Source: Apostichopus japonicus | Lineage: Eukaryota; Echinodermata; Holothuroidea; Aspidochirotida; Stichopodidae | Reading direction: 5' to 3' | NCBI RefSeq assembly: GCF_037975245.1 | Contig: NC_092568.1 | Coordinates: 29,045,501 to 29,109,500 of the forward strand | Length of the DNA stretch: 64,000 nt | In this document: positions 1 to 64,000 of the stretch, one piece after another | Layout of the letters: every line of letters begins with the position of its first letter | Numbering within the stretch: the first letter of the stretch is position 1 | Translations under genes and position numbers: made by a program | Notes under the pieces: generated by a model | Databases searched by the model: none | Told to the model about the DNA's origin: nothing | What the model saw: the letters and a program-made list of their open reading frames with translations, nothing else

Positions 1-1153
1 GCCTATAGTATGTGTATACCGCTACTATACGGAATGCAATACATTGTACAGTCTAGGCCTACCTTATTTTGGTTATTTACACTAGTGTTGTAACCGTCAA
101 GGGTATAGTAAAATCGTATACGGTATAGGTATTATTCGCGCAGTTAGTCAAAACAAATAAATGTGTATGGGGGGGGGGGGGGGAGAGTAACTGATGGCAA
201 AGAAAGGACTATTTCGCATAAATAATTCAATGTGATTGATATAGCAGTATGGAAATTGTGAGAACATCATCACGCAGTACGGTACTTCCTGATACTAGGA
301 TACATAGTGTCTATTGTATATAGGTCACTGCTGGGAATAACAAAGACATAACTACAGAACCGGATTTGTTTGGAGGGGGAGGGGAGGGGGGGTGGGGGAG
401 CGGCGGGCCAGGTGACTGTGGAGGGAAACCTTGTAATAAAAAGTAGTAAACGACTTACACCAATAGTCGTTAGCTTGTGGCACAACCACCATATTTTGTT
501 ACTGGAGCGGGAGGGGAGGGGGGGGCTAAGGCATTACTGTATGTCGTCCAGGGGAAGGGTCTAAAGAGAGTGCCCCCTCCTTGAGAACTTTTGATAAACA
601 TTGAAGTGATTAGATGCAAAATCATTCGATATTTTGCAACTTTTGAAACATTGTTAAAGAATTTTCAACTGTTTAGGTTGTACTTGTACCACATAGGCTA
701 CACAAATATTAATGTACTGTTAACTACGAAAATATTGTTTGCCGGTGATTGATGAGAAGTATATATTATTTTGCCCCTGACCGTTAGAGAAACAGACACT
801 TCAGAAACAGACACTTCAGAAACACGATCACCTCACAATCATAAAAAAACAGCTTGTGAGCTTTTGATGGTATTGCAATATATATCATAGCAGGTAAGAT
901 ATATATCATATCACACCATGATCCGCACAAGACGGCGATTATAAAGTCGAAACACGAGGGGCCCGGTATTCGGCCCATTTCCACGCCCTATATATCCGGC
1001 ACCACAAAACTAACAGTATGGACGTTGGTATTTTATTATGCAGTTTTTTTTTATGTTGGTTTAAGTAGTTTCGCTAAACTGAGAAATTATCGGTTCATTA
1101 GCCGTTCGTTAGAAATGTTAGATATGGTTACTACTAATTTGAGTCATGATGAA
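1..1153. other. Intergenic, G-rich tracts, no gene seen
   Basis: I see no coding exon with splice signals here. The stretch has several long G-runs (about 169-183, 373-400 and 508-526) that could form G-quadruplexes. Short open frames overlapping these runs are low-complexity and are not supported as genes. Confidence 0.6.
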
Positions 1154-1520
1154 CATAGACGTAGGAGGCATGGGGGGGGGGGGGCTGGATCCCCCAACCA
1201 AAATTTGTTGTGAAAATTCGGGCAACATGCAGAGAATTTTTCGGGCACCTACTGAAAGAAAAATAATTTGCTATGTGTTTTTCAATGATTAAACTGATAT
1301 TATTATGATCATTGTTATTGCAACGACTTTCCCAATAATTATAACCAATACGGAAGGGTAATAACACGTCAAACGATTGTATGTTATTGGCATTTGATGT
1401 CATAACGACGCATGCCTATATGATAGTTACATTAACGTGTTGAAAAATTTTGGTAATATTTTTCGGGTAAGTCGTTACAGCTCCCCCCCCCCCAAATCAA
1501 ATTGGGCTCCTACGCCTATG
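1154..1520. mobile_element. Old hAT-type miniature element (degenerate)
   Basis: The ends are imperfect inverted repeats: CATAGACGTAGGAG on the left, and the right end reads as CATAGGCGTAGGAG on the opposite strand. A G-run lies just inside the left end and a C-run near the right end, the layout of the better-preserved copies at 16471, 21373 and 23060. Flanking 8-mers are similar but not identical (about 5 of 8), so the target duplication is decayed or my boundary is off by a base or two. No transposase is encoded. Confidence 0.55.
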
Positions 1521-2200
1521 GTCATAAATATTCTTCCCCCTCTTGTACTACATATTCTATGTTTGAACAAACACAATGTGCTGTAAGAAATGGTACTATA
1601 TAATGCTATAATGTTCTCAAAATATCCTCCTGCATAAAATGTACTCAGCCGACCTCATCATCTTTTTTAAAACATATAGAGAGTTTTGAAATCATGGGCC
1701 AACTGTACCATGTGAAGAAGCTATATATACTGGGATCAAAACAGACGACATAAAAACCAGTCCCAGCAGATTACCAGGATGGAATAAGTTCTGGAAATAA
1801 CATGAATCGCCATGTGGAACATACATCATGTAACCATTAAATGTACTTTAAAGCAGTCGGATGATCCCCTATGGAATATTAAATGTATACTGCAGGAATT
1901 TAACAAGTTGAACAATTTACCAAAACACAGATCTATAGCTGGCGCCAATTACACTAGCTGTTGGCTAAAGTTTTCAACAGAGAATGCTAACTAACAGTAT
2001 AGACGTTCAAACTGATTTAGCGCACCAATTGATTTTTTACAAGTCATAGCTCTGTTCGCTATGTAACGGAGTCATACTGTTCGATATCAGATTCTACACG
2101 AGTGTGAGAATGCTTATTCTTTTTGTGTTGCACGAAAGCAGACCGAGTCAATCATAGTCATATCCACATGATCACGGAGATCTCCCCGTACTCGCAACAT
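1521..2200. other. Intergenic, nothing recognised
   Basis: No exon, RNA gene or repeat could be supported in this stretch. Confidence 0.5.
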
Positions 2201-2530
2201 TTCCCACATACTCACATATTTCCCACATATTTCCCACATACTCACATATTTCCCACATACTCACATATTTCCCACATACTCACATATTTCCCACATACTC
2301 ACATATTTCCCACATACTCACATATTTCCCACATACTCACATATTTCCCACATACTCACATATTGCCCACATACTCACATATTTCCCACATACTCACATA
2401 TTTCCCACATACTCACATATTTCCCATACGCACATAATTCCCATACGCACATATTTCCCCATACTCACCTATTTCCCCATACTCACATAGTTCTCCAATA
2501 CTCACACAATTTCCTCATAGATTCACATAA
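2201..2530 (+). repeat. 19-bp minisatellite (TTTCCCACATACTCACATA)
   Basis: About 12-14 head-to-tail copies of a 19-bp unit run from 2201. They are nearly perfect to about 2430 and then degrade, with CATACG and CCATACTC variants, towards 2530. Because 19 is not a multiple of 3, the open frame across it translates to a repeating HIFPTYS-like string. That is a by-product of the repeat, not a protein. Confidence 0.9.
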
Positions 2531-5500
2531 AAAGTTGAAGAAATAATTTGATGATTGAATTGAACTGATTGAACTGTGATCATACTGGGGAATGCTTAAA
2601 ATTCCACTGCGCGAACGTTCCTCGTTCCCGTCACTTGAATTATAAAAAGGGGCTGTTACGGGGGCCTACGCGTGAGACCAATATTCAGCAATGGTGGCGA
2701 CTGTCTGCAACACTTTACTGTTGTTTGTCGAGGATACATCCACTGAATTAACCTCCCTTATATAATCATAATGGGTCTTGAAAGAAACTTATAAACAGCA
2801 ACAACAACAAAAAGTACAAGCCTTTTCATACCTTGTCGTACATGTTTTGCCAAATGCCATAATTTGTAAACTGAACAAATATACAGCCTGGTTTACATAT
2901 AACAGTTAAAACATAATACAGTTTAATTATTATTCACTGTTTCTTTCCTTTTTTTGCACTTATGCATCCATGAATTATTTAGAAGAGGAATTGGAACGAA
3001 TATTAATTCATTCAAATTGTGAATGTAAGGCTACAAGAGGTTGGCCTCAATTCTGACGTTCTCCAACTCACTTTCTTTTTGTAGAAAATTCAGTTCCGTT
3101 TCAGTTAAGTTATAATTACAACTTCAGTTACAAGTTGAGGCTAAAATTTTTAGTATTGCGCTTTTTACCCCCTGATTTTGAGGGGAGAGGGGGGGGGGAT
3201 TTCCTCCATTTCGCACCATCTTTTCGTTGCCACACGCTGAACCCATGCAGGAGAGATAAAACATAGATATGCGTGGTAACCCCGTAAGCGGAATAGGTAA
3301 AAGGACAAATGCATGGGTGTCACTCACGTAGTTTCTACCAGCTACCATGCCGTTTGATAAATAAAAACATTCTTCGTCGCCCAATTGACCCCTTTTTTCA
3401 TGATCATATTTGTATGACTATATAAACAATCACCTCCGGTCATTCATTAGCCAGTACCCATCGATCTGTCAATGTTTGAACTGGCTCTAATGGGTAGACA
3501 CAAGATCGGATATGGACACTTTAATAAACCGATTGTGTCTCCTGTCATTATCAGGTCACGTGAATTTTATATTTTGCTCCGAATGAAGATGTTTATGGAA
3601 CATGAGAAACTTAAATTGTTAGATCTATTGTTTATCTCCTTTTCTGAAATATTTTTTATTATGTTTGTATTATATTTCATTTTAGGTGTTGGTGAATTTA
3701 GGAACAAAAACCAACATCGGTACGGTAGCTAGACCATGTGTGGTCACCGATTGTCAAACTTGAATTGTAATCTTCTTTACTGATAACCCCAAAATATTTT
3801 CCCCTTGACTAAGATCATTTACGTGACCCATGTCAACAACCTAGGAGATTGCCTTAATAATTGGATTTTGGGACTTCATTAAGGCACGAACAAGTTAAAG
3901 AGGCTGTAGATAATAGAATCACCTTTTAAGCCCGTTACAAAGCAATACAAATCTTGAGTCGAAGACCGACTTCTCCTACTTAGGCCCACACCAAACCATT
4001 CAACTATAAGAGAGTGGATCTTGATGACTGCAGGTGGCTGAAAAAGGCCAAAGTCATAACATTAACAATGAAGTTGTGATGAGGAACAAACATTGCTCGA
4101 AATTACAACCTATTATTCTACTGATGGCCCACCCCCTACAGGCAGTTTGGATAACCAATAACCGTTATCTAAATTAACACGTCTTCGGATCCTCTTTTTG
4201 ACACTTTTTAAATCCCTCTCACCACTTGATTCATAAGGGCATGAACCAAATGAGAGGTTAAAGATGGCTTCCTTTTCAATTCTTTGTCTCTTTCCCAGTA
4301 AAATCTCCTCGTAAAGAGCAAATACTGTGATATGCTTTTTGTGTGTGTGTGTGTGTGTGTTTGCCTTAAGACGAAATACTCTACTCCTCTGAGTAGGCCT
4401 CAGATTAGCGTGACCATGCGTCACAGAAGAGCTGTATTAGCTCATAGCATGAGTTTACAAAGACCTAAGCAAATACCATCAAAATAATCCGTATCAAATC
4501 TACAAATTGCTTTTTATTCAACTCCGTTGCTAACACGTGGTCGGTCACCCAGTAGTCAGCTCGGTATAAGTATGTGCAGACAAACTATCACACAGTTTTC
4601 ACCAAAGAAACCTTAGACATGCATGCACACATCGGTTAAAGACGTTTTAAGGCAGATCGTTTAAAGCTCAGTGCACTATGTTTCACGCCCATTGTGCAAA
4701 AGAATGGTACACAACAACATGCAGACATGATGACCGGTAAAAACCAGGGAGTGGCCCTATAGAGATCCCTGGTCAAACTGTCACAGAAAACAGTTATGAA
4801 ATGACATCATTGTGCTTGGTTGAGTTAATAGTAATTTAGATACTTGAAGATTCCACGACACAGTTAGGAAACTCTCTGTTTGCCCAGGTATGAAAAGGCA
4901 AAACCTATTATCTGTTATATAGCGTGTGTTAACTCCGTTGGTTAAAATAAGGGTACATCACGATAAGGGTACATCATCTCTAGTACAGCCATGTGAGGAA
5001 ACATCAATTCCATCCCTGAAAAAACGACCAGAGTATACAGTATCAAGTAGAATATACGGTGGAGACGTGCACCGTCCATTATGTTGAGTTGTGTCCCCAC
5101 AACCAAACGGTAAGCCACCAGGGGCAATAATACCCAGATCGATGATCGAAACATTTCTGCTGTGCAGTGGGTCAGGGTGCAGTTGACCGTGGAATCTTCC
5201 TGACTGGCTTGTAAAGGCAAAAGTGGGATTCGGCTCTGCCCTTTCACTGGTTTTGCAACGGCTTCACTCGGAAGTTTGGCTGCATTTCAGTGATGTTGAA
5301 CGAATGTATTCACCTCTTTCAGTATTCGATCAAATTGTCAGCTTATGTTCGTCGGATGGGGATGCAAAGTGGCGAACAGAATAGGAATAGGGTCCATTAC
5401 CAAGCTCAACGTTATACAGAAGCGATACGGCCTCAACTGATGATAATGTAAATTACAAGAATTTCTTCTGACAGAGACCTTTTCCAAAGCACATTGAAAG

Positions 5501-8022
5501 TGACATTTGATCAAGCCATCGTTGGATTTGGAGATACACACTAACATTCTTCCACATCACAGTGCGTGTAACATTAGATCTTATCCTTTTTTAGCCTCTA
5601 GTTGATTTGAACGTGTTAGATAAATACAAATTCAATGACCAAAGACGTCGTTTTAAATCAATTTTCAATCATATTCGAATGCTCTTTTCCTTTTTCACAT
5701 GCCGACAAATTCCAAAGATAAATTGGTATACTGATATTGGAGAAAACCAAAACTTCGTTCCTTGTATAAGAGACGGCTGCAATCTACCTCTTTGGAAGTA
5801 TCGTTGGTACCAAGTCAACCCTAATGACCCAATGGCAGTTATTCGATATCTTTGCAAGTAATATAGAAATTATGAAGAACATCTGTAACAATACCAAGAT
5901 CTTTCCTATCGTAGCCTCTGCTACGAAAAGGACGTGTGGTTGTTGAGCACATCCCTTCTCTGTACCAACCTTCCTATGACAACTTGCATAAGTTGTGTTC
6001 CTCTGTATACGATATTACTGCATTGTCTCATGGAGGAGTCGTGTAGTGGGGATGAATACGATGAGTTTATCAAATATGGACATGTACTACCCCACTTAAG
6101 GAACCTGTCACTGTAGAAACCCGTATCCAAAGCATCTGTAAGTTACCTCAGTAGGTGAGAAAGAAAGATTGCCCGATTGCTATAATTGCAGTTATCAACA
6201 AGGAAACCCGTTTTTCTTACTCGTAGAGGAAGTTATCAACATAATTCAGGAAGTTCATGCATCTGTTTCGAACTTAAGTTTAACATTGTCGAACGACATA
6301 ATACATTTGACATTTATATTGTGACAGCAACAGTTGGTCCAAGAGAATAGAATAACCCTATTGGTGATGGAAAAAACATGTACACAAATCATAAATACCA
6401 TGTCAACGAGAATTTCTATGGTACAGTACAAATCAAAATATTGTCTCAGGTTCATTGGGTTATTGATAAGATGTACCAAATGATGCATATCCTAAATCGG
6501 AGACTGTAAAATGCATTAACTGTGGTACCTTTCAAGTTGTCAGTTGTAAATCTATGAGTGCATGGGGAAAAGGGGGTCGAAGAAACGGGAAGACCAATCG
6601 CTTTTCCTTATTTTTTTTTCAATTCGAGTTAATGGAGGGAATGACTGCCAGCACGGCATAGGTGCCCCCACTGGCTCTATATCCGGCTTTACGATGTGCA
6701 CTTTACACTTTGTTCGATCATTTTCACTACAGAATATGAAAGTTTAATGAACTGGGACAAGTATATCCAGTGACAGTTTATACGAAAGGTTCGTTACCAA
6801 AATACAAGGTTCGTTATCATATATGAAGTATGGCTGGGGGTCAAGCATGCTGCCTGTCGGCACGGAAGTGGGTCTCCATAATCTCTCGCGCGTGTGCATC
6901 TATAATTGATTCACATCTGCGAATAGGATTTATTGCTAGCTGGGATACCAAAGTCATCGCGAAGGAGACTGCTTGTTGTGTTTTGCGATATAAATCGGTG
7001 TACCAAGTGTTAAATGGACAGGGCTGAAGCAGCGACAACTTATTTATGTCTCAGTTTATTTTCGTATCAATTTAGTCGGGTGGAGATCGTCGAGTGTGCT
7101 GGTCATAATGCATCTTTCAAGTCAGTTTTAATTCTTTCATCAAAATAGCCCCTGTAATACTTTCATAGCTAATTGGTAATAGATTCTGGATATGACGAAG
7201 GGTGTAAAGTTTGTCATTTACCCTTGCAAATCCTTAAAAGCCTATGCTACCTATTTGATTGGGTTGCGGGGGGCCTCCCATACCCATCTTGTCGTTCCTT
7301 AAAGTATGTCTAGATCTTAAAATAAGTTCATCATACTTTAATTTTAATGAAACTAAAAGGAATGTGAGGAAGGTATGTTTGTGCCTTTAGCTGTTCAGTT
7401 CCAATGTTTACTAGAATCTCTCAGTGCTATATTCAAAGACGATTGGCGACATTCAAAAGGACACCGCCATTCTGCGACGTTTCATAAATAGAGCAAAGAT
7501 CCATGAAGATACAATGACATGGCAAAGGAGAAATAAGGGTACAAACTTTAACATCACAAGTGTTCAAAAACAAACCATATTGTACTATCTTGCGCCATGT
7601 TGACCCAAACCCAAGGCTCTAATTTATTCTCTTAATACCGTTACTGTCTAATTACCAGCTAACTGGAACACTATGGGAAAGGACAAATATCACGCCTAAT
7701 TATGAGGTCATCGTATTTCCGGATGCGAAGATCCCTATTTTGATGAATGGTCAATATCACTATTCAACTTGATCCATTTGCATTGAGGTGTATTCGATAA
7801 CAGAAGCTACCATACGAATATGTCGGTATTCAGATTATTTCCGGCCTAAACTTTTCAAAACTTCGCTAAAGCATCCGAGTGTCTTTGCTTTTTTAGCTAG
7901 ATCGTGTGTTTTAGTAAACATGGCTTCTTCGACTTTGAATTATTTCGTACCTCTCTTTGTTAGACGTCTGTCTGTTATTGTAAAATTTCATAATCAAGTA
8001 TGTGTCGTGATATGGGAGTAAA
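2531..8022. other. Intergenic, no gene supported
   Basis: The open frames here are short and overlap on both strands, with no splice signals, domain motifs or repeats that would make them exons. A (GT)n microsatellite lies at about 4341-4361. Otherwise I see nothing to annotate. Confidence 0.5.
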
Positions 8023-8925
8023 CTACGGAAGCGTAGAAGGGACATTGCATTGACGAGTTACCAACTTGACAAAACGACAATTATCTGCAAATTGACGACT
8101 TGCACACTTACTACCATCTCGACAAGACGACAAAATTCAGAAAATTGACGTTTTGACGAGATAACGGATCTCGTCAATGCAATTTGCAATTTTTGGAATT
8201 TTGTCATCTTGTCGAGATGGTATACGTAGTAAGTGTGCAGGCGCGTAGCCAGGAATTTGCCAAGGGAGGGGCGAAACTGTAGATTCGGCATTTGCAGACT
8301 ATCTAAGCGTAGCGCCACCAAGTTTGGCGCGAAGCGTACAAGAAAATTTTGGCTGTAAATGCCCCCCAGATCGCCGGAAATGGCACTTCCCATGCCTTGT
8401 TAGTTGCATCTTAGCATTTTCTCTTTTGAAAATACTAGCGATATCATAAAAACCTTAAAAAAATTTGTAAAAAATATGCTCAAGGGGGGGGGGGGCGGCC
8501 GCCCCCTTCGCCCCCCCCTTGGCTACGCGCCTGTAAGTGTGCAACTCGTCAATTTGCAGAAAATTGATGCATTGACGAGATCCGTTATCTCGTCAAAACG
8601 TCAATTTTCTGTATTTTGTCGTCTTGTCGAGATGGTAGTAAGTGTGCAACTCGTCAATTTGCAGAAAATTGTTGCATTGACGAGATCCGTTATCTCGTCA
8701 AAACGTCAATTTTCTGAATTTTGTCATCTTGTCGAGATGGTAGTAAGTGTGCAACTCGTCAATTTGCAGAAAATTGATGCATTGACGAGATCCGTTATCT
8801 CGTCAAAACGGCAATTTTCTGAATTTTGTCACGTTACCATCTCGTCAACTCGTCAATTTGCAGATAATTGTCGTTTTGTCAAGTTGGTAACTCGTCAATG
8901 CAATGTCCCTTCTACGCTTCCGTAG
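8023..8925. mobile_element. Foldback-type miniature element with ~77-bp TIRs
   Basis: The left end (8023-8100) and right end (8848-8925) are essentially perfect inverted repeats of about 77 bp. Each terminus begins CTACGGAAGCGTAG, itself a small hairpin (CTACG/CGTAG). TAAA flanks both sides (8019-8022 and 8926-8929) as a likely 4-bp target duplication. The interior is made of TTGACGAG/CTCGTCAA motifs. On the right it has three direct units of about 104-105 bp (from about 8534, 8639 and 8743), each containing a 10-bp stem (TTGACGAGAT/ATCTCGTCAA). A separate hAT-type element has inserted at 8238-8533. No transposase is present, so it is non-autonomous; the superfamily is not determined. Confidence 0.8.
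8238..8533. mobile_element. hAT-type miniature element nested in the foldback element
   Basis: The termini are inverted: CAGGCGCGTAGCCAGG on the left, CTTGGCTACGCGCCTG on the right. A perfect 8-bp target duplication TAAGTGTG sits at 8230-8237 and 8534-8541. Eight-bp duplications and CA...TG ends are typical of hAT transposons. The body is 296 bp with a G-run/C-run hairpin near the right end and no coding capacity. Part of the interior (AAGCGTAGCGCCACCA) is shared with the elements at 21373 and 53627. Confidence 0.88.
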
Positions 8926-8929
8926 TAAA

Positions 8930-11900
8930 CAGCTCGGAAGTCGCGTGTAACATTGAATGTTCCAATGACTTGCCTCTTGTCGAGGCGTTCCGGTCTAGAT
9001 CCCTTTTTTAGGGCATTCTTTGTCGATATGTTTTTGGCATTATCTGCACACTTGCCTTTGTATCCTACTATGTATTTTCCTACATGACTGCGCGGCTAGC
9101 CCTCTTTTCTGTCTATACCTCCAACTTCAAGGAGAATGAATGAAGACAGATTGGAAAATAGTGAACGACTATAGTTTCTATGGACGCAATATAATCTACA
9201 CGCGAAGTCAAATCCGAATCTGTCTACATTTAAAAGACCATATTGAGAGAACAAAGATTGCTCTCTAGAGTGCATTTTGCTTTCAAACAAATAAATACTC
9301 GAAATGGACGAGAATCGCACTATTTCAGTAACAATACAGTAAAGTGGACCTATTTGCCAAGTTAAGGTCACTATAGTGACCTATTGATAAGACTGATATA
9401 TGGACGAATGTTTAAGATGTGGAAGGGACGGTACGGGGAGGAGTAAGAGAGCAACGACGGTTGGGTGTAAGGTTACATTTCATCCGAATGAAGAGGTGTT
9501 GCATTGCAAGAGGTAACATTCCAGTCAAATAAGATGGGACATGTAAAATACTGGTCTATTTGAACTTTCTCAGGCTGGAGACATGTCAAATATAAGTGCT
9601 TGAAAATGCAAAGTAAATGGGCCACACCCTCCACCGGTTATCACCAGCCATGTCCATGTAATGTATGATGGGAATATTGTGAAGTAATGAGTAAATATTG
9701 TTCATTTATGCTATCAGCATTATCTCTAAGTCTTGCACAAGAACCTAAACTAACTTCCGAGAAAGATGTCATTTCAAATGTTTGACTATATAACATTGTC
9801 TTGGTCACAGGTTGTAGGCTACCATTCAGTGAAACCTCTACAACCTCTACGTGAAATCCGGACATGATTTGAGGATGAAAGTATTATCAGGAACCAAATG
9901 AGACTTACATGACTGGATTGATTTACTTGCATGACTGCATTGCTTCACTGAGAGGTTTTTGCCAAATTTTGACCCATCCCTATTGACCTAAGATTATGAT
10001 GTATCTTTCACTGTAAACTATAGAATCATGTGGCCTTGAAACGAATGGTATTTATCCCGATGTTCGCAGGTAGCCCATTCTGAGCTCTAACAGACGCCCT
10101 AAGCTGCAGCATGTGGCTTACCCATTTACTGCCATCATTTGATGAGAATCAATCTGGTTTTGATACGGCATTAATCTTATCCCGGATTTAGGTCTTATCG
10201 GTTATCTCTGGTTCGATTTGAAAATTTAAAGCAGTACGTTGATAATTTGTATATATCTGTTTGTAGTGTACCCCATAGAATCAAAGGGTACATGGTCGCT
10301 TATTTCTACGTGCGAAAATACTTAGCTATATCAAAACGATATAAGCTGTAGAAACGATTGCACGAGTAAATGATACAATCGAAAGGGTACAGGAGATATC
10401 AAATACAAGTAAATGGGGGGGGGGGGCGACAAGGGCCTGAAAAAGGACTCCCAATGCTTACAATATGTACAAAGTGTAATACTGTCTTTCTTTCCCATGC
10501 ACGCACCTGTGTGTCTTTATACTCCATGCACTAACCGACTAGTTGTTCAGTTGACTGAATTAATTGGAACATATGGTTATTTGGTGCCCATGTTGAACAA
10601 AAATATTTAACCTTCACTTGTTTTTATGCTATTATGAGATATAACACGTGCAAACTGCAAGTTTATGTTTGTAGCACATTTTATGATCACTGACATTCAC
10701 AAAAAGGGATAAATTCAGCTTCACTCTACTCAGATAGAAGCTGTTATATAACCTAACCATTTAACATTATACTGCAGCCGTTATATAGTAGGTGCCCAAT
10801 GCATGTACGACAAACTCTAGGTTTTAGTACAGCATTGTTGCAAACTATTCAATGAACAACAGCAAGTAAGTATATAACAAACTCACAATCGAAAGCTCAA
10901 TTACTTTTGGGGAGCAATTGTCACCTCCCCCTCCCACCCTCGCCCCCCCCCCCCCGCGCCCCCACACACATCACGTGAATTAGCAGTGGCACTGAGACGA
11001 AATGTGTATAATACCATATACGGGCGCTTAAATGTGGTGACATTCCCAGGTCTTGGAAAGAAGGCCTCCTTTATACACTAAACAAAGTAAAAAGGCGATT
11101 ATATTTTTTCGAGGGGGGGGGGGGAGATGAAGGCGTATTTTAAGTCTGATCAAACCAAATTTGGATGTGTCTTGTGAATAATCGTCACCGGTAAACAACA
11201 GATGCTGCTTAAAGTGTGATCACTCATGAACACGGAAGTGTTATCCTGTGAGTATCTTTGTGAATGGTGAAGCACTTTCTGGGTTGAAGGCAACACGTTT
11301 TCATACGATAAATTCGTATCAGCAGTCCCAGATTTTCCAATGTTTATTTTTTGTTTAGCTACAATTTAGTACAGGTAACAGTATACCTCTTTTTTTTCTC
11401 GAATATCATTGCTTAGCTTGGTGAAATAGCTTCCCATGTCCATGATAGACAGAATCTCACTCGTTGAAGCTGCATGAACATTATCGGCTATATGAATGTT
11501 ACTTTGCTATATTGGTAACGGAGTTGTCATATGGAAGAAGCTTGTACAGCAGTTCAACCAGAGAGCAGTATAGGTGGGATGCAGCTCTATTGTCCACCAA
11601 CATGTCACATGTGCTGAATTTGCTTAATAGCTTTAATTGTACCTGTGGTATTCGGCAGGATCCCCAAGACGGTTTTCATTGCATGATCGTTTATTTTACC
11701 GAGCCGGTGACACCAATAAAAATCACATACCTTTAAATACTCTAAGGAAAACATTGACAAAAATGTAGCGAAATGATGGTCAAAATATTTTGATATAGAG
11801 GAACCAGCTGCTGGTATAAGAACCTTCTATAGAGTATCGTTATAGATTTATATACCCTAAACGTTGTAGTGTAATTACAGAGTGACTGTGTATTGGATAC

Positions 11901-12085
11901 TTCGCACACCTGTACGGTGCACAAAGTTAATATATAGAGTCGTAGAACCATGTTAAAATTCTCAACGAACTGAAAACTATACAGATTTAGAAAAAAATAT
12001 GAATGGTGTAACATCTCAGAGGAGGGTGGTTTTGCGAGTCAGTTGTGTTGTAGAACTGAATTGTACACTGGGTAGGGACTTTAGC

Positions 12086-12133
<48 letters not shown>

Positions 12134-14110
12134 ACAAACTGCTTAATTTATAAAAGCACTGCAGGGTTTAACACTCGGCTCATGGTTGAATTAAATTAAT
12201 TCCCACCCCCTTTCGCTACCCCACCCCCCATCCCGCCATACAATGACAGGTTTCATTTCAAAGAGTGGTTTCTTTACTCTCCAAATTCACTAGGCCCATT
12301 CGTATGTTTAACTGCTTAACCCATCCACAGTTTTGAATTTTCTAATTAAAAGGATTTAAAAAAAAATAAAAAATTGGGGGGGGAGGGGTTGTGCAATTTT
12401 GTTGATACAGTACATTAATCGATGGAATAAGCAAAAAAAGGTAACCAATAGGATTATATAATGATTACTTTTTGTTATCAAAGTTACCGGTAAACGTTGG
12501 GAGAATAAAATGTGGTGAGGCGGCATGGGGGCTTGGGCGTGGTTCAGTTTCTGGCTGACAACCTTTTAAAACAAGTTGGGGAAAGATTGTGAAACACCTG
12601 AGTGCAATCCCTCCCGAAATACCAGCAGCCTTTGTGTATCGGACGGTTTATGTGGAATATTAAATTCCCGACCACCCCACCCCCACCCTTTTCATCTCTC
12701 TCCACGCACACACAAATCCTGTGGTTAGAGAGACATCGATACTTTACCGGCCCGTTTGTTGACATGCACTTATAAGCTACTGCTCAAAGTTGTTATTAGC
12801 GAGTAGCATAAACTTTAAAGACACGAAATCTGCTGCCATTGCACAAGTTATGCATTCTGCACTCACACTGTATTCGCTTTAAGTTGTAGCAAACATAAAA
12901 CGATTACAAACACAGAGTGCTAAACGTTTATCGTGTAATTCAATTGTACAATACAGTTATGGGCATAATGCCAAGACTGTGTCACAGTCACATCAAAGTA
13001 GGTTAACGACGTGTTCGTATGCATGATATTTCATTGTGCCATACACATACACTTACACATATTATATAAATACACATATTTCTCGGTATCGTAACTGTCA
13101 CCTAACCTTAACAGGATGCAAAGAGTATACTTGCAAGGTATAAGCGTGCCCCCCCCCCCCCCCCCCGTGTTAAACTTACTCACGTGACGATATACCATCA
13201 TCCGTTTTGGCAACGTTTTGTTATTTTAACACATAAAAAGCTTTCGCCAAACATGTTTCGTCAAGAAAGGATTCCATGAAAATGTACTCAAGGTCATGAC
13301 TCATAAGATTGAAAGTATTTTAAAGTGGGTTGGGGTGGGTCGCTGAGGTGGGGTGGCATGGGGTATCTCAAAGTGTAGATATATAAATCGCCCTTTAATG
13401 TGAGCATAAAGAATACGTTAATCTGAATTACGATCGTTCGGGAGGGGTATGAGGGGGGGGGGGGTTGTGGGAGGGGATTGACAACATTGGTATTTCTGCT
13501 TCATTGATCTCCAGAACGACTATTATTTAATGTAGTCAAATCCAAGCATGCTTCACTGTGCATCTTAATCAAATCAAAGTCAGCAGACCATCAGTCGAGT
13601 AACCATGGGAACTTACTTGAATGCAGTTCAAGGAAATGTTATAGTTATTACGTTGCTGTATAGAGGGCAATGATCTTCAATGCAGGGGTTTAGGCGAGAG
13701 AAACAATTAGAGACGGACGAAAGATGGTGTCGGAGGACAATAATTTGTTCAAAGTAATATTTCTTGTTCTTCGTCTACTAATAACCGTCTTCGTCCATTT
13801 GAAACTTAAAGGAATGCGAGGAATACATATAGGTAGAGAGGGGTACAGCTGGGTAGGAGATGAGGGTACAAACAAAAATGGATATTTTTGAAATTGCCAG
13901 TCATCGATTCAAAGGCATACGTCGTATAACCAAACTCCTTCCCTGAATTCATATTGTTTCCTCCCACAAATACCCCCCCCCCTCCACCCCCTCCCAAGCG
14001 CAAACCGCTGCTCATGTCAGAGCAAATTTTGTGTCAAGGACTTTGGAGGAGGAACATTTGTAGGCAGTCAAATGAAACAGAGTAAAAAAAAAGAGGAAAT
14101 ACTGACTTAC
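8930..14110. other. Intergenic; microsatellite and G/C tracts only
   Basis: A (TA)n tract lies at 12085-12132. Long G or C runs occur near 10414, 10945, 11116, 12377, 13150, 13456 and 13974. No exon with convincing splice sites or homology was found. The next exon of the secreted-protein gene starting at 14262 should lie somewhere here or further left, but I could not identify it. Confidence 0.45.
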
Positions 14111-14262
14111 CCCCTTTGAACAGCTGGGCTGCTAAGAGGTTGTGTAGGGGATGAATACCTTCTCCTGGGTTGGTTATAAGTCCTATACTGATGATGTTGA
14201 GCCGAAATAAAAGAACAATGAAAAGCTAAATTCAATAAGAGAAAAATCCAAAGGAAATCCAT
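14111..14262 (-). CDS. First coding exon of a secreted protein (partial gene)
   Basis: On the minus strand an ATG at 14262-14260 in a strong Kozak context (A at -3, G at +4) opens a 50-codon frame. It begins MDFLWIFLLLNLAFHCSF, a textbook signal peptide with likely cleavage after Ala21. The mature start is Gln/His/Tyr-rich, followed by a basic patch (RRRY) and a Ser/Pro-rich stretch. The frame runs into GG|GTAAGT at 14111/14110, a near-perfect splice donor, leaving phase 2. An in-frame ATG upstream (14352) would destroy the N-terminal signal, so I prefer the inner start. The family is not recognised and the downstream exons were not found. A chance open frame is the alternative, but signal peptide, Kozak context and donor together argue for a real exon. 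Confidence 0.55.
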
Positions 14263-16470
14263 GATGTATAATTGCACTTCTCTTTTCTTTTTCCAAATAT
14301 GTCGATAAAGAGTAAAAAAGGTCCAAGTTTGGCCTGACCGTTCAATTGGCAAATATTGACGATATCGAAATCACAACCAAATTTATACCATTTTGTTAGT
14401 TTCGGAGAATGACGAACGTAAGTAAAGTTGAATTGACGCTGCAGTATACTGCAAGTAGCAGTCCGGTTAATGGTCCACACTCAACCCAAAGAAAAGAAGA
14501 AAAATGAAATACGTTACACCATAAAAAGTATCGCGTAACGTTATTAGCACTGTGTCTTTTGTTACGTTCACGCTAAACAACCATCCTGTAGCGAAACCCG
14601 GGTGTTGAATGAAGTCGTTCGCGTAAATCGAGACCTCCAGCCAGCTATTGTAGACCAAACCTAACAATATCCTCGTCCCCGATATGGTCATGGAATCACC
14701 GATATGAATTCTCTGTTTATCTCTTTATGATAATATTCCAATGTTTTAAATTATCCACAAGTATAAGTGATGTTGGGTATAGTACTCACACGTGTGCCAT
14801 GAGACGTAAGCACCGCCCCCACTTTTTAATTTTTTTTTTTATCTTTGGTTCCTGTGTGCGCGTAATGAACCGTTGTTTACAATGATGGAAACTCGGACCA
14901 GATTTACTTCCGACACCTACGCATGCATCACCATGCCGCTGGGCAACAGAAAAATCACTTCCAAAAACGATAGTGTCAAAACCTTTCTGTCCTAAAGAAA
15001 CAAACCCCGACCGAAGATCATGTAATTCCTCTGTTCCGCAGATTCAATTGCCGTAAAATGATAAAACAGCACAATGGGAGACAAGAGAGCGAAGCCCTAT
15101 AGTTCCCCCTTTTGGTGATGTTTCGGAGGTGTTTGATTAATTCGCGAGAGGTGCGATTTAAATCCAGCTGTCTCGTGTCCCGCCTACTTTCATTTCTCCA
15201 TACCACGGTAGTTTTCTTGCAGCCAACAGTATGTATATACGTTGTAACAAAAACAAACTACACAACTTTAAGCGGAGAATGATGGGCAATAAAAACGCTC
15301 TGCCATACGGTGATGATTCATGAAGGCCTCGGTTTGTACATGCGGGACTGCAGGCAGAAAAGGGCTTCAAACAATCAACAAACTTCTTCTCTTGAAAGGG
15401 TACAGAAGCATCTATCGTGTGCTCTCTCTCTCTCTCTCTCTTTCAAGCTCTCTTGTATATATTATATACTTCTTGTAATCCAAATGACCTTTTCACCTTA
15501 GCAGGCATTTGTAATGAGCTGTCAATTCTACGTGCTATCTTGGGTATACCCTGGTCATTTAGAATAACCGGTTTAGCTAAGTCAATATGCGTACAAGATT
15601 AAATGCGATAGCTCTGCATATAACGTTTGCTCCTTGAATATATGTTAAACGGTAAATCCAAGTATTGCGCGGTCTCTTACATGGATCGTTGCTTATCGGC
15701 GGTTTCGAAATGCATAAATCTCACAATACAGGAAAACACGTTTTTGTTTATGTGCCTTTTAAATATGAACGGTCGTTGCAAGAAGCAATCTGCAGAAACG
15801 AACATTTTTTCCCCCCTTCCCTTTCTTGGTAGCTGCTCAAGTATTTTCTGTCATGAATGGTTCCATTAATAGAGAGACTGGGAGGGTAAAAGGGCCCTTG
15901 CAATTGCTCTTAATGATTACTCTGTGAAAACCATTCAACCCAGTGGAATATAATCCGTGATGCAAATATTATAATCTACACAGGTTAGGCTTAATTGACA
16001 GACGCAGGTGTATAATATATCTCCTAATCCGTTTCCTGTGGGGTGTCCATCACTCTGGAGAGACAGATGGTTCAGCCTATACTGGTTGTATCGTACTGAG
16101 GACCGATTAATTAAACAAAGACTGCTATATAGACTACTTCGCGAATCTTTATAGCGACCTTCATACACTGTTAAGAATGTACCGCACTTCCCTAGGGTTT
16201 CATTGCCTCCCTCTGTGTGTGCAATTCCCCCCACCCCTCCCTCCCTCCATCCACTCACCGTCATTGTTTGATTGAGTAGACAAAAAGGAACGACCATTGC
16301 AAAAGGAAGTTGAATATTTATCAAGCACAGTGCCAACATAAATGATAATGAAATATAATAATCACGAAGAAAAAAAAGAGTCCTTTGTATTTGGGGCTTT
16401 GACCACCCTCGAATTAGTCCGTGGCCACAAATTGAACCCCCAGCCCTTACACCCTTACAAACCTCTCTTC
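14263..16470. other. Intergenic / upstream region, no gene supported
   Basis: This includes the presumed 5' region of the minus-strand secreted-protein exon. A (CT)n tract lies at 15420-15443. Open frames here are short and unsupported. Confidence 0.4.
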
Positions 16471-16848
16471 CAGTGGCGTAGGAAGGTACTTTTGAGTGGG
16501 GGGGGGGGCTGAAGACTGATGGCCGGCCTGGGGGAGGGGTCTAAGGGGAGGGGTGTCCCCCTCCCCTTTGGAATTCTTTGCATTTCCAGGTAGCCTCAGA
16601 TGCAATTTGGTGCAATATAGCACACTTCAACACCCACTCCATTTTGTAAACTTAATTTTGTATTTTCACCAGGCCTTAGATGCATTTTGGTGCTCCAAAT
16701 GAGATTTTTTTTCTCATTTGGAAATGAAAAAGGGGTTTTCTGACTTGCGAAGCGGGGGGGGGGGCGGAATGATACTTCCGCCCCTCCACATTTTTCACTG
16801 GGGGGGGGGCTGGCGCCCCCCCCCCCAGCCCCGGTTCCTACGCCCTTG
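16471..16848. mobile_element. hAT-type miniature element, GGCGTAGGAA family
   Basis: Left end CAGTGGCGTAGGAAGG, right end GGTTCCTACGCCCTTG. A perfect 8-bp target duplication CTCTCTTC flanks it (16463-16470 and 16849-16856). It is 378 bp, with G-runs and C-runs just inside both ends that can pair. It shares its first ~60 bp and last ~50 bp with the 189-bp copy at 23060, which looks like an internal-deletion derivative of the same family. It has no coding capacity. Confidence 0.92.
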
Positions 16849-19036
16849 CTCTCTTCTTTGTGTCGTACCCCATAAGACATAGCTGTTCCTTCTGGTGCCC
16901 CGTGAATTAAACTTTTCTAGTGATGTAACTACACATTATGGTACAATGATAACATTGATGGGCCCTATACTGAAACCCGTCAACAATGTAAAACCGGGGA
17001 ATGTTATAGTGGAGTACACCTACCCCGAATACCTGCAGAATGCAACCTTGTGACACTGTGATGACATATATATATATATACAATTCAAATGTGAGGCCAT
17101 GTATAGAAGTAGGGTTGGTTGCGCATAACCATTGTTTCCTGTGGGGCATAAAAATCCAAATATTTTTGTACACTTTAAATGTTCATTTGAAATTGTGTGA
17201 TTCTCTCTGGGATTCTATATCCAGGAAGTTGCGTTTTTCCACGTACAGTCGGAACATTCACAGAACGGGTAATCATAAAGATGGGAAAGCCATTTACAAC
17301 GGAGCAAGGATGTTCGCCCAATACAATTTGCCACCTGTATAATGTGCCCAAACAATCATTGTCATTCAACCTACACCTGGTGGAATTTGTTACATGTTAT
17401 AAGTTAAATACAGAATACTTACAGAGCCTAAGCATGACTTTACGTGGAATTTTTGTAGTATTAAACCATTCAAAATTTCACCCGGAAGTTAATCTTAAAA
17501 TATGACCTTTCCCAAAGGGAATCATTTTCTTTGCGGGGACTGGAGGGGAGGGGGGGAGGGGGTAGGGGTGGGAGATGTAGGTAGTAGTTCCCGTTATAAA
17601 TATATTGCTGTCGTGTAATGACGATTTCTGAATTTGCTTATTACCAACAAGTTACCAAAAACCCTAGTTTGGTACAACAAACGGCCAGAATTTAGCTAGA
17701 GCCAATGTTACCGTTTACAGTTGATTTTTGTTTAACCCTTTGGTTTTTGTCTGTGCCAATCACAAACATCAGAAATACGTGCGGTTTGGATGAGAGAGAA
17801 AAAGAGACATTCCCGACGGGTTGAAAAGGTTCGATGCAAAAAAAAACCCAACATTTAATAGACGAAACCAGGCGAAAGTTATTGATTTCTGGGAAACTTG
17901 CAAGCATCTGGAAACAACAACTCAAATAAATTTCTTTAATATTCTTTCAAGGCTACCAAAGTTCAAGTTTATTTTGTCGGAAAACTAAACAAGTCACACA
18001 ACCGATGACTCCAATATACTCTTTTATAAACTATTTGCGTTTACAAGGACATCACCACACACATAACATAAGGTTTGTGATAGTATAATATTGTATAACA
18101 AACAAACATAATGATAGCAATATGATGCACTTTTTTGGCACCGATTTTAACGATGTCCTGTACTTTGGATTCACCTTTTAAAGAGGTATATTGATATTAA
18201 AAGATTCTAGAGGGATGAAATAATTTGCATAAACAAAATAATGAATTGAAACAAAAAAATAAGAACAAAAATTATTCATAAAATTGATCTATTAGAGGTT
18301 AAGTTAATCAATCAATCATTTCATTGATCCAGCTGCCCCCAACCCCACCCCCCCCCCGAAAAAAAAAACGCTTAATGAAAATTGAATTTTAATTACGGTA
18401 TTTACGAGGTTACCTAAATCCCTCCTAACTTTATATCAAAGAAAGAAGGGGAATTAAGTACTTTGAAAGTCACGTTTGTCCTTCAAGATATAAACTCGAA
18501 TGTTATTTCAAGTAAAATAATCATGCAGGCATAGAAAAATGTGAAATTTCCAGAGTAAATCATCTGCGCAAGGTTTTCCTCTTGATGTTGCTGTATTTAT
18601 TCTTACTTTGAACGTCATTGAAACTTAGGCGATCTAATCTTGTTTCCATGTAAATGGCCCAATACATAATATGCCCACGAAATAGTTCACCAGTTGAATT
18701 TGGGGCCAAATATGCAGTCGAATTTTAAAGCTGTGTTGAATTTGGCACCGTATGTCGCGTGTGGCGTACTTGGCCGTGATATAGGAATGACCGGATTCAT
18801 ATAGTTGACAACTGATCTTTACAATATGTATTGAAATTTTCGTTCCCCTGATTATTAGAGCAATAAAACAAAACTTTTAATAAAGCTATCAGTTAGGCCT
18901 ACACTTGTGGAAATAAATGATATTGGCATCGAAATTAATTATGGTCATGTTTATTACTATTATCAAATACATCACTCTTATCAATCAAGTTTTCCATATC
19001 TTCCATAAAAATGATAAAAATCGACACTATAGCCTA
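16849..19036. other. Intergenic, nothing recognised
   Basis: Short (TA)n at about 17066-17080 and a G-rich tract at about 17540-17570. Otherwise AT-rich sequence with no supportable exon. Confidence 0.45.
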
Positions 19037-21372
<2,336 letters not shown>

Positions 21373-22642
21373 CAATGGCGTAGCCAGGAACTTTTCAGTG
21401 GGGGGGGGGGGTGCTGGGGGGCTTGACCATTTCCTGGGAGGGCGTCTTGTTACTATCTAAGCGGAGCGCTACCATGGGTTGGCGCGCAGCGTACCGAAAT
21501 TTTTTACCTAAAAAGGCCTCCTAGATCGTCGGAAATGACACTTCCCAGGCCTTGTAAGCAGGGGCGTCAATACGATTTGAACATTGGGGGGACGTAATCG
21601 ATTCAAGTATTCCGGCCGCAAGTACTATCTAAGCGGAGCGCCACCATCGGTTGGCGCGCAGCGTAGCAAGAAAATTTCAGATTTCAATACCTGCCAGATC
21701 GCTGGAGATGGCACTTACCAGGCTGGATAGCAGCCATCTAGTTACGTGATTTCGGGAGAAAATTACAAATTCGTCACTCAGGAAATCTGCAATAAAGTTC
21801 ATGCGGCCTTAATTTTTACGGAATATGCTCCCTATTTCCCCAATATTAGGGAACGGGCACCGTCTTTGAAACACCATCTACAACTAAACAACAAATATGT
21901 ACAGGCTTTGGCTCTAGCTATGAAGTGCCATGACTTCTTGAACTAGTTGTAGGCTCCGGCCGCACCATTATCCGCACACAGCTTGTGGTTTCAATCTCAA
22001 ATTTCGCTCGTCGCGACACACAGACAAAGTTACAGGTCATGATGTCAAAACTCTCGGTCACTTTTCATAGAACTGAACTTCTAATATTCGATGATATGAA
22101 GCCTGAGCTGTGTAAGCCCTAACCAAATACAGCCACGACACTAAAATGTGTGTGTGTGTGTGTGGGGGGGGGGACATTTGATAGTGTGTCCCCCACCCAT
22201 CGAAATTTGGGGGACGTGTCCCCCCGCCCCCCCCCCCCCCCAGGATTGACGCCCATGCTTGTAAGCTGCTCTAAAGTTTCTTCAACATCCCTCTGAAATA
22301 TTATTAGGGTGATAGACTGATTTTCAGCGATAGTATTGTCTCCTTTCTTGAAAATTTGGCAGTTTTAAGAGCATCAGGGTACGTCCCAGAAGTGAAAACC
22401 CGGCCTATGCACTATGTCACGTCCGGTTTTTCAGCAACTATAGCCTACTGCCGGTCCGCGGTCGAAGGGTCGTTCATGAGTGGTCATCATGGAGAATCGA
22501 GACCAATCAGACCAATGATATATTTTTCGCACATGTAATTTTTTTATCGACACCCAAAATCCCAGTGGGGGCGACTGGGGGGCGACAAGCTTCATGGGGG
22601 GGGGGGCTGTCGCCCCACGCCCCCCCCTTGGCTACGCCACTG
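21373..22642. mobile_element. hAT-type element, GGCGTAGCCA family, with a nested element
   Basis: The ends are CAATGGCGTAGCCAGG and, on the opposite strand, CAGTGGCGTAGCCAAGG. The flanking 8-mers TTAACAGC (21365-21372) and ATAACAGC (22643-22650) match at 7 of 8 positions, as expected for a hAT target duplication. G-runs lie inside both ends. A second element (21559-22257) has inserted into it. The internal motif CTATCTAAGCGGAGCG is shared with the copy at 53627. Confidence 0.88.
21559..22257. mobile_element. hAT-type element, GGGCGTCAAT family, nested
   Basis: Left end CAGGGGCGTCAATACG, right end GATTGACGCCCATG, flanked by a perfect 8-bp duplication CTTGTAAG (21551-21558 and 22258-22265). 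It is 699 bp. It contains a (TG)n tract and a G-run near 22150-22172 and a C-run before the right end. A 66-codon open frame inside (21746-21946) shows no recognisable transposase motif. Confidence 0.9.
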
Positions 22643-23059
22643 ATAACAGCGATGGATATATATACATGTTAATTGAATATTGCACCTGTCGCAATGGGAT
22701 TTAAAATAAAAAATATTACAATCCGGGTCATCACTGTGTCCCAACTTGGATTTTGGAGAATTAGACCTCGACCTATATGGTTTAAGTTTTTGCCCTAAGT
22801 TTTGCAAATAACATATAATATTTCATATAATAACATGATAGATAACATTATATAATAACATATAATATTTCAAATAATATATGAGGGAGTTTTTATTATC
22901 CGTCCGATACCAAACCAAACAAGACACCACAACACATCAGAAAGAAATGAAATTTCTCATCCAGTACATTTGGTGTCTGTGCTTAGGGAGTTCAAATTGA
23001 GTTGATAGTGAATCTGGCCTAACTTGGTATACCCAACGTCCAGGAAACAATGCATCCAT
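22643..23059. other. Intergenic, nothing recognised
   Basis: AT-rich spacer between two hAT-type elements. Confidence 0.5.
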
Positions 23060-23248
23060 CGGTGGCGTAGGAAGGTACTTTTGAGTGGGGGGGGGGGGGC
23101 TGAAGACTGACGGCCGGCCTGGGGAGGGGTTTAAGCGGGGGGGGGGGCCGGAATATTACTTCCGCCCCTCCATATTTTTCACTGGGGGGCTGGCGCCCCC
23201 CCCCCCCCCCAGCCCCCAGCCCCCAGCCCCCCGGTTCCTAAGCCCTTG
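23060..23248. mobile_element. hAT-type miniature element, short copy of GGCGTAGGAA family
   Basis: Left end CGGTGGCGTAGGAAGG, right end GGTTCCTAAGCCCTTG. A perfect 8-bp duplication GCATCCAT flanks it (23052-23059 and 23249-23256). At 189 bp it is an internally deleted relative of the 16471 copy, built mostly of G-runs then C-runs, so its transcript or single strand would fold into a hairpin. Confidence 0.9.
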
Positions 23249-24342
23249 GCATCCATTAAGGATTGCATTCATGTAAAGACAACATTATACCAAATACAAC
23301 AAAACAAACAAATGACTTAACTTCTTAATATCGTCAACCGACACTTTTCATTAAATAAAAAAAAAGAACCGGAGAAACGGTTTACTAACGTTGAGCATGA
23401 ACACATACAACCAAGTAAGGGTGAAGGCAAGTTAATCGCTGAGTATAATTTGTTTGGTAGAAATAACATCTAGGAAAGGTATTTTAGTTCGATCGATTCA
23501 TTGGAGTGATACTATTATACGGTGGTAAGTTTGGACAATTTAGTGACCAAACACACCACAAAAGCTACTTTATTGTATAAAAGGTTTGTAAATGAAGAGA
23601 AACGATAAGTCTCGGTTGTTAACCGAGGCATCGAGAGCTAGGTCGGGCCCCCGGCAATAGTATGTGACCGGGCCCCATGTGTGTGCTATTCATTTTACAT
23701 TGTGGAATGAATGAAGACACATTATTTTTTAACCCCTATTTTCCCAGCCCCTCCTTATAAATCATCCCGACATTTCCATCGTCCCTTGGACTGTATACCC
23801 CGCTGACCCCCCCCCCCCCCACCCCTACCAACCCCCACCTCTCGTCAGGTCTGGTTGTAAAGCCTACTTGGATACAGCTCTGTGGTCTTGTGGTATAATT
23901 AAGCACTTCAGAGATTGCTCATTAATGCGCCGCGTCTGAAAACTGATTCCACACAAAATCTCAAAACAATCCAAATTCTGATGAGAGATACCACAGCGAT
24001 TTGGAATTGACATCGATTCTTCCTAAAAAAGAATCTGTGAATGTAGGCTAATATTGTCATTTCAAACACAAACCACAATCTCAAGGCACGTGTTGGATAA
24101 ATCGTTGCAAAAATTATTGCCGGTTTGACTACCATAGCTGAAGAGAATGAATCTAGGGATGTAAGTAGGAATACGATCGACGGGGTAGGTAGGGTGCTTG
24201 GCTGGGGCAGGGGGGACTGGGGAGGGGAGGATGTGGCATATATGCGTGCCCTGAGGGTTGCACATATGCCCAATCCTTCACAGCAACTTATTTTCGAAAA
24301 TTAATCAACTTTGCCAGCAAATAAGGCTTCTTCAAGTAGCCT

Positions 24343-24369
24343 CTGAAGAAGATCCTGCTAGGATCGAAA
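24343..24369 (+). ncRNA. Hammerhead-ribozyme-like motif, probable retroelement remnant
   Basis: CTGAAGA is followed by one extra A, then a perfect hairpin GATCC-TGCTA-GGATC, then GAAA. This is the order of the hammerhead core (CUGANGA, stem II, GAAA). A mutated relative lies at 63796-63822. Hammerhead motifs are known from Penelope-like retroelements, so this may be a decayed end of one. The unpaired extra A and unverified stems I and III make catalytic activity uncertain. Confidence 0.35.
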
Positions 24370-24896
24370 TGTCAAGCCAACTTACTTTTACACAGCAAAT
24401 AATGATGATAGTTCTGAAACTGAAAATTGTAATCGATGGCGCACTTTCTATTTTAGGATGACATATATATAATGTTACACAACTTTGTGGTGACCACACA
24501 ATTATATAGTCCCCACGGTTTCAATTGTCTTGTTGCTGTTTTTTCGCATTTTAACTTCAAGCCTTTTCAGGAAATCTCCTTGCAATGTACTAATCCAAGG
24601 TACTTGTCTCGAATTGATACTTATTCTGAAGGGAAACATCGTATTATTTTATTGATCTACAATTAAATTATAGTTAACGATGAATGCGGTCTAATTTGAC
24701 GGTCTGTCTGCAAACAAGCCGAAAAAATAGTTTTGGTGATATAAACTATTTGCTGAGTTTACATAGGAAAGATCCTTGACAGTTAAATTAGCTTCACCCT
24801 GTCACTTATGTATCTGAGACTACCATCATTTGCAGTGTACCGTTTAGCGCTGTCATAATAACGAATTCCTTGTGATCTGAAACTGAATTGTTATGC

Positions 24897-24902
24897 TTTA
24901 TT
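24897..24902 (-). promoter_or_regulatory. Candidate poly(A) signal of the carrier gene
   Basis: AATAAA on the minus strand about 465 bp past the carrier stop codon, the first such hexamer I noticed downstream. Confidence 0.35.
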
Positions 24903-25364
24903 AATACGCGGTTCAAGCCGTAATTTAAAGGTGAAATATTTGACGTAAAATTACGCCATTCATAAAATAAAACAGTTTGTTAAGGTTAAGATAACGGGAA
25001 ACGTTATTTAGCATGATCATTCATTGTATAAGTAAACATTCATTGCCCGTTTTGTGATATAACAGAAATGCAAAGAAAATAAGTATACTGTAATACCGTA
25101 AATTAACATTCAAAGTTATAGGCCATTTGTCTAAGATCATGTGAAGCATTAAGTTAAGTAGTGGAATCGTGATGCTGCACCTGACGATGATGTCACAGTC
25201 TCGATGCAAGGGACTGTGGTTGAGAGCCGATCATGTCGTTCGAATGTCATGGTTTTTCGGGCCATGTGCTTTTCTGGGTGACTTTTCTTAAATCCTATCC
25301 ACTAGCCCGTGGTATTACCAATTACAAAGAGGTTTGATGACGTCACAGGCAATATGCAAAGATA

Positions 25365-27700
25365 TTATTTAACCAAACCCTTTCTCTCGACAAGGAACTT
25401 TCTACTGTAGATGAACACTGTGAATATTAAGGCGTTAACCGCGAAAGCCCGTGTAACCGCAACGCCAAGGCCTTTATGCAAATCGAAGATACCATCGTGT
25501 TTCACGCTCAGGTAGACCGCATCGGCTAGTCCTTTATATTTATTCACGCCCCCAACGCCATCTGCCTGGACACGTGACTTTATTGAGTCTACCGCATAAG
25601 TAAGAACCCAAGATGCCACACCTCCTAGTCCACCTGCCACAGCCTCCGTCATTACTTCCGGCAGGTTGCGTTTTACGAACTCCCTTCTCGATGCCTCGTA
25701 CGTCATAAAATAGAATCCAAAGGCCGGGACGTCCCTCGCGGCGGTCACTATCAGTCCTCGATAACATCCTCTCATACCCTCTATGCGATATATTGCCTTT
25801 AAGGTTCTCAAAGATCCTTTGTATCCCCGTATGTCGGTTTTTTCTCCGACGCCACTCATCTGCATTCTTATTTTAGCGAGCTCCGACGGGCACGAGATTA
25901 CGACCTGTGTCGCGCCTGCTGCGGACCCTGCCATGTAATGATTCAATAATGTGGGAGATTCGTAGTATTTTAGAAGGTTGCCTCGAACTCCAAACAGGAT
26001 GGAATTGATCGCTGTTATGCTTAGCATTGGTGACAACATGCCTTTGAACATCCCAAGCATCTGAACATAATGGGAGTAATAATGAAAATAATAGTCAACA
26101 TAATCAAAATAATCAAGGGTAGCCATCACGTTTGATGAACAGACAGAGGTCTGCATTAGGAGCGCAGGTAAGTTGTCAATTAACGTATAAGGCTCAAAGC
26201 ATTTTCTATATTTACTTGGGTAGGCGAATGTGAGCACGAAGTGTAGGGAAGAGGGTTCACTATATTTTGTATCATTTCAAAGCGAATGAATATACAAAAA
26301 AAAAAAAATGACCTATTTTGAAGACACATCTCTATATGCTAAACAGACAAGATCACAATGTGTAAGGAATTTACGGTTTGTGTGCAGTGTAAATACTAGA
26401 CAATTATGAAGTGTCGAAATATAAATGGGTTTCTTCTTTCGATATTTCTTTACGATGCACGCCATTCCGTGCTACAGTGGAATTTATAGTTCTACTCTGT
26501 TGGTATAGTAAACAATTTAGCTTGTTTCGGAAAAGCTGAACTGAATTCAACTTCAGTCAAGTTTTAGCGACTTGCGCCCTATAGATGCCTTTAAATAAGT
26601 CGACATACTTTATACGAAAACCTGAACATGTAAACCAAACGAGTTCACTACATCATGATACGTTCTTAGCCTTATCCCTCTTATATTGCGATCGTGACCA
26701 TTACATCATGGCGGTGTTGTTATGTCTTGGAAAGTGAATATCTATTGCACATGTCTTTGCTAAAAAGACTCTTTAAATTATGGTTGAATTTAAAAGTATC
26801 TATAAAACTCGAGTCACTGAAGTGCTTGAATTATTCTGTCTTCAACCTAATCAACAGTGAATGTTTATAGTTGGCGTTGTACATTCCCTATTGACGGTAT
26901 CGACGGAAAAATGCTTTTTTTCTGAATAAAGTTGTCTTTATAATTTAGTCGGATTTGGTTACAATCGTTAATACATAAAACTTACGCATGGCTCTAGTCA
27001 CATCACGATCCAGAAAAACCCTTAGACCATTCCACATATCTGTATTATATCTTAAGCAAACAAACACATTATACCACAACAACTATAGTGAGAAGTACAT
27101 TTACCAGCACATATACACATCCAGCATGATCCGGAAGAGCTCAAGTGCTCAAGTATAAGTCCGGCTTTATCTACCGGATTTGAACCTGTAACCTGTCATA
27201 ACTCCCAATTAATTCCGTTTCCTGCTTCATGCACAAGTAACATTCGAAAAGTAAGTTTCCATTGCATTGATGACTTTATCTGTCAGAGGCTTAATTAGCC
27301 AAAGAATACATTGACTTTGTTGTTGTTTCAACACTAAAGTAGTATTCATAACTAGGCTAGTTGTGACATGATATACACATACCGATTCATGGCGGATAAT
27401 CGAGGTTACACAGTGGATTGTTCCCCTGTACCTTGCTTTCGTACCGCCTTGTGCTTGAAGTCGCACCTGAGGAATTGAAAAAAAAAATGGAAAAAACAGC
27501 TTCTTATACATTTCCTGCTGCGCCAGGCCATGATCGACTGGGGGCTATGAAAAGTGGGAGTAATGTGTTCTCATTTTCACAATGTTCTTAACGAAAAAAG
27601 AAGACCTCAATATGCAAGTAATAATTGCCTACGTAAATAAACTATAAAAACATTCTTAGTAGCTAAAGGGTATTTACGTCGCTGAAGACATTTAATTCGC

Positions 27701-27775
<75 letters not shown>

Positions 27776-28175
27776 TTTACTATATTATTGGTACCTTTAT
27801 CGTGTCCAAAGGGTGGCCTATGGCAACCTGGGCCAATCCTGCTTGGAAGAAAATTTATAGAAACTTTATGGAAGCGCAACACGTTAATATGATATAATTA
27901 ACAAAGGAGGCTAGCTTACACTACCCTCTATAGGTCATCGGTATTACACTCTTACCTATATGCTATATTAGGCTAATCCTCTTAATAATATATATATTTA
28001 AATACAGTGATACATGTTGCTATCTTTGTGGTAACGGTTGACGTGCTTGCTTTGTTAAAAAAACTAACCACACCAAATTTCAACGATGATGGAGTGTAAC
28101 AAAATAATACAATTATTACAACAAAACAATTTCCAGCTCACCGCTGATCCATCCTGCTTCAAATTCTTCCGCCAT
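25365..28175 (-). CDS. Mitochondrial carrier, SLC25A45/47/48-like, four exons
   Basis: Exons on the minus strand: 28175-28142, 27838-27795, 27466-27383 and 26060-25365. All introns are GT-AG and the phases fit (1, 0, 0). The product is 285 residues, close to the usual ~300 of SLC25 inner-membrane carriers. Three carrier repeats are visible. Repeat 1 has P21-L-D-T-I-K26 and a later FKG. Repeat 2 has P112-S-E-L-A-K117 and CYRG. Repeat 3 has A210-V-D-S-I-K215 and LHKG. The N-terminus (MAEEFEAGWISG) and the GHPLDTIKVRLQ stretch look most like SLC25A45, as do SIKSRVQADG and RAFAVNA near the C-terminus. Family members move amino-acid-related, choline-like or carnitine-like solutes; the substrate here is inferred only at clade level. 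Odd points: the third signature has Ala in place of the usual Pro, as does RAFAVNA where relatives have RAFPVNA. The last exon alone could be misread as a longer single-exon gene, but residues upstream of Met55 there are intronic. Confidence 0.9.
27701..27763. repeat. (ATA)n/(TA)n microsatellite in a carrier intron
   Basis: ATA trinucleotides pass into TA dinucleotides between exons 2 and 3 of the carrier gene, about 30 bp downstream of exon 2. Confidence 0.9.
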
Positions 28176-30612
28176 TTTGGTTTATATTATGATTGGTTTG
28201 TCGGCAACGTTCGATTTAGCGTTTGTGGATAGCAGATATACGTCTTACTGTAGGTAGCCCAGGTCAACTATATATTTATATGTATATATATATATATGTG
28301 AGTACCGGTACTTGAAAATTGTTAGCCAAGTTATGAAAGGAACCCTGATTTAATATCTGTATGTGGGAGTAAAGATGGCTTTATGCATACTAGAAGTGCT
28401 ACTAAAAACCAGAATGGTTGTGGACTGGTTTATTTTATGTCACTTGACAAACAAACAAGTGACTATACGAACAAATCACCGATCATGCATATATAAGTAA
28501 ATATCTTTCGATATACTCGCTATTGGAGTCTCCTTAATGTTGCACACTTTATACTTTGACTTCATTTGGAGAAAGCTATACGGGGTTAAAATTTGTGTAA
28601 AAATTGATGGGTACCAAAAGTTATGACGTAACGTGGTTATCATTGGTAGCAAGAACGGTGTATTATGCTGTAGGCCTATATCAGCTCCCTGCATGTGTAC
28701 TATATCACAAGTGTTAACACAGAAGGGAAAAGAACTAATATTTATGATACTGAATCGTACAGGTATAGGATACCGGCCATTATATTACTCCGTGATTCTC
28801 TAATTGGACTGATGCAAGAATTGCATGAGCGTTTTGAATTCAAATGTAAAAATCGTAGTCATAATAATCTTACATAAAGAGAGAAAAGAGCATTACATCA
28901 TATTATTATTAGTGAAAGTACATTCTGCCGATACGCAAATCTACTGGGTCATCGCACATAACGTCCTTGCAGACCGGGGAACGCAATAACATGGGCTACG
29001 GGGTGGGGCGGGGAGGGGTGCATGTGGGAAGAATTTCCCAACATTTTCCCTTCACCTTCCCAGTTGCAACCACCCCAACCAGATCTGGTACTTATCCAAA
29101 ATTTGCGTCTAAGTTATCTTACTTGTAGAAAAATTTCTGAAGGGGAAGGTTCACCCCTCTCCTTAGACCCCTCCCCCTTATCAGTGTTTTATTTTTCCCC
29201 AAATATACCGTACCCTCTAGTTTTGCCCACCAGATTGCTTAGGCTGGTGCCGCCACTGAAAAAAAGGTTGACTGGGGTGAGCCTTTAAAGGCATTGAAGA
29301 CTCGCCCAAACCGCGTGCCGCCCTCTGAAAAAAAGGTAACTTTCCGTTGCTTGCAAGTTAAGTTTTTTCTTGTCGCTACAAAATGCAGACAGTAATGAAA
29401 CGTGATACCTTGTTATCTTTTATCTGGGATGTCCATCGCTGCTATGTACACTGTGTTGTGGGTTTTGACGTAGCTGCATGTATTGACTGTATACTAGTGT
29501 CTAATTACCGACGGTAGCAAGCTGTGTGTGTATTTTCTGGGATCGATGGTGGTGTCTAACACTTCTGTTTTACCTCATTCGTAACTAGGTAAGATTACCG
29601 GAATCAGACGTTTGTTTGTGCGCGAGTTTTCACTCCATTTAAAGTAACGTGTGTGTGAGCATGTGCGTGTTTAAAAAACACCTGCATGTGTATGTTTGAG
29701 AACAAACGAGTGTGTCACGCAGTCCTCCTAAACCGTAAGGTAAGTTGATTTCAAACTTGTGTGTATATGCTTGAGATGTAGTGCCTCTAAAGGTATGACG
29801 TCATAGGATCAGAGGTCAGGATTCAAATGTTGACAATCAGCAATTTGACCATTATGCGCGTATGAAAATGACACAAAGGCCGAAACAGTTCAAACTTACT
29901 AGGGACATCAGACTCTGCAAGTTAACAATGCATTAAATAATGGAAACACTAAAGGTCACGTGATCGAAGGAAGTCAAATGTCAAATTTATGGGGGAAAAG
30001 CGTTTCTCAGCCTTCCCCTTAGCCGTAAACCTGAAAACTTCAGCGTGTTCACATAGTTCGTGGTGTCTGATAGCCAAAGATGGAGCACAACGAAAAGTCA
30101 GAAAGAGGAATAATTACCCCTATAGTTCCATCTGTGGAATTTATCTCCGAGCACTAAAGGTGTCCAGGTACCCGGCGAAGCCGTGTGAAGCTGGACTATA
30201 CCCATCCATACTGATACAGTAAAGTCCAATTTGAGTGAGAGTGCACAGCCTTTAAAGCTAACAATATGCGCTAGCAAACTCGGAATGAGAACGAAATCAG
30301 TTCGTATAGGTCGAGAGAACAAAAAGCTGTGCTACGAAACAGGAATACTTGTATTGTAGTTCGGCCCTTTCCTTTGCTAAGTTACTGCCAAAGACTATGT
30401 CGTCGAAAGCGCACGCATGTATATATTTTCGTTGCGAATGAGCCGCTTTATTATCGTTAGGTATGACTGTTATATTATTATTAGAGTCCCTAAAGTACGA
30501 CCAGAACCGTACCGTTCTGGGAATGTCACTTTTTGATATTTGGAATATTGCTTTAAAGGACAACTGGTCACAGTAGCCTAAAACTATTTTCTCCATGACA
30601 ACGCGCCTCATT
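28176..30612. other. Intergenic, 5' side of the carrier gene
   Basis: No exon could be supported. 29120-29258 resembles the right part of the hAT-type element at 39885 (CCTTAGACCCCTCCCCC motif, ending GTGCCGCCACTG), but the matching left end is missing, so it is a truncated fragment. The rest is unremarkable. Confidence 0.4.
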
Positions 30613-30616
30613 GAAG

Positions 30617-30657
30617 GTAGCAGCCACTAAGAGCAGACACTAACAGCAGCCACTAAG
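30617..30657 (+). repeat. Left outer inverted repeat of the 20-kb locus
   Basis: Built from 13-bp subrepeats (CAGCCACTAAGAG-type, three copies). It matches 50873-50913 in reverse complement with a few mismatches. A weaker match (TTGAA, then CCT further out) extends a few bases beyond on both sides. Confidence 0.75.
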
Positions 30658-30769
30658 AAAAAAAGGACAGTAAGACATGACACACAGTACTACAACTGCG
30701 GTCGTGTGTGTTTGTTATAACCAGTGTTACCAGCGACAGTTGACGAAAAAACGCTAGATTGGCGAAAAT

Positions 30770-33700
30770 ATAACCCCAAACGCGCTGTATATACTTAATG
30801 TGTAATGATCAGAAAAATGTTAATTTTTTTCAAATTCGATTAACTTTAGTTATGGAGCCTACTAGTATGTCCGGTTAGCACCATATTAAAGTAGACAGGT
30901 TCATCTTTCACGTGGTATACCTCTACTATCGGTAACAAAAATGATTTCTTGACCAAAAGTGGCCTTAAAAATTTTAACCCCGATACGGACATCACTGAAC
31001 GCGCTGTATCTAAGGTGTAATGATCTAAAAAATTATTTTTTCCCTTCAAAATCGATTAACTTTAGTTATGGAGCCTACTAGGATGTCCGGTTAGCACCAC
31101 ATTAAAGTACAACGGTACTTCTTTCACGTGGTATACCTCTACCATCGGTAACAAAAATGATTTCTTGACCAAATATGGCCTTAAAGTTTTAACCCCGATC
31201 CGGATATCTCTAAACGCGCTGTATATACGTAATGTGTAATGATCATAAAAATGGTTAATTTTTTTTTTTTCAAAATCGATTTACTTTAGTTATGGAGCCT
31301 ACTGGCATGTCCGGTTAGCACCACATTAAAGTAGAAATGTTCCTCTTTCACGTGGTATACCTCTACTATCGGTAACAAAAATGATTTCTTGACCAAAAGT
31401 GACCTTGAAGTTTTAACCCCGATACGGATATCTCTAAACGCGCTGTACATCTGAGGTGTAATGATCCAAAAAATTATTTTTTTTCTTTCTTCAAAATCCA
31501 TTAACTTTAGTTATGGAGCCTACTAGGATGTCCGGTTAGCACCACATTAAAGTAGAAAGGTTCCTCTTTTACGTGGTATACCTCTACTATCGGTAACAAA
31601 AATGATTTCTTGACCAAAAGTGACCTTGAAGTTTTAACCCCGATACGGACATCTCTAAACGCGCTGTATATATACGTTATGTGTAATGATCCGAAAAATT
31701 TATGATTTTTATTTTTTTCAAAATCGATTAACTTTAGTTATGGAGCCTACTAGGATGTCCGGTTAGCACCACATTGAAGTAGACAGGTTCATCTTCCACG
31801 TGTCATACCTCTACTATCGGTAACAAAACTGATTTTTTGACCAAAAATGGCCTTAAAGTTTTAACCCCGATCCGGACATCTCTAAACGCGCTGTATATAC
31901 GTAATGTGTAATGATCAGAAAAATGGTTAATTTTTATTTTTTCAAAATCGATTAACTTTAGTTATGGAGCCTACTAGGATGTCCGGTTAGCACCACATTA
32001 AAGTAGAAAGGTTCCTCTTTTACGTGGTATACCTCTACTATCGGTAACAAAAATGATTTCTTGACCAAAAGTGACCTTGAAGTTTTAACCCCGATACGGA
32101 TATCTCTAAACGCGCTGTACATCTGAGGTGTAATGATCCAAAAAATGATTTTTTTTCTTTCTTCAAAATCCATTAACTTTAGTTATGGAGCCTACTAGGA
32201 TGTCCGGTTAGCACCACATTAAAGTAGAAAGGTTCCTCTTTTACGTGGTATACCTCTACTATCGGTAACAAAAATGATTTCTTGACCAAAAGTGACCTTG
32301 AAGTTTTAACCCCGATACGGACATCTCTAAACGCGCTGTATATATACGTTATGTGTAATGATCAGAAAAATTTATGATTTTTATTTTTTTCAAAATCGAT
32401 TAACTTTAGTTATGGAGCCTACTAGGATGTCCGGTTAGCACCACATTGAAGTAGACAGGTCCATCTTCCACGTGATATACCTCTACTATCGGTAACAAAA
32501 ATGATTTTTTGACCAAAAATGGCCTTAAAGTTTTAACCCCGATACGGACATCTCTAAACGCGCTGTATAATGTGTAATGATCAGAAAAATGTTAATTTTT
32601 ATTTTTTCAAAATCGATTAACTTTAGTTATGGAGCCTACTAGTATGTCCGGTTAGCACCACATTAAAGTAGAAAGGTTCCTCTTTTACGTGGTATATCTC
32701 TACTATCGGTAACAAAAATGATTTCTTGACCAAAAATGGCCTTAAAGTTTTAACCCCGATCCGGACATCTCTAAACGCGCTGTATATACGTAATGTGTAA
32801 TGATCAGAAAAATGGTTAATTTTTATTTTTTCAAAATCGATTAACTTTAGTTATGGAGCCTACTAGTATGTCCGGTTAGCACCATATTAAAGTAGACAGG
32901 TTCATCTTTCACGTGGTATACCTCTACTATCGGTAACAAAAATGATTTCTTGACCAAAAGTGGCCTTAAAAATTTTAACCCCGATACGGACATCACTGAA
33001 CGCGCTGTATCTAAGGTGTAATGATCTAAAAAAATTATTTTTTCCCTTCAAAATCGATTTACTTTAGTTATGGAGCCTACTGGCATGTCCGGTTAGCACC
33101 ACATTAAAGTAGAAATGTTCCTCTTTCACGTGGTATACCTCTACTATCGGTAACAAAAATGATTTCTTGACCAAAAGTGACCTTGAAGTTTTAACCCCGA
33201 TACGGATATCTCTAAACGCGCTGTACATCTGAGGTGTAATGATCCAAAAAATTATTTTTTTTCTTTCTTCAAAATCCATTAACTTTAGTTATGGAGCCTA
33301 CTAGGATGTCCGGTTAGCACCACATTAAAGTAGAAAGGTTCCTCTTTTACGTGGTATACCTCTACTATCGGTAACAAAAATGATTTCTTGACCAAAAGTG
33401 ACCTTGAAATTTTAACCCCGATCCGGACATCTCTAAACGCGCTGTATATATACGTTATGTGTAATGATCAGAAAAATTTATGAGTTTTATTTTTTTCAAA
33501 ATCGATTAACTTTAGTTATGGAGCCTACTAGGATGTCCGGTTAGCACCACATTGAAGTAGACAGGTTCATCTTCCACGTGATATACCTCTACTATCGGTA
33601 ACAAAACTGATTTCTTGACCAAAAATGGCCTTAAAGTTTTAACCCCGATACGGACATCTCTAAACGCGCTGTATATACGTAATGTGTAATGATCAGAAAA

Positions 33701-36700
33701 ATGGTTAATTTTTATTTTTTCAAAATCGATTAACTTTAGTTATGGAGCCTACTAGGATGTCCGGTTAGCACCACATTAAAGTAGAAAGGTTCCTCTTTTA
33801 CGTGGTATACCTCTACTATCGGTAACAAAAATGATTTCTTGACCAAAAGTGACCTTGAAGTTTAAACCCCGATACGGACATCTCTAAACGCGCTGTATAT
33901 ACGTTATGTGTAATGATCAGAAAAATTTATGACTTTTATTTTTTTCAAATTCGATTAACTTTAGTTATGGAGCCTACTAGGATGTCCGGTTAGCACCACA
34001 TTAAAGTAGGAAGGTTCATCTTTCACGTGGTATACCTCTACTATCGGTAACAAAAATGACTTCTTGACCAAAAATGGCCTTAAAGTTTTAACCCCGATAC
34101 GGACATCTCTAAACGCGCTGTATATACGTAGTGTGTAATGATCAGAAAAATGGTTAATTTTTATTTTTTCAAAATCGGTTAACTTTAGTTATGGAGCCTA
34201 CTGGCATGTCCGGTTAGCACCACATTAAAGTAGAAAGGTTCATCTTTCACGTGATATACCTCTACTATCGGTGACAAAAATGATTTCTTGACCAAAAGTG
34301 ACCTTGAAGTTTTAACCCCGATACAGACCCTTCTCTAAACGCGCTGTATATACGTTATGTGTAATAATCAGAAAAATTTATGATTTTTATTTTTTTCAAA
34401 ATCGATTAACTTTAGTTATGGAGCCTACTAGGATGTCCGAATAGGACCACATTAAAGTAGAAAGGTTCATCTTCCACGTGATATACCTCTACTATCGGTA
34501 ACAAAAATGATTTCTTGACCAAAAGTGGCCTTAAAGTTTTAACCCCGATACGGACATCTCTAAACGCGCTGTATATGTGTGTAATGATCAAGAAAATGGT
34601 TAATTTTTATTTTTTCAAAATCGATTAACTTTAGTTATGGAGCCTACTGGCATGTCCGAATAGGACCACATTAAAGTAGGAAGGTTCATCTTTCACGTGG
34701 TATACCTCTACTATCGGTAACAAAAATGACTTCTTGACCAAAAATGGCCTTAAAGTTTTAATCCCGATACGGACATCTCTAAACACGCTGTATATACGTA
34801 ATGTGTAATGATAAGAAAAATGGTTAATTTTTATTTTTTCAAAATCGATTAACTTTAGTTATGGAGCCTACTGGCATGTCCAAATAGGACCACATTAAAG
34901 TAGACAGGTTCATCTTTCACGTGATGTACCTCTACTATCGGTAACAAAAATGATTTCTTGACCAAAAGTGGCCTTAAAGTTTTAACCCCGATACGGATAT
35001 CTCTAAACGCGCTGTACATCTGAGGTGTAATGATCCAAAAAATTATTTTTTTTCTTTCTTCAAAATCCATTAACTTTAGTTATGGAGCCTACTAGGATGT
35101 CCGGTTAGCACCACATTAAAGTAGAAAGGTTCCTCTTTTACGTGGTATACCTCTACTATCGGTAACAAAAATGATTTCTTGACCAAAAGTGACCTTGAAA
35201 TTTTAACCCCGATCCGGACATCTCTAAACGCGCTGTATATATACGTTATGTGTAATGATCAGAAAAATTTATGAGTTTTATTTTTTTCAAAATCGATTAA
35301 CTTTAGTTATGGAGCCTACTAGGATGTCCGGTTAGCACCACATTGAAGTAGACAGGTTCATCTTCCACGTGATATACCTCTACTATCGGTAACAAAACTG
35401 ATTTTTTGACCAAAAATGGCCTTAAAGTTTTAACCCCGATACGGACATCTCTAAACGCGCTGTATATACGTAATGTGTAATGATCAGAAAAATGGTTAAT
35501 TTTTATTTTTTCAAAATCGATTAACTTTAGTTATGGAGCCTACTAGGATGTCCGGTTAGCACCACATTAAAGTAGAAAGGTTCCTCTTTTACGTGGTATA
35601 CCTCTACTATCGGTAACAAAAATGATTTCTTGACCAAAAGTGACCTTGAAGTTTAAACCCCGATACGGACATCTCTAAACGCGCTGTATATACGTTATGT
35701 GTAATGATCAGAAAAATTTATGACTTTTATTTTTTTCAAATTCGATTAACTTTAGTTATGGAGCCTACTAGGATGTCCGGTTAGCACCACATTAAAGTAG
35801 GAAGGTTCATCTTTCACGTGGTATACCTCTACTATCGGTAACAAAAATGACTTCTTGACCAAAAATGGCCTTAAAGTTTTAACCCCGATACGGACATCTC
35901 TAAACGCGCTGTATATACGTAGTGTGTAATGATCAGAAAAATGGTTAATTTTTATTTTTTCAAAATCGGTTAACTTTAGTTATGGAGCCTACTGGCATGT
36001 CCGGTTAGCACCACATTAAAGTAGAAAGGTTCATCTTTCACGTGATATACCTCTACTATCGGTGACAAAAATGATTTCTTGACCAAAAGTGACCTTGAAG
36101 TTTTAACCCCGATACAGACCCTTCTCTAAACGCGCTGTATATACGTTATGTGTAATAATCAGAAAAATTTATGATTTTTATTTTTTTCAAAATCGATTAA
36201 CTTTAGTTATGGAGCCTACTAGGATGTCCGAATAGGACCACATTAAAGTAGAAAGGTTCATCTTCCACGTGATATACCTCTACTATCGGTAACAAAAATG
36301 ATTTCTTGACCAAAAGTGGCCTTAAAGTTTTAACCCCGATACGGACATCTCTAAACGCGCTGTATATGTGTGTAATGATCAAGAAAATGGTTAATTTTTA
36401 TTTTTTCAAAATCGATTAACTTTAGTTATGGAGCCTACTGGCATGTCCGAATAGGACCACATTAAAGTAGGAAGGTTCATCTTTCACGTGGTATACCTCT
36501 ACTATCGGTAACAAAAATGACTTCTTGACCAAAAATGGCCTTAAAGTTTTAATCCCGATACGGACATCTCTAAACACGCTGTATATACGTAATGTGTAAT
36601 GATAAGAAAAATGGTTAATTTTTATTTTTTCAAAATCGATTAACTTTAGTTATGGAGCCTACTGGCATGTCCAAATAGGACCACATTAAAGTAGACAGGT

Positions 36701-37940
36701 TCATCTTTCACGTGATGTACCTCTACTATCGGTAACAAAAATGATTTCTTGACCAAAAGTGGCCTTAAAGTTTTAACCCCGATACGGACATCTCTAAACG
36801 CGCTGTATAACTAATGTGTAATGATCCAAAAAATGATTTTTTTTTCTTCAAAATCGATTAACTTTAGTTATGGAGCCTACTAGGATGTCCGAATAGGACC
36901 ACATTAAAGTAGAAAGGTTCCTCTTTCACGTGGTATACCTCTACTATCGGTAACAAAAATGATTTCTTGACCAAAAGTGGCCTTAAAATTTTAACCCCGA
37001 TACGGACATCTCTAAACGCGCTGTATATACGTAGTGTGTAATGATCAGAAAAATTGTTAATTTTTATTTTTTCAAAATCGATTAACTTTGGTTATGGAGC
37101 CTACTAGGATGTCCGAATAGGACCACATTAAAAAAGAAAGGTTCCTCTTTCACGTGGTATACCTCTACTATCGGTAACAAAAATGATTACTTGACCAAAA
37201 GTGGCCTTAAAATTTTAACCCCGATACGGACATCTCTAAACGCGCTGTATATACGTAGTGCGTAATGATCAGAAAAATGGTTAATTTTTATTTTTTTCAA
37301 AATCGATTAACTTTAGTTATGGAGCCTACTGGCATGTCCAAATAGGACCACATTAAAGTAGACAGGTTCATCTTTCACGTGATATACCTCTACTATCGGT
37401 AACAAAAATGATTTCTTGACCAAAAGTGGCCTTAAAGTTTTAACCCCGATACGGACATCTCTAAACGCGCTGTATAACTAATGTGTAATGATCCAAAAAA
37501 TGGTTAATTTTTATTTTTTCAAAATCGAATAACTTTAGTTATGGAGCCTACTAGGATGTCCGAATAGGACCACATTAAAGTAGACAGGTTCATCTTTCAC
37601 GTGGTTAACCTCTATTATCGGTAACAAAAATGATTTCTTGACCAAAAGTGACCTTAAAGTTTTAACCCCGATACAGACCCTTCTTTAAACGCGCTGTATA
37701 TACGTTATGTGTAATGATCAGAATTTCTTTTTTTTTTCAAAATCGATTAACTTTAGTTATGGAGCCTACTGGCACGTCCGGTTAGCACCACATTAAAGTA
37801 GAAAGGTTCCTCTTTCACGTGGTATACCTCTACTATCGGTAACAAAATGATTTCTTGACCAAAAGTGGCCTTAAAGTTTTAACCCTGATACGGACATCTC
37901 TAAACGCGCTGTATATACGTTATGTGTAATGATCCAAAAA
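30770..37940 (-). repeat. Left satellite array, 224-225-bp unit, ~32 copies
   Basis: Head-to-tail copies of a unit are recognised by GTTATGGAGCCTACT, TACCTCTACTATCGGTAAC and CTAAACGCGCTGTATA. Relative to the right array this is the reverse orientation. Units vary in two diagnostic places: GGTTAGCACCAC or GAATAGGACCAC, and GACATCTCTAAAC or GACCCTTCTCTAAAC. Many units contain the E-box-like palindrome CACGTG. A higher-order duplication of 1,791 bp (8 units) is nearly exact: 33199-34989 and 34990-36780. An open frame of about 70 codons per unit ends in a stop in each copy, so the array is not a long coding repeat. Confidence 0.96.
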
Positions 37941-38660
37941 ATGATTTATTCCTGTGTGGGCAATTGGGCCTTTGAGGTTGCTTCATGGGTCCCGTTACAG
38001 TTAAGATATGAAGTCGTTGGTATTTTTGGATACCGCAATGTCCAATAGGGCCAACACCTCTAAACGAATTATCCTGCTTTTTGTTAACATAATCAAATCA
38101 CGTGTGGGCCATGGGCCCTTGAGGCCATGGTAGAGGATAAATTTGTAGTCATAGGTTTTTCTTTTTTTAATACCCGACAACCTTATGGTCCAGCGCCAAT
38201 AAAAAGAAATCATACTGCTCTCTTTTCACATGATTAAATCATGTGTGGGCCACGGGCCCTTTCTGGCTACTGTATGGGTCCTGGTACATCATAAAGTTGT
38301 TGTTATTAGTATTTTTGGATACCCCATTTTCCAAAGGGTCCAATGCCACTTTAAGAATCACCCTGCTCTCATTTCACATAAATGAATCATATATGGCCCA
38401 CAGGCCTTTTTTGGTTGCTGCCTGCATGGGCCCATGTACATCATAAAGTTGCTGTAATTAGTATTTTGGGACACCCCAATGTTTAACTGGTGTACCGCAA
38501 AATGAATTATCCTTGTCTCTTTTCGCATGATTAATACCATTTTGATGGGCCCTTCTGCAGGGCCCGTCACAAGGTACGATTACTGTCATTGCTATGGTTC
38601 TAAAAGTATCTTACTATGAGTTTTATCCAGCGCTTTTGCCTTGCGTCTTTCACATGATTA
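37941..38660 (+). repeat. Inner repeat family, ~145-150-bp unit, about five degenerate copies
   Basis: Units start around TGTGGGCCA-GGGCC, continue through CATCATAAAGTTG and TATTTTTGGATACC, and end near TTTCACATGATTAAATCA. They are more diverged from one another than the 225-bp satellite units. The first two have inverted counterparts at 38956-39318. Confidence 0.75.
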
Positions 38661-38955
38661 AATCAACATTTGAGCCCCCTATTTTAATTGAAGGCACATT
38701 TAGACTACATACACGCACATTGTGTGGCACGGCAGCAACACATAACCTTGAATCCTGGTCATAAACGGACATAAGCTGCCCATTAAACCCTCTGTCTCTT
38801 TTCAAATCTTCTGGGTTCCCGGTCCAGTTGAGTATCGAATCGATGCAGACTGGGTTGAAAGTAAACGCGGGCCAAGTGCAGTGCAATGCAATAAACTAGG
38901 CTCACATCACTGCAAGATGCGAGCCATCATAATGACGTCACAGGTCGATTTACTG
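38661..38955. other. Spacer at the centre of the palindrome
   Basis: Non-repetitive sequence between the two inverted inner-repeat blocks. No gene is recognised. Confidence 0.5.
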
Positions 38956-39318
38956 CAAATTTATCCTCTACCATGGCCCAGACAACCTCAAGGGCCCATG
39001 GCCCACGCGTGATTTGATCATGTGCAAAGACACAAGGATTATTCTATAGTTGCATTGGACCCTTTATACATTGGAGAAACCAAAAAATACCATCTACGAC
39101 TTTTATCTGTACCGGGCCCCAGGCAACAGCCATAAAGTGCTCATGGCCCACACATGATTTGATTATGTTAACAAAATCAGGATAATTCTTTTAGAGGTGT
39201 TTGCCCTATTGGACATTGCGGTATCTAAAAATACCAACGACTTCATTTTTAACTGTAACGGGGCCCATGCAGCAACCTCAAAGGCCCAATTGCCCACACA
39301 GGAATTAACCAGTTTTTG
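38956..39318 (-). repeat. Inner repeat family, inverted copies
   Basis: Reverse-complement copies of the units at 37941-38150, with one extra unit inserted at about 39031-39150. The block ends in a 225-bp satellite fragment (GGATCATTACACATAACG at 39323-39340), mirroring the left junction at 37912-37940. Confidence 0.75.
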
Positions 39319-39529
39319 GATCATTACACATAACGTATATATATGTTGAATTTGACATGTTGATAGACGTAATGACATATTGGTATTTTGTCTCGATATG
39401 TTCATATGGAATTGTAACATGTTGATATCGAATTGGACATATATATTAACTTGGACACTCCACTTTCTTTTTCGACATTTATGGAACGTTTGGCTCTCCG
39501 TACTCTTCGACTGTCTTTGTGTTATGTTT

Positions 39530-39883
39530 TCACTTAGTTTTGTATGAACTGATCATCTGATCACTGTATCGTCTCTGTATTCCAATCAAGTCTTGGTAAT
39601 AAACAGAAAGTAATTCATCAATTCTTTTCATGTTGCGATCACTCAGCTGATTAGATTTAAGAACTTTCATTCTCGATTCAGCATGACCAATTGTTCGTGG
39701 TACCGAAACTTTACGAACGTTTCTGGTAATACTATTTATATCTACATCTATATTAGTATGTCGGTTCAAGTCACCGAGAAGTAACCCAGACCAAAAAGCA
39801 GATGACGGTAATAAAACAGTCTCCAATTCTTTCATAAGTACTGGAGAGTAAAATAGATTGGGATCATACATTTGTTCTTGCAT
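39530..39883 (-). pseudogene. C-terminal fragment of a transposon-like protein, disrupted
   Basis: The minus-strand frame has a strong protein-like composition: LLPSSAFWSGLLLGDLNRH, later GHAESRMKVLK, then an Arg/Lys/Tyr-rich tail and stop. A tryptophan plus LLGDLxRH followed by an E-x-x-x-K-x-x-K stretch recalls the C-termini of large transposon-encoded proteins in invertebrates; this is a resemblance from memory, not a verified match. The frame is cut by the hAT-type insertion. On the far side (40903 onward) it continues for only a few codons before a TAG that could be a splice acceptor (ACACTTAG). It is a broken gene in any case. Confidence 0.45.
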
Positions 39884-39884
39884 T

Positions 39885-40894
39885 CACTGGCGGATCCAAG
39901 GGGGGGGGGGCCAAGGGGGGCCATGCCCCCCCCCCCAAAGGTGAGCAAAAAAGTGTTTCCGAACATCCGCTAAATCGTATGATTGGAAATTTAAAAAATC
40001 GAGAGGAATAGCAGTGGTAGACTAGTCTAAACCTTTTCGTTTTCTGGTTTAAGATTAAATGCAGAGCTCTCAACTGACCCGCGATTCGCGGGAATTAGAC
40101 CCGCAGTCTAACACCCAAACCCGCTGACCCGCACAAGCGTCCGAAAAAACCGCATTGTAATTGTCAAGTATACATAAAAAAAATTGCATCGAATTTTGAC
40201 TTAGCAACCATCATTTCTTTAGCATTTAGCATAATAGAGTATAAAACCTCCTTTACAGCATCATTTGAACCTTTGAATTGGGGCGAGCAGCGAACATTTT
40301 CATGCCACGGGAAAGAATGAATTATCACCTACTATTCAATTTATTGATGTTACACAAAAAAAAATGTATATTTCTCGGAAAATGTTGGGTGACAAAAGCC
40401 TTTCTAAGTGCCACCATTTTACATGTAGGCATCACCAGGATTCAAACAAAATTCAATAGGGGAGGGGGACACCCCCTCCCCTTATACCCCTCCCCCAGGA
40501 CGGCGATTCGTGGCATGGACCAGCATTTGCCTTCTCAAGAGTTGGGAGCTATGTAAATGTATGAGCATGAGGATTTACAGTTTAACACCATTTTGCAGTT
40601 ACAGGCTGGTTGTAAGAAATTTATAATCTATGAGAAATAAAATTTCTTGAGAAAGATGATCCCAACTTTGTTTTATAAATATTTTAGAAAAATTACACCT
40701 GGGAAACATTTTTTTTAGAAGTAAATTAACATCACCATTGTACACTTTTGTCGCACCAAATTGCATCTGAGGGCATTCAGCAATAGAAAATTTTCCAAAG
40801 GGGAGGGGGGCACCAAATCCCCTTAGACCCCTCCCCCATATCACTCTAATGCCACTTTGGCCCCTCCCAAACAGAGGCCCTGGATCCGCCAGTG
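39885..40894. mobile_element. hAT-type element, GGCGGATCCA family, 1.0 kb
   Basis: Left end CACTGGCGGATCCA, right end TGGATCCGCCAGTG, exact inverted repeats. Flanking 8-mers CTTGCATT (39877-39884) and CTTGTATT (40895-40902) match at 7 of 8. G-runs and C-runs lie just inside the left end. CCTTATACCCCTCCCCC and CCTTAGACCCCTCCCCC motifs lie inside. No transposase is seen. It interrupts the protein fragment at 39530-39883. Confidence 0.9.
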
Positions 40895-41407
40895 CTTGTA
40901 TTTGATATGCTACTGGATGTAACTAAGTGTGAATATAGGGTTTGTCATGTCTCATAGAGAGTCTGTTTAACTTATAAGACGTTTTATTGTTGTGATAATA
41001 TTACAAATTATACTTTTACAAAGAGGTAATGAGAAGAGAGATTAATATCGTCAGTCATTCTTTAGAACCTCAAGAACATACTGCAGGATGATTCGTACTA
41101 GTTAACAAAAGTATCCGATCGTGTGTTAAATGTACAATGTATTCCACACAGACTTCATGTTGGTTATATGTGGTCTTATGGTACGATGTGAAGATTTTCT
41201 TGTCATGCCTCAAAAAGGTAAATGACTAACTTCTGTTGAAAGAAAATACAGTACGACGAAAAGTTATCAATTTTATTTGATTACATATTTTGTCTATATA
41301 GTCTGATATTTCGGTACAGGTGGAGCACAGAAGTAGATTTGATACAAACAGTAGCTATGGAGCTCAAATATTCAGTTTGTTCCGACAAGAAGGACAAAAT
41401 TGAATCA

Positions 41408-44400
41408 TAATTAAATCTAATCAAGAAATCAGTTTTGTTAGGGTATCGGGGTTAAAACTTTAAGGTCACTTTTGTTCAAGAAATCATTTTTGTTACCGAT
41501 AGTAGAGGTATACCACGTAAAAGAGGAACCTTTATACTTTAATGTGGTGCTAACCGGACATCCTAGTAGACTCCATAACTAAAGTTAATCGATTTTGAAG
41601 AAAGAAAAAAATCATTTTTTGGATCATTACACCTTAGATATACAGCGCGTTTAGAGATGTCCGTATCGGGGTTAAAACATTAAGGCCACTTTTGGTCAAG
41701 AAATCATTTTTGTTACCGATAGTAGAGGTATACCACGTGAAAGAAGAACATTTCTACTTTAATGTGGTGCTAACCGGGCATGCCAGTAGGCTCCATAACT
41801 AAAGTTAATCGATTTTTTTAAAAAAATAAAAATTAACCATTTTTCTGATCATTACACATTACGTATATACATCGCGTTTAGAGATGTCCGTATCGGGGTT
41901 AAAATTGTAAGGCCATATTTGATCAAGAAATCATTTTTGTTACCGATGGTAGAGGTATATCACGTGAAAGAGGAACCTTTCTACTTTAATGTGGTCCTAT
42001 TCGGACATCCTAGTAGGCTCCATAACTAAAGTTAATCGATTTTGAAAAAAATAAAAATCATAAATTTTTCTGATTATTACACATAACGTATATACAGCGC
42101 TTTTAGAGATGTCCGTATCGGGGTTAAAACTTCAAGGTCACTTTTGGTCAAGAAATCATTTTTGTTACCGATAGTAGAGGTATATCACGTGAAAGAGGAA
42201 CCTTTCTACTTTAATTTGGTGCTAACCGGACATACTAGTAGGCTCCATAACTAAAGTTAATCGATTTTGAAAAAATAAAAATTAACCATTTTTCTGATCA
42301 TTACACATTACGTATATACAGCGCGTTTAGAGATGTCCGGATCGGGGTTAAAACTTTAAGGCCATTTTTGGTCAAGAAATCATTTTTGTTACCGATAGTA
42401 GAGGTATACCACGTGAAAGAAGAACATTTCTACTTTAATGTGGTGCTAACCGGGCATGCCAGTAGGCTCCATAACTAAAGTTAATCGATTTTGAAAAAAT
42501 AAAAATTAACCATTTTTCTGATCATTACACATTACGTATATACAGCGCGTTTAGAGATGTCCGGATCGGGGTTAAAACTTTAAGGCCATTTTTGGTCAAG
42601 AAATCATTTTTGTTACCGATAGTAGAGGTATATCACGTGAAAGATGAACCTGTCTACTTTAATGTGGTGCTAACCGGACATGCCAGTAGGCTCCATAACT
42701 AAAGTTAACCGATTTTGAAAAAATAAAAATTAACCATTTTTCTGATCATTACACACTACGTATATACAGCGCGTTTAGAGATGTCCGTATCGGGGTTAAA
42801 ACTTTAAGGCCATTTTTGGTCAAGAAGTCATTTTTGTTACCGATAGTAGAGGTATACCACGTGAAAGATGAACCTGTCTACTTTAATGTGGTGCTAACCG
42901 GACATCCTAGTAGGCTCCATAACTAAAGTTAATCGATTTTGAAAAAAATAAAAATTAACCATTTTTCTGATCATTACATATAACGTATATACAGCGCGTT
43001 TAGAGATGTCCGGATCGGGGTTAAAACTTTAAGGTCACTTTTGGTCAAGAAATCATTTTTGTTGCCGATAGTAGAGGTATATCACGTGAAAGATGAACCT
43101 GTCTACTTCAATGTGGTGCTAACCGGACATCCTAGTAGGCTCCATAACTAAAGTTAATCGATTTTGAAAAAAATAAAAATCATAAATTTTTCTGATTATT
43201 ACACATAACGTATATACAGCGCGTTTAGAGAAGGGTCTGTATCGGGGTTAAAACTTCAAGGTCACTTTTGGTCAAGAAATCATTTTTGTCACCGATAGTA
43301 GAGGTATATCACGTGAAAGATGAACCTGTCTACTTTAATGTGGTGCTAACGGGACATGCCAGTAGGCTCCATAACTAAAGTTAATCGATTTTGAAAAAAA
43401 TAAAAATTAACCATTTTTCTGATCATTACACATTACGTATATAGAGCGCGTTTAGAGATGTCCGGATCGGGGTTAAAACTTTAAGGCCATTTTTGGTCAA
43501 GAAATCATTTTTGTTACCGATGGTAGAGGTATACCACGTAAAAGAGGAACCTTTCTACTTTAATGTGGTGCTAACCGGACATCCTAGTAGGCTCCATAAC
43601 TAAAGTAAATCGATTTTGAAAAAAATAAAAATTAACATTTTTCGGATCATTACACATAACGTATATACAGCGCGTTTAGAGAAGGGTCTGTATCGGGGTT
43701 AAAACTTTAAGGCCACTTTTGGTCAAGAAATCATTTTTGTTACCGATAGTAGAGGTATACCACGTGAAAGAGGAACATTTCTACTTTAATGTGGTGCTAA
43801 CCGGACATGCCAGTAGGCTCCATAACTAAAGTTAATCGATTTTTTAAAAAAAATAAAAATTAACCATTTTTCTGATCATTACACATAACGTATATACAGC
43901 GCGTTTAGAGATGTCCGTATCGGGGTTAAAATTTTAAGGCCATATTTGGTCAAGAAATCATTTTTGCTACCGATAGTAGAGGTATACCATGTGAAAGAGG
44001 AACCTTTCTACTTTAATGTGGTGCTAACCGGACATGCCAGTAGGCTCCATAACTAAAGTAAATCGATTTTGAAAAAATAAAAATCAGAAATTTATCTGAT
44101 CATTACACACTACGTATATACAGCGCGTTTAGAGATGTCCGTATCGGGGTTAAAATTTTAAGGCCACTTTTGGTCAAGAAATCATTTTTGTTACCGATGG
44201 TAGACGTATACCACGTGAAAGATGAACCTGTCTACTTTAATGTGGTGCTAACCGAACATGCCAGTAGGCTCCATAACTAAAGTTAATCGATTTTGAAAAA
44301 AATAAAAATTAACCATTTTTCTGATCATTACACACTACGTATATACAGCGCGTTTAGAGATGTCTGTATCGGGGTTAAAACTTTAAGGCCATTTTTGGTC

Positions 44401-47400
44401 AAGAAATCATTTTTGTTACCGATAGTAGAGGTACATCACGTGAAAGATGAACCTGTCTACTTTAATGTGGTGCTAACCGGACATGCCAGTAGGCTCCATA
44501 ACTAAAGTTATTCGATTTTGAAAAAAATAAAAATTAACCATTTTTCTGATCATTACACACTACGTATATACAGCGCGTTTAGAGATGTCCGTATCGGGGT
44601 TAAAACTTTAAGGCCATTTTTGGTCAAGAAATCATTTTTGTTACCGATAGTAGAGGTACATCACGTGAAAGATGAACCTGTCTACTTTAATGTGGTGCTA
44701 ACCGGACATGCCAGTAGGCTCCATAACTAAAGTTATTCGATTTTGAAAAAAATAAAAATTAACCATTTTTCTGATCATTACACACTACGTATATACAGCG
44801 CGTTTAGAGATGTCCGTATCGGGGTTAAAACTTTAAGGCCATTTTTGGTCAAGAAGTCATTTTTGTTACCGATAGTAGAGGTATACCACGTGAAAGATGA
44901 ACCTGTCTACTTTAATGTGGTGCTAACCGGACATCCTAGTAGGCTCCATAACTAAAGTTAATCGATTTTGAAAAAAATAAAAATTAACCATTTTTCTGAT
45001 CATTACACACTACGTATATACAGCCCGTTTAGAGATGTCCGTATCGGGGTTAAAACTTTAAGGCCATTTTTGGTCAAGAAATCATTTTTGTTACCGATAG
45101 TAGAGGTACATCACGTGAAAGATGAACCTGTCTACTTTAATGTGGTGCTAACCGGACATGCCAGTAGGCTCCATAACTAAAGTTATTCGATTTTGAAAAC
45201 AATAAAAATTAACCATTTTTCTGATCATTACACACTACGTATATACAGCGCGTTTAGAGATGTCCGTATCGGGGTTAAAACTTTAAGGCCATTTTTGGTC
45301 AAGAAGTCATTTTTGTTACCGATAGTAGAGGTATACCACGTGAAAGAGGAACCTGTCTACTTTAATGTGGTGCTAACCGGACATCCTAGTAGGCTCCATA
45401 ACTAAAGTGAATCGATTTTGAAAAAAATAAAAATTAACCATTTTTCTGATCATTACACATTACGTATATAGAGCGCGTTTAGAGATGTCCGGATCGGGGT
45501 TAAAACTTTAAGGCCATTTTTGGTCAAGAAATCATTTTTGTTACCGATGGTAGAGGTATACCACGTAAAAGAGGAACCTTTCTACTTTAATGTGGTGCTA
45601 ACCGGACATCCTAGTAGGCTCCATAACTAAAGTAAATCGATTTTGAAAAAAATAAAAATTAACATTTTTCTGATCATTACACATAACGTATATACAGCGC
45701 GTTTAGAGAAGGGTCTGTATCGGGGTTAAAACTTTAAGGTCACTTTTGGTCAAGAAATCATTTTTGTTACCGATAGTAGAGGTATACCACGTGAAAGATG
45801 AACCTGTCTACTTTAATGTGGTGCTAACCGGACATCCTAGTAGGCTCCATAACTAAAGTTAATCGATTTTGAAAAAAATAAAAATTAACCATTTTTCTGA
45901 TCATTACACACTACGTATATACAGCGCGTTTAGAGATGTCCGTATCGGGGTTAAAACTTTAAGGCCATTTTTGGTCAAGAAATCATTTTTGTTACCGATA
46001 GTAGAGGTACATCACGTGAAAGATGAACCTGTCTACTTTAATGTGGTGCTAACCGGACATGCCAGTAGGCTCCATAACTAAAGTTATTCGATTTTGAAAA
46101 AAATAAAAATTAACCATTTTTCTGATCATTACACACTACGTATATACAGCGCGTTTAGAGATGTCCGTATCGGGGTTAAAACTTTAAGGCCATTTTTGGT
46201 CAAGAAGTCATTTTTGTTACCGATAGTAGAGGTATACCACGTGAAAGATGAACCTGTCTACTTTAATGTGGTGCTAACCGGACATCCTAGTAGGCTCCAT
46301 AACTAAAGTTAATCGATTTTGAAAAAAAAAAATATTAACCATTTTTCTGATCATTACATATAACGTATATACAGCGCGTTTAGAGATGTCCGGATCGGGG
46401 TTAAAACTTTAAGGCCATTTTTGGTCAAGAAATCATTTTTGTTGCCGATAGTAGAGGTATACCACGTGAAAGATGAACCTGTCTACTTCAATGTGGTGCT
46501 AACCGGACATCCTAGTAGGCTCCATAACTAAAGTTAATCGATTTTGAAAAAAATAAAAATCATAAATTTTTCTGATTATTACACATAACGTATATACAGC
46601 GCGTTTAGAGAAGGGTCTGTATCGGGGTTAAAACTTCAAGGTCACTTTTGGTCAAGAAATCATTTTTGTTACCGATAGTAGAGGTATATCACGTGAAAGA
46701 TGAACCTGTCTACTTTAATGTGGTGCTAACGGGACATGCCAGTAGGCTCCATAACTAAAGTTAATCGATTTTGAAAAAAATAAAAATTAACCATTTTTCT
46801 GATCATTACACACTACGTATATACAGCGCGTTTAGAGATGTCCGTATCGGGGTTAAAACTTTAAGGCCACTTTTGGTCAAGAAATCATTTTTGTTACCGA
46901 TAGTAGAGGTATACCACGTGAAAGATGAACCTTTCTACTTTAATGTGGTCCTATTCGGACATCCTAGTAGGCTCCATAACTAAAGTTAATCGATTTTGGA
47001 AAAAAACAATCATTTTTTGGATCATTACACATTAGATATACAGCGCGTTTAGAGATGTCCGTATCGGGGTTAAAAGTTTAAGGCCATTTTTGGTCAAGAA
47101 ATCATTTTTGTTACCGATAGTAGAGGTATATCACGTGAAAGAGGAACCTGTCTACTTCAATGTGGTGCTAACCGGACATCCTAGTAGGCTCCATAACTAA
47201 AGTTAATCGATTTTGAGAAATATAAAAATCATAAATTTTTCTGATTATTACACATAACGTATATACAGCGCGTTTAGAGAAGGGTCTGTATCGGGGTTAA
47301 AACTTTAAGGCCATTTTTGGTCAAGAAATCATTTTTGTTACCGATAGTAGAGGTATACCACGTGAAAGATGAACCTGTCTACTTTAATGTGGTGCTAACC

Positions 47401-50108
47401 GGACATCCTAGTAGGCTCCATAACTAAAGTTAATCGATTTTGAAAAAAATAAAAATTAACCATTTTTCTGATCATTACATATAACGTATATACAGCGCGT
47501 TTAGAGATGTCCGGATCGGGGTTAAAACTTTAAGGCCATTTTTGGTCAAGAAATCATTTTTGATGCCGATAGTAGAGGTATATCACGTGAAAGATGAACC
47601 TGTCTACTTCAATGTGGTGCTAACCGGACATCCTAGTAGGCTCCATAACTAAAGTTAATCGATTTTGAAAAAAATAAAAATCATAAATTTTTCTGATTAT
47701 TACACATAACGTATATACAGCGCGTTTAGAGAAGGGTCTGTATCGGGGTTAAAACTTCAAGGTCACTTTTGGTAAAGAAATCATTTTTGTTACCGATAGT
47801 AGAGGTATACCACGTAAAAGAGGAACCTTTCTACTTTAATATGGTGCTAACCGGACATCCTAGTAGGCTCCATAACTAAAGTAAATCGATTTTGAAAAAA
47901 TAAAAATTAACCATTTTTCTGATCATTACACACTACGTATATACAGCGCGTTTAGAGATGTCCGTATCGGGGTTAAAACTTTAAGGCCATTTTTGGTCAA
48001 GAAGTCATTTTTGTTACCGATAGTAGAGGTATATCACGTGAAAGATGAACCTGTCTACTTTAATGTGGTGCTAACCGGACATGCCAGTAGGCTCCATAAC
48101 TAAAGTTAATCGATTTTGAAAAAAATAAAAATTAACCATTTTTCTGATCATTACACACATATACAGCGCGTTTAGAGATGTCCGTATCGGGGTTAAAACT
48201 TTAAGGCCACTTTTGGTCAAGAAATCATTTTTGTTACCGATAGTAGAGGTATACCACGTGAAAGATGAACCTTTCTACTTTAATGTGGTGCTAACCGGAC
48301 ATGCCAGTAGGCTCCATAACTAAAGTTAACCGATTTTGAAAAAATAAAAATTAACCATTTTTCTGATCATTACACATTACGTATATACAGCGCGGTTAGA
48401 GATGTCCGTATCGGGGTTAAAACTTTAAGGCCATTTTTGGTCAAGAAATCATTTTTGTTACCGATAGTAGAGGTATACCACGTGAAAGATGAACCTTCCT
48501 ACTTTAATGTGGTGCTAACCGGACATCCTAGTAGGCTCCATAACTAAAGTTAATCGATTTTGAAAAAATAAAAATTAACCATTTTTCTGATCATTACACA
48601 CATATACAGCGCGTTTAGAGATGTCCGTATCGGGGTTAAAACTTTAAGGCCACTTTTGGTCAAGAAATCATTTTTGTTACCGATAGTAGAGGTATACCAC
48701 GTGAAAGATGAACCTTCCTACTTTAATGTGGTGCTAACCGGACATGCCAGTAGGCTCCATAACTTAAGTTAATCGATTTTGAAAAAATAAAAATTAACCA
48801 TTTTTTGGATCATTACACATTAGTTATACAGCGCGTTTAGAGATGTCCGTATCGGGGTTAAAACTTTAAGGCCACTTTTGGTCAAGAAATCATTTTTGTT
48901 ACCGATAGTAGAGGTATACCACGTGAAAGATGAACCTTTCTACTTTAATGTGGTCCTATTCGGACATCCTAGTAGGCTCCATAACTAAAATAAATCGATT
49001 TTGGAAAAAAAAAACCATTTTTCTGATCATTACACACTACGTATATACAGCGCGTTTAGAGATGTCCGTATCGGGGTTAAAACTTTAAGGCCATTTTTGG
49101 TCAAGAAATCATTTTTGTTACCGATAGTAGAGGTACATCACGTGAAAGATGAACCTGTCTACTTTAATGTGGTGCTAACCGGACATGCCAGTAGGCTCCA
49201 TAACTAAAGTTAATCGATTTTGAAAAAATAAAAATTAACCATTTTTCTGATCATTACACACTACGTATATACAGCGCGTTTAGAGATGTCCGTATCGGGG
49301 TTAAAACTTTAAGGCCACTTTTGGTCAAGAAATCATTTTTGTTACCGATAGTAGAGGTATACCACGTGAAAGATGAACCTTTCTACTTTAAATTGGTCCT
49401 ATTCGGACATCCTAGTAGGCTCCATAACTAAAATAAATCGATTTTGGAAAAAAAAAATCATTTTTTGGATCATTACACATTAGATATACAGCGCGTTTAG
49501 AGATGTCCGTATCGGGGTTAAAACTTTAAGGCCATTTTTGGTCAAGAAGTCATTTTTGTTACCGATAGTAGAGGTACATCACGTGAAAGATGAACCTGTC
49601 TACTTTAATGTGGTGCTAACCGGACATGCCAGTAGGCTCCATAACTAAAGTTAATCGATTTTGAAAAAAATAAAAATTAACCATTTTTCTGATCATTACA
49701 CACTACGTATATACAGCGCGTTTAGAGATGTCCGTATCGGGGTTAAAACTTTAAGGCCACTTTTGGTCAAGAAATCATTTTTGTTACCGATAGTAGAGGT
49801 ATACCACGTGAAAGATGAACCTTTCTACTTTAATGTGGTCCTATTCGGACATCCTAGTAGGCTCCATAACTAAAGTTAATCGATTTTGGAAAAAAACAAT
49901 CATTTTTTGGATCATTACACATTAGATATACAGCGCGTTTAGAGATGTCCGTATCGGGGTTAAAACTTTAAGGCCACTTTTGGCCAAGAAATCATTTTTG
50001 TTACCGATAGTAGAGGTATACCACGTGAAAGAGGAACCTTTCTACTTTAATGTGGTGCTAACCAGACATGCCAGTAGGCTCCATAACTAAAGTTAATTGA
50101 TTTTGAAG
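41408..50108 (+). repeat. Right satellite array, 225-bp unit, ~38 copies
   Basis: The same satellite as the left array in the opposite orientation. Exact 225-bp spacing is visible between consecutive units at 44293, 44518, 44743, 44968 and 45193. The same two diagnostic variants occur (GGTGCTAACCGG or GGTCCTATTCGG; GATGTCCGTATC or GAAGGGTCTGTATC), so both arms draw on a shared pool. A short block with CATTACATATAACG and an EAR-like GTTGCCGATAG variant recurs around 42960, 46340 and 47460, indicating higher-order duplications here too. Confidence 0.96.
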
Positions 50109-50320
50109 AAGAAAAAAAATATATCAATATTTTAAAACGTTTAGGCCACTTTTGGTCAAAAAAATCGGCTTTGTTACCGATAGTAGGTATACCACGTGAA
50201 AGAAGAAATTGTTTTCTTTGATTTGATGCTAACCGGACCTCCTAACTAGGTCGATAACTCAAATTAATCGATTTTAAAATAATAACACGTTTGGATCATA
50301 ACACATTACCGCGCGTTTCG
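50109..50320 (+). repeat. Degenerate outer edge of the right array
   Basis: One heavily diverged satellite unit: GGCCACTTTTGGTCAA, TACCACGTGAAAGAAG and GATGCTAACCGGACC are still readable. Edge decay of this kind is usual for tandem arrays. Confidence 0.8.
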
Positions 50321-50872
50321 AGCTAATTTTCCCATTTGCATCCCACTCCTGTTAGGATCGAACGGTTTGTAGCCATCGAATTTCAATAAATCAAAGTGTT
50401 ACTGGCTGTTTTTTCATACCACTTGTAAGAGGAATAACTTAACATCGTCATTGTACCCCTCTTGACTGTTGCATATTCTCATAAATTAATTGTTTAGACA
50501 TTTGAAAAAAAAAGAAAAAAAATGGTATAAAAATTGCCGCCATTTACGCCTTTCTCCACAAGATTTGGTAGGATCACAAGTTTCAGTTCAATATGGATGC
50601 AGATTTCGTCCACCATTAATTTCCAAAATTATATTACATGAAAGAGCAACAACTCATCTCTCATATGGTGCAATTATTGGCATTTTACAGTATTCATAGC
50701 GTTAAATATTATCGCTTTAAAACAGGTACGAAAAAGTAGCAGTCTTGTTATTGTCCGCTAATTTAGGCTGCCCTTAGTGGCTGCTGGGGATCAACTTTCC
50801 CGCCACAGCGTACCCAGCGCTCGTCACAGTGTACAAACATCAGTGGCCAACGGCGTGTAACGTTGATGTATA
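50321..50872. other. Unique segment between right array and right outer repeat
   Basis: No gene recognised. An extra copy of the TTAGTGGCTGCT subrepeat lies at 50774-50785. The left side lacks a counterpart of this segment, so the arms are not fully symmetric. Confidence 0.5.
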
Positions 50873-50913
50873 CACTATTGGCTGCTGTTAGTGGCTGCTC
50901 TTAGTGGCTGCTA
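50873..50913 (-). repeat. Right outer inverted repeat of the 20-kb locus
   Basis: Three 13-bp subrepeats of the TTAGTGGCTGCT(G/C) type, ending CTGCTAC. It is the reverse complement of 30617-30657. Confidence 0.75.
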
Positions 50914-50929
50914 CGTTCAAACAGGTTGA

Positions 50930-51573
50930 CAACGCTCAACGCGAATATTGTAATTTGCCGTTTTAGTAATCAGAAGCCCATACCATTCTAGTAGGTTCTA
51001 GGAAAGGGGAGTCTTGTCTGAAATAGAAACCGATATGTCCAAAAATGGTAACATTATTATATTATAACAATATGAATGATTGTTATCATCCAGACCCAAT
51101 GACAGGCGGTAGCAGTCCTACCTACGTAGGCTAGGTCTATACTACACATTAACATAGTCTATATGCTACATTGGGAGGAACGTTAGTTTCCGCTCAGTTT
51201 CCGCCGTGAGGCCTACATCTTTCAAGTGTCATCAAGTCGCAACTTCATCTTGAAGTAAACTTACTAATAACTGTCGATAAAACATGCTCTAGTCTAGGCC
51301 TGAATTAGTTCCTTCCTAGATTCTTCCAAAGTTGGCTAACATGATATTTCTATTTTTTTTGGGGTAGGATGGTGACTTCGAAGTTCGGCCACTTAAGACT
51401 TAAAACACCCCAAAACTAAATCTTCTGGTATAAATCATTTGAAAATATACTTCATATGGTGGGAGAATTTTGTTATAGTACGATACACGGCCAAACTTTC
51501 TTTCCTGCAAACTGTTTTCACGTTGTTTTCCAAGAAGATTCTTCGTGATTGTGGAACTGGTATTTCTTGCTAG
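50930..51573. other. Intergenic, nothing recognised
   Basis: No exon or element with clear ends. CGAAGTTCGG at 51379 resembles the ends of the small element that follows. Confidence 0.4.
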
Positions 51574-51849
51574 AGTATTGCGAAGTTCGGACACGCAACC
51601 CACAGTGTGGCGCTGGTAAAAATTGGTGGCGCTGTTGCTCTTTCAGTAATTATAACAGACTTCATAGATCTTCGTCATTTTATTGACAAATATGTAAGTA
51701 ATTTCTTGCACACGGGTCATTTTGGAGAGAAAATAGCTGTAGCTTCGTACTTTTTGGTGAAATTTGGCTCTTCCTGTAGGTTTTCAAGGTGAAAATCGTG
51801 TATTTCTTAGGGTGCCCGAACTTCGCAGTATGGCGAACTTCGCAATACT
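51574..51849. mobile_element. Small inverted-repeat element (candidate MITE)
   Basis: A perfect 16-bp inverted repeat AGTATTGCGAAGTTCG lies at both ends of a 276-bp segment, with a second internal inverted pair (GAAGTTCGGACAC / GTGCCCGAACTTC). No clear target duplication is seen, so this could be an inverted repeat of other origin. Confidence 0.45.
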
Positions 51850-52469
51850 GACTATACCTGCTGCTCTTACAGACCAGTTTGTGGTGGATGCAATGCAAGA
51901 AACAATGTGTTCTTCATTAAGTTTGTATTAAATGTACATTTTGGTAAAGAAGAATGTAATACTGAGGGTATTTTTGCAATGCATATAAATTTTCAGAAAA
52001 GTTGCTCCATGAATCACAGGTGAATCAAAGAATCACCCAAAACAGAATGGAAATGAAAATACATTTGGAATTGAACAGGAGAAATGTGATTAGTTTTCCT
52101 ACCACTTATCCTGTTTCTGGAAGGGATTTAACATTGCATAGAGAGTTTCTTATAAACTTCATAGGCATTGAGAAGTCACCATATATCAATAAAAAAAAAA
52201 CTACATAGTATATGAAATGATCAAAGAAATAATAATTTCCATGCAATTTAAAAATTAATACTTTCACTTTTTTTCCACTCATTTCACAGATTTCATGACA
52301 GCAGTCTTTGCTTTGCAATATTAGTAAACATCGGATCTTATTGGACTCAAAGATTTGTTCACATTAATGACGGTGCAGAAAACTATCATTTCCTGTCATT
52401 AAGTGATGAGAAATATACAAAAAGGTGATTTCATGGCTGAGAATGATGACTTCTAATCTTCAAAACAGC

Positions 52470-52568
52470 TGTGGATGGCAATAGTAGTTCTCAGAATGAG
52501 ATGAACGCATCAACAGATGAAGACAGACAAACTGATGATGGTGTAGCGGAGGAGCAGAGACAGGGAAG
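52470..52568 (+). other. Likely coding upstream part of the coiled-coil gene's first seen exon, out of frame
   Basis: An acceptor (TTCAAAACAG) ends at 52469. From there one frame is open and acidic (DGNSSSQNE, STDEDRQTDDG, AEEQRQ) for about 30 codons up to the start of the main frame. It then continues into a stop at about 52640. The main frame lies one base off. A missing base in the GGG at 52563-52565 would join the two frames. If instead the sequence is right, this is 5' leader with an overlapping upstream frame starting at the ATG at 52501. Confidence 0.5.
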
Positions 52569-55500
52569 ATGGAAGGAACATTGCAAGGAGCAGCAGATGA
52601 TGTTCTGCCCCCTCAGACAGATGACTGCAAAATGTCCGTAAGGAAGAAAAAAGTACATTTTGAAGATGATCATGCAAACCTAGTTAAAGGAGAGGCAGAG
52701 GAAGATTCTGTTGTTCACATGCAGAGCATTCCTGGAGGAAGACACACTCACAGTTCTATCATGAAAGGAAAAGATGGAGTGAAGCGATTGGAGAAAATGG
52801 ATAAGAAACTTCAGGAGAAACGCAGAATTTATTCTGAAGAAAAGGCAGAACTTGCGAAAAAGTTGGAAGAAACAAAAGCCAGTTTCAATCAGGAGGTACG
52901 TATTGCACAAACAACTTCAATGATGTGAAAATGTGTAACCGAAAAAAACTTGGAAGAGAAAACAAATTGTATAAACAGAAATGTACAACATTGTAGAGAA
53001 CAGGGAATAAATCATCTAGTTGGACAAGTTTGTTTACACAAATAGCAGCTTTAGCAGTTTAAACATTTTAAGAAATTGCAACAAAATAAAACACAAAATG
53101 TTATTATCTGTACTTTTACAGGTAGTTTCCTTTTTAGTAAAAATGGACTTTGAAATATACATACAGTGTATGTAACATTCAATACTTAGTCCATTTTAAC
53201 AGATGTTAAGAATGACAGCAACTTACCAATTACGTTTAACTGTATGTCCAGAGGATTTATTACATACAGTGTGCATCTTTCTCTGCGCCCTACCCCCCCC
53301 CCCCCCCCCCTCCTCTGTCCCAACCTTCTGCAATCACTTGTCCTCATTTCCATTCGATTCATGATCTATTCAAAATGAGAGTATTGAACCCTACCTGAAA
53401 TTGTTCCCAATACAGGAATCCTTTGATGGCTATCACTGTTCAGACAAACTCTTTTCTATCTTGGCATACAAATCATCAACATGTCCGTTAAGTAATTTTT
53501 GTCTTTTTTAAGTGGAGCTGCAAACCAAAATTTGACAATATTACTCTTTCCTGCATTCCCAAGATTGTACAAGGGATCTGTACTTTAAGAAGAATATGAA
53601 CCACTTACCTATAAAAGGGATATAAACAGTGGCGGAGCGTCCATACAGTCAGGGGGGGCAAATGCCCCCCCTGACGAACTCAAATGGACTGCTGGCGCCC
53701 TTTTCAGCTTTTTACCACTTTTTACTTATTCGCGATTATTGACTTTTTTATTGCGCTCTCATCTACCTATTGACATTTGTCACATTATCTGCAAATTAGC
53801 AAGGCCCGGAAAGGGTCATTTCCGGCGATCTAGGGAGTATCTTTACTCAAAAATTTTCTGTACGCTCCGCGCCAACCTGTGGTGGCGCTCCGCTTAGATA
53901 GTGTCGAAAGCGCCCCCCCCGACCAATACCCCTAGCTCCACCACTGGATATAAATGCTATAGAGTTTGTTCATGGAAACAGCTCTTACCGTATGAACAGG
54001 CTCACAGCAACCATGAAGCTTACACAGCTGTGTTGATGTTGTACCGAAAATAAGTTTGAATAAATGTTCACCAATTCATATACTACATTTTTAATTGGTT
54101 TAGAATCTCCTAGCACATTTGGTTGTACCAAAATTTGTTGTCAATAATTTCAGATAAAGAAGTATGAAAGAGATCTGCAAGAGAAAAGACAGGATTATTT
54201 AACACAACTCGATAACTTGAAGATGGACGAACAGGTTTCAAGTATTGGCAAAAGAATGGAAGAGCTAGAACAGTTGGAGAAAGGACTCAATTCTCGCCTG
54301 GAACACTTTCTGGAATACGAAAAAGAGGTGGGTTTTTATACCACTGCATATTAATGTACCATGTTGGAAGTGTATGTGTGTGCAATGTTACATTGAGGAT
54401 GGAGGAGTTAGGGAGGGGGGGTGAGGAGGGGGCTGGCACCCAATTTAAAAAAAAAAATGATAATCCTGTCGGTGACCTTATTTTTTGTAGACTTTCAAAT
54501 GAAGTGACTTTTTTTTTATTATTTATACTGTATATATTTTAATTCAAATTTTCTCCATTTTATGTGAACCTCTGCTTTCTTGTTTATTTTGAGAAGCACT
54601 GTCATGAAAAAACTATTGGGGAGGGGAGGGGGGGGGGAAGACTATCATGAGCAACAAACTTTTGGCTACAATTCTGCCAAATCTGACAACCCAGAGTTGC
54701 CCTCCTCCTTCGTTTTATAGTGAAACAATTTCAAGGGATGTATTGCAAAAATTCCAATACGGACTACTTGTTTTGACTGCTTATCACATACCTGACATTC
54801 TGCAGTATTGTGCAACTCAATGAAGCTTAAGATTAGCATTTTATGCCTTCTGATGAGTGTATTATTACGATTGATTTATTGAGCTGCTAACTTGAAAGAG
54901 GAATGGGTTGTCCGGTATATTCAATTGAGAAAGTTTGGGGTTGTAATCACCCGTGGTCTTCCTGTCAGTTTCCGTTTGCATCGGAAGCAGGCATCAATTT
55001 GCATATCTTGCCAAACATGATATTTCAGCGATCCTTCCTCTCGTTTTTCTCTCTCTTTTCGATTTGAATTTTAGATTCAGGAATTTGAAGGTTACTTAAG
55101 CAGAAGACAGGAGCTATGTCAGAGACAAGAGTATGACTTAGAGAGACAAAAGGAGGTTTGTACTGTAATACTTCATGAATATGCAAATTAAAACATCATG
55201 ATAGATGCCGTGACATTTGAAGCTGCCTTGGATCATGCAGATTATCTTTTACATACCATGTTTCTTTTACATACATCATGAATCCAAAATTATATCACTT
55301 AAAACCACCTCATGTGCTTGGAAATTTGATCAGTTTACCAGGTATCACTGTTGATCGATACTAAAATCCCATAACTATGTGATTTATAGCTTGACTGATA
55401 AAGCTTCATTTCTAGTAGCGAAGGAAGTGGCCAGAAGTTTGAAAATTTGCGATTTCCACTTTGTATGTGATTATACCTACCAACCATAGGGGGTACTCAC

Positions 55501-57945
55501 TACAGTGATTCAAGTCAGTGACTAAATCAACTGGAGTCCGGAAAAAACTACTCGCAATGACGTGACTCAATCTTTGAAAATGAAGCGATTCAATCGTTAT
55601 GCCACTCAGAATCATCCTTTAAACCTCCTATTATTTTCTCTTTCATTCTATTTTGTTTTCGTTTCTATCTTGTAGAAATTAGATACCCTTCATGAGGAGC
55701 TGGAAGCAGATAGGTTTAATTTGGAGGAAGCAGGATTTGATACCTCCAAGATGGGGACAAAGCAAACGAGGTGACAGATATTGATATAGATATTACAAAA
55801 TCTTAACGATTTTGACAAAATTCTGTGCAAAGGTGATTTAGCTTTTGAAGCGGAAGTAATATATTAACCTGACACCGGTGTGAATTGGTTTGATGTAAAG
55901 TAACTTTGATTGGTGATTGAAAAAAACCCAAAGAGAAAGACCCAGATGACCGACTTGTGGAGATCATTGGTGTTTTATATATATTTAACTTTCCATTGAT
56001 AAGATAGTTAGAAGGGTAATAAATACCTTGAATTAGTGAGAACATGAGATACAATCTCATATTCCAGGGACTCTTAACATTCATTAATTTATGTTGATGG
56101 TTGATTGGTCTGCTACGGAAAGACATGATTCAGCTGTTCTTAATATGGACTATATATGGACTGTGATATATCATCATCCGAACAGTGCAAAGCAAAATGA
56201 TATTCATTTTTTTTTTTATTCATTTCAACTCCAAATGTAGCTTCCGTTTCCAATTATTTCATTAAAATCTGAAGTATTTCAAGGATAAACTCTATTTGTA
56301 CTAGCCTGTCTAGCCTGTCACTTTCAATAGTTGGTATTGAAAGTTTTGCATATTACATGAATGATGTTTACTTTGATGCATTGCATCCAGTGGCTGATAT
56401 AGGTTGAGAACCATGTGAAATCTATTGTAATTGTTATATCTGTATAATTTTGTACTGATGTTGGTCATGTGTGACCGATTGTAGGCAGGTAGAAATAGCC
56501 GTCAAATTCACATCGTGTTTTGTAAATGGACGAAGAAGAGAGTACTCTGCTTTATCCCTTTGACAGTCACATATATTGTCTTACAAGTTTTTCAGATTTG
56601 GTTAGCTTCCATTACAAAATATGATACAGTGTTAGAGATCTTTATTCTATTTCCTGCAAGATTCAGAGGGCCTTGCACTCAAGTGACTGGTATAGTAATT
56701 GTATAGTAATAGTAAATTCCATTACAGAAAATATTTGTGTCCCACAAACTTTAATGTACTGTTTTTTGCTTGTTCATCTGTAACCCTCTGGATTTTTGGC
56801 CCTAATTTCATCTTCTTTCTTGTGCAATTTTTGTGGACCAAAGGAACAGGTTATGTTCTCAATTACCTCATATATTTTCATTTAATAGTTGAGTATGGTA
56901 CCACAAGAAAATCTCATGCAAAATGAATGAAGTTTTTCTTTTATCATCAACAGGAGATCACATGGACTTGAGACCACAGCAGAAGAAGATTACATCTTAA
57001 AGGCCAATTTGAGGAAGTGTCAGTTTGAACTAGCTAAAGCTACAGATCAGACTGGTCAACAAGCTAAAGAGATTGAATTAATTACGAAAGAGGTATGTAT
57101 CCTATATTAAACAGGAATAGAGTAATCCATACAGTGTTATTTGTTATTACCCCATTCAGAGTTGGTGTATCATTATTTATCATTCTGAACAGGGCATGTA
57201 ATATTTACAAAGGAATGGGACACTATCTAAGAAAGAGATCATTATCACATGATATGTAATCCTATTAAATCCAATCCTGGACATTCAGTGTCCTACTTTA
57301 CAAATTTTATATAACTTTATTGATAGCCTTAAAATCATTTTTCTGTTAAGTAAGAAAGTAATAAATTCCAAACTTCTTGTTTTGTTTCCCTTTAATATTT
57401 CAGTTTTTAATCCTCTGTAAAAGAATATAAATTTGAAAATCATCTCTTATCGCCTTTTATATCATTTTTAGGTTTTTGTTATTTTGTTTGTTTGTTCTTC
57501 TTCTTCTCTCTAGCTTCAGCAGGAGAAGGAAGAAAACAGGAAGCAAGCTCAGAAAATCAAACACCTGGAAAGTCAGCTATCAATCTACATAAGTATGAAT
57601 AGATCAGGCTCAGACCATCACTCAATCAGGAGCTTTGGGTCAAAGGTCAGTCAAGATGGAGACCAAGCAAGGACATCTAGGAATAGTAGCAGAAGTAATG
57701 CTACCTTAGAGAGGTTAAACACTGGTCAACTGAGTATCAACCAAGAAGCTCAGATGAGGCACAATCTTAAACAAAGGTCAGGGAGGTCAAGTAGCAAAGA
57801 CCAAAATCGAAATAAATACTTGCCACGAAAGCATTCCGTAGATAGTGGAAGAGGGTCCTCGCAAATAACTGTGGACACCAATGGAAAAATGAATGATGAA
57901 ATTGGTAAAAAGGATTTTAATAGCAGAGTATGCACTGTTTTATAA
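52569..57945 (+). CDS. Coiled-coil protein, six exons, ~415 residues, function unknown
   Basis: Exons: 52569-52895, 54154-54327, 55075-55155, 55676-55770, 56954-57092 and 57514-57945. All junctions are GT-AG and join in frame, most in phase 0. The N-terminus is acidic, with KKKVHFEDD at residues 26-34; K-V-H-F matches the PP1-docking RVxF pattern. From about residue 65 to 290 the protein is rich in Glu/Lys/Gln with heptad-like Leu spacing, a long coiled coil. The C-terminal ~110 residues are Ser/Arg/Lys-rich and probably disordered. The reading ends ...RVCTVL, a CaaX-like prenylation signal (Leu at the end favours geranylgeranylation), but the last codons lie in a degenerate repeat. A good donor (AGA|GTATGC at 57927/57928, phase 0) could instead splice to 59277. 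The start is uncertain because an upstream frame may join (see 52470). I do not recognise the orthologue. A cytoskeletal, centrosomal or cilia-related scaffold is a reasonable but unproven guess. Confidence 0.8.
53280..53313. repeat. Poly-C tract in an intron
   Basis: A C-run of more than 18 bases in the first intron of the coiled-coil gene, typical of the G/C homopolymers throughout this window. Confidence 0.8.
53627..53946. mobile_element. hAT-type miniature element, GGCGGAGC family, in an intron
   Basis: Left end CAGTGGCGGAGC, right end GCTCCACCACTG, with a perfect 8-bp duplication GATATAAA (53619-53626 and 53947-53954). It is 320 bp, in intron 1 of the coiled-coil gene. The interior shares GTGGCGCTCCGCTTAGATAG with the 21373 element in reverse orientation. 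It has no coding capacity. Confidence 0.92.
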
Positions 57946-58560
57946 GTATTGTCATATAGCATGTCTATTCAAGTAGAGTATGTGTTGCTATTACATACTG
58001 ATTTTAGGAATGGAGCATGCTCTACTTTTGTATTCATTTTGATAGTAAAGCATGCTATGTTTGGTACTCAATTCATTATTAAAGTTTGCTCTATTTTGTA
58101 CTTACTTCCTCAGTAAAGCATGACTTTTTTTGTAATCAAGTCATTTAGTATAAAGCATGCTCTATTTTGTACTCAATTCATTAGTAATGCATGCTCTATT
58201 TTGTACTCTATTAGTAATGCATGATTTATTTTAGAAGCAATATATATTGTAGTATTTGTACAGAAATCAGAAGCTGAACTACTTTGTACTAGTGAATTCA
58301 GCTCTATTTTATACTTATTGCAAATTCAGAGTGTGCTATACTATTTATACTTATTTCAAAAGCAAAGTAAGCCTGATTTTGTAGTTCTTCTTTCAAGTAT
58401 AAAGTGTGCTCTATATTGTATGTCTTTCAATTGATAGAAGATGCCTTAACTAATTTTTAAATAGTAGAATTATTAAATATATATGAACCTTTTGGCTGCA
58501 GTCAATTTTGAATAGTAGAGTATGCTCTATATTCATTATTTTTTAATAGCAGAATATAAA
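57915..58560 (+). repeat. Degenerate tandem repeat at the 3' end of the coiled-coil gene
   Basis: Many imperfect copies of a motif like AGTAAAGCATGCTCTATTTT, followed by GTACTCAATTCATT, spaced about 35-65 bp apart. The first unit (AGCAGAGTATGCACTGTTTT, from 57922) overlaps the last codons and stop of the coiled-coil reading frame. So the CTVL terminus is encoded by repeat sequence. Confidence 0.7.
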
Positions 58561-58813
58561 AAAATATGAAATAACATGTTCTATTTTACACAAATATATC
58601 TTTGATTGAGCATATTGTATTTTATCATTATTTAACTTTTAGGGCTTTTGACTATGTTATACATTAGCAATATGTACTATAAACGTGTATTTATATTTCA
58701 TTAAACTTAGACTATGATTTACCTTACGTCTGTATATAAAATATGCAATTATCGGTGTGTGCTATGTTTTACATAATATTTATTGTAACATTTGCATTCT
58801 TTCAAAATTTCAA

Positions 58814-58819
58814 AATAAA
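58814..58819 (+). promoter_or_regulatory. Candidate poly(A) signal (unspliced 3' end)
   Basis: AATAAA about 870 bp past the stop at 57943-57945. It would serve a transcript that reads through the 57927 donor. Confidence 0.3.
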
Positions 58820-59276
58820 TTAGTGTATATCTTTGATAAATATTTGATAAATTGTGCGTAGAAATATTATATCATTCTTAAGATCGTCCAGACGCGGCTG
58901 CTTTCCTTTCATTGCATATTTGGGTTCCTTTCTCTTCAGAAATCAATTTCCCCCAAGATGAATATAACAATACAGACTTTCATTTCATGTAGTGTTAAAT
59001 AGAATCCATGCACACAAGTGAGAAGAGTTAAAACAGTAACCTACTTTCTCCTATTACAGTAGTGTCTGTGTCTTTGATATGTCTCATTATGAAAACTGAA
59101 TATTGAATAGCTGATGGAAAGAAATCCCCTCCTTCTCAGAGGTTGACTATATAGAGATAGGTTAGGCTATAAAATTAAGTGTACCAAAAGTTGCTGCATA
59201 TCACATAATGGTTAGGTGTCTCATATATTTAAACTTATCATCTATTTTTGAATTTACTGGGGTTTTTTTTTTCCAG

Positions 59277-59318
59277 ATGCACACATGTATAAAAATTCAA
59301 CTAGCAGAGAAGAATTAG
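59277..59318 (+). CDS. Candidate alternative terminal exon of the coiled-coil gene
   Basis: A strong polypyrimidine tract and TTTCCAG acceptor (to 59276) precede a short frame that in phase 0 reads 13 codons (MHTCIKIQLAEKN) to TAG at 59316-59318. Joined to the donor at 57927 it would replace the CTVL end. In phase 2 a different 22-codon frame to about 59344 is open, so the true reading cannot be decided. An AATAAA follows at 59425. Confidence 0.4.
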   Translation: MHTCIKIQLAEKN

Positions 59319-59424
59319 GAAACAACATGATTGAAATAAATTAAGATGATATATGTCAGTGTTCTATGCAAATAATGAAAGTGTGCTATATGAACTGTAA
59401 TTCCATAGTTGATATTTTGTTAAA

Positions 59425-59430
59425 AATAAA
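59425..59430 (+). promoter_or_regulatory. Candidate poly(A) signal (spliced 3' end)
   Basis: AATAAA about 107 bp after the candidate terminal exon's stop. Confidence 0.4.
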
Positions 59431-60630
59431 GTTAAATATAAACACTAATAAGCAAATGCACTGAATTTTATAGCTGAGATATTTTCAGCTGAGTACCTTG
59501 CAATATCAAAGTCTTTAGAGAGGTTTACGTTTTTACACATCTTGTCCAGAATGGAACCAAAACGTCACAACCAAACCACCCTAGAGAAATTCATTGGTAA
59601 GGGTATCAATCTCACATACAGAAATCTCACAGAATGAAGCTGCAGCGAAAAAACTAGCAGCTTATACGTAATCCTTTATGTTATAATGGTATGAATGCTG
59701 ACAGAATTTGAAGGGTATATACTATTTGTATTCGCTATATAACCCTTGTGCTATTGATAGTATGTGCTTTTATGTTGCTGATGTCTTTTAATGGCCATTT
59801 CTGGTAATGTGTTTACATGTAGTGTCAAGAATCAAACAATTTTATAATTGATAAATTTACATAAAGAAATTAAATATTATATTAAGATCTGAACTTTTCT
59901 TTTTCAGTTTTTCTTTTACAACTGAGACAAGCTTTAAACTTTGTCAGAAGACTTAATATGTCTTAACTGCATATCCCAAAATAGAAAACAACACAAAAAT
60001 ATATTTAAAAGTCATGTTTAATACAAGCGTTTCCAAAGATAATCACATCTTCCTCCTCGGGTCATTGAAATGAAAAATAAAAATAAAGGGTTACAGATAT
60101 AACTCTGTAATATGTGCTTATATTTTCATTTCAGTAACCTGAGCAGGAAAATGTGACCATCTTCGAAAACGTCTGTATTTAACATATGTTTGTGTTGTAT
60201 TGCACTTTTGTTTGGTTCTCTAGAGATTGTTCTCACATAGCAGGCCTCATATGTTTAGAGCTGGTCTGCCCTAATACACACCTCAATAACAGGAATTCAT
60301 GAAAGAGAACAGACGCAAGGAAATTTGCTGCAGAAATATTTTGTTTATACATAGTAACATTTAATAGTTCATCAATGCCTAGCATGTACACTAGTGTATG
60401 TGATGATTATAGCTGATGCTTTAATATATTTACCTGTTGATGAAATACCAAAATGTGTAGTTTTCACATTGTACAGTGATATGCAGAGATGGAAAAAGAA
60501 GAGATGAGAGGGGGAGGGGGGGGGGGGGGAAGGGGAAGCTGGATAAAGGAATGAGAGCTAGCAGCCTGTTTCCAAACCCATGTAAAGCAAGATTGAACAG
60601 CCAAGATAAGGTTCAGTACCAATGAACACC
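59431..60630. other. Intergenic, nothing recognised
   Basis: AT-rich with one G-run at about 60511-60530. No exon supported. Confidence 0.45.
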
Positions 60631-62015
60631 ATTATAGATAATAGTCTACCAGAAGGAGGGTGAAGATGTGGAGGATCTGTATCAACATCAGCCTTGAAGG
60701 CAGTTTTTCGATGCTAAGCATACCATTAATAGATTATAGTTTACCAGAAGGGGAGGGGGGGGGGAGAATGTGGAGGATCTGTACCAACATCAACCTTGAA
60801 GGCAATTTTTCGATGCTAAGCATACCATTAATAGATTATAGTTTACCAGAAGGGAGGGGGGGGGGGAGATGTGGAGGATCTGTACCAACATCAGCCTTGA
60901 AGGCAGTTTTTCGATGCTAAGCATACCATTAATAGATTATAGTTTACCAGAAGGGGAGGGGGGGGGGGGAAGAATGTGGAGGATCTGTACCAACATCAGC
61001 CTTGAAGGCAGTTTTACGATGCTAAGCATACCATTAATAGTTTACCAGAAGGGGAGGGGGGGGGGAGATGTGGAGGATCTGTACCAATATCAGCCTTCAA
61101 GGCAGTTTTACGATGCTAAGCATACCATTTATAGATAATAGTTTACCAGAAGGGGAGGGGGGGGGGGATGTGGAGGATCTGTACCAACATCAGCCTTGAA
61201 GGCAGTTTTACGATGCTAAGCATACCATTAATAGTTTACCAGAAGGGGAGGGGGGGGGGGAAGAATGTGGAGGATCTGTACCAATATCAGCCTTCAAGGC
61301 AGTTTTACGATGCTAAGCATACCATTTATAGATAATAGTCTACCAGAAAAGGAGGAGGGGGGGGGGGAATGTGGAGGATCTGTACCAGTATCAGCCTTCA
61401 AGGCAGTTTTACGATGCTAAGCATACCATTTATAGATAATAGTTTACCAGAAGGGGAGGGGGGGGGGATGTGGAGGATCTGTACCAACATCAGCCTTGAA
61501 GGCAGTTTTACGATGCTAAGCATACCATTAATAGTTTACCAGAAGGGGAGGGGGGGGGGGAAGAATGTGGAGGATCTGTACCAATATCAGCCTTCAAGGC
61601 AGTTTTACGATGCTAAGCATACCATTTATAGATAATAGTCTACCAGAAAAGGAGGAGGGGGGGGGGGAATGTGGAGGATCTGTACCAGTATCAGCCTTCA
61701 AGGCAGTTTTACGATGCTAAGCATACCATTTATAGATAATAGTTTACCAGAAGGGGAGGGGGGGGGGGGGAAGAATGTGGAGGATCTGTACCAATATCAG
61801 CCTTGAAGGCAGTTTTTCAATGCTAAGCATACCATTAATAGTTTACCAGAAGGGGGTGGGATGTGGAGGATCTGTGCCAATATCAGCCTTCAAGGCAGTT
61901 TTATGATGCTAAGCATACCATTTATAGATAATAGTCTACCAGAAGGGGAGGGGGGGGGGATGTGGAGGATCTGTACCAATATCAGCCTTGAAGGCAGATT
62001 TATGATGCTAAGCAA
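60631..62015 (+). repeat. G-run tandem array, ~87-106-bp unit, 14 copies
   Basis: Each unit contains TTTACCAGAAGGGG, a G-run usually of 8-12, GTGGAGGATCTGTACCAA, the short palindrome GCCTTGAAGGC (or its flip GCCTTCAAGGC) and GATGCTAAGCATACCATT. GTGGAGGATCTGT occurs 14 times. A three-unit block of 300 bp is duplicated essentially exactly (61141-61440 and 61441-61740). The unit lengths are not constant and the frames shift, so the repeating peptides it encodes (WRICTNIS, MLSIPL) are artefacts. Confidence 0.95.
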
Positions 62016-62185
62016 GCACAGATGGTGCATGTTAATAGAAGCAGAATGGTTTATAACTTACACTTCAGGTCATGTGCTAACCATGTACAGTTTTAACTCA
62101 CTTTGGATTTTGTTTTTAATTGAGATGACCATTTCAGATGGTATAAACCACAAACTTCTCATGGATAACAAACCCACCTTACTCT

Positions 62186-62256
62186 AGCTGGGCAGGGCTC
62201 GAACCCACTATTTCGCAGATGTTAGGTTTCATTGCTTCTAATGCCACCGCCTATCT
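62186..62256 (-). other. tRNA-like fragment (possible SINE head)
   Basis: On the minus strand a B-box-like GGTTCGAGCCC (62205-62195) lies about 30 bp after an A-box-like TGGCATTAGAAG (62246-62235). The stems do not pair well enough for a functional tRNA, so a tRNA-derived SINE remnant or pseudogene is the better reading. Confidence 0.3.
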
Positions 62257-64000
62257 CCACTTAGCACTTGACCATAGCAATGGTTTTATTGTCATGTCAA
62301 CATTGCCTGTCCTTCACAACATAACATTCATGGTTTCACAGTAATGATATAACATTGTTCCTCAGTTTTTACCTTCAGGTTAAGCTTTATAGTAGGTATT
62401 ATTAATTTAATGGGAAAGGAAACACCAAAACAAAACAGACAACTTCAATATTATTTTCATCCTTTTATTAAAATGAATTGAGCCACAAAAACTTCTCATA
62501 CCACTTTGTACATAAAAAAAAAATTACTGTGAATGAATGAAAGAAAGAAATGTTAAGTAAACAATGACTCTGAAAACAGAGAGGCACAAAAATAAAAAAT
62601 CAGGAACCAGTTTCCACCCATCCTCTCTTGTACCTTGGTCTGTTCTCTCCAAGTCAGGAAGTACTCCAAGAATTGTTTCAAATCATTTAAGTACAAGTTT
62701 TCGTCGATATAAAACAGACATTTCGACAAGACAAAAAACAGTAAATACATCGAGAATTGAAACACCATGAATTACTGTATGTTTAAACATCTTTGATAAC
62801 TGTACATGGCACAGAGTATCGCAGGAGTTGTGGGCAACGACACAGCACCAGTTGAGTTTTGAAGAGGGTGATAGTTGGTAAACTTTAGAATGGTTCACCG
62901 AAGTAGCAAATAATTTGCAATATTTCATCAAAATCAAGGCAAAATACTGCTGTCAATCATGATTTTTGTGGATCAATGGCATTCATCTCAGATCCACATA
63001 TAAAAATTAATTTCAGATTAATTTTAAATTAAGTTCTGATTTGATAATGTCAGAACAACAAATTTGTCAATACCATCTTAAAACACACCAAAGGTCTTCT
63101 ATTGTTTTGTTTTCTTGAAATGAATAATGAAGGGGTTTTCTATGAAATAAATAAAAAAAATTAGACCTTTGTATGAAGGACATTTATGAGATGTAGAATC
63201 TTAAAAATGAGAAGAAATCTGTCAAATTGGTGTGACCGTTTACCAACAATACACAACCACCAATACGGAAAAAAGAAAGAAAAAGAAACAATACTTGTAA
63301 ACACTTTTTTGTTGTTTCCAGTGAGGATGTTACATGTCACATACTACACAGTCTGGTAAAGGGCACATTTACACAAGGTACCAAGATGCACAGGGCTCCA
63401 AGTTCTACACCAACGTTTCAGTCAATACTTCAGAGTACACACAAATTATGATCAAGAACAAACATTAATCTCAGCATAGACTAGTGTTGAACAGGGATCT
63501 ACCAATCAATCACAAAGCTCAAGGGATCATCAAAGATGACCAATGTAGATATATGTTAGAATTATATCAATATCAATATATATATATATATATATATATA
63601 TATCTATATATATATATATATAAATAAATATATATAGATATATGTATACATATATCTATATACATATATATATATATATTTATATATAGGCATTACACAA
63701 TACTATACTGTTTTCTTTGAGGTTGTATTTGAGTTTATAATCAAAGTTAGAGGACCTGTCATTTCCATTTTGCTAGAATCGGAACAAGGACTCAGTCCAC
63801 CTCTGAAAAAGATCCTGCTTGGATCAAAATGTCAGGCCCTGCAACTTTCATACATTTACCTATATTTACCAATATTTACTTTTTGCAGTTCATAAGTAGT
63901 TAACAATTTTTTCTCTTTTTAATTTTTTGATCCCAGATTTGATGTGGGTTTAGCAATAAACTCGAGATATTTTAGAATGGGATCCCTCCGTGCCTATGTG
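62257..64000. other. Intergenic; TA repeats and a decayed hammerhead-like motif
   Basis: No exon supported. TA-rich microsatellite at about 63575-63688. At 63796-63822 lies a mutated relative of the 24343 motif: the same GATCC-TGCT-GGATC hairpin but CTGAAAA and AAAA instead of CTGAAGA and GAAA. Confidence 0.45.
63575..63688. repeat. (TA)n-rich microsatellite
   Basis: Mostly TATA with interspersed TATC, TAAATA and TATG interruptions. Confidence 0.9.

Follow-up and report, generated by a model that had tools for sequence, protein, structure and literature searches.

Tandem repeats within long inverted repeats are known in echinoderms from the TU elements of sea urchins. Compared by description, the closest known systems to the locus analyzed here are Tetris, Rehavkus, and Tm1, foldback-type elements with target-site duplications of 8 to 10 bp. 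Tetris, from Drosophila virilis, is a non-autonomous foldback element with 8-10-bp duplications, in which terminal repeats composed of a flanking domain, tandem repeats of ~220 bp, and an inner domain surround a middle; the repeat number varies between alleles, and the repeats also occur in arrays of up to 66 copies (PMC4079207). Only three complete copies were found, the terminal repeats are up to 1,735 bp long, and in the authors' view an element is disrupted by large arrays (PMC4079207). Rehavkus elements combine 9-bp duplications with a satellite or minisatellite within the termini, as in Rehavkus-1_TC, which contains a 164-bp satellite in its inverted termini, is 9.5 kb long, and has arrays of mostly 5 and 8 monomers; the Rehavkus transposase includes a PHD finger, and the hosts listed are arthropods and annelids (PMC6446971, PMC10218199). 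Tm1, a Mutator/Foldback element of root-knot nematodes, duplicates 9 bp at its target and has short asymmetric end motifs and composite terminal repeats that include tandem motifs of 13-15 bp; its members occur both with and without a transposase (PMC3169594). Galileo, a member of the P superfamily, is also foldback-like, with ~210-bp tandem repeats in some of its terminal repeats and structural dynamism caused by recombination (PMC3573991). As for size, the arthropod MULEs covered by one survey are 1.4-10.0 kb long, and the longest terminal repeat among them measures 1,193 bp (PMC13359780).

Here we describe a 20-kb locus of the sea cucumber Apostichopus japonicus that is a copy of a DNA transposon, with satellite arms facing opposite ways around a center. 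The element is a giant, self-inverting variant of the known foldback type. It differs from Tetris, as far as the description of the latter goes, in having arms of up to 11.6 kb with intact ends, in the asymmetry of these ends, and in the presence of the center in both orientations (PMC4079207). As in Rehavkus, 9-bp duplications are accompanied by a satellite within the termini (definition from PMC6446971, PMC10218199). The tandem motif of Tm1 is short, its ends are CGGTTAA/CCTACCC compared with GCCTCAT/ACCTGTT here, and its transposase matches PF10551, whereas the transposase relative identified here matches no Pfam model (PMC3169594). Galileo is set apart by 7-bp duplications, terminal repeats of up to 1.26 kb, and a P-type transposase (PMC3573991). 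No published description of the element was found in the literature on sea cucumbers, TU elements, and two-orientation foldback centers, a search that mostly did not cover subscription papers.

Anatomy of the window copy

The window is the whole stretch of 64,000 nucleotides that was analyzed (C8:29045501-29109500). Positions in Table 1 and in this section are window positions, and the plus strand runs from the left to the right end of the element.

Table 1. Features of the transposon copy in the window
Feature	Position	Strand	Remark
Left target-site duplication, TGACAACGC	30596..30604	.	identical to 50927-50935
Whole element, 20,322 bp	30605..50926	+	ends common to other copies
Left terminal domain, 173 bp, starts with GCCTCATTGAAGG	30605..30777	+	only the first 45 bp recur, inverted, at the right end
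Three 13-bp subterminal repeats of AGCAGCCACTAAG type, inside the terminal inverted repeat	30619..30658	+	
Left satellite arm, ~32 monomers of ~225 bp	30778..37950	-	anchors and Tandem Repeats Finder
Center, 3,492 bp, "forward" orientation at the window	37951..41442	+	inverted in other copies
Inner repeat, quasi-palindrome with ends inverted-repeated at 93%	37951..39311	.	relatives at 82-94% identity at other loci
39-bp satellite remnant within the center, orientation marker	39303..39341	+	
Open frame of 117 codons, left from the C-terminal part of a large transposase-like protein	39530..39883	-	
MITE-like insertion nested in the center, with CACTGGCGGATCC ends and an imperfect duplication of 8 bp, CTTGCATT/CTTGTATT	39885..40894	.	
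Right satellite arm, 38.8 monomers	41443..50120	+	
Right terminal domain, 806 bp: degenerate monomer first, 13-bp subterminal repeats last, final bases CAAACAGGT	50121..50926	+	
Right target-site duplication, TGACAACGC	50927..50935	.	

An initial annotation, made from the sequence of the window, had placed a locus at 30613-50915 and described it as two satellite arrays in opposite orientation, with a short inverted repeat at the outer edges and a second repeat family mirrored inside the arrays. The limits were about right, with the true ends lying a few bases outside (30605 and 50926), and the opposed arrays and the edge repeat were borne out. All 32 anchor matches in the left array (30778-37950) are on the minus strand, between 30917 and 37824, and all 40 in the right array (41443-50285) are on the plus strand, between 41492 and 50173; no anchor in the wrong orientation was found in either array. 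The unit of 224-225 bp is present in 32.2 copies on the left and 38.8 on the right according to Tandem Repeats Finder, and monomer identity is 92% in the left arm, 93% in the right arm, and 92% between the arms. The match spacing in the left arm indicates that a block of 8 monomers (1,791 bp) was duplicated in tandem. The second repeat is present as well, but as a single quasi-palindrome in the left part of the center (37912-38120 pairing with 39135-39341 at 93%), with 2.1 kb of other sequence between it and the right array, and not as a pair flanking the center.

The terminal inverted repeat consists of 45 bp at 93% identity and includes the 13-bp subrepeats. Only these first 45 bp of the left terminal domain recur, inverted, at the right end, and the ends of the element are asymmetric (GCCTCAT/ACCTGTT). 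The degenerate monomer that opens the right terminal domain is about 80% identical to the satellite. We also considered the arms as repeated terminal binding sites and found no support for this role: the 12-base core of the terminal motif, searched across the element at up to 2 mismatches, occurs only in the terminal domains, with none in the arms.

The target-site duplication at the window copy is perfect and 9 bp long. P elements produce duplications of 8 bp. The 9 bp found here do not fit the P superfamily of the Galileo type, which has 7-bp duplications (PMC3573991). The observed length falls within the 8-11-bp range of Mutator (MULE) elements (PMC6446971).

A family of copies with common ends

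In the genome (671,581,487 bases in 35 sequences), matches were found on sequences C1 to C23. The right 800 bp of the element recur in at least 37 places at 94-100% identity, and the left 201 bp recur in at least 29 places over at least 174 bp, with ~10 more over the first ~122 bp. The initial annotation had proposed a genome-wide search for the terminus joined to the satellite, and a 20-base terminal pattern indeed yielded 259 matches at up to 2 mismatches, compared with 3 for the reversed control; positions were obtained for 100 of the 259. A left end in matching relative order could be assigned to 28 of the 37 right ends. The remaining nine (C7:5618168, C11:11170215, C19:2866403, C14:27136618, C14:6657373, C21:17788571, C5:7751439, C1:12717822, and C16:9330586) have no partner among the known left ends, and eight of these are at 94-96% identity. 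A left end together with the terminal pattern allowed more copies to be paired.

For 39 end-to-end copies, we compared the 9 bases outside each end; they are identical in 31 copies, and 8 of the 9 bases agree in three more. Among the initial 37 paired copies, 30 scored 9/9 and three scored 8/9, with lower values for C14b (7), C10 (5), C8c (3), and C3b (2), whereas a control set of 1,332 mismatched left/right flank pairs had a mean of 2.4 and a maximum of 7 of 9. The C8c flanks reach 9/9 if the right end is shifted by 2 bp; the interior of this copy (first 1.4 kb) contained, by eye, low-complexity frames only. No clean target duplication was found for C3b, C10, and C14b. The flanks of a 2.3-kb copy at C7:14879153 match at 9/9, and no matching flank was found for an older 1.7-kb copy beside C1b. 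The smallest copy measures 760 bp and the largest, C3out, 36.8 kb; C3out contains a nested 19.8-kb copy, C3in. The insertion follows position 98 of the left end of C3out, and bases 90-98 of this end reappear on the far side of C3in. The duplication of C8d, a 32-kb copy known by its coordinates and ends, is of low complexity (TGTTGTTGT). The family has been recently active.

The full sequence of 11 copies was read (window, C15a, C19, C13, C5b, C1b, C14a, C12a, C11a, C14b, and C9a), and the other copies are known by coordinates and ends. In all 11, the left arm is on the minus strand and the right arm on the plus strand, that is, long inverted repeats of tandem repeats surround a middle, the structure of the foldback class; mobility with target duplications, the other attribute of this class, is seen in the 31 copies with flanks at 9/9 and the three at 8/9 among the 39 compared. 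The arms span 0.7 to 11.6 kb, and the longest fully read copy is 24.5 kb. A full center of 3,487-3,526 bp, 98.5-99.9% alike, is present in nine of the 11 copies; in C1b, the center is reduced to the inner repeat, of which C14b keeps ~120 bp. The ends of the nested MITE-like insertion are present in all nine full centers compared, and therefore this insertion is older than their amplification.

The initial annotation had named, as evidence against a single element, the occurrence of the satellite and the inner repeat in arrangements without shared termini. For the satellite, this is not what was observed: 143 matches fell into 13 loci, and all 13 lie between paired ends of the family (best 18 of 169 candidates scored). 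The inner repeat, in contrast, is found at 82-94% identity at at least 10 other loci without identified termini. The satellite also adjoins unpaired right ends, for example, C7:5618168, and the data are compatible with the existence of satellite arrays outside complete copies. Beyond a one-off array, this is a transposon family that takes satellite arrays of kilobase length to many sites and leaves clean marks of insertion, and therefore the spread of a satellite by transposition can be followed copy by copy.

Center orientation, arm turnover, and the probable moved unit

Because the two ends differ, a flip of the center can be scored in every copy, which makes the family a natural test system for recombination between satellite arrays in inverted orientation. 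The direction of the center was scored by the 39-bp satellite remnant relative to the ends. Among the nine full centers, five are forward and four are inverted. A genome search for the center, in which the best 40 of 354 candidates were scored, gave 23 copies with both ends known: the center is forward in nine (window, C15a, C12a, C3in, C3out, C19, C9a, C2b, and C8d) and inverted in 14 (C16b, C11a, C9b, C14a, C1a, C21, C12c, C1c, C5b, C15b, C13, C3b, C5a, and C1b, the last by its inner repeat only). Two loci, C7:5621207 (one end nearby) and C21:7061313 (no ends found), were left out of this count. The published A. japonicus assembly was produced with hifiasm from PacBio HiFi reads with a mean length of 14.7 kb (PMC10344927), and reads of this average length can span most arms.

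The arms are less stable than the rest of the element in the comparison of the window copy with C15a. The left domains of these two copies are identical, the right domains differ by one gap in 806 bases, and the centers are 99.7-99.9% alike, depending on the alignment, yet the left arms contain ~32 and ~51 monomers, respectively. The innermost and outermost monomers correspond in order, and the middles are reshuffled. Arm middles turn over fast, probably by unequal exchange, with constant edges in this one sister pair.

We consider it highly probable (about 0.9) that the locus is a non-autonomous foldback DNA transposon that relies on a transposase supplied in trans, with arms that flip the center and long arms that move with the copies. 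The transposase, presumably a large, MULE-like DDE protein, would recognize the two asymmetric ends, and the whole unit would be inserted with a 9-bp staggered cut, for which the duplication is observed and the enzyme is inferred. Since the arms are inverted repeats, crossovers between them flip the center along with the innermost monomers, the ends staying put, as shown by the orientation in 23 copies and by the monomer maps of one close pair; unequal exchange would probably renew the arm middles but leave the inner and outer edges, as seen in one sister pair, and copies would move with their long arms.

The initial annotation considered the nested mirrored order hard to attribute to random satellite spread and offered either one element or one inverted-duplication event as its source. 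Chance is excluded because copies of this structure, bounded by the same termini, are found at many loci, and the single element is upheld by terminus-satellite junctions that recur genome-wide and by the identical 9-bp flanks at 31 of the 39 paired copies; a single inverted duplication at this locus is refuted because all 11 fully read copies share the mirrored order. A local inverted duplication of the satellite array at the window site, without mobility, would look the same if one locus alone were considered, but with the same termini and mirrored order present at other sites, within different flanks and 9-bp duplications, we give it almost no credence. It is also quite improbable that the copies belong to two fixed subfamilies, one for each center orientation, that do not flip recurrently. 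Both orientations are common (9 and 14 of 23), in line with such subfamilies, but in the tree of the nine centers the well supported closest pair, C19 (forward) and C11a (inverted), is opposite in orientation, the supported branches force at least two orientation changes, and the inner monomers moved along with the center. Orientation is no more clustered on this tree than in shuffles. C19 and C11a have an identical monomer at the inner edge of the left arm and of the right arm, respectively; the monomer at the inner edge of the right arm of C19 has its closest counterpart, at 2 differences, at the inner edge of the left arm of C11a. On one side, ~4 monomers take part in the arm swap, and on the other side 1-2; beyond these, like arms mostly match. 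The order of the monomers shared by the two copies is no better than in shuffles, and therefore the evidence lies in which arm monomers match. A crossover between inverted arms is expected to leave this pattern. Such crossovers invert the center, and a center found in either orientation is new here.

Another account, which we regard as unlikely, is that small elements inserted first and that their arms grew independently at each site, so that large units never moved as such. Consistent with this account, the number of monomers per arm differs even among the closest copies, with an overall range of 3 to ~51, and there are small copies (0.8-5 kb) flanked by good duplications. The monomers of the window copy and C15a bear on it in both directions. 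At up to 2 differences, the two copies have 14 left and 19 right distinct monomer types in common, compared with 1 and 0 across arms. The ordered chains of these monomers are 14 and 15 long, compared with 11 and 11 in the best of 100 shuffles, which argues against independent growth. At up to 1 difference, the order signal is weak and barely differs from shuffles (left chain of 9 vs a shuffle maximum of 8; right, 8 vs 9), in line with such growth, but 9 and 12 types are still in common, against few or none in seven yardstick pairs. Under the preferred reading, in which copies move with their long arms, this comparison suggests that at least 21 to 33 monomers, depending on the threshold, were present when the window copy and C15a separated. 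Together with the center and the ends, these monomers amount to a moved unit of at least ~9 to 12 kb, assuming no later exchange between the loci; later gene conversion between the sister copies could inflate this estimate. At least ~9-12 kb thus seems to have moved together, whereas, according to a review, transposition efficacy drops above 6 kb and the Pack-MULEs of one survey are not over 7 kb (PMC6431247). A broader proposal, to which we assign even odds, is that the satellite arms make this an isomerizing transposon, in which general recombination between opposite arms flips the center often, with orientation near equilibrium across the family, and that a MULE-like transposase moves units of ~10 to >20 kb, bringing finished satellite arrays of up to 20 kb to new sites. 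If so, the moved units would be larger than those that such elements are believed to transpose efficiently.

A predicted transposase relative

The 117-codon frame of the center is 30-49% identical to the C-terminal part of proteins encoded in long open frames elsewhere in the genome. These related frames include ones of 1,302 to 2,017 codons, and several score equally, as near-identical copies would. A 720-base segment of one long frame (C8:40419800-40420519) encodes 240 residues that include VFWDATG, NSDRAW, and C-x2-H. The C-x2-H motif is typical of several DDE superfamilies. Two aspartates of the 240-residue piece are 75 residues apart, which falls within the spacing of 60-76 reported for most MULE families (PMC13359780). 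Two other genomic loci match the piece at 99%. Comparison of the piece with Pfam gave no match at E values up to 10, and the best match among solved structures had an E value of 0.75. Six center frames compared with Pfam gave nothing beyond one sub-threshold match, to RgpF (E = 0.0064), for one of them; we did not adopt this assignment, the relatives of that frame being the C-terminal ends of large transposase-like frames. Judging from sequence features, the element appears to work like a Mutator-type foldback element, with a predicted transposase relative that is MULE-like in its DDE spacing.

Copies with the ends of the family yielded no intact transposase gene, and none of the 38 matches to PF10551 (MULE) or the 111 matches to PF20700 (Mutator) lies inside the 37 copies. 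The ends of the family probably once enclosed a larger part of a transposase-like gene. A decayed relative of the 240-residue piece (54%), from the catalytic region and followed by the C-terminal piece, is located inside C10 (C10:11853371-11853742), a copy with flanks that match at only 5 of 9 bases. Another decayed relative, at 44-58% and likewise followed by the C-terminal piece, is located at C8:36993258-36993939, ~7 kb from a left terminus at C8:37000719.

Relatives of the inner repeat at other loci

A genome search with the centre of the foldback element, in which 40 of 354 candidates were scored, identified relatives of the inner repeat, the quasi-palindrome in the left part of this centre, at 82-94% identity in at least 10 further loci. 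Several of these loci contain an inverted partner and part of window 39343-39502 at both outer sides. Apparently they are members of an older family of palindromic elements, which may have given rise to the core of the foldback element's centre.

Positions of inner-repeat relatives in the genome
Sequence	Position
C4	7194797
C5	11398334
C7	26807784
C9	20397073
C10	11232968
C12	8025047
C14	12163222
C20	33998290
C22	20250640
C23	1831911

Units bounded by the right end, and interrupted arms

The element's right end was also found at both sides of three units. In C14:27136109-27137423 the two flanks are perfect inverted repeats of each other (cagcctagc/gctaggctg); in C14:6656864-6658177 they match at 7/9 positions, and the third unit, C19:2866403, has the same flank. 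Such units are probably a derived repeat family.

The left satellite arm of C11a, another copy of the element family, includes a 1.8-kb gap without listed satellite; in that of a further copy, C2b, 5.8 kb (C2:29677431-29683269) lacks satellite among the matches listed (18 of 169 candidates scored).

Other repeats

One kind of match to the Mutator Pfam model PF20700, in most cases a 195-codon frame containing a single TAG, is repeated every ~170-230 kb (C19:31.25-32.38 Mb, C20:0.25-1.22 Mb, and others), as if these matches belonged to very large repeats. The window also contains a G-rich tandem array with 11.6 copies of a 99-104-bp unit (60664-62014) and 2.8 copies of a 105-bp unit (8533-8831; 97%) with inverted matches close by.
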